Made by a program: the position numbers and the translations under genes. The notes under the pieces are model-generated. The model searched no databases. It worked only from the letters and a program-made list of their open reading frames with translations, and was not told where the DNA came from. This document shows positions 1 to 48,152 of a stretch of DNA of 48,152 bases, piece after piece. The number at the start of each line of letters is the position of its first letter. Position 1 is the first letter of the stretch. Location of the stretch: positions 1-48,152 of the IMG/VR virus record IMGVR_UViG_3300044948_000910; one strand, written 5' to 3'. The stretch comes from a virus.

Positions 1-288
1 TATAGCCTGGGTGCGGTGTTCCTGGTTCATTCCGAGTTGCCTGATCAGGTCCTCGGTGTGAGCGATCTCAGCCTCGGATACCCGGCCATCGGCCTTGGCC
101 AGGCGCCCGGCTGCAATAAACAGCGTTTCCAGAAAAACCGTCTGGCGCAGGGCGTTTTGCAGGGGGTTGGCGCCGCCAGTGCCGTAGTTGCGGACACGGT
201 CGACGAACCAGCCCGCAACGAAACCGAGGAGGGCGCCGGTAACACCAGCGAAGTAGTAGCCCGCAATTAGGCCGATGATCTTGAACAC
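1..288 (-). CDS. djlA: DjlA-type membrane co-chaperone, N-terminal part (runs off left edge)
   Basis: A GTG start at 288 is preceded by AGGAG at 5 nt spacing. The reading frame stays open to base 1, giving 96 codons with the 3' end outside the window. The first 30 residues are a glycine-rich hydrophobic segment (FKIIGLIAGYYFAGVTGALL), as expected for the single N-terminal anchor of DjlA. It is followed by a TerB-like stretch containing FLETLFIAAGRLAKADGRVS, which closely matches known DjlA proteins. In DjlA a cytoplasmic C-terminal J domain stimulates DnaK. That part would lie off the window and cannot be confirmed. The gene is transcribed leftwards and looks like ordinary host chromosome flanking the accessory region. 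Confidence 0.85.
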   Translation of the reverse strand, partial: MFKIIGLIAGYYFAGVTGALLGFVAGWFVDRVRNYGTGGANPLQNALRQTVFLETLFIAAGRLAKADGRVSEAEIAHTEDLIRQLGMNQEHRTQAI

Positions 289-683
289 GCATGCTCCTGT
301 TTCGATGGCGTCCAGGTTGGGGCTGGACAGGAAGTTCTGATGCTAGCTTGGAACCTGGCTGAAGAGGGTTTGCCAATCACCTGTCTGGAATCAATCCCGG
401 GCGATACCATGAGGCGAAACGCGGTGCTCCGTAAATGGGGTTCGCTGACCCAGGCAGAGGCATCCGGCCAACATAGAGGAGCAAGCATAGCCAAGAGTTG
501 AATCCGCAGAGCCGCGATCAGCCTTGCTGGCGGCTCCTGGCACATGCAGACATGGCTTTTTCCCATCTTCCGGACGCCATCAATCCTGTTTTTCTCTCTG
601 AACATCCTTGTTGCCACCCAATATCGAAAACAAAATTGATTAAATATTGATCAGGTTAAGTGTTTGAATATAAAGGAATGTGC

Positions 684-715
684 CTTCCGGACTTCGTGAC
701 TTGATCGTCCGGAAG
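684..715. repeat. Inverted repeat CTTCCGGA...TCCGGAAG
   Basis: Two perfect 8-base arms (684-691 and 708-715) are separated by 16 bases. A third copy of TCCGGAAG occurs about 70 bases to the right. There is no T-run, so a terminator is unlikely. It could be a protein-binding site or a remnant of a repeated extragenic element. Confidence 0.5.
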
Positions 716-798
716 AAAGAGAGAAGAGAGCGAGAAAAACCGCAAAAACGGTGAAAAACAGAGTGCTGGCGGGGTGCCGAAGTCCGGAAGCCATAAGC

Positions 799-843
799 GA
801 AAAACCCCGCCAACACTGGCGTGTGGCGGGGTCTGTCGTTTTT
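799..843. terminator. Bidirectional intrinsic terminator
   Basis: CCCCGCC at 805-811 pairs with GGCGGGG at 825-831. An inner ACAC/GTGT extension surrounds a TGGC loop. An A-run lies on the left (800-804) and a T-run on the right (839-843), so it can terminate transcription in both directions. It lies downstream of the chaperone operon as a possible backup terminator. Confidence 0.75.
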
Positions 844-924
844 GCATGATACTGTTTTTACTACGATTTCTGGTGGTGGGGCCGCTACCAGCCCCCAACC
901 GCACCAGTTCAGGGGTTTAGGAGC

Positions 925-944
925 GCTTCGTATTCCTACGAAGC
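925..944. repeat. Short perfect hairpin GCTTCGTA/TACGAAGC
   Basis: A perfect 8-base stem with a 4-base loop (TTCC) sits between the two terminators. No T-run follows on either side. Function unknown. Confidence 0.5.
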
Positions 945-977
945 TGCTCGAACGATTGCCTTGCTTCGGAAAAATGT

Positions 978-1004
978 AAAAAAGCCAAGTGGATTTGACT
1001 TGGC
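978..1004 (-). terminator. Rho-independent terminator of the chaperone operon
   Basis: Read leftwards, GCCAAGT (1004-998) pairs with ACTTGGC (990-984) around a 7-base loop and is followed directly by TTTTTT (983-978). It lies about 70 bases beyond the stop codon of the last gene of the leftward operon. Confidence 0.85.
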
Positions 1005-1076
1005 ACCACACCACATTGAGTGCGCCATCAGTTCGATTCCGAAATGCTCAATTGAACCCGCGTCCGTAGTTCCCCG

Positions 1077-2807
1077 TTACCGATAGCCCAACCGACCCAG
1101 TTCGCGCCGCAAACAACTGTAATACGTTCCTGGGCCACTGTACTTTTGGGCACTTTCACAGGCACGCTCGATTGCTGCCTGTTCAGAATAATTCGCTCGA
1201 GACATGTCAGGCCGGCCACCAGATGAGCGCAAGTTCCCGAGTTCTCTTTTCAGACATCCATAGTACGCGCCTGGCCCACTGTACTTTTTGGAGCTGTCGC
1301 AAGCGCGTTCGATAGCTTCTTGCTCTGAACTAGTGGCACCTGACATATCTGGACGACCACCAGTAGACTGAAGATTTCCGAGCTCTCGTTTGAGACAAGC
1401 GTAGTACGCTCCCGGACCACTATATTTTCGGGCGCTATCGCAGGCCCGTTCAATAGCATCCAGTTCTGAGGAACTAGCCGCCGACAAATCTGGGCGACCA
1501 CCTGTTGAGTTCAAGTTTCCAAGTTCTCGTTTCAAGCAACCATAGTACGCCCCAGGCCCGCTGTATTTTCTCGCGCTGTCACAGGCTCGTTCTATTGCGT
1601 CTTTCTCGGAAGAGTTTGCCCTTGACATATCTGGTCTGCCACCAGATGAACGCAAACTACTAAGCTCTCGCTTCAAACAATCGTAGTACGCAGACGGTCC
1701 GCTGTATTTGCGAGCGCTATCACAGGCACGCTCAATGCCTTCTTGTTCAAACGAGTCTACTTGCGACAAGTCTGGTTTCCCCGATGTTTCACCTGTACCC
1801 CAGGATGGTGTCTGCACCGGTTTTGTTGCAGTGGGCGGAGGGGGCGCCGGGATAAATTGGGGCTGAATCGATGGTTGTGGTGGACTAGGCTCCTTTGCCT
1901 TTGGCCTTTCCGTACTTTGTAACTTACGAAGCAGATCTTCAGTTGGTTTCCCATCTGCAGTCAGGCCGCTATCCCGCTGAAACGAACTAATGGCCGAACG
2001 GGTTTTCCCTCCAATGAATCCATCAGCAGTACCAGCGTCGTAGCCCAGTACATTCAATCGCTGCTGTATGGCCTTAACAGTTGGGTCCGGCGTTGGCTTT
2101 ACGGCTTGCGGAGTAAGCTTTGGCGTAGCAGGCACCCCAGTAGAAAACCTTCCACGCCCTTCTGCTTGGAGGTCGGCACGGTAGCGCTCGACTTCGCTTC
2201 GCGCGCTTTCCAATGCCCCCTTGCGATAACGGAACTGGCCACAACGATTGTTGTAATCTGAAACCATCCCATTGAAACGATCGACATGGGAGTCAATGTA
2301 GTAATTGACCGCTGCCTTCGCAGATTCGAGTCGTATGTCCTCGGCCAAGCAATAGCGTAGCTGAGCGCTGCTCAAAACGGTATTAGTGCCGGCTGGTGGT
2401 AATTCTTCAGACAGTCTACTGGGGGCTGCCGGTGTTGCTGCAGGCGGCGAATACGAAGGGACCGAAGGGCTTGATGAGTAGGATGGCGACGCCTGATTCT
2501 TGTTTCCCGACCCTGCTGCCATCCAGATAACTGCTATTACCGCACCTATTCCAAGAACCCACTTCCAGCCTGAATTATCCGATGGTTGGGTCGGTGCTTG
2601 GTATGGTTGTGCTGTTGATTGTGTCTGGCTACTTTGCTGTGCACTTGTTGCGCTTTTCTGCTCCTCGTCGGGAACTACCTGCTTTGCAGAAACCGGAGTC
2701 GTCGGGGCTGACTTCGGAACGTCAGTGTCTATCTCAACATCTGACACCAGTGAAGAGAGGCCGGCAAAACCCGCCACATTTTTGTTTTTATCGTCCTCAG
2801 ATGACAT
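1077..2807 (-). CDS. Membrane-anchored repeat protein with peptidoglycan-binding domain
   Basis: A 576-residue protein of unknown function, last in the chaperone operon. The ATG at 2807 is chosen over an upstream GTG at 2816. Near the N-terminus is GFAGLSSLVSDVE, shared with the paralogue at 6208-7530. Then come a Gln/Pro-rich linker and one hydrophobic segment at about residues 81-99. The next shared domain, about 135-222, has conserved cysteines (RYCLAEDIR, NNRCGQF). A typical PG_binding_1 fold follows at about 244-297 (IQQRLNVLGYDAGTADGFIG). After a proline-rich linker there are five 47-residue repeats to the end, each with IERACDSARKYSGPGAYY-like text and two cysteines. The single anchor and wall-binding domain suggest that the C-terminal part is periplasmic and the N-terminal motif cytoplasmic. 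That orientation is inference. Confidence 0.85.
   Translation of the reverse strand: MSSEDDKNKNVAGFAGLSSLVSDVEIDTDVPKSAPTTPVSAKQVVPDEEQKSATSAQQSSQTQSTAQPYQAPTQPSDNSGWKWVLGIGAVIAVIWMAAGSGNKNQASPSYSSSPSVPSYSPPAATPAAPSRLSEELPPAGTNTVLSSAQLRYCLAEDIRLESAKAAVNYYIDSHVDRFNGMVSDYNNRCGQFRYRKGALESARSEVERYRADLQAEGRGRFSTGVPATPKLTPQAVKPTPDPTVKAIQQRLNVLGYDAGTADGFIGGKTRSAISSFQRDSGLTADGKPTEDLLRKLQSTERPKAKEPSPPQPSIQPQFIPAPPPPTATKPVQTPSWGTGETSGKPDLSQVDSFEQEGIERACDSARKYSGPSAYYDCLKRELSSLRSSGGRPDMSRANSSEKDAIERACDSARKYSGPGAYYGCLKRELGNLNSTGGRPDLSAASSSELDAIERACDSARKYSGPGAYYACLKRELGNLQSTGGRPDMSGATSSEQEAIERACDSSKKYSGPGAYYGCLKRELGNLRSSGGRPDMSRANYSEQAAIERACESAQKYSGPGTYYSCLRRELGRLGYR
1080..1784 (-). repeat. Five in-frame 141-bp tandem repeats
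   Basis: The repeats encode five copies of a 47-residue unit whose core is GRPD-S...IERACDSA-KYSGP-AYY-CLKRELG-L. Spacing between matching cysteines is constant at 47 residues. Copies differ at the DNA level, so they are not recent exact duplications. Confidence 0.9.
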
Positions 2808-2882
2808 GCGCCCCACCCACCCATCAATCGATTCAGCGAATCATCGCCAGAAAACTAACAGCCACAACGGCATTTAGTACAC

Positions 2883-3437
2883 TTAAATTTGCTCGTACAG
2901 TTTTTTTGCATCAAAACGATTAATTTTTAACTTCATCCCAATGTGTTCACATAGATTTGATACCGCCACATCTTCTGCCAAGAGCGAACGATCGACAGAA
3001 ACCAAAACCAATGCTTTGGAAATTGCATTGCTGGCGATATTCAATGCCTCAGGTTTTCCATGACCCATAGTCATTGTGATACCAGGAAGCTGCCATGGAA
3101 TTATTTCCTGTGTAAGGACATTCGATGCCTGGACATGGGCATTTGCCATGTCCTCGGCTGCTTGTTCGCAAAGCCGTTGAAACTCGTTTGAGAGCAAATA
3201 ACTTTGAGATGACGATTTCTTGACTGCAATAATCGCAAGAGCAATCGGCATAAACTCACCAAGAATAAAATCTTGCTGAATCAGCCTTGCTATGATTTCA
3301 TTTTGCCGCGGACTGGGCGGCGAGAGTTTTTTTAATCTTTCAACAGTTGAATACAACAAATCATATCCTGACGCCGAAAAGTCCACTCTTCCGGAAAATA
3401 CGCGAATTACCAAATTAAACAAATTTGCCATGAGCAT
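2883..3437 (-). CDS. Hypothetical protein of the chaperone operon
   Basis: About 184 residues. The frame is open further upstream, to 3605, but that part overlaps the preceding gene in another frame and has improbable composition. The start is therefore placed at ATG 3437, or at the in-frame ATG 3431. The sequence is mostly helical with a central hydrophobic stretch (FILGEFMPIALAIIAVKK) and no motif I recognise. It starts 44 nt after the stop of the previous gene and is more AT-rich than the chaperone genes around it. Its function can only be guessed from its company. Confidence 0.6.
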   Translation of the reverse strand: MLMANLFNLVIRVFSGRVDFSASGYDLLYSTVERLKKLSPPSPRQNEIIARLIQQDFILGEFMPIALAIIAVKKSSSQSYLLSNEFQRLCEQAAEDMANAHVQASNVLTQEIIPWQLPGITMTMGHGKPEALNIASNAISKALVLVSVDRSLLAEDVAVSNLCEHIGMKLKINRFDAKKLYEQI

Positions 3438-3480
3438 CCCATAATTCGATTTTTCTACGTGTTCTCTCGAGTGGATCTGT

Positions 3481-4125
3481 CTACTGCGACAAACTGCTTG
3501 TAAGCTGACTCTTGACCAGGTCCAACTTTGCTTTGTGGGCGAGAGGGCGCTTGAATACTTTGTTTTCGATTTGTTCTGAAACCTTGCTGATCGCAATGTA
3601 AGCAAAGCTGAGTCCCGAATTGCGCTCAGTCGACTTCATCTCGATAAAGTCGTACGGAAAGTTTTGACAGAATTTATGAAACCCGCAAAACTGAGGCACT
3701 TCTTGTGTGAAGTGGAATCCGTCAGGCGTCAGCCGAGAGCGACGGGGGTGATAGAAATCCGTGAAGAAAATAAACCACTCGTTTCCGAAAAACGTCACCG
3801 CCTCAAAAACATCGATAGTGTTGATTGCACCAATACGGTGAAAGAGAACACGCTCTCCCTTATTCGTTTCCAGCTTCGATAAGTAGGCAAGTTGTCCAAT
3901 GGGGCCGTTTACAGGGATTGGATTTGTCGCTGAGAACCCAAACGGACCACTTCCGTTGGGATCACGGTCGTAAGCCGGACTGGACTTGATCATTTCCTTC
4001 ATTGCCGGATGAAGCATTTCCAACTGAAATTCTTCATCCTCCATAATCCTCCGGATCTGTCCAAACGCTTCTTGAAGTGCTTTCTGCTCCTTGTTGCCTC
4101 CGAAGAGATTTGATAAGAAACCCAT
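3481..4125 (-). CDS. Hypothetical protein of the chaperone operon
   Basis: A 214-residue protein with ATG at 4125 preceded by AAGGGGG at good spacing. The N-terminus, MGFLSNLFGGNKEQ, is a short amphipathic stretch like those of peripheral membrane proteins. The middle is rich in aromatic residues and beta-like (EWFIFFTDFYHP, FCGFHKFCQNFPYDF). The C-terminus is helical. I do not recognise the family. Position between the J-like protein and a second unknown suggests a role with the chaperone set. Confidence 0.7.
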   Translation of the reverse strand: MGFLSNLFGGNKEQKALQEAFGQIRRIMEDEEFQLEMLHPAMKEMIKSSPAYDRDPNGSGPFGFSATNPIPVNGPIGQLAYLSKLETNKGERVLFHRIGAINTIDVFEAVTFFGNEWFIFFTDFYHPRRSRLTPDGFHFTQEVPQFCGFHKFCQNFPYDFIEMKSTERNSGLSFAYIAISKVSEQIENKVFKRPLAHKAKLDLVKSQLTSSLSQ

Positions 4126-4175
4126 AATACCCCCTTGAAAATATTGCTCTGGCCGGCGGCCGTAATTGATAACGA

Positions 4176-6191
4176 TTAGTCCCTGAAGTATTCGCTCAGC
4201 TTGGAAATGCCCTTCTTAAATCCGGATCTCACTACGTGATCCAGCAGATGGGTATTCCAATGACTCATATAGGATGCCGAGCCGTAAGTTTTCTTGTCGC
4301 TCTTGGAGCCAATCACAAACTCACCGTTTGCGCTCCAAACATGTACGTCGCTCCAAGACAATCGGATCTTCTCATTGGATCCCAATAATTTATGTTTCGT
4401 CAAAGTGACAGCTCCGTCTTCGACCAGCATGTCGCCAAAGTGCAGAGACCGTCCTTCTTCGAGGGCCTCGCTCATTTCGATCATCAACCGGACGCACACA
4501 GCCCGCCAGAGAGCCTCGATAAAGCCCGAGAAAGTAGATTCCTTTTTGAGGCTGATCTCTGTCGAATTATTTCGTGTTGCAAAAGCAATCGTGTAATCGG
4601 TGCCAGTCGGAATGCCGTTAACAGAGTGACTGACACTTCCCCATCTCACTGCAGTGATGGCATCGAGTGGATATCGATTGCCCTTCCAAACCACACCTTC
4701 AGGTGAAATACTGAGCGAATCTTTGAAGACAAGGCCAACATCAGCGTTAAACGTTATCGCTCGCGCCCACTCGGCCTCTCGTTTTTGGGCTTGTGCCTTC
4801 GCCTGCATTCGCTTCGTGTGGATGTCTGAAAGAGTATCGACGTCTTGCTCCACTCGCTCGGCCACCTCGGGTAACTCTGCAAATAGCTCCTGAATGAGAA
4901 TCGTCAGTCGCTTGGATGAGTCCAGCATGTCATGATTGTTGAAGAGATCAATAGCAAGACTACGTATGGAATAGGCCAACTCGTTGCTGTGGTCATGATC
5001 GATACCACGAGCTTTTGCGCTCAGCTGGATAGGCTGAGCAAACCTGTCCCAATTACGTGCAACTTTTTCGATCTTTTCGACCAGGGGCTTGATGGCACTT
5101 TCGCCTGATTCGGCAGAACTCCTGGCAGCCTGAACAAGCTTTTTAACATTTTCTGCTTCCCTCTCGAGGACACCCTGTACCTCTACTGCATAGCTGTCCA
5201 CCAGGTCGTCAATCAACTCCGGAGCATGGTCTTCACCATTACAGGTCGCACCATCGACAGCGAATGTCATCGCATCCAAGAGAGATGCGGGCGGGAGTCG
5301 ATTCAAAGCATCCTTAATTGCAGTCCTGAAGTATCGCTTACGCTCAAGTATTTCATGCTCGACTTGGTCATCCTTGATTTCCGGAAAACCCGATACTGCA
5401 CGATCTTCGTTTATGTCCCGGACGACTTCATCCAGATCGAGATCATCAACGAGGTAGGCCATCTCCTGAATGAACTCGGCAACATCATCTGCTTGATCAT
5501 TCGCATTAACAGCCTCGAACGCAGCTGCCATGAGATTGCAATGAGCGAGAGTCGGCAATCCGGACTCCACTCGGATTGCCATAGGATCACGCAGCAGACC
5601 TTCCAGTAGTTGCGACGCTTTACGGGGGGAAACGCCTGGGAGCCAGGCTATTTCCGCAGACAGTCGATTTCGTGGGTTGGTAAGGTCAGTTCGAGCCTTT
5701 TGGCAAACCTCATGATCCAGTTCAAGTGACTTTTCTTCTGCTTGTTCAACGATCTTCTTCCGATCGTCCCTGGTCGTAACACCCAAAATGGCAAATGGGT
5801 TCTTATGCAGGATTGTTGTCCGGATAGAGCGTGGAGTGCGTGTGCTTGTTGGGGGCGGCGGGGGGCGTGACGCAGCAGGCTTTGGCGGATTGCTAGGCTT
5901 CGCTGCTAAAGGAGACTCTGGTTCGCTCCGACCACCAAGCATCGCCATGAGCTGAGGATCTTTCAAAGCCTCGCTAGCCTGTGCAAGCAAATTCGCCGGT
6001 GCAGAGAGCTTCAAATGGTTTTTGATCTCATGTGCATAGCTCAAAAGCTGAGAGTTGGTGGATAGATGCTCACACAGCACTAGTGACAGGGCTAACGCCT
6101 GGTCACCTTTAGGTATGGCTCGACAGGACTTACATGCAGTCAGCGCACCAAACTTTTCTTCGCCACACTTAAAACAGATTGCTTTGGTCAT
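4176..6191 (-). CDS. Zinc-ribbon protein with a J-like segment lacking HPD
   Basis: A 671-residue protein. It begins with a CFKCGEEKFG...CKSC zinc ribbon (residues 6-23). A proline-rich linker leads to a segment at about 131-185 starting NPFAILGVTTRDDRKKI and ending in a stretch with NPRNRLSAEIAWLPG. The opening and the NPRNRLSAE block resemble J domains (position-for-position 'NPF-ILGV ... L-NP--R--AE'), but the HPD tripeptide that activates Hsp70 is absent, with ELDHEV at that place. A long helical region follows. The last 200 residues or so look like two PH-like beta domains (GVVWKGNRYPLDAITAVRWG). It lies in an operon with Hsp70-like and GrpE-like genes, so it is plausibly the J-type partner or a derivative of one. 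That function is inference. Confidence 0.75.
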   Translation of the reverse strand: MTKAICFKCGEEKFGALTACKSCRAIPKGDQALALSLVLCEHLSTNSQLLSYAHEIKNHLKLSAPANLLAQASEALKDPQLMAMLGGRSEPESPLAAKPSNPPKPAASRPPPPPTSTRTPRSIRTTILHKNPFAILGVTTRDDRKKIVEQAEEKSLELDHEVCQKARTDLTNPRNRLSAEIAWLPGVSPRKASQLLEGLLRDPMAIRVESGLPTLAHCNLMAAAFEAVNANDQADDVAEFIQEMAYLVDDLDLDEVVRDINEDRAVSGFPEIKDDQVEHEILERKRYFRTAIKDALNRLPPASLLDAMTFAVDGATCNGEDHAPELIDDLVDSYAVEVQGVLEREAENVKKLVQAARSSAESGESAIKPLVEKIEKVARNWDRFAQPIQLSAKARGIDHDHSNELAYSIRSLAIDLFNNHDMLDSSKRLTILIQELFAELPEVAERVEQDVDTLSDIHTKRMQAKAQAQKREAEWARAITFNADVGLVFKDSLSISPEGVVWKGNRYPLDAITAVRWGSVSHSVNGIPTGTDYTIAFATRNNSTEISLKKESTFSGFIEALWRAVCVRLMIEMSEALEEGRSLHFGDMLVEDGAVTLTKHKLLGSNEKIRLSWSDVHVWSANGEFVIGSKSDKKTYGSASYMSHWNTHLLDHVVRSGFKKGISKLSEYFRD

Positions 6192-6207
6192 TGCGTATTA
6201 CCAATCC

Positions 6208-7530
6208 TCAATTACGCAGTTGTGCCAATTGGCTCGACAGACACGCGTTGTAGGCAGCAGGTCCATTCACATACTTGTCGGTAGAGCAGGCAGCCTCGAT
6301 AGATTGCCGAGCTGACGCAGATAGCCCTGATAAATTCGGTCTGGAGCCTTGCTGCTCTAGCGCGTGCAACTGCGATGAAAGGCAGTTGTTATAGGCAGAG
6401 GGGCCGTTGACGTACTTGTCAGTGGAACAGGCTGCTTCAATAGACTCACGTTCGGACGACGACAATCGAGAAAGATCAGGTCTTCTGTTTTGGGGTGTGA
6501 GCGCTGAAGCTTGTTGCGTCAGGCAAGCGTTATATGCAGCCGGGCCATTGACGTATTTGTCAGTAGAGCAAGCGGCTTCGATCGACTCCCGCTCAGAACC
6601 GGAGAGCCGGCTCAGATCAGGTCTTCTCACACCATTTCGCAGAGCGTCCATCTGTCCTGCGATGCAGTTTTTATAGGCCGCAGGGCCATTGACGTACTTG
6701 TCGGTAGAACAGGCTGCCTCTATAGACTCCCGTTCAGGCCCTGAAAGTTGGGGATTCGCTATTGAAGAGACCTTTTGTTCCGGAACAACCGCAGGCGGTT
6801 CCGGATTGAGGGTGATTGTCGGCGAAGGTGATACAGACGCTGTGGCTGGCTTTCCTGCGAAATAGCCTCGTCCTTCAGCAGCGAGCTCGAATCGAAATGG
6901 TTCAATGTCGGAGCGGGCACTTTCTAATGCGCCAGACCGATATTTGAATGCACCACAACGACTGTTGTAATCAGCAACCATTGCGTTGAATTGGTCAACA
7001 TCAGAGTCCGCGTAGCTACTGAGACTGCCCTTGGCGGCCTCCATCCGAATATCTTCAGCTAGACAATATCGGATCTGAGCGGCGCCAAGTACATGATCCC
7101 TTCCGGCTGGCGGCATTTCTTCTGATGGCCGTCTTGGCGCCTGGGGCTCACTCACCGAAGATTGGGATGTCGGTGCCGTAGCATAATTACTCGGGGTATA
7201 ACTCGACGGTGATGATGTGTTTTTGTTGCCAGAGGCCCACACAAGCCAGATGACGCCAATCACCGCACCTATACCCAACAACCATTTGCCTCCAGAAGAT
7301 CCGCCGCTCGGCTGAACAGGTGCTTGGTATGCTTGTGGCGCAGGCTTAGCGACATGATCCTCTTGGGACGACGTGGCGCGAGGCTGCGGATTATTTGTTG
7401 CGGGACCAGGTTTGTTCTGTGTTTTCTGCTCAGGAGGCTCTACAGTCATATCGACGTCAGAAACCATCGAGGAAAGCCCCGCGAATCCTTGACCTGCACC
7501 TTCTTTTTTTTGTTCTTCCCCTGATGCCAC
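6208..7530 (-). CDS. Membrane-anchored protein with four 47-residue repeats
   Basis: A 440-residue paralogue of the protein at 1077-2807. It starts at GTG 7530, with AGGGGA upstream overlapping the end of the AAA+ gene. It has the same layout: N-terminal GFAGLSSMVSDVD, a Pro/Gln-rich linker, one membrane segment (about 82-100, GKWLLGIGAVIGVIWLVWA), a shared domain (about 138-225, RYCLAEDIR and CGAFKYRSGALESARSD), then four repeats from about 257. It lacks the peptidoglycan-binding domain of its paralogue. Repeat units contain RESIEAACSTDKYVNGPAAY and a second cysteine. Likely a bitopic inner-membrane protein with the repeats outside the cytoplasm. Function unknown. Confidence 0.85.
   Translation of the reverse strand: MASGEEQKKEGAGQGFAGLSSMVSDVDMTVEPPEQKTQNKPGPATNNPQPRATSSQEDHVAKPAPQAYQAPVQPSGGSSGGKWLLGIGAVIGVIWLVWASGNKNTSSPSSYTPSNYATAPTSQSSVSEPQAPRRPSEEMPPAGRDHVLGAAQIRYCLAEDIRMEAAKGSLSSYADSDVDQFNAMVADYNSRCGAFKYRSGALESARSDIEPFRFELAAEGRGYFAGKPATASVSPSPTITLNPEPPAVVPEQKVSSIANPQLSGPERESIEAACSTDKYVNGPAAYKNCIAGQMDALRNGVRRPDLSRLSGSERESIEAACSTDKYVNGPAAYNACLTQQASALTPQNRRPDLSRLSSSERESIEAACSTDKYVNGPSAYNNCLSSQLHALEQQGSRPNLSGLSASARQSIEAACSTDKYVNGPAAYNACLSSQLAQLRN
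6211..6762 (-). repeat. Four in-frame 141-bp tandem repeats
   Basis: The repeats encode four units in which the first cysteine recurs exactly every 47 residues (positions 274, 321, 368 and 415). The period matches that of the repeats at 1080-1784, although the consensus differs (CSTDKYVNGPAAY against CDSARKYSGPGAYY). Confidence 0.9.
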
Positions 7531-7540
7531 GGACTATCCC

Positions 7541-8980
7541 CTAAATAAACCCTATTCGCCGTTGCGATCCACCTTCGCGCTCTCTTGCTGGAGCAGAATC
7601 CATCGCGTCCAACAAGCTGTGATGGTCCAATTTGTCTTTTCCGGCGCGTGCGGCCAGTCTCGCTCCTTCGCGAATAACGAAGGTAACGTCGGACAAGGGG
7701 CGGCCAGCCAATTCCTTTGCTAAGGGTTTGGGATCTACGTCATCCTCTTTTGGTAACGTAGACAAGAGCGTTTCAAGCAAAGACAAGACTTCGCCTTCGC
7801 TTGCAAAGTCGACGTTGATGACATGATCGAATCGTCCGCGCCGCAAAATTGCGGGATCGATCATGTCGACTCGATTCGTCATGGCGATAATCAGCACGTC
7901 GTTCTTTGTTGCCTCTGGAATACGCCGCAAGAACTCAGCGACTTCTTCGACGCGGTGGTGTCCAGATCCCATTTCCCGATCAGCAAGGAAGGCTTCCATC
8001 TCATCAATAACGAGCACGGATGGCGAGTTTTGCATCGCCTTGTCGAATACTTCAGCGACCTTCTTGCTCGTCTCGTGAATGTACGGGCTGGCGACACTGG
8101 AGGCCTCAATCTGGAAACTTGGCCATCCCAGAAAATCGACCAGGCGCTCAACTGCAAAAGTCTTTCCACACCCTGGGGGGCCATGCAGAACTACCGCAGC
8201 GGGGAAATCTATACCTAATGCCTTATAGCGCTCACGGTTCTGAACGATATCGACAATGTGTTCGTTGAAAAAATCAGCAAGCTCAGGACGCCCAGCAAGT
8301 TCAAATACCCTGGGGGCTGATCCCTGGTCATGCGTTTCTGTCTTGGCTTCAGTTCTCTCTGTTTGTTTGGTCTCAGTGCGGTCGGGAGGTACCCGATGCC
8401 TATCGGCCGGAATTATTTCGGTAACTTCGATACCTGCAGCTTGGACTACATCTTTGAGGTGGTTAGCCCCAAGCCAACTCAAGGTTTGACGCAACCGCCT
8501 GAATGATTTGGCTGAAACACTTGCACCACCAGTTAGCCAATATCCGAGAACCACATCATCTTCAGTTCTTGAACTGATGCTGTAGGTTGGCAGGATGCGA
8601 CTGATCTTTTCGACGTACAAGGCATCCTGAAGAGGAGTCTCCGCATCGATATCACGCGTAGCCTTCAGCGCAAGCGCGAATGAAAGCGCTTCCGCCTTGG
8701 TGCTTGGTGAGTCACCATCAGAAACGGGGCAAAGGACTTGGCTTGATCCGCACGAGATTTCCCAAAGTACCGTCTCGCCAAAGTTGAATGAGCCAAATAG
8801 TCCTGCGTCGATCAGTCCCGCTTCAATCCATCGCTGAGCAAGCTCATTCTGGACAATAAGGGCACGGCCACCGCCTGGTGTTTCCAGAATTTGCCAATTC
8901 GGGCCCTCGAATAGTGCGACACGCGTCTTCGCGCCGTCAGGCAACTTGAAGCCAATTGGAAGCCACGCATCAAATGCCAT
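7541..8980 (-). CDS. Classical AAA+ ATPase
   Basis: A 479-residue protein. The N-terminal ~225 residues are not recognised and end in a charged Thr/Glu-rich linker. The C-terminal half is one AAA+ module of the Cdc48/FtsH type: Walker A HGPPGCGKT (about 266-274), Walker B VLVIDEMEAF (322-331), sensor 1 IIAMTNR (364-370) and arginine finger region LRRGRFD (379-385). No protease motif (HEXXH) is present, so it would be an unfoldase, remodeller or switch. It follows the Hsp70-like gene by 3 nt and its end overlaps the ribosome binding site of the next gene, so the genes are probably co-translated. Hsp70 plus AAA+ suggests disaggregation-like cooperation, which is inference. Confidence 0.9.
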   Translation of the reverse strand: MAFDAWLPIGFKLPDGAKTRVALFEGPNWQILETPGGGRALIVQNELAQRWIEAGLIDAGLFGSFNFGETVLWEISCGSSQVLCPVSDGDSPSTKAEALSFALALKATRDIDAETPLQDALYVEKISRILPTYSISSRTEDDVVLGYWLTGGASVSAKSFRRLRQTLSWLGANHLKDVVQAAGIEVTEIIPADRHRVPPDRTETKQTERTEAKTETHDQGSAPRVFELAGRPELADFFNEHIVDIVQNRERYKALGIDFPAAVVLHGPPGCGKTFAVERLVDFLGWPSFQIEASSVASPYIHETSKKVAEVFDKAMQNSPSVLVIDEMEAFLADREMGSGHHRVEEVAEFLRRIPEATKNDVLIIAMTNRVDMIDPAILRRGRFDHVINVDFASEGEVLSLLETLLSTLPKEDDVDPKPLAKELAGRPLSDVTFVIREGARLAARAGKDKLDHHSLLDAMDSAPAREREGGSQRRIGFI

Positions 8981-8983
8981 AGA

Positions 8984-11476
8984 TCAACTCCGCACGATAT
9001 TCGTGCTGGCCATCATTTCATCATCGCCAGCCGAGCCGATACGCACCGAGTCAAGATGCGCCACCACTGCCCTTAGTTTGTCGATATCGTTTGCCTTCAG
9101 TGCCTCGGTTCCCGCTGCAACCAACTGTGCATGCTCGTGCACATCCGGAAAAAGATATGAGTCTTGGGCCAGCCACTTGAAGCGGTCGATCACGAACCAG
9201 TCCTGCCGCCACAGAATCAAGAAGTTCTTCCCTCGCAATTCGTCCAGGTGGCTTTCAAAATCACCACTGTTGTTGTCGATCGAACGCTGTGCTGTCTTGG
9301 CTAGATTGTCGAATGCATTCGCTTCAGTTGGGCGGGCATGTTCCCGAACGTGCTTATCGAAAAATTCCACTGCCTTATCGAACTCAAGCTGGCGAATTTC
9401 CTTCAGATGCTCCTTGCGAGCAAGAGCCAGTAGTCGCTTGGCCTCCTGGACATTGTCCATTGCCTGTTTGGCCGCTTCGGGGTCAGTCTCACCCGACTTC
9501 ATGGATTCCGCTTGCTCTAATTTCTCGCGAGCCTGATCCAGTTTCGGATCATCGATCTTCGATGCCATTTCTTCTAAACGCGCCATCGCGTGCTCGGATT
9601 GCTCTTCAACCAGTTTTGAAGCTTTGGTGTAATCGATTTGGCCGTCCTGGCGGGAGTAGAAGTTGCGCCCACTGTGAAACAAGCCGCCAATTGAAGGTAC
9701 CGAAACCTCCATCTTGATGTTCCCGGAATCCAGGATTTCGTATTCACAGATGAGCTCGGCGCCAGCAGCTATAACTCCATCGTCAAAGTCTGAACCTTTG
9801 ATCTCAAACATCCCGATGAAACGGTTATCGGTGACTGGATCCGAGATTTCACCTTCCCACAGTTTGAACTTGATAGATCCAGCGCTACCGGCCTTGAGGG
9901 ATTCCTCGGATTTGAAGGTCTTCTTGCCCTTCTTAGGCAACTGATCGCCTTCTCGGACAAGATGATCAAGGACGATCCGTCCGCCCAGTTTGTCCCGAGC
10001 TTCCACGCCGATGGAGTGAGAAGCGGGAATTGCATCGATGCTGGCAGCCGTCCTGGAAATTACGATCTTGTCTTCACGAAGGGCAACAGGCCCACCCTTG
10101 GAATCAAAGACGAAGACCTTAAACATGTTCTCCCCAGGCTTCGCTAGACTAAGCTCGACCGACGCGCCATCCTTAAGCGCCAAGCGGCCTGACGACCATC
10201 CGGTGTCCAGACTGTCAATCTGGAATTCCGCGCCATCAGCTGCCTTCCCACCGAGCTTGGCCATCACCTTGGCCTTTGAGTCTGGGGTCCGAGAAATGTA
10301 GTTAAAGGAAAGGTCTAGCGCGCCTCCCGCACTAATTGCCCCTCTAGCATTTTTGCGGCCACGAGTTTGCGACGACCAGTCGATTGATTCGGCAAAGACA
10401 GCCGCACCTTCAGCCACTGCCGTCATGGGGTTAACGTCTGTCGAAGAAGCGATGCCAAGTTCAAAAGCAACTTTGTCTCTGAGCGGCTTGTACTGTGTTG
10501 GACCTCCTACGAACACCACACGCTCAACGTCGTGCGGGCTATATCCAGCTTTCTCTAGGGTTTCGCGAGCGGACTGAATGGATTCTTCGAGCTTGCCAGA
10601 GATCAGATCATCAAGTAGATCTCGGCCAAACGGGATATCGACGTAGATTTCCCCACCGGACTCATCTGTAACGCCGAGATCAGACTCAGTCAGGCTGATT
10701 ACGGACTCTTCCTTCGCAGATAGCTCGATTTTTGCCTTTTCAGCAGCCCAAAGGCACATTCTGATAAGCGACTTGTACTTGGCATTGGCACTGAAATCGT
10801 CAGGGAGCTCAAAGTTGGAAAGCAGCCACGGCTTCACGACGTTATCAAGGATGGCGCGATCAAAATCGGTACCGCCACACATGGCAACACCGCCGTGAGC
10901 CAATAAACTGACGCGACCGCTAATGCTTTCTGCAAGAGCAATATCCAATGTGCCGCCACCAAGGTCGAACACGAGGAAGACACCATCGCCTTTTCGCTGT
11001 CGCATAACACTCATGACAGCCGCGACCGGCTCCTGCATCAAGGCAACACTCCCCAGGCCGGCCATTTCAGCCGCAGCCAATGTTGCATCCTTTTGCATCT
11101 GATTGAAGGCAGCAGGAACGGTAATGACGGTTCCAGTCTCTCCGCTATTTCGGATTTCCTCCGGAAGGTAGCCAAAGCATAACTTCAGAATTTCTGCGGA
11201 GCACTCTTCTGGCGTCATCGTAATGTTTACCGCCCCCAACTTCACCGGGGTGCTCGTCCCCATCATGCGTTTGAACTTGGTCGCGGCATTATCTGGATTC
11301 TTTGCGGCACTATCGTATGCACGCTTACCAAGGTACTTGTTGCCTCTTCGATCAATGAAGATGGCTGACGGCGTTACGTCGTTTTGATCGGGGCTCTTGT
11401 ACAAGCGCACAGATTCCCCGTCATAGGAACAAATGGCACTGTTCGTCGTGCCGAGGTCAATCCCGATGTATTTCAT
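8984..11476 (-). CDS. Hsp70/DnaK-like chaperone with long C-terminal extension
   Basis: An 830-residue protein. The actin-like ATPase domain is complete: phosphate 1 IGIDLGTTNSA (4-14), phosphate 2 VFDLGGGTLDIAL (169-181) and adenosine motif VVFVGGPTQYKPLRD (320-334). It is longer than a housekeeping DnaK (about 640 residues). Beyond about residue 370 the substrate-binding part is divergent, beta-rich and followed by a long charged helical tail rather than a DnaK lid ending in EEV. The ATG overlaps the stop of the GrpE-like gene (ATGA). It is therefore a specialised Hsp70, not the cell's main DnaK, most likely acting with the GrpE-like, AAA+ and J-like products of the same operon. Confidence 0.9.
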   Translation of the reverse strand: MKYIGIDLGTTNSAICSYDGESVRLYKSPDQNDVTPSAIFIDRRGNKYLGKRAYDSAAKNPDNAATKFKRMMGTSTPVKLGAVNITMTPEECSAEILKLCFGYLPEEIRNSGETGTVITVPAAFNQMQKDATLAAAEMAGLGSVALMQEPVAAVMSVMRQRKGDGVFLVFDLGGGTLDIALAESISGRVSLLAHGGVAMCGGTDFDRAILDNVVKPWLLSNFELPDDFSANAKYKSLIRMCLWAAEKAKIELSAKEESVISLTESDLGVTDESGGEIYVDIPFGRDLLDDLISGKLEESIQSARETLEKAGYSPHDVERVVFVGGPTQYKPLRDKVAFELGIASSTDVNPMTAVAEGAAVFAESIDWSSQTRGRKNARGAISAGGALDLSFNYISRTPDSKAKVMAKLGGKAADGAEFQIDSLDTGWSSGRLALKDGASVELSLAKPGENMFKVFVFDSKGGPVALREDKIVISRTAASIDAIPASHSIGVEARDKLGGRIVLDHLVREGDQLPKKGKKTFKSEESLKAGSAGSIKFKLWEGEISDPVTDNRFIGMFEIKGSDFDDGVIAAGAELICEYEILDSGNIKMEVSVPSIGGLFHSGRNFYSRQDGQIDYTKASKLVEEQSEHAMARLEEMASKIDDPKLDQAREKLEQAESMKSGETDPEAAKQAMDNVQEAKRLLALARKEHLKEIRQLEFDKAVEFFDKHVREHARPTEANAFDNLAKTAQRSIDNNSGDFESHLDELRGKNFLILWRQDWFVIDRFKWLAQDSYLFPDVHEHAQLVAAGTEALKANDIDKLRAVVAHLDSVRIGSAGDDEMMASTNIVRS

Positions 11477-11847
11477 GACTCTGCCTTCCTGAGCATCACT
11501 GTGCCTTGTTTTTTTAGCCCTTCGGGGCCCATGATGATGGGTTCCACCATCTGATCAACCAAGAGTTGATCATCAGGATCAAAGTCGCCAATGTTTAAAG
11601 CCGATGCTGCCATGCCGGGATCGAAAGGCTGGCCTTCGACGTTAACCAACTTCAGGCCGCTCGCATCAAGGCTATCCTCGACCTTCTTTTGGAAATAGCG
11701 AAGCTGGTTGACGTATCTGGCACCTTCTCCTGCATCCAGCTTGTTAACCACCCGCGCAAAGAGCCTAGAAAAACGCCAGCTTTCAACAGCGACATCGATC
11801 AGTGATCGTTCCAGCTGCTCATTATTCTGATTGTTATCAGTTGTCAT
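11473..11847 (-). CDS. Divergent short GrpE-like nucleotide exchange factor
   Basis: A 124-residue protein starting at ATG 11847 (TAATG overlap with the decayed upstream gene, G-rich stretch upstream). An N-terminal helix region (RSLIDVAVESWRFSRLFARV) is followed by a GrpE head-like part. The segment GLKLVNVEGQPFDPGMAASA fits the GrpE pattern of a hydrophobic-G-PFDP-(H)-A motif, and the last 20 residues resemble the closing beta strand (QGTVMLRKAE). It is shorter than a typical GrpE (about 190 residues) because the long N-terminal coiled coil is reduced. It would exchange nucleotide on the adjacent Hsp70-like protein. The assignment rests on these motifs and on gene order. Confidence 0.65.
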   Translation of the reverse strand: MTTDNNQNNEQLERSLIDVAVESWRFSRLFARVVNKLDAGEGARYVNQLRYFQKKVEDSLDASGLKLVNVEGQPFDPGMAASALNIGDFDPDDQLLVDQMVEPIIMGPEGLKKQGTVMLRKAES

Positions 11848-12309
11848 TACCCCCCCGCAGTCTGCCATTTTCGACAAAGTGACCTACTCACAACATAGGT
11901 ATACCAAGACCTTGCGTCATTTCGATCGTCCGAGATGACGATAATCCCATGGTGGCTCCGAGCTCCCATATCGACGTTCAAGAACCTATTACCTTTGGCC
12001 GAGACTCGCCACTTGCGGTGGAACCAGCGTGTTCGACGAGATGCTTGATTTCTTTGGCGCGCCTCGCGGCGCTCGGGACCGTCGTAGTCGCTCATCTTCT
12101 CGGTACAGACGCACCCAACCTCGAACTGAACTACCAGTTTCAGTGTACTCCATGATGTGGACGTATCGAACTCACTCCTTTCCTTACATCTAGCAGGTCG
12201 CATAGCCAGACTTGTTCACGGCATCACCGTCGGCGCGGATGTCGATGACATCGACACAGTTCCACCCCTTGTGGGGGATGCCCTGCTGGTCCCAACGGTT
12301 ATCGCTCAT
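11847..12309 (-). pseudogene. Decayed small conserved gene (three stops and a frameshift)
   Basis: ATG 12309 opens a frame reading MSDNRWDQQGIPHKGWNCVD for 39 codons to a TAG at 12192. The same frame then gives, within seven codons, TAG-ATG-TAA-GGA-AAG-GAG-TGA before continuing VRYVHIME. About 12150 the conserved reading moves to another frame, which continues FEVGCVCTEKMSDYDGPERR and RKWRVSAKGNRFLNVD to a TAA at 11849-11847. I recall a widespread bacterial family running through these blocks in order, with a CEMCG-E--R-VHIMEH motif at the broken point, so this looks like an inactivated copy. Short translation from 12309 or from an internal ATG at 12095 remains possible. Confidence 0.6.
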
Positions 12310-12432
12310 TAAACATCCCTTATTATCATCATAATGAGTATCACTAAGTCGCATAACGCCGCTATAGACTTAGCTTAGTGCGACACATATACTGTGCGCA
12401 AGAGTGCCAACCAGCCATTATTGGCTCGCAAG
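12310..12432. promoter_or_regulatory. Divergent promoter/operator region
   Basis: This region separates the leftward chaperone operon from the rightward defence operon. For the rightward side, TAGACT (12365-12370) and TATACT (12388-12393) are 17 bases apart and make a plausible -35/-10 pair. Overlapping inverted repeats surround it: CTAAGTC (344-350 of 12,000) with GACTTAG (367-373), and CACTAAG (342-348) with CTTAGTG (374-380). Such sites overlapping a promoter, next to a WYL regulator gene, suggest an autoregulatory operator. An AT-rich leftward stretch (TATGATGATAAT on the minus strand) could serve the chaperone operon. Confidence 0.55.
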
Positions 12433-13335
12433 ATGTCAAACGAAGAAATTTCAGAACTGACTCAGCCCCAGCGCGACCGACTCGCCTTCATCGAGTTGCG
12501 TCTGCGCTTCATCGGGGAAATTCGCCGCCAGGATTTGGTGGCACGATTTGGTATCCAGGCGGCGGCTGCGACAAGGGATATCGCCCAGTACAAAGAGATT
12601 GCTCAGCGCAATCTCGACTACGACCCCAAGGGCAAGGTGTACGTGCGCGGCGAGTGGTTTCGCCCGGTGTTCGAGTATCCGGTAGAGCGCGTGCTCGCTT
12701 GGCTGTCGCAGGGGTTTGGGGATGGTGAGCCACTACGGTTCAAATCTCTTGTTTCATGTGAAGGGCCTGCGTTATTAAACAAGCCGGATCTCGAAACGCT
12801 GTCTGTGCTGACGCGCGCCATTCATCGAAAGGGTGTTGTCGAGATTTCATATCGAGCGTTGTCCAGCGGACTGACCACGCGGGAGATCGTCCCGTTTGCA
12901 CTGGCTGACAACGGGTTGCGCTGGCATGTACGTGCCTATGATCGGCGCAGTGGCGAATTTCGGGATTTTGTCCTGACACGTATTGCCGATGCCCGACTGA
13001 TATCTGGCCGCACTGAAGAACACGAGATGCCAGACCAGGACATCCAGTGGACCCGAATTGTCGAGCTTGAACTGGTGCCGCACCCGGCGAACGTCCAGCA
13101 TCCCGACGCTATTGAAGCCGACTATGGCATGGATGGCGGGGCTCTTCGCATTCGTGTCCGTGCCGCTGTGGCAGGCTACCTGCTCCGCCGATGGAACGTG
13201 GACTGCACCGAGAATCACGGCCTCAAAGGTGCCGAGTACCACCTGTGGCTTCGCAATCACCTATCGCTGGTTGATGTAGCCAACCTCAGTATCGCGCCTG
13301 GGTACGTAGCGCCGACACGATCAACGGACAATTGA
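12433..13335 (+). CDS. WYL-domain transcriptional regulator (BrxR/CapW-like)
   Basis: A 300-residue protein. An upstream in-frame GTG at 12394 lies directly behind the predicted -10 element, so the ATG at 12433 is preferred. The N-terminus (QRDRLAFIELRLRFIGEI, then RQDLVARFGIQAAAATRDI) is the winged-helix part typical of BrxR/CapW-like regulators. The middle carries the WYL-type beta domain (IHRKGVVEISYRALSSGLT, LRWHVRAYDRRSGEFRDFVL). Members of this group repress defence operons and bind inverted repeats upstream of their own gene. It stands first in the operon with matching inverted repeats at its promoter. Confidence 0.9.
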   Translation: MSNEEISELTQPQRDRLAFIELRLRFIGEIRRQDLVARFGIQAAAATRDIAQYKEIAQRNLDYDPKGKVYVRGEWFRPVFEYPVERVLAWLSQGFGDGEPLRFKSLVSCEGPALLNKPDLETLSVLTRAIHRKGVVEISYRALSSGLTTREIVPFALADNGLRWHVRAYDRRSGEFRDFVLTRIADARLISGRTEEHEMPDQDIQWTRIVELELVPHPANVQHPDAIEADYGMDGGALRIRVRAAVAGYLLRRWNVDCTENHGLKGAEYHLWLRNHLSLVDVANLSIAPGYVAPTRSTDN

Positions 13336-13346
13336 GGACGACGGCC

Positions 13347-13712
13347 ATGCCATGCGCAGCAACTCACCGAATCATCAACTTCGCAGCGACAGCGAGTTAC
13401 CTTGCCTCTCGGCCGCCGGAGCAGCAACAGGGCATCACGCATCCAATTGTCGGTGGAACCACTTCAGCACTGCTGGCGAGCTTGCCTGATGCCATTGAAC
13501 CGGCCATCCATCCGCATCACCGTCAGTTTTTTCATAGCTTCGCGTTCGCCGGTATGGTCGGCTACGGCCTGCATCGAGCCTACCGATGGAATCCAGAAAC
13601 AGACGGGCAAAAGCTGTTGCGCGTAGGCGCTCTGGTTGTCGGCTCCGCGTACTTGCTTCACCTCGCGGCTGACTTGTTTACCGCACGCTCCATTCCCGTT
13701 CTCGGCAAGTAA
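13347..13712 (+). CDS. YdjM-like inner-membrane metal-dependent hydrolase
   Basis: About 121 residues. The ATG at 13347 is preferred over an overlapping TTG at 13332, with GAGG about 9 nt upstream. The protein shows the pattern of the LexA-binding/YdjM family: a glycine-rich segment, then SLPDAIEP, HHRQFFHSFAF with metal-ligand-like histidines, and near the end LLHLAADLFTARSIPVLG. Hydrophobic stretches suggest membrane association. It begins 11 nt after the regulator and is probably co-expressed. Its role in defence is unknown. Confidence 0.75.
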   Translation: MPCAATHRIINFAATASYLASRPPEQQQGITHPIVGGTTSALLASLPDAIEPAIHPHHRQFFHSFAFAGMVGYGLHRAYRWNPETDGQKLLRVGALVVGSAYLLHLAADLFTARSIPVLGK

Positions 13713-13723
13713 GGAGGCTCATC

Positions 13724-13930
13724 ATGGCAAAAACCCCTGGCAATCACGGTAAGCACTGGACCCCGGAGGCTGTTTCTCAGCTCAATGATTTGGCAAAGCA
13801 GAATACGCCGACCCGTGTTATCGGCCTGAAGATGCAGCGCACGCCCGAAGCCGTGGCGCAAAAGGCTAGTCAGGAAAAGATCTCGCTCAAGCCGACCAAC
13901 CAGTCGCCATACAACCGTCGCAAACCCTGA
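13724..13930 (+). CDS. Small basic helical protein (SANT/Myb-like)
   Basis: A 68-residue protein with a very strong ribosome binding site (AAGGAGG, 8 nt before the ATG). The sequence HWTPEAVSQLNDLAKQNTPT followed by GLKMQRTPEAVAQKASQEKI resembles a three-helix SANT/Myb-type DNA-binding fold, and the tail is basic (YNRRKP). It lies between the YdjM-like gene and the helicase. The good start signal and sensible composition make it a real gene. It might be a DNA-binding accessory factor. Confidence 0.75.
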   Translation: MAKTPGNHGKHWTPEAVSQLNDLAKQNTPTRVIGLKMQRTPEAVAQKASQEKISLKPTNQSPYNRRKP

Positions 13931-13966
13931 AACAGCGGCAATCCGGCGCAAACGACAGACACCCTC

Positions 13967-16900
13967 ATGCTGAAGCTAGAGCAGATCCAGAAAAACGCAG
14001 CCATCTCCGGCATTGAGCCCGGACAAGTGGTGCGTGTCGTGACCACGGAACCGGCTGGCGACAGCGCTCTCACCGTCTATTACAAAACATCGGATGGCAA
14101 ACTTCTGGAGCGGATGCTGTTCCGCACAGACGAGGCAAATCTGTCGTTGGCCGAGGCCGGTCGGCCGTGGGCGTTCGATGCGCCAGGCGAAGAATTCAAG
14201 CTTGCCACCGAAGCCTACCGGATCAATCTGGCGCACCTGTTCGATCCGATGATGGCCGTCCATACGTCCAACGTCGAACCACTGCCGCACCAGATTACGG
14301 CAGTCTACGAATCTATGCTGCCGCGCCAGCCGCTGCGCTATGTACTGGCGGATGACCCTGGTGCAGGCAAGACCATCATGGCCGGGCTGTTCATCCGTGA
14401 ACTGCTGATGCGTGCCGACGCCAAGCGTGTGCTGATCGTCGCGCCCGGCAGCCTGGTCGAACAGTGGCAAGACGAAATGTTCGAGAAGTTCGGTCTGTCC
14501 TTCTTGCTGTTTTCCCGCGAGCAAGTTGAACAATCACGAAGTGGCAATCCCTTCGACGACATCGACCTGATGGTTGCCAGGGTAGACCAGCTATCCCGTA
14601 GCGAAGACCTCCAGGAAAAGCTGCGCCTTTCGCATTGGGATCTGATCGTCGTCGACGAAGCGCACAAGCTCTCGGCCAGCTACTTTGGCAACAAGGTCAA
14701 CAAGACCAAACGCTTCCAACTCGGCGAATTGCTGGGTTCTATTACCCGCCACTTTCTGCTGATGACCGCCACGCCTCACAACGGCAAGGAAGAGGACTTC
14801 CAGTTATTTATGTCGTTGCTGGACTCCGACCGCTTCTACGGCAAGTTCCGCGATGGCGCGCACAAGGTCGATGTCACCGATCTGATGCGCCGAATGGTCA
14901 AGGAAGACCTGCTCAAGTTTGATGGCTCCCCCCTGTTCCCCGAGCGCCGTGCCCGCACTGCCAACTACAAACTCTCCGACAAGGAGGCCGCGCTTTACGC
15001 CGCTGTCACCGACTACGTGAAGGAGGAGATGAACCGTGCGGATCAATTGCAAGATGGCGCACGTAAGGGCACGGTAGGCTTCGCGCTGACCTCGCTGCAG
15101 CGCCGCCTAGCATCGAGCCCGGAAGCTATCTACCAGTCGCTCAAACGCCGTAGCAACAAGCTCAAGCGTCGTGTCGAGGAAGAAAAACTTCGTCAGCGTG
15201 GCCAGACGCTGGCAGAGACCATAAGCCTGAACAATATCCCCGAGGACATTTGGGAATCTGCTGATGCACTCTCACCGGACGACTACGAGAACTTCGAAGA
15301 AGCCGTCGTCGATCAAGCCACGGCAGCACAGACCATCCAGGAGCTTGAGGCCGAAATCATCATCCTCGAAGGTCTGGAGGAACAGGCCCGCCAGGTCGTC
15401 CACTCTGGCCAGGATCGCAAGTGGGATGAGCTATCCAAACTACTGCAGAACACGCCCGAGATGCACGATGCAGACGGTCGTCAACGTAAGCTCATCATCT
15501 TCACCGAGCACCGCGACACGCTGAACTACCTCGCGGTCAAGATTCGCGGCCTGATCGGCAACGAAGAGTCTGTCGTGATGATCCACGGCGGCGTCAAACG
15601 CGAAGATCGCCGCAAGGTGCAAGAGCTATTCCGCAACGATCCGGACACCCGCGTGTTGCTGGCCACCGATGCGGCGGGCGAAGGTGTGAACCTGCAAAAC
15701 GCCAACCTGATGGTCAACTACGATCTGCCGTGGAACCCCAACCGGCTGGAGCAGCGCTTCGGTCGTATCCACCGCATCGGCCAGACTGAGGTCTGTCACC
15801 TGTGGAACATGGTCGCCGCCGAAACCCGCGAGGGCGACGTATTCCAGCGCCTGTTTGAAAAACTGGAGGTCGAGCGCAAAGCGCTGGGCGGTCGCGTGTT
15901 CGACATCCTCGGCGAGGTGTTTGAAGAAAAAAGCCTCAAAGACCTGCTGATCGAAGCCATCCGCTACGGTGATGACCCCGAGATACGCGCCCGACTGCAC
16001 CGCAAGGTCGAAGGCGCCCTCGATACTCAGCACCTCGAAACCATCATCAAGCGCAACGCACTATGTGAAGAGGTGATGGACGAGCGACGCCTGTTTGCCG
16101 TCAAGGAAGAGATGGAAAAGGCCGAAGCCCGCAAGCTGCAACCCTATTTCATCCGCTCCTTTTTCAACCAGGCATTCCAGCAACTTGGCGGCGAGCTGCG
16201 CCCCCGCGAGCAAGGCCGTTACGAGATCACCCACGTTCCGGCCAATATCCGCGAACGGGATCGGCAAATCACAGGCCGCGACCGTCGCAATGCCGACCCG
16301 GTGCTGCGCCGCTATGAGCGAGTCTGCTTCGAGAAGCAGTTCGTCCGTCTCACCGAGCGGATTGGCGCACCGATGGCCAGCCTGATGCATCCAGGCCATC
16401 CGCTCATGCAGTCCGTGACCGATCTCGTGCTGGAACAGCATCGCAACAAGCTCAAGCAGGGAACTGTGCTGGTCGATCCGAGCGACATGGGCATCACACC
16501 CAAGGTGATGTTCATCATCGACCACTCGGTGAGAGAAGGCGCCGACCCCGCCCACGTCGTGTCTCGCCGTATGCAATTTGTCGAGATCGACCCACAAGGC
16601 AGCGCAATCAACGCCGGCTGGGCACCCCACCTCGACCTGGAGCCGATCAGCAAGGCGGATATGGGCTTGATCGAGGATGTACTGAGCGCGTCCTGGCTCA
16701 GTGGTCAGCATGGCCAGATCCTTGAACAAGTTGCTCTCTCTCATGCCGCCACGCACCTTGTGCCCGAGCACTTTGACGAAGTACGCACCCGGCGTGAAAA
16801 GAACGTCGACAAGACCCTGACTGCTGTACATGAGCGTCTCGTCAAAGAAATCAACTACTGGTCGGATCGCTACATCAAGTTTCAGGACGACATTGCCGCC

Positions 16901-17518
16901 GGCAAAGACGTGCGTCTGACGCTCGAAAACGTCCGCCGCACGATTGACGACCTGACCACACGACGGGAGTCGCGTGAGAAAGAATTGCTGGGGATGCGCC
17001 ACGTCATCTCGGCAACACCGGTTGTAGCGGGGGGCGCATTGGTGATTCCCGCCGGACTGCTGATGCAGCGCAAGGCGCAGCCAGGATGGACGGCTGACGC
17101 CGATGCGCGTGCGAGAGTCGAGTGGGTGGCAATGAAGGCCGTGATGGACGCTGAACGCGCACTCGGTCACGAAGTCATCGATGTTTCGGCGCAGAAATGC
17201 GGCTGGGACTTGACCAGCCTGCCGAAAAGTACAGATGGCAAGATTCCGCCCTCGCGCCACATCGAGGTCAAGGGCCGAGCCAAGGGCAACACCACGGTCA
17301 CGGTCACCCGCAACGAAATCCTCTACGGGCTGAACCAGCAGGACAAATTCATCCTGGCCATCGTCCTCGTCGATGGTGAACAACACGAAGGGCCGTTCTA
17401 CGTGACCAAGCCCTTCACGCAAGAACCGGATTGGGCGGTCACCAGCATTAACATGGATTTGCAGGAGCTATTGAAACGCGCAAATCCTCCCGAAAGGAAT
17501 AAAAGTCATGCGGATTGA
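13967..17518 (+). CDS. SNF2-family helicase with C-terminal DUF3883 (Hma/DISARM-like)
   Basis: An 1183-residue protein. The N-terminal helicase core has Walker [13 protein letters not shown] (129-140) and DEAH at about 230-233, with [10 protein letters not shown] as motif III. A long helical insertion follows, then the second RecA domain ([20 protein letters not shown] and [17 protein letters not shown]). The last ~140 residues contain a DUF3883-type domain (GWDLTSLP...[10 protein letters not shown]). This architecture is that of the helicase found with DUF1156 methylases and DUF499 ATPases in Hma/DISARM-like defence loci. The gene overlaps the next by 11 nt. The ribosome binding site is weak, so translation may depend on the upstream genes. 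Confidence 0.9.
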
Positions 17519-18971
17519 ACATGTTTACCTAAAAAACTACCGCTGTTTTGACTCTCTATCGGTGGATCTCCATCCACAAATGACAGTCTTGGTTGCGCCA
17601 AACGGCCAGGGCAAAACCAGCGTGCTAGATGCCATCAAAGTAGCTCTGTGGCCCTATGTCGCAGGTTTTGATTTGGGTAGCACAACTAACGATGTGACAA
17701 GCATCCAGATTGATGACGTGCGGCGAGAGCAAGTGCAATCGCATGAGATGGACTGGCGGCTACCTGCAGAAATCAAAGCAATGGGGCAATTACAGGTTCG
17801 CCAACTCGTTCTTGATGGCACCCTGAAGAATCCACTCCCAGAGCCTGCAGGCTCGATGCTTGATGTTGCCGTTACCTTTCATGAGGACGTTCCCTGGCAG
17901 GGTGTGCGCTATCGGGAAAGTGTCAAAAAAGGAACAAAAACCAAAGAGCCAGTTATTGTGGGCGCGTTGAATCTCAACGAAACCGCAAAGGCTTTAGAGC
18001 AGCGGATATTTTCGGGTGAGCAAAAAACACCTGACGACTTGCCGATGCTGGGCTACTACGGGACTGGCCGACTCTGGGCGCAAAAAAAGCTTACGTCTGC
18101 ACATGAGAAAGCTGACAGTGAGGCGTCGTCACGCACTTTTGCCTACCGGGACTGCCTGGACCCGGCATCCAGTTACAAGCATTTCGCCCAATGGTACACA
18201 CGGATTTTCAAGTCGTTCCGGGCAGCGCAGATTCGCAATCTCGAAAAGCGCTTACCTCTGGACGCAGATGTTTCCTATGGGTTGATTGCACCTATCAGGG
18301 CTGTTCAGCTCACCACAGATGCAATTCTGGGGTCTCATACGGGTTGGAGAGAGCTTGAGTACAGCGAGGAGCATGAAGAGCTGGTGCTGACCCACGAGCA
18401 GTATGGGCAACTCAAGGTTAGCCAACTCAGCGACGGCATCCGCAACATGCTGGCATTGGTAGGGGACATTGCGTACCGCTGCTACAAGCTCAACGCTCAT
18501 CACGGCGAAGCCGCACCACTCCGTACGCATGGCATTGTGCTCATCGACGAAGTGGATATGCACTTGCATCCGGGCTGGCAACAGACTGTCTTGACCGATC
18601 TGATAACGGCTTTCCCAAAACTGCAATTCATCGTTACCACTCACAGTGCCCAAGTGCTGACCACGATCCCATCAGAGTGCATCCGCATATTGAGAGACAA
18701 CCAGATTTATTCCGCACCGCCGGGAACGGAAGGTGCTGAGCCGGAGCGCATGCTCAAGCAAGTGCTGGGGTTGCATGAAGTTCGCCCCCCTGCCAATCCA
18801 GCGACTCAGGAACTGAAGGAATACCTCGCATTGGTCGACAACGACCAATGGAATTCCCCTCGTGCCCTGGAATTGCGCGAAAAGCTGAATGCCCGCTACC
18901 AGGGCAACGAACCGGCATTGCTGGAAGCCGACTTGCGTATCGAAAACCGCAAGTGGGAGCTAGGAGAATGA
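17508..18971 (+). CDS. ptuA: ABC-type ATPase, Septu PtuA-like
   Basis: A 487-residue protein starting at ATG 17508, inside the end of the helicase gene and preceded by AAAGGAA. It is a complete RecF/OLD-like ABC ATPase: [16 protein letters not shown] opening, Walker [10 protein letters not shown] (30-38), signature LSDGIRN (about 307-313), Walker [16 protein letters not shown] (342-356) and H-loop VTTHSAQ. No TOPRIM nuclease domain is visible, so nuclease activity must come from a partner. The next gene, an HNH protein overlapping by ATGA, supplies it. This pair is the hallmark of Septu. The symbol is by analogy with PtuA. Confidence 0.75.
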
Positions 18972-19780
18972 AGCGAGTGCTCAGGCAGCCAGAGCCTATC
19001 CAACTCACCAACTATCGTAATGCCAACCCAACAAGCACTTGGGAGCAGATGCGGAACGATGCAATCCACGATGGTCCCGCCGCCTACGACGAAAGCCGAA
19101 GGAAACTGATCGCAGACCAAGGCGGAATTTGCGCATTTTGTGAAATCGACATCCGTGATAACGATCCGCTGAAATGCAGGGTGGAGCACTTCCACCCCAA
19201 GTCTGATGTCACCCCGGCGCATAACTGGGCCTTGGACTGGGACAACCTGCTAGCCGTATGCGCAGGCGGCTCTTACAGGTTTACATCCGCGCCCTATGTC
19301 CATGAACCCTTGGCAGAAAACCTCAGTTGCGACGCCCACAAGGACCGAATGATCCAGGCTGGGAAGCTGCAAGAACAATGCGAAGGATGGATTCTTAACC
19401 CTGCCGAAATCCCCGTATCCCCCAGCTTTTTCCGTCTGGAGATGAGTACCGGGCGACTTCTACCCGATCCCAACCACTGTGCCGCCTTGCCCGCCTGGCC
19501 TGGCAATCGGCACGCTGACGCGCAAACCCTGGTGCAACACACCATAGATATGCTCAATCTCAACTGTGACCGACTGTGCAACGCACGGCTCGCCATCATC
19601 AGGGATATCGAGCGCAACAAGAAAAGGCAGCGTGAGGCAGGATTCTCCGCGCAGCAGGGCTTGGGTAACTTGGCTGTCCACTACCTGCGCCAACGCTGGC
19701 CAGGATTCTTCTCCACCATCCGTTTATGCCTCGGCACAGCCGCCGAAACGCATTTGGCGAATCTCGGCTACCAGGGCTGA
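18968..19780 (+). CDS. ptuB: HNH nuclease, Septu PtuB-like
   Basis: A 270-residue protein. Its ATG at 18968 overlaps the ATPase stop (ATGA); a longer in-frame reading from 18848 would overlap the ATPase and is unlikely. It carries a retron/Septu-type HNH core: [10 protein letters not shown] (CxxC), [11 protein letters not shown] with the catalytic His, [11 protein letters not shown], and LSCDAHKDR with a further Cys and His. The remaining 150 residues are helical. With the preceding ATPase it would form a PtuA-PtuB-like nuclease complex. The pair is inserted between the helicase and the methyltransferase, which are normally grouped. Confidence 0.8.
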
Positions 19781-19782
19781 TC

Positions 19783-22671
<2,889 letters not shown>

Positions 22672-22685
22672 TTGAGGAGCAGCAG

Positions 22686-25514
22686 ATGAGTCTCAAACCC
22701 TGGCGTGAAATCGCTGTTCCTCATGAGGACGTACTCAAAGGCACCTTCCAGCAGGCCGAATTCGCTGCGGATTTGTCACGCGTGCATGACGGCACGGCAA
22801 CCGCCGAATATCAAAATCCGGCACTGTTTTTCCAGCGTACCTTCATCACCGAAGGGATGCGGCTGCTGCTCGACTCTGTGGTGAAGCGCTTGTCTGGCAA
22901 GGGTGGCGATCCGGTCATCCAGCTGCAGACGGCCTTCGGTGGCGGCAAGACCCACACGATGTTGGCGGTCTATCACTTGGCCAGTGGCGAAGCCCAGGCA
23001 AGTGATCTGCCAGGAGTGCCAGCCATTCTGGATGCGGCGGGTGTCACCGAGCTACCGCGTGCGCGAATCGCAGTACTGGATGGCAACAAGTCTGCCCCCA
23101 ATCAACCGACCGTGCGTGACGGCCAGAGTATCCGCACCCTTTGGGGCGATCTGGCCTGGCAGTTGGGCAAGGCGGAGGGTTACGCCCTGGTGGCGGATGC
23201 GGATGCCTCGGGCACTTCTCCCGGAAAGGCCGTGCTGGAGGCGTTGCTTAATCGCTATGCGCCTTGCGTGATCTTGGTCGACGAGCTGGTCGCCTATGTG
23301 CGCCAGTTTGAAGAAGGCAAGTCTCTGTCCGGCGGCAGTTTCGATTCCAACCTGAGCTTCATCCAGGCGCTGACTGAGGCGCTCAAGGCTGTGCCGACTG
23401 CGGTTCTGTTGGCTTCGTTGCCGGAGTCGGACAAGGAAGCGGGCAGTCAGCGTGGCGTGAAGGCCTTGGCTTCGCTGTCGCACTACTTCGGCCGCATTCA
23501 AGCCCTATGGAAACCGGTGGGCACCGAGGAGGCTTTCGAGATCGTCCGTCGCCGACTGTTCACCAACATCAACGACAAGCTGGCGGCGGAATCGGTGTGC
23601 CGCTCGTTCGCCGATTACTACATCGCGAACAGCGACGACTTTCCTCGCGAGACACAAGAAAGCCGTTATTTCGATCGTCTGCTGCACGCCTACCCGATCC
23701 ACCCGGAGGTGTTCGACCGCCTGTACGAGGATTGGTCATCACTGGACAATTTCCAGCGCACCCGTGGTGTGCTGAAGCTGATGGCCAAGGTCATTCACCG
23801 GCTTTGGATGGACAACGACAAAGACCCCCTGATCATGCCGGGCAGCTTTCCGCTGCAGGATGCGGACACCCGCAACGAGGTGATTTACTACCTGCCGCAG
23901 GGTTGGGACCCTGTTGTTGAACGCGACGTGGATGGCGACCGCGCCGAAACCACTGAGATCGAAAACCGCGACACACGCCTTGGCAGTGTGCAAGCCTGCC
24001 GCCGCTCCGCGCGGACCATTTTCCTTGGTAGCGCGCCAAGCACAGCAAACCAGATGGTTCGAGGCCTGGAGCTGGAGCGTATCGTTTTGGGCGTGGCGCA
24101 GCCGGGCCAGCAGGTCAGCATTTACAAAGACGCGCTGCGCCGTCTGGGCGACCGCTTGCACTATCTGAACAGCGCCAACAACAGGTTTTGGTTCGACACA
24201 CGTCCAAACCTGCGCCGGGAGATGGAAGAGCGCAAGCGCCGGTTCCAGGACAAGGAGGATGTGTTCCCTGCCATCCGTGACCGCGTACAACGTAGTTTCG
24301 CGTCCGGCGTGTTTGGCGGCACGCACGTCTTCACAGCCAGCGGCGACATTCCCGACGATTGGCAGTTGCGTCTGGTCGTGCTGCCGCCCGATGCGGCCTT
24401 CACCCGCAGCGGACAGAGCCTCGCGATTGAGCGCGCAACCGCGATTCTGAAGAATCGAGGCGACCAGCCGCGCTTCAAGCAGAACCGCCTGATTTTCCTC
24501 GCCGCCGACTACGACAGCGTAAGCCGCCTGAAGGATCAGGTGCGTTCGACCTTGGCGTGGCAGTCCATCGTCAGCGACATCAAGGAGATGAAGCTCAACC
24601 TCGACCAATTCCAGGCGCGGCAAGCCAGCAAGAGCATGGAAGATGCGAACGAGGCACTGCGCCGGATGATCCGAGAGACCTACAAGTGGATGGTTGCCCC
24701 GATGCAAGAGGCTCGTCCAGGCAAGGGGTTGTCAGAAATTCAGTGGGAGCACTTCCAGGTCAACCCAAGCGCGCAGAACCTGTCGCAGGAGATCGAGCGC
24801 GTACTGAAGGAAAACGAACTCCTGATCACCGAGTGGGCCCCGATCCACTTGGCCAAGGTGCTGAAAGACTGGTTCTGGAAGGAAGACGTCAAGGAAGCCA
24901 GCGCGCTCAATGTTTGGCAACAGAGTTGCCAGCAGCTCTATCTGCCCCGCCTCAAGGACGACACGACGTTCCAACATACGATGGCCGTCGGCGCGGAGAG
25001 CCGGGACTTCTTCGGCTTCGCACAGGGCAAAGAAGATGGCCGCTATGTTGGCTTCAGCATCGGCAAGCGCACGTCACTGTTTCTCGACTCATCGCTACTG
25101 CTAATTGAACCGGTCACCGCCGCTGGATACGCCGAAGCGCAACGGGCCGCCGAAGAAGCAGCCCGGCCGAAGCCGGCCGAACCTGGAAACATGCCCCCGG
25201 GTAGCGGCACGCCCCGCGCCGAGGATCCAGCCAAGCCGACCTATCAGACCGGTGGTGACAGTGCCGCGCAGGCGGTCAAGAAGCAGTTCTACGGCAGTAT
25301 CGAACTCGATGCGATTCAGGCCAAGAAGCAATTCGCCGACCTGGTCGATGAAGTGATTCTGCAATTTACTGCGCGACCCGGGGTAAAGGTCAAGATTGCC
25401 ATCGAGATTCAGGCCGAGTCGACCACGGGTTTCGATGATGGATTGCAGCGCGCAGTGAAGGAGAACTGCAATGTGCTGCGGTTCAAGAATGCGGAATTTG
25501 AGGACGGCGAGTGA
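22686..25514 (+). CDS. DUF499 ATPase (Hma/DISARM-like)
   Basis: A 942-residue protein. ATG 22686 follows GAGGAGC at good spacing, whereas the frame's earlier start at 22668 overlaps the methylase. DUF499 features include [19 protein letters not shown] at the N-terminus, Walker [12 protein letters not shown] (82-92) and a Walker B-like [15 protein letters not shown] near 200. It is a large P-loop ATPase regularly encoded beside DUF1156 methylases and helicases in anti-phage loci. The last ~150 residues contain a Pro/Ala/Lys-rich linker and a small alpha/beta tail. Its stop overlaps the next start (TGATG), linking it to the Thoeris-like genes. Confidence 0.9.
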
Positions 25515-26953
25515 TGGATCGCGAGATCGAGCTGTTCATCCAAGACTATCTCAAAGAGATACGGGAAGATAACGCAGCCATCTTCGCAGGTGCAGGATTG
25601 TCAGCTCCAGCTGGGTTCGTGAACTGGCGGGATTTGTTACGCCCAATTGCGGAGGAGCTTCGCCTTGATGTCGATAAAGAACACGATTTAGTGGCAGTAG
25701 CCCAGTACCACTGCAATGAAAATGGTGGCAACCGGCATAAATTGAATCAGCTGCTAATCGAGCAACTCACTGTTGGAGCGGCCCCAACGGATAACCACAA
25801 GGTATTGGCTCGCCTCCCAATTAGCACGTACTGGACGACGAACTACGACCAGCTTATTGAGACAGCTCTGAAGGACGCCGGGAAGATAGCGGACGTCAAA
25901 TATGTCACCGAGCAACTGGCCACTACCAAGTCAAGGCGAGATGCTGTTGTCTACAAGATGCACGGTGACGTGGAGCATCCGCACGACGCAGTTCTGATTA
26001 AAGACGACTATGAGAAGTACCACATAAAGAGGGGCGCGTTCACCAACGCACTCTCCGGAGATCTAGTTTCCAAGACGTTCCTGTTCATCGGTTTCAGCTT
26101 TACCGATCCGAACCTTGACTACGTCCTCAGCCGAGTGCGCGTGAATTTCCGCGAAAATCAACGGCGGCATTACTGCATCTTTAAAAAGCGCACGAAACAG
26201 AATGGCGAAAGTGATGCTGAATTTGAGAATGCCAAGATTAAGCAGCGGTTGGCAATTGAGGATCTGAAACGATTCAATATTAAAACACTACTGATCGACG
26301 AGTACGCGCAAATCACGGAAATCTTGGTACGGATAGAACGGCAGTATCGTCAACGCACGATATTCATTTCCGGGAGTGCCGAGGAATACGGTGCCTGGAC
26401 TAAAGCGGAGACGGAAGAGTTCCTGCGAGATATAAGTCGAGCATTAGTGCAGCAAGGTTACCGGATTGCAACCGGGGTGGGATTGGGCGTTGGGGACGCT
26501 GTTATCACTGGGGCCATTGAGGAGGTATACCGAGCACGTACCGGGCATATTGAGGACTCTCTAATCATGCGCCCGTTCCCGCGAGCCAATTCTGACCCTG
26601 CAGTCCGAAAGCAATTATGGGAATCCTACCGGCAAGAGTTGATTTCTAGCGCTGGCATCTGCTTGCTAGTGCTGGGAAACAAGAAGGCTGGAGTGGACAT
26701 TGTGCTTGCCGATGGCGTCCGCCGTGAGTTTGAGATTGCCGTTGATCATGGACTTAGTGTGGTGCCTATCGGTGCGACGGGATATATGGCGCGCGAATTA
26801 TGGAATCAGGTAGTTGGATCAATGGAAACGTACTACCCAGGGAAAAACGGCGAGCTAAAAAACAAGTTTGATCAGTTGGGGAGCGAAGTCGAGAAGCCTG
26901 CAGAGCTGATTTCTCGAATTCTGGGTTTCATAACGCTTATCACTAAGGAGTAG
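25514..26953 (+). CDS. thsA: Thoeris effector ThsA-like SIR2-SLOG NADase
   Basis: A 479-residue protein. The SIR2 domain shows FAGAGLSAPAGF (24-35), TTNYDQLIE with Asn110, HGDV with His150, and FIGFSFTDPNLDYVLSRV. Asn110 and His150 match the catalytic pair known in Bacillus cereus ThsA. The C-terminal part begins RTIFISGSAEEYGAWTKAET and continues GVGLGVGDAVITGAIEEVY, a SLOG domain that binds the cyclic ADP-ribose signal. Known ThsA depletes NAD when the TIR partner makes that signal. Base composition is visibly more AT-rich than in the DUF499 gene, suggesting separate origin. Confidence 0.88.
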   Translation: MDREIELFIQDYLKEIREDNAAIFAGAGLSAPAGFVNWRDLLRPIAEELRLDVDKEHDLVAVAQYHCNENGGNRHKLNQLLIEQLTVGAAPTDNHKVLARLPISTYWTTNYDQLIETALKDAGKIADVKYVTEQLATTKSRRDAVVYKMHGDVEHPHDAVLIKDDYEKYHIKRGAFTNALSGDLVSKTFLFIGFSFTDPNLDYVLSRVRVNFRENQRRHYCIFKKRTKQNGESDAEFENAKIKQRLAIEDLKRFNIKTLLIDEYAQITEILVRIERQYRQRTIFISGSAEEYGAWTKAETEEFLRDISRALVQQGYRIATGVGLGVGDAVITGAIEEVYRARTGHIEDSLIMRPFPRANSDPAVRKQLWESYRQELISSAGICLLVLGNKKAGVDIVLADGVRREFEIAVDHGLSVVPIGATGYMARELWNQVVGSMETYYPGKNGELKNKFDQLGSEVEKPAELISRILGFITLITKE

Positions 26954-26956
26954 AAA

Positions 26957-27448
26957 ATGGCACGACGCGTATTTTTCAGTTTTCACTACGACCGGGATAT
27001 ACGACGCGTAGTGCAGGTTAGAAACTCGTGGATTGTCCGGGCGGGCAATGAGACCCAACCTTTCATGGATAAGGCTGAATGGGAATCCATAAAGCGCACT
27101 GGCACTCAAGCCATCGAAAAGTGGATCGACAAGCAGCTTAATGGAACATCGGTGACTGTCGTTTTGATTGGCGCTGAGACCTATGATCGAGAATGGGTTA
27201 AGCACGAGATCAAGCGGAGTTACGAACTCGGAAAAGGCATGCTGGGGATTTTCATTCACAACGTAAAAGACCCGCAGAATGGAATGGACACGAAGGGCAA
27301 GAATCCGTTTGCCCACTGGTCAATCAAGAAAAGTGGGCGTGACGTGCCGTTTTCAGAGCTCTACAAGACATACGATTGGGTTCGAAATGATGGCTACAGT
27401 AACTTTGCTAGCTGGATTGAAAGTGCTGCCTTGGCCGCTGGGCGCTAA
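26957..27448 (+). CDS. thsB: Thoeris sensor ThsB-like TIR protein (DUF1863)
   Basis: A 163-residue protein whose ATG is preceded by AAGGAG at 6 nt. It has the short DUF1863/ThsB form: RRVFFSFHYDRDIRRV at the N-terminus, SVTVVLIGAETYDREWVKHE with a candidate catalytic Glu84, and a C-terminal helical part ending in FASWIESAALA. In Thoeris, ThsB senses infection and makes the signal for ThsA. It is 3 nt downstream of the ThsA-like gene. Confidence 0.88.
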   Translation: MARRVFFSFHYDRDIRRVVQVRNSWIVRAGNETQPFMDKAEWESIKRTGTQAIEKWIDKQLNGTSVTVVLIGAETYDREWVKHEIKRSYELGKGMLGIFIHNVKDPQNGMDTKGKNPFAHWSIKKSGRDVPFSELYKTYDWVRNDGYSNFASWIESAALAAGR

Positions 27449-27465
27449 GCGAGGAATCTGGAGAT

Positions 27466-28059
27466 ATGGCGTTTCTGACAAACAGCGAAGTGCGGCAAGC
27501 AGCACAAGGCAGGTTGCAAAAGAGTTTTTCAGTATCTGCATCTCAAGTGCTTCGAGAAGCCGTGCGAGCATCAAGCGCGGAAGACAAATTTGATATTTTC
27601 TTGTCGCACGCATCCGAAGATTCTGAGATCGTTCTTGGTGTCCGTGAAATTCTTATTGGCCTCGGACTGACCGTATATATCGATTGGATTGACGACCCGC
27701 AGTTGGATCGAGGCAACGTTACTGCCGAAAATGCTGACATGCTGCGTCGGCGTATGCGCGCATCGAAAAGCCTAATTTTCTTGACAACAAAGAACAGTGC
27801 AACGTCACGGTGGATGCCTTGGGAACTCGGTTTCTTTGACGGTCTCAAGACAGGATTTATCGGGGTTCTACCGATTGTTGGCTATTCCGGTGGCACGTTT
27901 TCGGGCCAAGAGTATCTTGGGTTGTATCCTTTGGTCGAAAAGCTGCCACTTACTGATGGCGGAACAAAGTTTTGTGTCGTCGAGCGGGCTAGAAAAGGCT
28001 ATCGATTCTTGGATGATTTTGCCCGCGGGCAGGGGACGATACGTGCGTTCAGCGGCTAA
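27466..28059 (+). CDS. Second TIR-domain protein of the Thoeris-like module
   Basis: A 197-residue protein. An N-terminal helix of about 40 residues leads to a TIR domain: KFDIFLSHASEDSEIVLGVR, then RRRMRASKSLIFLTTKNSATS and RWMPWELGFFDG, where Glu120 is the likely catalytic residue. This is a more classical TIR than its neighbour, so the locus has two distinct TIR proteins behind one ThsA. Thoeris loci with several TIR proteins are known, and the extra ones are thought to broaden phage recognition. It is the last gene of the operon. No T-run terminator is visible before the convergent prophage gene. Confidence 0.85.
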   Translation: MAFLTNSEVRQAAQGRLQKSFSVSASQVLREAVRASSAEDKFDIFLSHASEDSEIVLGVREILIGLGLTVYIDWIDDPQLDRGNVTAENADMLRRRMRASKSLIFLTTKNSATSRWMPWELGFFDGLKTGFIGVLPIVGYSGGTFSGQEYLGLYPLVEKLPLTDGGTKFCVVERARKGYRFLDDFARGQGTIRAFSG

Positions 28060-28075
28060 AAAACTTAGTTGATTC

Positions 28076-28534
28076 TCAAAGTAGCAACATCAAAATCTCT
28101 GCGTTACGCCTTTCCACCAGCCCAGGCAATACAAGCCCTCCGCCGTAAATCCAACGGCGTAGTTCCTGCGCAGCGCTCGACCAGTCTTTCTGATTGATCC
28201 GCCGCCGTAGCGTCGATGCTTGCAGCCGCCCCGCCCCGAGGTTGAAGGTGAAATCGACGATCGCCGCGAGCCGATTTTCAGGCCCGGTGGCCAAAACCGG
28301 GCAGTAACGCAGCGTGGCGTTCAGCGCCGACATCAGGTCGCGAGCCAGATTGACCTCGGCTTCGGCCTCCGTGATCGGCGGATGCTTCGGATCGCAAAGA
28401 TGCCCATAGCCGATGGTCCAGTACCCCGCAGGGCAGACATACGGGTGCGCCCGGAGCAGTGGGTCCCCTTTCGGCACCCGATGAAATCCCTCAAACCGCT
28501 TGGCCAGATCGATGGCCGCCTCGGGTACTTGCAT
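28076..28534 (-). CDS. Prophage endolysin, GH24 lysozyme
   Basis: A 152-residue protein from ATG 28534 (TGATG overlap with the holin gene). It shows the T4/P22-type lysozyme pattern: AIDLAKRFEGFH with the catalytic Glu, then CPAGYWTIGYGH, AEVNLARDL, and a C-terminal FTFNLGAGRLQASTLRRRIN. There is no signal peptide, so it needs a holin, and the adjacent upstream gene fits. It is the last gene of the leftward late region, with its stop 16 bp from the defence operon's stop. Confidence 0.92.
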   Translation of the reverse strand: MQVPEAAIDLAKRFEGFHRVPKGDPLLRAHPYVCPAGYWTIGYGHLCDPKHPPITEAEAEVNLARDLMSALNATLRYCPVLATGPENRLAAIVDFTFNLGAGRLQASTLRRRINQKDWSSAAQELRRWIYGGGLVLPGLVERRNAEILMLLL

Positions 28535-29007
28535 CACCGCATCCGATCAAACACGCGGCCGAGGAACCAGAAATTCAGCACCCCGGCCCACAACGCCTGA
28601 TCAGCATCCGTCCAGGCATGAACAACCGCCACACTCCACAGAGCCCCGCCGTTGATGGCTGCTGTGAACGCCGCCGTCTTGGCTGCGCAGTACAAGGCCA
28701 TGAACCAGTAGGTGACGACCGGCCGCACGCTGGACGACAGCGCATCCGCCCAGGCCACCCCAGTTTTTTCACCCTGAGTGCGCACAGCATCGCGCAGAGC
28801 CTCGATGGCCCCGGTGTTCCAGGCTGCTTCGGCACTCACGCCAATCTCGGCCATGCGCTGTGCGCCCCGAATCTTCTCGAATTCCAGCGCCTTGTCCTGC
28901 ATCGCCAGTTCGTGGCCGCGCTCACCCTTGCGGTCGAGCCACTTCAGTACCTCGGGTGCCAGACGAAACGCCCCGCCCAACAATCCCCCCAGCAATGTTT
29001 CGATCAT
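28534..29007 (-). CDS. Three-TM-type holin
   Basis: A 157-residue protein. MIETLLGGLLGGAFRLAPEV at the start, then a charged stretch (RKGERGHELAMQ), then hydrophobic segments around VTYWFMALYCAAKTAAF and ALWAGVLNFWFLG. The pattern matches the 'holin of 3TMs' family first seen in gene transfer agents. It would open the inner membrane for the endolysin encoded just downstream. Confidence 0.8.
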   Translation of the reverse strand: MIETLLGGLLGGAFRLAPEVLKWLDRKGERGHELAMQDKALEFEKIRGAQRMAEIGVSAEAAWNTGAIEALRDAVRTQGEKTGVAWADALSSSVRPVVTYWFMALYCAAKTAAFTAAINGGALWSVAVVHAWTDADQALWAGVLNFWFLGRVFDRMR

Positions 29008-29297
29008 GGCGCGCTCCCGAAGATTTTCAGTTTCAGAACGGTGCCGGCGACGACCGCCAGAACCAGGCCGGTGACCAGCATTTTCACGATGGTGATGCCG
29101 GCGGTGCGCTTGGCCTCGTTAAAGGCATCGAGCAGGTTGCGCAGTTCGCGGATGTCATGGGCGGCGTCCTCGCCGTCCAGGCCGACGCCATGCAGGGCGG
29201 TCTTGGCCCCCTTGGCGGCGGCGCATTCCAGGATGCGCTCCAGTTCTTCCTGGGGCAGCGTCACCGACTTGCGACGCTCGATCAGTGGTTCAGTCAT
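29004..29297 (-). CDS. Small phage membrane protein (DUF6127-like)
   Basis: About 97 residues from ATG 29297, which has GGAG 9 nt upstream; an earlier in-frame start at 29330 lies in a hairpin and is unlikely. An N-terminal soluble region with TLPQEELERILECAAAKGA precedes one membrane helix near the C-terminus (TIVKMLVTGLVLAVVAGTVL). The position before the holin suggests a lysis or anti-holin role. The family name is tentative. Confidence 0.75.
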   Translation of the reverse strand: MTEPLIERRKSVTLPQEELERILECAAAKGAKTALHGVGLDGEDAAHDIRELRNLLDAFNEAKRTAGITIVKMLVTGLVLAVVAGTVLKLKIFGSAP

Positions 29298-29320
29298 GTT
29301 TCTGCTCTCCATAAATGCGA

Positions 29321-29341
29321 AACCCGCCACGAGGGCGGGTT
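29321..29341. repeat. Hairpin in the lysis region
   Basis: AACCCGCC (29321-29328) and GGCGGGTT (29334-29341) form a perfect 8-base stem with a 5-base loop. It has the look of a weak terminator but has no T-run, and lies between two phage genes on the leftward transcript. It may attenuate or stabilise the mRNA upstream of the lysis genes. Confidence 0.55.
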
Positions 29342-29365
29342 CCAGGGTCGTGCGTAAAACGAGCT

Positions 29366-29584
29366 TCAGACGGGATAGATGTGCCGTGCCACCGGAGCAC
29401 GGGTTGCCATGCCGTGGCGGACCAGCACCCGGTCGCCGATGGCCAGGACATCGAGGGAGCGCGCCGTCACCGCACCGCGTTCGGTGGCGACACGCACCAA
29501 GCTGCCGTTGAACCCCACCAACGCGCCGACCACAGTTAGGTCAGGGGCGATGAGGCGCGAGAGTTCCTGCAGCGGGAATGTCAT
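29366..29584 (-). CDS. Small phage protein, unknown
   Basis: A 72-residue protein starting within the end of the preceding gene (ATGA). It is beta-rich (DLTVVGALVGFNGSLVRVAT, VLAIGDRVLVRHG) like a small OB or SH3-type fold. The family is not recognised. It belongs to the tail-tip to lysis part of the phage late operon. Confidence 0.7.
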   Translation of the reverse strand: MTFPLQELSRLIAPDLTVVGALVGFNGSLVRVATERGAVTARSLDVLAIGDRVLVRHGMATRAPVARHIYPV

Positions 29585-29877
29585 CGCAGCTGCTCCAGGT
29601 TGAGACGGGTGTCGATGGCCGCCTCAGTCACCGTGATCTGGATGCCGGTAACCTTGGCGCGGTAGGCGCTTGCGGTGGATGGGTCATTGGCCTCGACGAT
29701 TTGGCCGAGGCGGAACCCAGGCCGGAAAACGACTTCCAACTCGATCTGGTTGAACGCATGCGCATGGGCATCCATCTCGGCCACACCCCGCTGCAGCAAG
29801 GCCTCGTCCGACAACAGCGGCTCGACAATGGGCGTGCCCTCGCGCAGACCGTCACCGCGATAGACCTCGACGATCAT
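29581..29877 (-). CDS. Small phage structural protein, unknown
   Basis: A 98-residue protein, start coupled to the preceding gene. It reads as an alpha/beta protein with no recognised motif (EVVFRPGFRLGQIVEANDPS, KVTGIQITVTEAAIDTRLNL). Gene order suggests a minor tail or baseplate component. Confidence 0.7.
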   Translation of the reverse strand: MIVEVYRGDGLREGTPIVEPLLSDEALLQRGVAEMDAHAHAFNQIELEVVFRPGFRLGQIVEANDPSTASAYRAKVTGIQITVTEAAIDTRLNLEQLR

Positions 29878-30383
29878 GTCGCGCTCCCCTTGATCAGGGC
29901 GAGGATCGAGAAGTCGGTTTCCCCGTTGAGCGCGGCGGGCGAAGCCAGGGCATAAACCTGGGCCTGGGCCTCGTAGGTGACCTTGGCCACGCCCACGCCT
30001 TTCACTGCGGATTTAACTGTTACCTTGTCGGACTGGAGCGTGAGGGTGCCCAAACTGCGGCCATACCAGACCGATGAGTCGATTCCCGCCCGGGCCGGCA
30101 CGCTGAGACTGGCGTTATCGGTTTCCTCGAACATCATTTCGTCAGTGACCGTCACGGTCGCTGTGCCCTGGGCGGAAAGTGAGCCCGCCGAGCAGATCGT
30201 CTCGGTGATGCTGACGTTGTCCGACTTGTAGACGAGGATGTAGACCGTCTCGCCCGGGCTGAACGACGTTTTTCCGCCATTCAAACCCTGCGGCCGGGCA
30301 TCCACCTCGGCTGAGAGATGCCCCTCGCTCGTACCCTGGCCGTCAGGGCTGCCGAACTGCACGCGGATGGTGGCATTGGCCAT
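29874..30383 (-). CDS. Phage tail-tip associated beta-rich protein
   Basis: A 169-residue protein with a strong ribosome binding site (AAGGAG). Almost entirely predicted beta (TATVTVTDEMMF, SLGTLTLQSDKVTVKSAVKG), with no recognised family. It follows the large tail-hub gene at 30395-32017 and probably belongs to the tail tip. Confidence 0.7.
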   Translation of the reverse strand: MANATIRVQFGSPDGQGTSEGHLSAEVDARPQGLNGGKTSFSPGETVYILVYKSDNVSITETICSAGSLSAQGTATVTVTDEMMFEETDNASLSVPARAGIDSSVWYGRSLGTLTLQSDKVTVKSAVKGVGVAKVTYEAQAQVYALASPAALNGETDFSILALIKGSAT

Positions 30384-30394
30384 GCATTACTCCT

Positions 30395-32017
30395 TCAAGC
30401 GTCGACCAGGATGAACTGGACTTCCTCATCGGCGGCGAGCGTGACGCGCCAGTCGAGAGAGGTGGTGGTGTAGGTGAGATCGAGCAGGCTGTATCCGGGC
30501 ACCGCCGCGACCAGCGACTGGCCGTCCGCCGTCACGACCCCGAGATCGGTGTGCTGCCAGGTGGCGCTGGTGATGGCCGTGACCGGATATCGGGTGCTCG
30601 CCCGACCTTCGATGAATTCAACGACTTCGGAATCGCTGCGCATCACTTCGCCCAGGGCAGCGATGACGGTGGCCGGGTGCCCGGTGTGCGTGAGCAGCAC
30701 GGGCCGCACTGTCATCAGGTAGGCTCGTACCGTGCCCTGATTGGCGTCGTCGGCATCGGCGACATACTCGATGCGATCAGTGGAACTCCCGCTCGCGCCG
30801 TCCTCGTTGGCCAGGGTGACCCGGTTGTAGCCGCGCGCCGGGACGTTCTGGGCACGGCTGGCCAGAACATCGGCATCGAACAACTGGTGGGACACCGGCG
30901 CTTTCCCATAGTCGGGGATGCTCACCGCATGCCGACGGCGGCAAACCACCGTGCCGTCCGGATTGCTCTCGACAATCCCACCGATGGCGGCAACCACGCT
31001 GCGGGCAGCAGCGAGCGGTGTCACGCCTTCCATCAGCAGCCGACCGGCAGGGATGATCCAGTCCGGCAATTGCCAGTTCACCGCGCCGATCAGTTCCTCC
31101 ACCGCCGAGCGTGCCGGCAGAGCCCCAGGCTGGTAATACCGGGTCGTCGCCGCGAAGGGGGAATCAAGCAGGGCCAACGGCGAGATGGCGGTCAGTTCGC
31201 AGCGCTGGCTGGTCTGTGACTCCCGCGACAGGGTCTTGCCGTCCACCACCAGCGCGAAGGTTTCCAGGCCCAGGACAAGGGTGATCGGGTCACCGATCGC
31301 AATGGCGGCGAAATCCGCGACGTTCGCGATCTCGACCGTCGCGATCCACACCGGACTACCCTCATCACAACTCAGGGTGGCCTGGAGGATGCGGATCGTG
31401 CGGTCCTGCCAGACCAATTCCGGTGTGTTCATCACCGCCTGGAGATGCTGATCGGCAAGCAACGACCAGGATGTGGTGAGCCGCTTGGCGACCGGATTCA
31501 TGTCCGTCACGCCGTACCCAATTACATGGCACGCGACGACCGACTGTGTCAGCCAGTAGGAGAAACGCATGGCCTTCCGGCAGGTGCCGAGATCGGAGTA
31601 CAGCGCCAGGTGCCGCTTCCGGAGCAGGTTCACCTCGCCATAGGGCAAATCAATTCTGGCCCGAAGCCGTTGCACATCACCGTAAGGCAGCGTCACTCGC
31701 AACCGGTGCTGCCGGGCATCTCCATAGGGAATGGCCATGCGCCGCCGATGCTGACGCAGGTCGCCATAAGGCACGCGGTTCCCTCGCTCCAGGCGCAGGC
31801 CATAGGGAGCACAGTGCGTGCCGGCAAAGCGCAGCGTCCAGCCGGTTTCATTCCGCCACGCCCTGGCCCGAGTAAGGTCCCAGGCGGTGGCATTGGATGC
31901 AAAAACCTCGGTCGTACCCCAGGCGGCCGAGAAGCGGACTCGCAACCGCGACGGACCAGAGTCGGCATGAACGCCCAGTTGCAGCGTCAGGCCGATGGAC
32001 AGGCCGGTGTCGATCAT
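30395..32017 (-). CDS. Large tail-tip/hub protein with a short tandem repeat
   Basis: A 540-residue protein coupled to its upstream neighbour (TGATG). The N-terminal ~70 residues are beta-rich. Residues 71-148 contain six copies of a 14-residue PYGD repeat. The rest has a mixed alpha/beta layout with text such as GDPITLVLGLETFALVVDGK and ADEEVQFILVDA, like phage hub or central tail proteins. The precise family is not known to me. Gene order (after the tape measure, before lysis) supports a distal tail role. Confidence 0.75.
   Translation of the reverse strand: MIDTGLSIGLTLQLGVHADSGPSRLRVRFSAAWGTTEVFASNATAWDLTRARAWRNETGWTLRFAGTHCAPYGLRLERGNRVPYGDLRQHRRRMAIPYGDARQHRLRVTLPYGDVQRLRARIDLPYGEVNLLRKRHLALYSDLGTCRKAMRFSYWLTQSVVACHVIGYGVTDMNPVAKRLTTSWSLLADQHLQAVMNTPELVWQDRTIRILQATLSCDEGSPVWIATVEIANVADFAAIAIGDPITLVLGLETFALVVDGKTLSRESQTSQRCELTAISPLALLDSPFAATTRYYQPGALPARSAVEELIGAVNWQLPDWIIPAGRLLMEGVTPLAAARSVVAAIGGIVESNPDGTVVCRRRHAVSIPDYGKAPVSHQLFDADVLASRAQNVPARGYNRVTLANEDGASGSSTDRIEYVADADDANQGTVRAYLMTVRPVLLTHTGHPATVIAALGEVMRSDSEVVEFIEGRASTRYPVTAITSATWQHTDLGVVTADGQSLVAAVPGYSLLDLTYTTTSLDWRVTLAADEEVQFILVDA
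31574..31807 (-). repeat. Six-copy 14-residue PYGD-type repeat within a tail protein gene
   Basis: PYG starts at residues 71, 83, 97, 111 and 125, with a degenerate LYSD at 139. Units read roughly PYGD-R-HR-R---L. In the DNA, the motif CCATA(G/A)GG recurs about every 42 bases on the plus strand. Confidence 0.85.
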
Positions 32018-32841
32018 CAGAGCGCCGTGAAGCTGGCCGGTGCGGGCAAAGCAAGCGGCGCGTAGTCATTGGCAAATGCCCACCATCCCGGCAGCGGTGC
32101 TTCTCCCCAGGCATAACCGCTGGTCAGCTTCATGATGTGTTCGATCTCGCCTTGCAGGTGCGCTCCCGGCGAGTTGTCGATTGTGCAAAACAGCGGGGCA
32201 ACCATTCGTGGTAGGGGCGATTCTGCGTGCCGCTGCACGCCAGCGAGCGGAGACCAGAGTGTGCCGACAGCGTGGATATTGATATCGCCAGCCTCCGTGA
32301 TTGCGTATGGCGTGCGCCACTCACCACCGTCATGAATGCCATAACGACAGGCCAACCCGACATAACGGTCGGCGGCGTAGCGGCGCGTCCTCGAGGCCAT
32401 GGCGCTCGATTCGAACCAGTGTCCGTACTCCGGATGCAAAGCGTCCCATTGTTTGGAAATCAGCCACCACCAGCCTGCGCTGCCGTCGGCGGCGAAGGTG
32501 ACAGCCCGATAGGAGGCCCACTGCGGATCGGTGTCGGCATTGAGCAAATACACACCATGTGAGGAGCGGCTGTTCAAATCGTCGTCATTCATGCCCCAGA
32601 TGGCGCGGGCGCGAATGTTGTAGCCGCTGCCGTCTTGCTCGATGCGCCAGTGGGGAATGTCATCGCTGATCGTGCCTGCCGCGTGGCCAGCGGGGAGCAC
32701 TTCAAAGGCGAAGTCATTCTGGTAGATGATGACGAACCCCGCCGCTTCAAAAAACGCCTTGAGCGTGGCCAGCATGGCGATCAGTGCCGTCCCATCGAAA
32801 TCGCCGGCAGCATATTCCTTGGTGAAACCCACCGTCGCCAT
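32017..32841 (-). CDS. Phage structural protein, unknown
   Basis: A 274-residue protein from ATG 32841 (TGATG overlap). It is rich in Trp and Tyr (SAGWWWLISKQWDALHPEYG, GYAWGEAPLPGWWAFANDY). The text resembles phage tail or receptor-region proteins with extended loops, but no family is recognised. It is placed in the tail-tip gene set. Confidence 0.7.
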   Translation of the reverse strand: MATVGFTKEYAAGDFDGTALIAMLATLKAFFEAAGFVIIYQNDFAFEVLPAGHAAGTISDDIPHWRIEQDGSGYNIRARAIWGMNDDDLNSRSSHGVYLLNADTDPQWASYRAVTFAADGSAGWWWLISKQWDALHPEYGHWFESSAMASRTRRYAADRYVGLACRYGIHDGGEWRTPYAITEAGDINIHAVGTLWSPLAGVQRHAESPLPRMVAPLFCTIDNSPGAHLQGEIEHIMKLTSGYAWGEAPLPGWWAFANDYAPLALPAPASFTAL

Positions 32842-33851
32842 CACGCACTCTCCCCATGAATCGCCAGGGAGGCGAAGTCATTGGCCAGGCTGAAGGTGCC
32901 AGCGGGCACCTGGCGGCGGTACCAGATCGGAATCGCCGCCGGATGCGTGTCGAAATGCATGCCCTCGCTAGCCTGGAATGTGCCACTCCATCCCGCCGCC
33001 TTGAGCGTGAAATACGGCGTGCTGGTGGCCGGGTTCACTGGCGCAAAGTCGGCGCTGGTCGTGCCCGAGGCGGGTAGCGCGCCCACCGTGTTGCCCGACA
33101 CGTTGAAGCTGTTGGCACCAGCGAAGCTCAGGGTCCAGGTCTGCTCGATGGCTCCCTTGTTGTGCGCGACGAGATTGCCGACCGTGGCCGAATCGAATAG
33201 GCCGGCGGCGCTGGTGAGCGCCAGATTCGACCAGGCGCCAGCAACACTGGCCTGCTGATAAACCGCGCTCACCAGGGAGGGTTGGATCGCGTAGGCATTC
33301 ACCAGCGCCGGCGTGAAATCCAGGGTGGCGAAATCTGCCCCATAGGTGACACCAGACAGCGTCACCCATTCCTCATTGCCCGCGCCGCCCGTACTTGGGC
33401 GGTCGGACACGCGAACGAGGTCGCCAACCCGGAACGGCTGCAGGCTGGCGTATTCGGCGTTGTGTTCACAGACGACGTTGATTTGAGTCGCGCCGCCTGC
33501 CACGGGCGCGAACAGCGTCCCGATGCCATAGGTGCGGCCCGCGATCTGGTCCTGGGTGTCGGTGGCCGTGCCAAGTTGGAACACCACGAAGTCGCCTGCA
33601 GGTGTCGGCGCATCGATGAACAATCGCACATTCAAGAGGGCTGCGTCCTGCGCGCTGTTGATGTGGATGAAGGCCTTGCGCCATTTCACCGATCCCGCGC
33701 CGCGTTCCGATTGCGAAACGTCCGGGAAGAGATTGTTTTTCACGCCGGAGACCAGTTGGGCGAAGGCCATGCGGCCGCCGTTCTGCGCGGGTGTTGCGTC
33801 CGACTGCAAGGTGGCGGACCGCCAGAGGATTTCGTTGTCGAGGATGGGCAT
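32841..33851 (-). CDS. Phage structural protein, unknown
   Basis: A 336-residue protein, mostly beta by composition, Gly/Ala/Ser-rich, with Ig-like strand text (TQINVVCEHNAEYASL, WTLSFAGANSFNVSGNTVG). No recognised family. It is coupled to its neighbours by overlapping starts and likely belongs to the distal tail. Confidence 0.75.
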   Translation of the reverse strand: MPILDNEILWRSATLQSDATPAQNGGRMAFAQLVSGVKNNLFPDVSQSERGAGSVKWRKAFIHINSAQDAALLNVRLFIDAPTPAGDFVVFQLGTATDTQDQIAGRTYGIGTLFAPVAGGATQINVVCEHNAEYASLQPFRVGDLVRVSDRPSTGGAGNEEWVTLSGVTYGADFATLDFTPALVNAYAIQPSLVSAVYQQASVAGAWSNLALTSAAGLFDSATVGNLVAHNKGAIEQTWTLSFAGANSFNVSGNTVGALPASGTTSADFAPVNPATSTPYFTLKAAGWSGTFQASEGMHFDTHPAAIPIWYRRQVPAGTFSLANDFASLAIHGESA

Positions 33852-33859
33852 CGGGATTC

Positions 33860-34240
33860 CTACACAGTCATGAGTTTCAGGGTGGCGAGGTAAAAATCGC
33901 CGGGCTGGGGGTTGGCCAGGTTGAACAAGGGCTTCGCCTCGAAGGCGGGCGGCTCGTGGTGGCGGAACAGGATCTGGAAGGCCTGGCCGCGTAGTTCGAG
34001 GGTGAAGGTGCCGCCCGGACTGTTGGCCAGCAGGGACAACGCCTCCACCTGAGCGCGCGTAAGCCAGCCAGCGTCCGGTTCCGACTCCAGGGTGATCGGC
34101 AGGCCGCCGCTGTGCTGGCCATAGAACACCACCACTGAGCCATCCAGGGTGCGGCGCACGGTCTGTGCCACCGACTGGGCGGCAAATTCATCGGTCCACA
34201 CCAGCCCATCCGGTAGAACCACGGTATCGAGTCGGATCAT
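33860..34240 (-). CDS. Phage protein, unknown (tail region)
   Basis: A 126-residue protein starting in the ATGA overlap with the 606-residue gene. It reads as beta-rich (GSVVVFYGQHSGGLPITLES, GTFTLELRGQAFQILFRHHE). It resembles small tail-completion proteins but is not assigned to a family. Confidence 0.75.
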   Translation of the reverse strand: MIRLDTVVLPDGLVWTDEFAAQSVAQTVRRTLDGSVVVFYGQHSGGLPITLESEPDAGWLTRAQVEALSLLANSPGGTFTLELRGQAFQILFRHHEPPAFEAKPLFNLANPQPGDFYLATLKLMTV

Positions 34241-36057
34241 GGCGTGATCGTCCGTGTGTGGATGACCGGACTGCCCGGTACGAGCAGGTAGTCGAAGTCG
34301 GTGCCCGCCGCATTGCGACGCCGGTTGACGGCCTCGTAGTTGAGTTTGAGTTCGACGTTCACCGTTGGTGGTGCGTTGCTGGGCAGACTCAGCGTGAAGA
34401 TGCGTGGTACGTCAATGTCGCCTGGCACGCACATAATCTGCTGGGTTTGCACCGTGCCGTTCGGCCAGGTCACGCGGATATGGCCCCACAGGCATTCGAA
34501 GGCATCGCAAGGTGCGGCGTAGTCCACCACGCGCAAGGTCAAGTTGTGCGTCCATCTCCAAGGCACCACCACCGGCCCGCCCGGCCAGTGGACGTGTTGG
34601 GTCGTTGTCCACGCATCGATGGCTACCTTGGCCTGGCTGTCGCGATCCGGCAGGAAGGCATCGCAGCCGTTCCAGGACACCGGCAGGCGCAGGATGACGT
34701 GCGGAAACCAACCCTGGGGTGGGTAGCCCACATCGACGCCGCCCAGCGGGATGAAGCGGATATCGACGTTCCCGTCCCAGTGGTAGACATTCCGTTGCAG
34801 GGTCAGGCGCAACTTGATCGATTCCACGACTTCTGTGAATGGATTCGGGGCGCTGGGTGCGACCGACACGCTGATGACGCCGTCAGACTGGAAGATGTTG
34901 AAGTCCTGGATATTGTCCGGGGCGAGTTCCACCTTGCCGACCAAGCATTCGGGCAGGGCCACGACCACTTCCTGCATCACGCCCAGCGTTGCCGGCCCCA
35001 CCACGATCTCGGGCAGCACCTGATGTGGCGTACCGGGACTGTTGAAGATGCGGTGCCGGGCGACGATGGGGCGCGAATCGATGGTGCCGACGTGGTTGAT
35101 CGATAGCGTGATCGTGTCCAGCGCCTCGCCGCTGCCGGCTCGGATGCGCACCAGGGTGATTGCGGTGGGTAGCGCCCGGAAGATCAAATCCTCGAGACAA
35201 CCTGATGGCACCAGAGCCCAGTTAAAAAGCGGCGGCGGCGACGTCCACCAGGAACAGCCGAGGTAATAACAATAAAAGTCGGTGTACGCCGCTGAGTTGG
35301 CAACACTCGGGCTTAAAGCCGACCAGGAATCCAGGACCGCGCCGTTGTTCGCCCACTCGGCGGTGATTTCGAGGCGGATGGATGCCACTTCCAGTTCGGT
35401 CTGCAGATCGTCGTAGACCTGAACCTGGGCCGGGATCGGCAGGAAACTGTGGCCGGTGATACGCACCGCGCCCTGCACGCCCTCGGAGGTGAGTTGCAGA
35501 TCCCGCAACGACAACGGATTGGCCGGATTCAGCAGACCGTTCACCGGCTGCATCGCCTGCTCCAAAGCATCCAGGTCATAGGTAGCACCCGTCCCCTTCC
35601 AGAAGACTGAGCGCGGCACGCTGACCGGCGGTGCATTTGGGTCGACAGGAAAGCTGGGGTGATCAGGATCGAACGGATCGCAAGGCGGCGGCGTCCCGCC
35701 TGTCGGAGTGAAATGCACGTTGACCTGAGTCGACAGCGCCACGGCAGGCTGACTTTCGCTAATGGTCGTCCGCGCATCGAGTTTCGAGGTCACGCGCAGC
35801 TGGAGGCCGCTTGGCTTTTGCGTGTCGGTCACGCCGCCTTGCAGGCAATCTTCGTATTCACGTTCAGCCGTCTCCAGCGCCGCCCGGTAGGGTTCCTCCC
35901 ATTTGGCGATGAACCAGTTGCGCGCGTAGTCGGTCATCTGGCCGCCGTGTTGGTTCAGGTAGCCAGGAATCCACTCGAAACCGGGCGGCGTGCAGGCTTG
36001 CGGATGCGGTTCGCGCCGGATACAGGTTTTAAGGGGGATGCGCACGCGTGCGTCCAT
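34237..36057 (-). CDS. Phage tail protein, unknown
   Basis: A 606-residue protein whose ATG overlaps the tape-measure stop (TAATG). The first ~170 residues include a charged helix and a Pro/Asp-rich linker (CDPFDPDHPSFPVDPNAP). The rest is beta-rich with many Trp and Pro. No clear motif. The place directly after the tape measure corresponds to distal-tail genes in lambda-like phages. Confidence 0.8.
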   Translation of the reverse strand: MDARVRIPLKTCIRREPHPQACTPPGFEWIPGYLNQHGGQMTDYARNWFIAKWEEPYRAALETAEREYEDCLQGGVTDTQKPSGLQLRVTSKLDARTTISESQPAVALSTQVNVHFTPTGGTPPPCDPFDPDHPSFPVDPNAPPVSVPRSVFWKGTGATYDLDALEQAMQPVNGLLNPANPLSLRDLQLTSEGVQGAVRITGHSFLPIPAQVQVYDDLQTELEVASIRLEITAEWANNGAVLDSWSALSPSVANSAAYTDFYCYYLGCSWWTSPPPLFNWALVPSGCLEDLIFRALPTAITLVRIRAGSGEALDTITLSINHVGTIDSRPIVARHRIFNSPGTPHQVLPEIVVGPATLGVMQEVVVALPECLVGKVELAPDNIQDFNIFQSDGVISVSVAPSAPNPFTEVVESIKLRLTLQRNVYHWDGNVDIRFIPLGGVDVGYPPQGWFPHVILRLPVSWNGCDAFLPDRDSQAKVAIDAWTTTQHVHWPGGPVVVPWRWTHNLTLRVVDYAAPCDAFECLWGHIRVTWPNGTVQTQQIMCVPGDIDVPRIFTLSLPSNAPPTVNVELKLNYEAVNRRRNAAGTDFDYLLVPGSPVIHTRTITP

Positions 36058-39017
36058 TACGCCCCCCGCGACAATTCACGCAGCGCACTCGCCAGTTGCA
36101 TCGCGGTCTCGCGCGAGGACTGCACGGTGTGCGGCTTGCCGCCAACGTGGAAGCGCAGGTCGACCACGTCGCGGGTGGGTGTGGAATTCGAGCCATTCCC
36201 CATCGTTGCCTGGACCACGGCATTGGCCACCGCGCCACCGGCGGCGAAGCGCGGCACTTGCGGAACAAAGCCGGCATTGAGCGCCGCGAAGAAGCCTTCG
36301 CCGAACTTGCGCACTGAGGCCGCACGCACCACGAATTCGCCGTGCGACAGCAGCGCCGGCACAGAGTCAGAGGTTTCCGTGCCCGCGCCAAAGATGCGCC
36401 CGGACATCCGTTTGAATCCTTCCGCGATGGCCTGGCCCCCTTCGGCAAACCGCTGGATCAGGCCGCCCTGGGCGTTGGTGGCCACCTTCGTCACATAGAT
36501 GGTGTGGCGGCTCGAAGTGGGACGCATCAGTTCCGCCACCGCTGCGCGGTAAGCCACAAGATCAGGCAGCGGGGTGTGCATCGCCGTCGTCGGGTTGGAT
36601 AACACCGTGCGCGCATCCTGGGCGAAAGACGCCAACTGCGCCCGGGGCTGGTCGAAGGACACCAGGGCCGGGATCTCCACCTTGGCTGCCGAAAGCATGC
36701 CCTTCAACGTGTCGATGTCGGTCATCACCTTCGTGGTGTCGGCCTCGACCTTTGCGACCAGCGCCAAGTTGCCGGTGTCGGTTTTTAACTTTTCCAGAGC
36801 GGCTTCGGCTTCTTTGGTGTCAGCCTGAATCCTGGCGATCAACTGCTGGGCGTCGGTCAGCGCTTTCAGTTTCTCGATGCCGGCTCGCGCGCCCTCGATG
36901 TCGACCTCGAGTTTCAGCTTGTCCTGGGAGAGGAGTTGCTGGCGCAGTTTGCCGAGTTCGTCGGAGACCGAGGCCAGGGCGCGCTTGGCTTCATCGGCAC
37001 CGACCCCAGCCGCCGTGGCCGCCTGCTTATGGGCATCACCCAGCCCCTTCAGCGCCGCGTCGGCGATGCCGGCGGATTCCTTGATCTGGCCGATGGCGGT
37101 GGCGGCGGCCTGGCCCTCAGACACCATTGTCTGGGTGACCGTCTTGCCATTCTGCTCGACTTGCTGGGTGACAGCGGATGCCGAACGCTCGGCCAGGGCA
37201 ATGGCTTCTTCGGCGAGTTTCCGCGCCTGCTCATAGTTGCCCGCATCCAAGGCTGCCTTGGCTTGGGCCTGTTTCTCGTCGATCTGGCGCAGCCGGTCCT
37301 GGTAGGCGGCGTAGTCGTCCAGGCCCTTGCGGCTGAGTTCGCGGATGCGATCCTCGACCGAGAGCTTCAGATTGAGCCGCGCTTCCTCAGCGGCCTTGGC
37401 GGCATTGAGATGCCGTTGTTCCTCGGCGATCAGCCGGTCGACCGTGGCGCGATAGGCCGATTCCAGTTGGCCGTATAGGGAAACGCGCACCTCCACCGCC
37501 TGACGCTCGATAGTTGCCACATCCTGGCCAGCGGCCCGTGCCAGGGCGACGGCCTGGCCATAGGTCGCCTGCCAGGCGGCTTCCATCTGTTTCGCACCCG
37601 CTTCGACAGCGGCGAGCTTCTCGCGCTCGGCGGCCAGCAGATTCTGGGTTGAACTCTGGATAGCGGCTGACTCGGAACGCGCCGCCGTTTGCGCGGCGGC
37701 TTCCTGGCGCTTGTAGTTGCTCTCGACCTCGGCCACGCGGGCGTCCCAGATCGATTTGATGTCGGCGGCGACCTGTTTGTAACTGGTGGCCAGTTGCTTG
37801 ACCGTCTCGGCGGCTTTCTTGGTTTCCGCGTCCAGCGCCTGGCGGATGGCTTCACCGGCTTGTGTCGCCGCGCCCTGGATGGCGCGCAGTGCGTCCGCCG
37901 TGCCAGGCAGTGCTGCTTTCAAGCGTTCAGCCGCCAGGGCAGCCAGCGCCATCTGGGTTTTGACGCTCACGGTGCCGGTGGCGGCCAGTTCCTGCAGCGC
38001 GGCGTCGAGTTGATCGATCTGCGCCCGCTGCCGGCCCAACTCGTCGATAGCGCGATTGGTTTCGCGGATGTCCTGTACGGTATTGACGAGTCCTTTGCCC
38101 ATCTCCCAGACGGCCACCGCCGCCAAGATGGGCAGGAAACGGGTGAATGCGGCCTTCAACAAGTTGACCGATTCCAGCAGTTTGGCCGCCGCCGCAACCC
38201 CCTTGACCGCCAGCACCGCCACCAGGACTTCGCCCAGAGCGCGCATCACGGCCAGGATCTCATCACCGTGGCTGGCCAACCCCACCAGCGCGTCAGCCAA
38301 GCGCTGCAAGGCGGGGAGTGCCGCTTCGGCCACGCGAAGGGCGATGCCGGACAGCGCCTGCTTGACCGTGTCGAGCGTGTCGTTGAACTTCTCGGCCGCC
38401 TTCGCGGTGTCGCCGCTGATCTCCAGGCCCAGTTCCTTGAACTTCTGCTTGAGTTCCTCGATGCCGGCACGGCCCTGGTTCAGGAACGGAATCAGCTCGA
38501 CGCCGGCTTTGCCGAACAACTTCACGGCCAGCGCCGACTTCTCTGCGCCATCGGGCATGACGGAGAAGGCGTCGGCCAGATCAAGCAGCACCGCTTCGGT
38601 CGGACGAATCTGGCCAGCGGCATCCTTCACCGAAACGCCGAGGCGGCTGAAGGTTTCAACCTGCTCCTTGGATCCGCCCGCCGCTTCGACCATCGCGGTG
38701 GCCAGCTTCTGCATGCCCTTGGCCAGGCCCTCCAGCGAGATGCCGGACTGTTCGGCGATGGGTTTCAGCAGTGACAGCGACTCGACCGAGATACCGGTCT
38801 TCTGAGACAGCTTGGAGAGATCGTCGGCGGTATCGAGCGCGGCCTTGCCGGCTGCCATCAACCCCGCGACCGACAGTGCCGCACCCAGCCCGGCCAGCAT
38901 GCCGTTGACCGATTTGGCTGCGGTGGTGATCCCCTCCAGGCCGCTCTTCACCGAGGCGAACGCCTGCTTGGTCTGGTCGATGGCAGCAATCAGGATCTGG
39001 GCACGTTCAGAGGCCAT
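36057..39017 (-). CDS. Tape measure protein
   Basis: A 986-residue protein, the longest phage gene here. It contains a TMP-like N-terminal block (SVESLSLLKPIAEQSGISLE, MQKLATAMVEAAGGSKEQ), hydrophobic stretches around 275-320, and long Ala/Glu/Lys/Gln coiled coil with several AAEE-type repeats. The C-terminus returns to a globular part (GEFVVRAASVRKFGEGFFAA). The tail tube genes lie upstream and the tip genes downstream, as expected. Length predicts a long non-contractile tail, supporting a siphovirus. Confidence 0.92.
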   Translation of the reverse strand: MASERAQILIAAIDQTKQAFASVKSGLEGITTAAKSVNGMLAGLGAALSVAGLMAAGKAALDTADDLSKLSQKTGISVESLSLLKPIAEQSGISLEGLAKGMQKLATAMVEAAGGSKEQVETFSRLGVSVKDAAGQIRPTEAVLLDLADAFSVMPDGAEKSALAVKLFGKAGVELIPFLNQGRAGIEELKQKFKELGLEISGDTAKAAEKFNDTLDTVKQALSGIALRVAEAALPALQRLADALVGLASHGDEILAVMRALGEVLVAVLAVKGVAAAAKLLESVNLLKAAFTRFLPILAAVAVWEMGKGLVNTVQDIRETNRAIDELGRQRAQIDQLDAALQELAATGTVSVKTQMALAALAAERLKAALPGTADALRAIQGAATQAGEAIRQALDAETKKAAETVKQLATSYKQVAADIKSIWDARVAEVESNYKRQEAAAQTAARSESAAIQSSTQNLLAAEREKLAAVEAGAKQMEAAWQATYGQAVALARAAGQDVATIERQAVEVRVSLYGQLESAYRATVDRLIAEEQRHLNAAKAAEEARLNLKLSVEDRIRELSRKGLDDYAAYQDRLRQIDEKQAQAKAALDAGNYEQARKLAEEAIALAERSASAVTQQVEQNGKTVTQTMVSEGQAAATAIGQIKESAGIADAALKGLGDAHKQAATAAGVGADEAKRALASVSDELGKLRQQLLSQDKLKLEVDIEGARAGIEKLKALTDAQQLIARIQADTKEAEAALEKLKTDTGNLALVAKVEADTTKVMTDIDTLKGMLSAAKVEIPALVSFDQPRAQLASFAQDARTVLSNPTTAMHTPLPDLVAYRAAVAELMRPTSSRHTIYVTKVATNAQGGLIQRFAEGGQAIAEGFKRMSGRIFGAGTETSDSVPALLSHGEFVVRAASVRKFGEGFFAALNAGFVPQVPRFAAGGAVANAVVQATMGNGSNSTPTRDVVDLRFHVGGKPHTVQSSRETAMQLASALRELSRGA

Positions 39018-39669
39018 GAGTGTTCAGTTGTTGCAGGATGTTCGTTGCCAACTTAGGCAATTGCGCGCGCACGATGCCGGGCAGATCGAAGCGCCCGCGC
39101 AGGGTCACGCTCGGCACCAGCACGGCAATGGGGATTTCCTGGCCGCGCTTGATGGTTTTTGCACCGGTGCGGCTGCGTTCGGCGCGCTTGAAGCGGCGCA
39201 ACTCGGACGTGTTGTCCTTGATGTTCTCAGCCATCAGGATGACTCGGCCGTGCCGCTCGATGAAGAAGGCATTGCCGGCGCGCATCAGCCCGTCGATCAC
39301 ACGCTTGAAGGCGCGGCGGCCGATGCGCTGGTGCTCGGGCAACAGCGGGATCAGCAGCTTGCCGCGCTTGCCAGTGATCGTGCCGCCCTTCATGTGCAGG
39401 CCCAGCCAGGAAATTTTCGAACCGATGAGCAGCGCCGGGAATCGCTCGGGACTGCCGGCATAGATCTTGGATCGCATCGACTTCAAAAATCCCGCCTTCT
39501 TCACCTTGAACGCGGACTGCATGCGGCTGCGTGCGGCGTCGGCCATTTCGCGGCCAACAGTTTTCATGGCGGCTTCGACCGCCTTGCGAATCGCCCGGCG
39601 CTTCTCCGGCACCCAGCTATCGAGCCGCTTCGGATCGAGCAGGCCGGAAGTGGTCAGCGACAGCTTCAT
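39007..39669 (-). CDS. Phage protein, DUF6441-like
   Basis: A 220-residue basic protein overlapping both neighbours by a few bases. It has charged helices and a GKRGKLLIPLLPEHQRIGRR block, then RAGNAFFIERHGRVILMAEN. I recall similar phage proteins (DUF6441) found between tail chaperone and tape measure genes. The exact function is not known. Confidence 0.7.
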   Translation of the reverse strand: MKLSLTTSGLLDPKRLDSWVPEKRRAIRKAVEAAMKTVGREMADAARSRMQSAFKVKKAGFLKSMRSKIYAGSPERFPALLIGSKISWLGLHMKGGTITGKRGKLLIPLLPEHQRIGRRAFKRVIDGLMRAGNAFFIERHGRVILMAENIKDNTSELRRFKRAERSRTGAKTIKRGQEIPIAVLVPSVTLRGRFDLPGIVRAQLPKLATNILQQLNTHGL

Positions 39670-40231
39670 GGCTTGAGTTCACGCAGGAGAGATTTGATTT
39701 CGCTGTTGCCGCCGCGCTGCGCGGTCACCAGCAGCGCGAACTGGGCGACGAGTTCCAGGCGTTCGCTGCGTTCGATCGCTTCGATGAACGCGCGCACTTG
39801 GGCCACCGTGTAGTTCAGGACTTCGGGGTAGCGGTGGCCGTGCCCGACGAGGCGTTGGAGAAGCGCGCCCCAATCGTCTCCACCCGGCTCGCCACCCGCG
39901 CGAGCACCGGGGCCAGGCGCTGGATAAAAAAATCGGCGTTCACTTCGAACACCGCCTCGCTCAAACGAATCGCTTCGTCCAGTTCCCGCGCAGCCACCCA
40001 CTCGCGCGGCTTGCGGATGGCCACGGCCAGGGCGGAGACCAGATCCTCGCCGCGCTCACCAAACAGGGCGAGCCAGTCCACATCTCCGCTCAGATGCTGA
40101 GCGAAGGGGCGGATGGCGCGAATGAAGGTCGGCAATTCTCCGACCTTCAAGGGGGCGATGGCCAGGGTCTCGCCGGCAATCTCGACGACGACTGGCTCGG
40201 GTACAAAGGTGTCCAAGGTCATGGCGTTCAT
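39666..40231 (-). CDS. Tail assembly chaperone, -1 frameshift (GT-like) product
   Basis: The 138-residue G-like frame ends at 39815, but a -1 slip at T7 (39932-39926) leads into a downstream frame that runs to 39666. The joined product would have about 188 residues (102 before the slip, 86 after). The extension contains DDWGALLQRLVGHGHRYPEV and AQVRAFIEAIERSERLELVA. It corresponds by position to gpGT of lambda, which guides tail tube polymerisation around the tape measure. The extension has no convincing independent start. Confidence 0.7.
39815..40231 (-). CDS. Tail assembly chaperone, G-like unshifted product
   Basis: A 138-residue protein, ATG at 40231. It is mostly helical (ELDEAIRLSEAVFEVNADFF) and sits between tail tube and tape measure genes. 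It is the normal reading; the longer -1 product shares its first 102 residues. Confidence 0.8.
   Translation of the reverse strand: MNAMTLDTFVPEPVVVEIAGETLAIAPLKVGELPTFIRAIRPFAQHLSGDVDWLALFGERGEDLVSALAVAIRKPREWVAARELDEAIRLSEAVFEVNADFFIQRLAPVLARVASRVETIGARFSNASSGTATATPKS
39926..39932 (-). other. Slippery heptamer T-TTT-TTT
   Basis: In the zero frame codons 100-102 read GAT TTT TTT, so the heptamer T TTT TTT is in the correct register for -1 slippage. The shifted frame continues TAT CCA GCG. The same arrangement is used by many phages to make a tail chaperone fusion. Confidence 0.75.
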
Positions 40232-40983
40232 CCAATCTGCACGATGCGGCCGAACTGGCCCAGGACGGCGTCATAGGGCTTGCTGGCATTCGCCAGCAGC
40301 GAACCCTCCAGTTCGAACTTGTTGTAGTCGTTGGAGATCAGCGCCAATTCCTTCAGCGGGTCGAACGCCACCCGATACAGTTCAACCAGCACCCGGGCGT
40401 TGCCCGCCGCCGTATTCACGCCCTCGAGGCGCAGGAAGCGTTCCGGCAGCGGCTGGGTGAAGAGGCCGATCTCGGTCACCACGCCAAAGGCGTAGCTGGC
40501 CTTGAAGGGAGCGGTCAGGCCGGTGATGTCCAGAAACTGGACGGCACCGAAGTCGGTATCCGGCGTGTAATGCGTGCCCAGGGTCAGGGTTGCGGGCGTG
40601 GCCGCGCTGTCCTGCAGCACCAGGGTGGAAACCTTAGGGTGCGCCAGGAAGTAGCGATCGCCAATCACTGGAGCTGTGCCGCCGATCGGTTCGTCGGTGA
40701 CCGTGCCGTTGCTGCCCAGGACGGAAGTGCCGTAGAGCGCGAGGGCCAGGTTTTCAGCAGTGAACTCCTCAATGGTCAGGTTCACGCTGGCCGACTTGGA
40801 CTTCACCATGCGGTGATCGAGCGAGCGCTGGCCGGATTGCGACTCGTAGTGCTCCAGCACATCGGTCTTGAGGGCAAGTTTCAGTTCTGCCACGTTGCCA
40901 GGCGAACGGACTTCAACCGGATTGCCGGCGGCGTCGCGCTTGCCCAGATAGACGCGGCCCTGGAAGGATGCATAGGTACTCAT
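40228..40983 (-). CDS. Major tail tube protein
   Basis: A 251-residue protein, ATG overlapping the upstream stop. It shows tail tube (lambda gpV-like, phage major tail) features: FQGRVYLGKRDAAGNPVEVR at the start, ELKLALKTDVLEHYESQSGQ, and a beta-rich body. Position next to the tail chaperone supports the call. Confidence 0.8.
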   Translation of the reverse strand: MSTYASFQGRVYLGKRDAAGNPVEVRSPGNVAELKLALKTDVLEHYESQSGQRSLDHRMVKSKSASVNLTIEEFTAENLALALYGTSVLGSNGTVTDEPIGGTAPVIGDRYFLAHPKVSTLVLQDSAATPATLTLGTHYTPDTDFGAVQFLDITGLTAPFKASYAFGVVTEIGLFTQPLPERFLRLEGVNTAAGNARVLVELYRVAFDPLKELALISNDYNKFELEGSLLANASKPYDAVLGQFGRIVQIG

Positions 40984-41212
40984 GAAGAAGTCTCCTCAGA
41001 CGAATTGGAAGGGGTGATTGGTGGTGAGGTGCGGATGGATGACGTCCGTCGTCGGGCGTGCGGTGGTCTGTCCGGATCGCTGACCAAGACTGGACGCGCG
41101 ACACCGGAATCCACCAGCCAGCGGGCCAGCGACGTGTCGAGTTCGATGCGGTCACGCGGCTGGTAGTCGCGACCGGCGTGGGTGTGGGGTATCAGGGTTC
41201 AACGAGGGGCAT
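40980..41212 (-). pseudogene. Small phage tail gene with apparent one-base frameshift
   Basis: From ATG 41212 the frame reads MPLVEP and then hits a TGA. Adding one base there would join it to a frame reading LIPHTHAGRDYQPRDRIELD, TSLARWLVDSGVARPV and on to a stop at 40980, coupled to the tail tube start (ATGA). The second part looks like a genuine short phage protein of the type found upstream of tail genes. Either a base is missing (mutation or sequencing error), or translation starts at an in-frame CTG. Confidence 0.55.
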
Positions 41213-41215
41213 GGC

Positions 41216-41656
41216 TCATCCCTGGCTGGCGAGATCAAAGGCCAATGTGCGATAGGTGATCTGGTAGCGGGCGGGGATCAGGGCCGCCGTGGCATCGGCG
41301 TCCTCTACGTCCCACTCGCAATCCAGTTCCTTGATGCCCAGACACAGTCCGCCGAGATTGGCGTTGGCAAACAGCGCCGTGTGCGCCGCAACCAACAACT
41401 GGTCAGCGATGTCCTCGGGGGCGACGTCAACCTGCTCCCGAGCCAGGGCGTCAATGCGCACCACCAGCTGCCGCACGACACGGTCGTTGGACCGTTCCAC
41501 GATGCTGTCCGACTCGGGAAATACCAGCAGCGCCGGGGACTGCTCACGTGTGATGCCGGTGGTCGGTGAGCGGTGAAACGTCGCGCCCAGAGATTGGGCG
41601 ACGGGCAATAGCAGGCCCACCACCGCTTGCATGCAGCGTTCACGGATGGAGTTCAT
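41216..41656 (-). CDS. Tail terminator/minor tail protein (gpU/gpZ-like)
   Basis: A 146-residue protein with text ALLVFPESDSIVERSNDRVV and RQLVVRIDALAREQ typical of tail terminator proteins (beta sheet with two helices). Position between connector and tail tube genes fits. Sequence similarity to a specific lambda protein cannot be asserted. Confidence 0.7.
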   Translation of the reverse strand: MNSIRERCMQAVVGLLLPVAQSLGATFHRSPTTGITREQSPALLVFPESDSIVERSNDRVVRQLVVRIDALAREQVDVAPEDIADQLLVAAHTALFANANLGGLCLGIKELDCEWDVEDADATAALIPARYQITYRTLAFDLASQG

Positions 41657-41712
41657 GGTTTCCCTTCAGGGGGTCATAAAATCGGCACATTGCGAACAGG
41701 GAGGACGTCCCC

Positions 41713-42327
41713 GTGGTTTATGTCCCGAAGAAAAAGCACCGTTCAAGCCAGAGCACACCTTGCCTCTACACCTTGAAGATCGAACTCCACCCTGACGTGA
41801 TGCAGCCGCCCGTATGGCGACGCCTGGTCGTCGACGGTCGGGTGAGCCTCGCCAAGCTGCACCACTTCATTCAAGCGGCGATGGGCTGGACTGATGCCCA
41901 CAACCACAGCTTCGAAATTCGCGGCAGGCGCTATGGGCCGCTAAGCACCTCGGAGATTGCGTGTGAGGACGAACGCAAAACCAAGCTCAACGTCCTTTTC
42001 CTGGAGGAAGAGCAGTACATCTATCGCTACGACGATGGTGACGACTGGGAGCACGTGATCACCGCAGAGTCCTTCGAGGTGGTCGACCACGATCCAGCAG
42101 GCGTTGCCTGGGTAATCGATGGCGCGCGCGCCTGCCCGCCCGAGGATGTGGGCGGTGTCCACGGTTATCACGACTTTCTGGAGACACTGCTTACCCAGCC
42201 TCACAGCGACACGGCCCAGGAACTGCTTCTTTGGGTCGGCGGTGAATTCAACGCTGAACTGTTCGACCGCCGCGCGGCCAACGCCACTATTCAGCGTTTG
42301 ATCTGGAACCGATGGGGCGGAAAGTAA
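41713..42327 (+). CDS. pRiA4b ORF-3-like protein (moron)
   Basis: A 204-residue protein on the strand opposite to the late genes. GTG start at 41713 with GGGAGGA upstream. It has the plasmid pRiA4b ORF-3 family signature: YTLKIELHPDVMQPPVWRRL, HHFIQAAMGWTDAHNHSFEI, YDDGDDWEHVITAE and CPPEDVGGVHGYHDFLETL. Function unknown. It lies between the connector and tail terminator genes as a separate transcription unit inserted in the structural operon. Confidence 0.9.
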   Translation: MVYVPKKKHRSSQSTPCLYTLKIELHPDVMQPPVWRRLVVDGRVSLAKLHHFIQAAMGWTDAHNHSFEIRGRRYGPLSTSEIACEDERKTKLNVLFLEEEQYIYRYDDGDDWEHVITAESFEVVDHDPAGVAWVIDGARACPPEDVGGVHGYHDFLETLLTQPHSDTAQELLLWVGGEFNAELFDRRAANATIQRLIWNRWGGK

Positions 42328-42612
42328 CTACAGCCGCGTGAGCGTGGCGCGGGCCTCGGTGCCATCGCCCGTCACGGTGATTTCCCGCACGCGATAGCTG
42401 CGCCCGGAGATCCACAGGGTGTCGCCGGAAGCCAGCGCCGGCAGTCGGCTCAAGGGATAGCGGATGCTGTAGTTGCGTGAGACACCCAGGCCATCCAACA
42501 CGTCCTCATCGGGAGCACGGAAGTCGACCATGACTTCCGTACTTCCAAATGCAGCGCGCGTCAGCATCCCGGACCGGGCCGCTGCGTCATACATGGATTC
42601 GATGGCTATCAT
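42328..42612 (-). CDS. Head-tail connector protein (gpFII-like)
   Basis: A 94-residue protein. The pattern STEVMVDFRAPDEDVLDGLG, SGDTLWISGRSYRVREITVT is that of the phage head-tail attachment family (lambda gpFII). It follows the capsid gene in the lambda order. Confidence 0.75.
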   Translation of the reverse strand: MIAIESMYDAAARSGMLTRAAFGSTEVMVDFRAPDEDVLDGLGVSRNYSIRYPLSRLPALASGDTLWISGRSYRVREITVTGDGTEARATLTRL

Positions 42613-42709
42613 GCGGGCTGCCAGAAAGAATTGGCGCAGAGATTGGATTGATTTTGCAATTTGTATCCGTTGTTAATCAATAAGTTAAAAATAACTATTG
42701 GAGTGAAAC

Positions 42710-43012
42710 ATGAAGAAGGCTAAGACGGTCGCAGAGGCGAAAGTACTGGAAGCCATCCCCAACATCGGTCCGGCAGTTGCCGGGTATCTGCGTGAGATCA
42801 GCATCCACAAACCGTTGGATCTCGTGGGGCAGGATCCCTACGTCATGTTTCAGCAGTTGTGCGCCCAGACCGGGGTTAACTACGATCCCTGTCTGCTCGA
42901 CACCTTCATCGCTGCCACCCGTTTTATGGCCGGCGAACCACCGCAACCCTGGTATCGCTACACCAAGGAGCGACAGACCACGCTCAACACTTTTTCTTTC
43001 AGGACATCGTGA
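42710..43012 (+). CDS. Cdd1/helix-hairpin-helix protein (moron)
   Basis: A 100-residue protein, ATG at 42710 with GGAG 6 nt upstream. It matches the 'pathogenicity locus' Cdd1 family with a helix-hairpin-helix: EAKVLEAIPNIGPAVAGYLR, DLVGQDPYVMFQQLCAQTGV, LDTFIAATRFMAGEPPQPWY. It is on the strand opposite to the late genes with its own AT-rich upstream region. Its last 14 bases overlap the end of the major capsid gene, convergently. Confidence 0.85.
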   Translation: MKKAKTVAEAKVLEAIPNIGPAVAGYLREISIHKPLDLVGQDPYVMFQQLCAQTGVNYDPCLLDTFIAATRFMAGEPPQPWYRYTKERQTTLNTFSFRTS

Positions 43013-44006
43013 CCCGTACCAGCAACGCCGGGCGGTGGCACATAGGCAGCGGGTTGCTCTGCGTGTGCAGGTCAGTGCCTCGGTCGAACTTGCGTGGTTC
43101 CTGCTTGGCGTAGAGCGGCTGACCCAGGGTATTCACCGTTTCGTTGAAGTCGGCCGGCGCAAAGTAGGTGTAGAAGGTATCCACGGTTCCCAGAGGGAAG
43201 GCATGGCCTTCGCCTGCTGCGATAAAACGGCGGGTGATCGTGCCGTCAGACGCCTCTCCCACATACTCTTGGAAGGTGATGCCGGCAAAGTTGAATTCAT
43301 TGCGCATGTCGGAGCGCAGCGCATTCCCGGTTTGCCAGTTCTCATAAGCCTTTTCGACCTTGGAGTGACTGGTTAGCGCATCGAAAAACTCCGGGGATAC
43401 CAGGCATTTGACGCTCGTCATGAACTCGCCTTGGAGGGATTTTTCCAGATAGCGCTTGAGATCGGTGCAGGTCTTCTTGATATCCGTTCCGGCATTGGAG
43501 AACTTGAAATCCACCACCTTGGGCGGGATATCGAACACATCATAGAGGTCAAAAAGCTCCGAGCCGTCCGCATCCAGAATTACGCCCTTCAAGGCACCCA
43601 TGCGCAGATGTTCCAGGGTTATGGCGTGTTTGTTCCGCATGGTCTGCAGGTGCTCGACCATAACATTGGAGATGGACTGCAACTCGGATTCCATGCCGAA
43701 GGCGCGGATGCCCTGTACCTCCTCCGGCAGCACCACATCCTCGTGCGGGATGTGGGGGATGACGAAGGAACGCAGCTTGCGTTTGCCGCGCACACCCACG
43801 GTACCCGGCGAGCCCACAGGCATGGTCGGCAGCAGGCTCAGGACACCGTTTTTTTCCTCGATGGCAATCTGGCGGAAACGCACCGGTTTCGCCGGAAACT
43901 GGTTCATCTGGTCCATCAACCCGAAGTTGTTCGGCAAGATGTTGATGGCGGTGGACAGCGCCGTCATGGAGAAAGCCGGGTTGTCGAAGGGATTGTTCAT
44001 GGGCAT
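42999..44006 (-). CDS. Major capsid protein (gpE-like)
   Basis: A 335-residue protein. Lambda gpE-like text: NNPFDNPAFSMTALSTAINI, NFGLMDQMNQFPAKPVRFRQ, LRSFVIPHIPHEDVVLPEEV, then a C-terminal AADFNETVNTLGQ-type region and closing LPMCHRPALLVRVT. It follows the decoration protein gene as in lambda. Confidence 0.93.
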   Translation of the reverse strand: MPMNNPFDNPAFSMTALSTAINILPNNFGLMDQMNQFPAKPVRFRQIAIEEKNGVLSLLPTMPVGSPGTVGVRGKRKLRSFVIPHIPHEDVVLPEEVQGIRAFGMESELQSISNVMVEHLQTMRNKHAITLEHLRMGALKGVILDADGSELFDLYDVFDIPPKVVDFKFSNAGTDIKKTCTDLKRYLEKSLQGEFMTSVKCLVSPEFFDALTSHSKVEKAYENWQTGNALRSDMRNEFNFAGITFQEYVGEASDGTITRRFIAAGEGHAFPLGTVDTFYTYFAPADFNETVNTLGQPLYAKQEPRKFDRGTDLHTQSNPLPMCHRPALLVRVTMS

Positions 44007-44008
44007 GG

Positions 44009-44395
44009 TCAGATTCCTTTGCGAACGAGGATGCCGAGCGCCTTGAGTTGGGCGCTGGCGGATTTTTTCTCGGCGACGGTGATGCCGGTGGGCCAGACCA
44101 GAGCGTGGTCAGCGACGATGGCGTGGCGGGCGACGATGAGTCCGTCATCCCGGTCGGCCAGGTTGGCGTCCACCGCCTGAATCAGGACGCCGGCAGAAGT
44201 CTGGGAGCCATCGGTGGCAGAGGGATCGACCGCCTTGACCTTCGAGGATGCGGTGACCACGCCTACGACCGCGCCCAGCGCCAGAACCTGGCCGGCGGCG
44301 ACGGTGACCTGATCGCGGGAATACAGATTGGGTGCCTCATATTTGAGGAGGTCCCCCAGGTTGAGGCCTTCGGTGAATACAGGTTTGGTCGGCAT
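44009..44395 (-). CDS. Head decoration protein (gpD-like)
   Basis: A 128-residue protein. Pattern EAPNLYSRDQVTVAAGQVLA, LGAVVGVVTASSKVKAVDPS, then a C-terminal AEKKSASAQLKALGILVRKG is typical of gpD. It stabilises capsids after expansion. It is located between protease/scaffold and capsid. Confidence 0.9.
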   Translation of the reverse strand: MPTKPVFTEGLNLGDLLKYEAPNLYSRDQVTVAAGQVLALGAVVGVVTASSKVKAVDPSATDGSQTSAGVLIQAVDANLADRDDGLIVARHAIVADHALVWPTGITVAEKKSASAQLKALGILVRKGI

Positions 44396-44398
44396 GGG

Positions 44399-44737
44399 TC
44401 AGTCCTTTCCGGCACGGGCGCGTGCCTGGGCGATGAGGGGGTTGTCCTTGAGGGCTTCAGGCTTCGCAGCCATGGCTTCAGGGGTCAGGTGGGAGGTGAT
44501 TTCGGAACCATCGGCGCGAAGCGCCAGCAACGTGCGGCGCACGTTGGCCACCGGGGTCTGGGCCGCGAGGTAGCTCGCGGTGCGCTCGGGCACGCCAGCC
44601 AGTTGGCAGAGTTCCGCCACCTCGATGGCGTCGGCATAACTCAGGGCGGTGGCGGTCGGTTCAGCCACTGTTGTAGGAGAAGTCCGGTCAGCAACAGCGC
44701 TGGCAGGGCTTCCGGTATCAGGGTCAGGGGCATGCAT
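44399..44737 (-). CDS. Nested scaffold protein (Nu3-like), internal start
   Basis: An in-frame ATG at 44737 is preceded by GGAG at 6 nt (in ATGGAGAACTCCATG). It would give a 112-residue scaffold from the protease C-terminus. Lambda Nu3 is made this way. Expression is inferred from the start signal only. Confidence 0.5.
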   Translation of the reverse strand: MHAPDPDTGSPASAVADRTSPTTVAEPTATALSYADAIEVAELCQLAGVPERTASYLAAQTPVANVRRTLLALRADGSEITSHLTPEAMAAKPEALKDNPLIAQARARAGKD

Positions 44738-45649
44738 GGAGTTCTCCATATCAAGGGTTGTCAGGGGTGAAGCCAGGGGTGATGTCACTTCCTCGGCCCG
44801 CGCCGCAGACAGGCGCTGCACGGTTCGAGGGGTGAGGAAATCGGCCATCTCGGCCAGGGTGTCGTCGAAGGTGGCCACGGCATCGGCCAGCCCCGCTGTG
44901 ACAGCGGCGTCGCCAAAGTAGAGACCGGCCTCGGTAGCGCGCAGGGCATCCGCACTGAGGCGTCCGTGGCTCGCCACCGTGTCGATGAAGAGGCCGTAGA
45001 GCCGGTCCACCTCGGCCTGCAACATGGCGCGGGCCTCGTCGGTGATGGCGGTGTGCGGCGAGAGGTCGTTCTTGTGGGCGCCAGCGACGATCGGCGTGTA
45101 CTGCAGCCCCGCCTTCGCATCCATGCCAGACTGGTCAATGTGCATCGCAATCACGCCCACCGAGCCGATCCCCGCCGTGCGCGTGACCACCAGCCGAGAG
45201 GCCGCGCTCGCCAGGGCATAGGCCGCCGAGAAAGCGGATTCATTGGCGATGGCCCAGACTGGCTTGATCTTGGCCGCAGCGGCAATGCGGTCAGCCAGGT
45301 CGAACACGCCGCCGGCCTCGCCGCCCGGTGAATCCACGTCGAGCAGGATGCCGGCAACGGACGGATCGGCCAGCGCTGCTGCCAGTCCGATTTGAATCGC
45401 CTGGTAACTCAGTAGCCCCGATTCCGCCTCCATCCCCAGGGTGCGGCGCACCAGGGAACCGTGTATGGGAAGGATGGCGATGCCCGGCGTGGGCGAGGCC
45501 ACTGGCCGGGAGGAAGGCAGCGCCGCTTGCGGCAGCGTGCCGTCCAGACCGAGCCGAGGGGCCATGACCGAGAGGATCACGTCCAGTTTGGGACGATGGA
45601 TCAGCAGCGGCACGCCGAACAGGCGTCCCGCCAGATGCGGATAGAGCAT
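44399..45649 (-). CDS. S49-family head maturation protease with C-terminal scaffold
   Basis: A 416-residue protein. SppA/S49 motifs: LLDVDSPGGEAGG (about 102-114), ANESAFSAAYALASAASR with Ser141 as nucleophile, IGSVGVIAMHIDQSGM, and VAGAHKNDLSP with Lys193. The last ~115 residues are a low-complexity helical scaffold-like tail with an internal start. The layout is like lambda gpC with Nu3. Confidence 0.9.
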   Translation of the reverse strand: MLYPHLAGRLFGVPLLIHRPKLDVILSVMAPRLGLDGTLPQAALPSSRPVASPTPGIAILPIHGSLVRRTLGMEAESGLLSYQAIQIGLAAALADPSVAGILLDVDSPGGEAGGVFDLADRIAAAAKIKPVWAIANESAFSAAYALASAASRLVVTRTAGIGSVGVIAMHIDQSGMDAKAGLQYTPIVAGAHKNDLSPHTAITDEARAMLQAEVDRLYGLFIDTVASHGRLSADALRATEAGLYFGDAAVTAGLADAVATFDDTLAEMADFLTPRTVQRLSAARAEEVTSPLASPLTTLDMENSMHAPDPDTGSPASAVADRTSPTTVAEPTATALSYADAIEVAELCQLAGVPERTASYLAAQTPVANVRRTLLALRADGSEITSHLTPEAMAAKPEALKDNPLIAQARARAGKD

Positions 45650-45661
45650 GGGGAAACCCTT

Positions 45662-47212
45662 TTAGATCAGGAGCGCCGGATCGGCCGCCTGGGGATCAGA
45701 GGTGGGATCGGCAGGAGCGGGTTCTGCCGGTGTGTTCCTGGATGGCATGACGGCGGTGGGCTGGTCGTGCCGGGGGTCGGACTCGAACACCAGCCCCAGT
45801 GCATCCGCCCGGGCGTTGTCGGCCGCGATCTCGCGATCAATGTCCTCAGCGTCGTAGCCGAAGGAGGAAATCGCCTCCGAGCGGGACAGTAGCCCGGCGC
45901 GGATGGCGGTCAACATGGCGTTGAATTCCTTCTGTGGGTCCACCCACTGCCAGCCCTGCGGGATCCACTTGCAGGCCAGGTATTCGCGCCGTCTTTTGGA
46001 ATAGCCGGGCAACTTCAGTGCGCCCGACAGCACCGCCTGCTCCATCCAGGCCGACCAGATCGGCCGGCACAACTGATGCACGATCACGCCATGCTGGATG
46101 GCCTCGCAGCGACGGCGAAACTCCAGGAGCCCGGCCCGGATGCTGCTGTAGTTCACCTGGGTGAGGTCGCCGGTCAACTGCTCATAGGTCACGCCCATGG
46201 CGGCAGCCACCGCGCGGAACTGCATGCGCAGAAACTCGCCGTAGGACGCGCCCACATCGGCCGGCTGCGAGAATTTGACGTCCTCACCCGGCTCCAGAAT
46301 TTGCAGCGTGCCGGGTTCCAGGCCCGCCAGGGCCACCCCGTTCTGGTCGGAGTTGCCTTCCCCCATCAGGTTGTCCTCGGGGGAGAGGCGGGTGATGAAG
46401 CCGGCGAACATGGCGGCGGTCTTCTTCCTCACCAGTTCGGCGTCGTCGTACTGGTCGAGTTCGTTCAGCTTCACCAGGGCGCGGGAGAGCCAGGGCTCAC
46501 CCCGGATCTGGCCAGGTCGCAGCGGACGGAACAGGTGAATGATCTCGGCTGCATCCACGCGCACGGTGTCGATACCCCCCTGGCTGGACATCGGAGCCAG
46601 GGCACCATCCTCGGGATGGCTGCGGTAAAGGTGGTAGGCCACACGCCGGCCCAACTTGTCGAACTCGATACCGGCGCGCACCACGTTGCCCGAAGGCAGA
46701 TCGCCGTTCATGGAAACCGGCAGATGCTCGGGTTCCAGCAACTGGATCTGCAGCGGCACAGCCAGCCCATCTTCTTCTCGGCGGGGGCGCAACCGCACCA
46801 GGCATTCTCCGCCTTCGAGCATGGCGCGGCAGGCCATCGCCTGCAGACCGTAGAAATCGGTCAGGCTGGCAGCGTCAGCTTCCTCACACCAGTCCCGCCA
46901 CAGCGACTGGATGCGCTCGCGTTGCGCGGGATCCACCAGCATGGACTGGGGCTTGATGCCGGTACCGATGGCATTGGCGACGAAACCCTCCAGCGCGGCA
47001 TTGGCCCAGGCATTGCGGCGCACTAGGTCGCGACTCTTGGTGCGCAACTCGGACTGGGTTGCCAGCATGGCCGCCACCGCGCCTGGATTGCCCGGCATCC
47101 AGGCCCAGGCGCGACGTCCGTATCCGGCCGCTTCATGGGTCGGGGTGCGACCGAACAAGGCGCTGATCTTGCCAAACCAACCTGCTGACCATTTTGTGTT
47201 TCTTCTGGCCAT
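45662..47212 (-). CDS. Portal protein (lambda gpB-like)
   Basis: A 516-residue protein. ATG 47212 overlaps the stop of the gpW-like gene and is preferred to the earlier start at 47263. Typical portal text: KSRDLVRRNAWANAALEGFV, EIIHLFRPLRPGQIRGEPWL, GVTYEQLTGDLTQVNYSSIR, and AGWQ-like C-terminal motifs (CKWIPQGWQWVDPQKEFNAM). The order portal, protease, decoration, capsid matches lambda. Confidence 0.93.
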   Translation of the reverse strand: MARRNTKWSAGWFGKISALFGRTPTHEAAGYGRRAWAWMPGNPGAVAAMLATQSELRTKSRDLVRRNAWANAALEGFVANAIGTGIKPQSMLVDPAQRERIQSLWRDWCEEADAASLTDFYGLQAMACRAMLEGGECLVRLRPRREEDGLAVPLQIQLLEPEHLPVSMNGDLPSGNVVRAGIEFDKLGRRVAYHLYRSHPEDGALAPMSSQGGIDTVRVDAAEIIHLFRPLRPGQIRGEPWLSRALVKLNELDQYDDAELVRKKTAAMFAGFITRLSPEDNLMGEGNSDQNGVALAGLEPGTLQILEPGEDVKFSQPADVGASYGEFLRMQFRAVAAAMGVTYEQLTGDLTQVNYSSIRAGLLEFRRRCEAIQHGVIVHQLCRPIWSAWMEQAVLSGALKLPGYSKRRREYLACKWIPQGWQWVDPQKEFNAMLTAIRAGLLSRSEAISSFGYDAEDIDREIAADNARADALGLVFESDPRHDQPTAVMPSRNTPAEPAPADPTSDPQAADPALLI

Positions 47213-47433
47213 CAGAACCCCTTGCTGGTGGTGACCCGGATCTGCCGGGGCGCTTGTGGCCACAGGCCGGTGTCCACCGCCTGGCGGTGCAGATCGGCCT
47301 GAACTTCACGGATCGCGGCTTTGAGTTCATCGACAGTGCGGTATTCCACGGTCTTGTCGGCGAAGGTGACGCGCTTTTCTCCCTTGGCCAGAGCTGCTTG
47401 CAGGGCGTCGAGTTGTTCCTGGGTGTAGGCCAT
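47212..47433 (-). CDS. Head-tail joining protein (gpW-like)
   Basis: A 73-residue protein. MAYTQEQLDALQAALAKGEK, then VTFADKTVEYRTVDELKAAI, which is the gpW pattern of helix, beta hairpin, helix. In lambda it joins head and tail and lies directly upstream of the portal gene, as here. Confidence 0.9.
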   Translation of the reverse strand: MAYTQEQLDALQAALAKGEKRVTFADKTVEYRTVDELKAAIREVQADLHRQAVDTGLWPQAPRQIRVTTSKGF

Positions 47434-47822
47434 CAGCGGTACACCACGACGTTTATCTCACTGGAATCGGCCAGCGTGCCGGAGGGCGTGGCGCAGACCA
47501 GTTCGACGTCGTCGGTCGTCTTGTCATCGCAACTCACCCGGGCGGCGGCCATCTTCATGGACTTGTCGCTGTTGCGAGCGAAAGCCAACCAGCAGTAGTG
47601 CTCGTCGGGCATGGATTCGGCGAAGACCACCCGATATTTGCCGGGGGACAGGCGCATGACCTTCTTCACGTTGTGCCCGGCGTGGACCACGACCTCACCC
47701 CGTACCCACCCAAAGCACACCCAGGCGCGGGCGAGGCCTGGATGCTCAGGGGTCACCCGGGCCTTCAGTTCCTGGCCGATGCGCGTGGCGAGGGCCGCGA
47801 TGTGCTGCGCCAGGGTCATCAT
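47433..47822 (-). CDS. Tail-fibre-like protein
   Basis: About 129 residues (ATG 47822 or 47819). Text AWVCFGWVRGEVVVHAGHNV, then LSPGKYRVVFAESMPDEHYC resembles the repeating beta domain seen in phage tail fibre tips. It is unusual to find this upstream of gpW and portal rather than at the end of the tail genes. Confidence 0.7.
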   Translation of the reverse strand: MMTLAQHIAALATRIGQELKARVTPEHPGLARAWVCFGWVRGEVVVHAGHNVKKVMRLSPGKYRVVFAESMPDEHYCWLAFARNSDKSMKMAAARVSCDDKTTDDVELVCATPSGTLADSSEINVVVYR

Positions 47823-48152
47823 CACAGGCGAACCGTGGCGGTTAGTAGCCGACGCTCGGCGGCAAGGCGCTTGATTCGGGTGCGATCGGCCAGGTACTCG
47901 ATCTGGTAGTCCGTGGATGCAGGCACCAGGATGCGCTCCGTGGCTGGCGCATAGAACTGCACCTCGGCCATGGCCAGCGCACCCTCATAGTCCGGTCGGG
48001 CGGTGGCGGTAATGTTGATTTCCCAGCAAGAGAAGCTGGCAGCCTGAGCCAGGCTGAACTGCCGGCGCTGCGCATTGCTCCAGGTCACGCCGGACTGGGT
48101 GTCGACTACGGTCCAGTTCACCCCATCGTTCGAACCACGCAGTGTCCAGTCC
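47822..48152 (-). CDS. Discoidin (F5/8 type C)-like phage protein, partial
   Basis: The frame is open to the right edge, so the N-terminal part is outside the window. The visible part starts DWTLRGSNDGVNWTVVDTQS and reaches SFSCWEINITATARPDYEGA and LAMAEVQFYAP, the typical strand order of F5/8 type C carbohydrate-binding domains. A GTG at 48121 is an internal codon rather than the start. Probably a receptor-binding or fibre protein. Confidence 0.8.
   Translation of the reverse strand, partial: DWTLRGSNDGVNWTVVDTQSGVTWSNAQRRQFSLAQAASFSCWEINITATARPDYEGALAMAEVQFYAPATERILVPASTDYQIEYLADRTRIKRLAAERRLLTATVRL

Follow-up and report, generated by a model that had tools for sequence, protein, structure and literature searches.

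The co-occurrence of five genes, encoding a GrpE-like factor, an Hsp70-type ATPase, a Cdc48-type AAA+ ATPase, a membrane-anchored protein and an adaptor, exceeds chance, and this core gene set is a conserved unit. The operon is read here, with a probability of about 0.5, as a horizontally moving, membrane-tethered, ATP-driven protein-remodelling machine that acts mainly in phage defence. The assignment to phage defence derives from the mobility and rarity of the operon, from its neighbouring genes and from the swapping of an exposed protein cassette. If the operon is protective, it would provide defence by protein remodelling and not by the cutting of nucleic acids.

A conserved five-gene core with accessories

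The window, i.e., the whole stretch of DNA that was analysed, is a 48,152-base IMG/VR record. It carries on its minus strand an operon of eight ORFs, which runs from 11847 to 1077 and is transcribed in the order H (GrpE-like), G (Hsp70), F (AAA+), E, D, C, B, A; all coordinates given below for features of these genes refer to this strand. The eight leftward ORFs named in a preliminary description of this DNA are all present, and the ATG start of the GrpE-like gene at 11847 coincides with the operon end proposed there. Gaps of -4, 3, 10, 16 and 50 nt lie between successive genes from H to C, so that six genes are tightly packed. A gene for a WYL-domain regulator (12394..13335, plus strand; PF13280, 2e-12) is divergent from the operon.

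Searches of genomes, plasmids and viral contigs yielded 89 loci of the close type, in which gene presence was determined by iterated profiles on the locus ORFs. The core consists of H, G, F, E and D in a near-constant order (H-G-F-E-D or H-G-F-D-E, with few exceptions), and C, A and B are accessories. All five core genes were found in 67 of the 89 loci, the remainder being mostly truncated by contig ends, and the Hsp70 gene is accompanied by each of the other four core genes in 94-99% of the loci with a sufficiently long contig: H lies beside it in 82 of 83 testable loci, F is present in 79/83, D in 62/63 and E in 59/63, no E being detected in the other four. An overlap of 4 nt between H and G is seen in 65 loci. 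Of 32 genomes with the Hsp70, 31 also yielded D, as a single copy except in one genome with two. Among the deviating arrangements, Sinorhizobium and Aminobacter have H and G as well as D and E, with no AAA+ gene detected, and a Pseudomonas plasmid (L012) carries a D-like gene together with the Hsp70. In the 61 loci with all five core genes, the pairwise distances among these genes are correlated with Spearman coefficients of 0.71-0.88, while permuted distances (200 permutations each) gave values of at most 0.37. The divergence of the core genes is correlated because whole operons share ancestry, i.e., travel together.

The preliminary description had regarded all eight genes as one system and had proposed to tabulate their co-occurrence. 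A dedicated, co-conserved set does exist, but it amounts to the five-gene core plus accessories. Gene C (3481..4125), coding for a 214 aa protein without a Pfam family, occurs in only 21 of 61 testable loci, and A is a paralogue of E. For B (2883..3437), iterated profiles revealed no homologue in any of the 89 loci outside the window, and its membership in the system is doubtful; its TTG start overlaps C, and the ATG at 3437 is the likelier start. A profile search of the window proteins assigned no Pfam family to B, C, D or E at the Pfam cut-off.

The chaperone and AAA+ components

G (8984..11476) encodes an Hsp70-type ATPase of 830 aa with a canonical nucleotide-binding domain and a divergent C-terminal half. 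Its initial assignment as Hsp70-like is confirmed by the Pfam HSP70 match (PF00012, E=1.4e-52), which is confined to residues 4-363. The ATPase motifs DLGTTNS and DLGGGT are intact, and the phosphate and adenosine motifs of the actin-like nucleotide-binding domain are present. In comparison with a set of genomic DnaK and HscA proteins, hhalign returned 100% for the nucleotide-binding domain and 0.07% for the C-terminal half, for which a PDB profile search gave no useful match either. A multiple alignment hints that this half contains a diverged substrate-binding beta domain. The canonical hydrophobic linker VLLLDVTPLS, which is thought to carry allostery, is absent from G in the alignment with genomic DnaK/HscA; it is replaced by an extra region of ~110 residues between the nucleotide-binding domain and the part resembling a substrate-binding domain (approximate limits 10037..10354). 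The tested genomes with the operon also encode an ordinary DnaK and other Hsp70s. In the Aeromonas caviae plasmid pKAM471, the Hsp70 gene is split into two ORFs (L007:15001-17498), and the A. simiae copy (L038) is intact.

H (11473..11847) is a candidate nucleotide-exchange factor of ~124 aa. Its description as GrpE-like holds with regard to its position beside the Hsp70 gene and to weak PF01025 matches in the family, 16 of 50 members scoring E < 0.1 (best 0.0019), but the window protein itself lies under the Pfam cut-off with a value of 0.037. The hhalign comparison with GrpE gave 40%, and a PDB profile search returned nothing useful.

F (7541..8980) encodes an ATPase of 479 aa for which the proposed Cdc48 type was borne out, CDC48 and VCP being nearest by profile (PF00004, E=3.9e-31; CDC48, 7e-43; VCP chains, ~1e-52 across residues 239-447). 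It contains only one AAA stretch and not two tandem AAA rings. No protease domain was seen in F, and its N-terminal region is of no recognised type. The PADLOC 2023 collection returned no match for A, B, C, D, E, G or H and matched F through the AAA domain only, including IetA profiles (3.9e-26). Membership in IetAS is ruled out, as the similarity is limited to the AAA+ domain and the operon lacks the subtilisin-like partner.

An exchangeable membrane protein and its adaptor

E (6208..7530) was identified as a membrane-anchored protein of 440 aa by family alignments and an AlphaFold2 model, and A (1077..2816) encodes its paralogue of 579 aa. The two paralogous anchored proteins with 47-residue Cys repeats that had been noted at first were found as such, with one membrane helix each and with four repeats in E and five in A. 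To these features can be added a conserved domain past the membrane helix and a PG_binding_1 domain in A (PF01471, E=6.1e-16; residues 245-299, 1920..2084). Near its N-terminus, E carries a GFAGL motif (7474..7488; longer form GFAGLSS.VSDVD), which is expected to be cytosolic and is located within the first 90 residues in 81 of 91 E proteins. It is followed by the single membrane helix (residues 83-99, 7234..7284), seen in sequence and model, and by a helical domain (residues 138-226, 6853..7119) that is conserved, contains a Cys pair and is expected to be periplasmic. This domain exhibits invariant C156, N189, R191 and C192 in the family alignment and was modelled with a pLDDT of ~90-98; for E, no significant PDB match emerged from the fold search (best E 2.6). 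The four Cys repeats (6211..6750) are modelled as helical hairpins. Across the family, the N-terminal motif, membrane helix and conserved domain are constant, whereas the C-terminus is variable and contains Cys repeats, peptidoglycan-binding or transglycosylase domains. The Cys pairs, together with the latter two domains, suggest that the C-terminal side of E is periplasmic.

The C-termini of E are swapped among near-identical operons, the Hsp70 staying 97-99% identical. Between L025 and L026, the Hsp70 proteins are 97.0%, the D proteins 97.5% and the N-terminal parts of E 87% identical, while the C-terminal parts of E share 38% identity. L038 and L006 have 99.3% identical Hsp70 proteins and a common peptidoglycan-binding part, but E repeats of different classes; the C-terminal part of E in L007 is identical to that of L038, and the TnsA beside L007 and that of L006 share one protein accession. 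Conversely, L025 and L028 have a similar E cassette (92%) and only 62% identity in D. From these three comparisons it follows that two positions vary, each independently of the other. Clustering of the E C-termini merged most cassette classes, and no class count is drawn from it. By eye, the E protein of L021 (12840-14996) is likely to bear an SLT transglycosylase domain in its C-terminal part, and the E C-termini of L080 (13914-15104) and L042 (12841-14151) look LprI-like and TPR-like, which suggests a wider range of exchanged cassettes. Natural operon pairs of this kind, in which the motors are near-identical and the E cassettes differ, allow the question of specificity to be tested directly.

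D (4176..6191) encodes a putative adaptor of 671 aa. Its AlphaFold2 model (mean pLDDT 93 with 49 homologues) comprises short helices at the J-like segment (5637..5813), a long core of helices, and a C-terminus rich in beta strands. From its strand pattern (DSSP), the latter may be read as a tandem PH-like module (4257..4751), for which a weak DUF6585 match was also obtained; the fold search for D returned no significant PDB match (best E 0.085). The protein had been described as a zinc-ribbon protein with a J-like segment. The CxxC...CxxC ribbon (C6, C9, C20 and C23; 6123..6176) is indeed present in the window protein and confined to a subclade of the family, and the helix pattern of the J-like segment within the whole-protein model is similar to that of J domains, with 3% in hhalign. 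The HPD motif, however, is absent from this segment in all 82 D proteins, so that D fails the defining test for J-domain proteins and its role as a canonical J protein is ruled out. Since D lacks the HPD motif and the linker of G is replaced, canonical Hsp70 cycling is unproven for G. The C-terminus of D is PH-like in 57 proteins; 13 have another type with membrane helices at the end, and a few are singletons, some of which also carry membrane tails. This exchange of PH-like for membrane-spanning tails points to membrane placement of D as the role of the PH-like part.

E and D are also found in other arrangements. On an Aminobacter plasmid, both are fused into one 841-residue ORF without the GFAGL motif. 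Three genomes contain a module of only three genes, E, C and a distant D, from which H, G and F are missing; E thus pairs with D even without the motor. A related Hsp70 C-terminus was not found in these three genomes, an empty answer that is weak by the search tool's own warning. The modules (L162:8450-12148, L163:6788-10465 and L164:8523-11484) are apparently chromosomal and adjoin ssb, ychF, prs or hda, purM, core genes which were named by eye from the sequence. A docking of E to D through GFAGL is weakened by the E proteins of Sinorhizobium and several others, which lack the motif even though D is separate.

The location of the modules beside housekeeping genes suggests a possible general role of E and D in the envelope. 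This is in line with the main rival of the phage-defence reading, according to which the operon confers envelope proteostasis or stress resistance by maintaining or extracting proteins of the inner membrane and cell wall that have been damaged; its presence in defence islands would then reflect only the accumulation of mobile accessory genes there. Mobile heat-resistance loci offer a comparison for such a role. Peptidoglycan-binding domains in 13 of 38 E proteins, a transglycosylase domain in one of the 38, and secreted and RDD membrane proteins encoded after C in several loci are in agreement with it. This explanation is a serious rival but is considered the less likely one, because the operon is rare and has a strong defence neighbourhood relative to the control (see below), and the rapid swapping of an exposed cassette would be unusual in a housekeeping chaperone. 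If it were an envelope stress machine, the operon would still represent a widespread Hsp70 system that lacks a name, and two protein families that are new. As to the genes after C, a secreted-looking protein of 217-219 aa recurs downstream of C in L006, L007, L013, L034, L038, L039 and L092; in some of these seven loci, C and a second E are also followed by genes for a small protein with signal-peptide character and for a membrane protein of the RDD family.

Another explanation holds that the chaperones fold, export or anchor the Cys-repeat proteins E and A, whose own role would lie elsewhere, for example in surface exclusion or adhesion. E is the sole membrane or exported protein encoded in the core, the chaperone genes are co-inherited with it, and several loci contain two E genes. 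The occurrence of E with D but without chaperones in the three module genomes, together with the four of 63 testable loci without a detected E, makes this scenario quite improbable.

In the preferred model of a remodelling machine in phage defence, E would serve as the inner-membrane anchor and probable sensor, with its variable C-terminus meeting the target in the periplasm or cell wall. Its cytosolic GFAGL tail would dock the adaptor D, which would be held at the inner membrane face by its PH-like or membrane-spanning C-terminus. The HPD-less J-like segment of D could then recruit or position the Hsp70 G, which would be reset by the GrpE-like H, and the Cdc48-type F would pull or unfold the client. 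In anti-phage action, such a complex might sense infection through an event at the envelope, or through a phage protein that enters or is inserted into the membrane, and capture or extract that protein. The topology of E beyond its one membrane helix, the E-D docking, the coupling of Hsp70 to AAA+, the client and the defensive purpose are thus predictions of this model. The dedicated machine linking chaperones to envelope proteins that the preliminary description had envisaged is retained insofar as the Hsp70, GrpE-like and AAA+ set is co-conserved with anchored envelope proteins, but with an HPD-less J-like segment and a core of five genes.

Compared with DnaK-DnaJ-GrpE, the operon similarly combines an Hsp70 nucleotide-binding domain with intact motifs, an adjacent GrpE-like gene and a J-like segment in D. 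Unlike that system, it lacks HPD, has a replaced linker and an Hsp70 C-terminal half with no relationship detectable by profile, and adds an AAA+ ATPase and a membrane anchor. Cdc48/VCP acts with Hsp70 and J proteins in membrane extraction, as in ER-associated degradation. By analogy, the Cdc48-type AAA+ domain and the Hsp70 of the operon may cooperate at the membrane in a similar way; in contrast to that pathway, the operon is bacterial, with a single AAA+ domain and no ubiquitin system.

Chaperones are known phage host factors and helpers in phage sensing. Phage sensing by bNACHT25 depends on host DnaJ (PMC12169576), which renders such a role plausible; bNACHT25, however, uses a housekeeping chaperone of the host, whereas the operon provides a dedicated set. 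CoCoNuT type III systems also include an Hsp70-like protein within a predicted defence operon, CnuD, which carries degenerate Walker A-like motifs (PMC11090510). The motifs of the operon Hsp70 are intact, the operon has no McrB GTPase, McrC homologue or HEPN domain, and membership in CoCoNuT is ruled out, as no McrBC partner profile was found among its proteins. The earlier statement that no named system has this gene set was upheld, as no name for the operon was found in Pfam, NCBIfam, PADLOC or open-licence PMC papers; a description may nonetheless exist in a closed paper or preprint. Nor was any description found in the open papers of a dedicated Hsp70 and AAA+ system that travels with defence genes and a swappable envelope sensor. 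The chance that the operon represents a categorically new type of anti-phage system is put at somewhat less than even. Such a system would be an Hsp70/AAA+ machine tethered to the inner membrane, with an exposed sensor that is exchanged as a cassette, and its one motor could thereby respond to different infection signals without a nuclease or toxin of its own.

Mobility and the defence-gene neighbourhood

Most of the 89 loci belong to Pseudomonadota, and the others are spread over about seven further phyla. Planctomycetota, Nitrospirota, Gemmatimonadota, Synergistota, Poribacteria and Fibrobacterota are represented by single rows, some of which may be binning errors since the sequences come from metagenome bins. 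The Hsp70 tree mixes families and phyla, with very short distances between Lysobacter and Methylotetracoccus, between Acidovorax and Sinimarinibacterium, and among Pseudomonas, Pusillimonas and Acidovorax. The operon occurs on plasmids and adjoins Tn7-like transposition genes in Shewanella and Aeromonas; on these plasmids, TnsA, TnsB-type, ATPase, TnsD and TnsE genes are located directly upstream of it (L006:6565-14177, L007:6562-14177). One E. coli harbours the operon in a tRNA-Phe island, and the Hsp70 was found in 1 of 5,426 E. coli genomes. D was present in 7 of 369 genomes of one class (5 strong) and H in 2 of 299 genomes of a phylum sample, the true rates being at most these fractions because the samples include genomes already known as carriers. 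The operon is thus rare, occurring in about 1% of genomes. A phage-borne origin was discarded, as 50,697 phage records contained no match and IMG/VR contributed just four contigs besides the window; D as a lone query gave no match in viral contigs. At the right end of the window, the minus strand carries prophage late genes (36057-47263; tail tape-measure-like, DUF6441, S49 peptidase and lambda-type portal proteins). The operon in the window is more likely island cargo than phage core.

For the neighbourhood analysis, the closest flanking genes encoding 200 aa or more were taken from either side of the operon (112 genes) and compared with PADLOC at a threshold of E<=1e-20; 106 genes from random windows in operon-bearing genomes, unmatched for mobile islands, served as control. 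The frequency near defence genes, which the preliminary description had put forward as a check, is raised: operon neighbours match 68 PADLOC families, among them HmaC, HEC-05, RT-Toprim, BilD, TmtA, PDC-S04, two SoFic and QatC, compared with 7 of a generic kind for the random windows. As PADLOC families are redundant, these counts correspond, by reading of the matches, to roughly 8 to 11 defence genes versus at most ~6 in the control, and the contrast lies in the strength and specificity of the matches. On a Polaromonas plasmid, the operon is located beside Zorya and BREX-2, and the E. coli locus places it near RADAR rdrB and a dptF remnant. HMA genes lie beside the operon in three loci, namely the window, L043 and L058, and in L043 an HmaC-like, co-directional gene ends 39 nt before H. 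WYL regulators also adjoin the operon in L013, L018 and L034, in the examined stretch of which no HMA gene was found.

In the window, the claim that the operon sits directly beside a defence operon proved correct. Beyond the WYL regulator, a plus-strand island carries genes for HmaA, PtuA with its HNH partner, HmaB, HmaC, ThsA and ThsB, i.e., for HMA, Septu and Thoeris. Within this stretch (13967-28059), the Septu pair (PtuA, 17508-18971; HNH protein, 18848-19780) is inserted between HmaA and HmaB, and the Thoeris genes ThsA and ThsB, then a TIR-like ORF at 27466, follow HmaC with ends that overlap or nearly touch. The plus-strand run thus comprises three defence systems.

The adjacency of HMA in three loci, once co-directional and 39 nt upstream, and the co-directional PLD, ResIII and NYN genes downstream in single lineages would also be compatible with a role as a second layer, in which the operon would protect or assist nuclease systems next to it (HMA, BREX, Zorya) instead of acting by itself. 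The defence partner differs among loci, and such a dependence is therefore regarded as very improbable. It also counts against the phage-defence reading itself that the core encodes no effector that kills or cuts nucleic acids, and that an island neighbourhood is not a function.

The genes located closely downstream in single lineages encode NYN-LOTUS, PLD-like and ResIII helicase proteins (L048:15280-16131, L057:15356-16132, L003:16729-18436 and L049:16353-18371). In L072 (15476-21202), a co-directional gene ~64 nt after the operon encodes a 1909-residue protein with Sacsin/HATPase and NO VEIN C-terminal domains.
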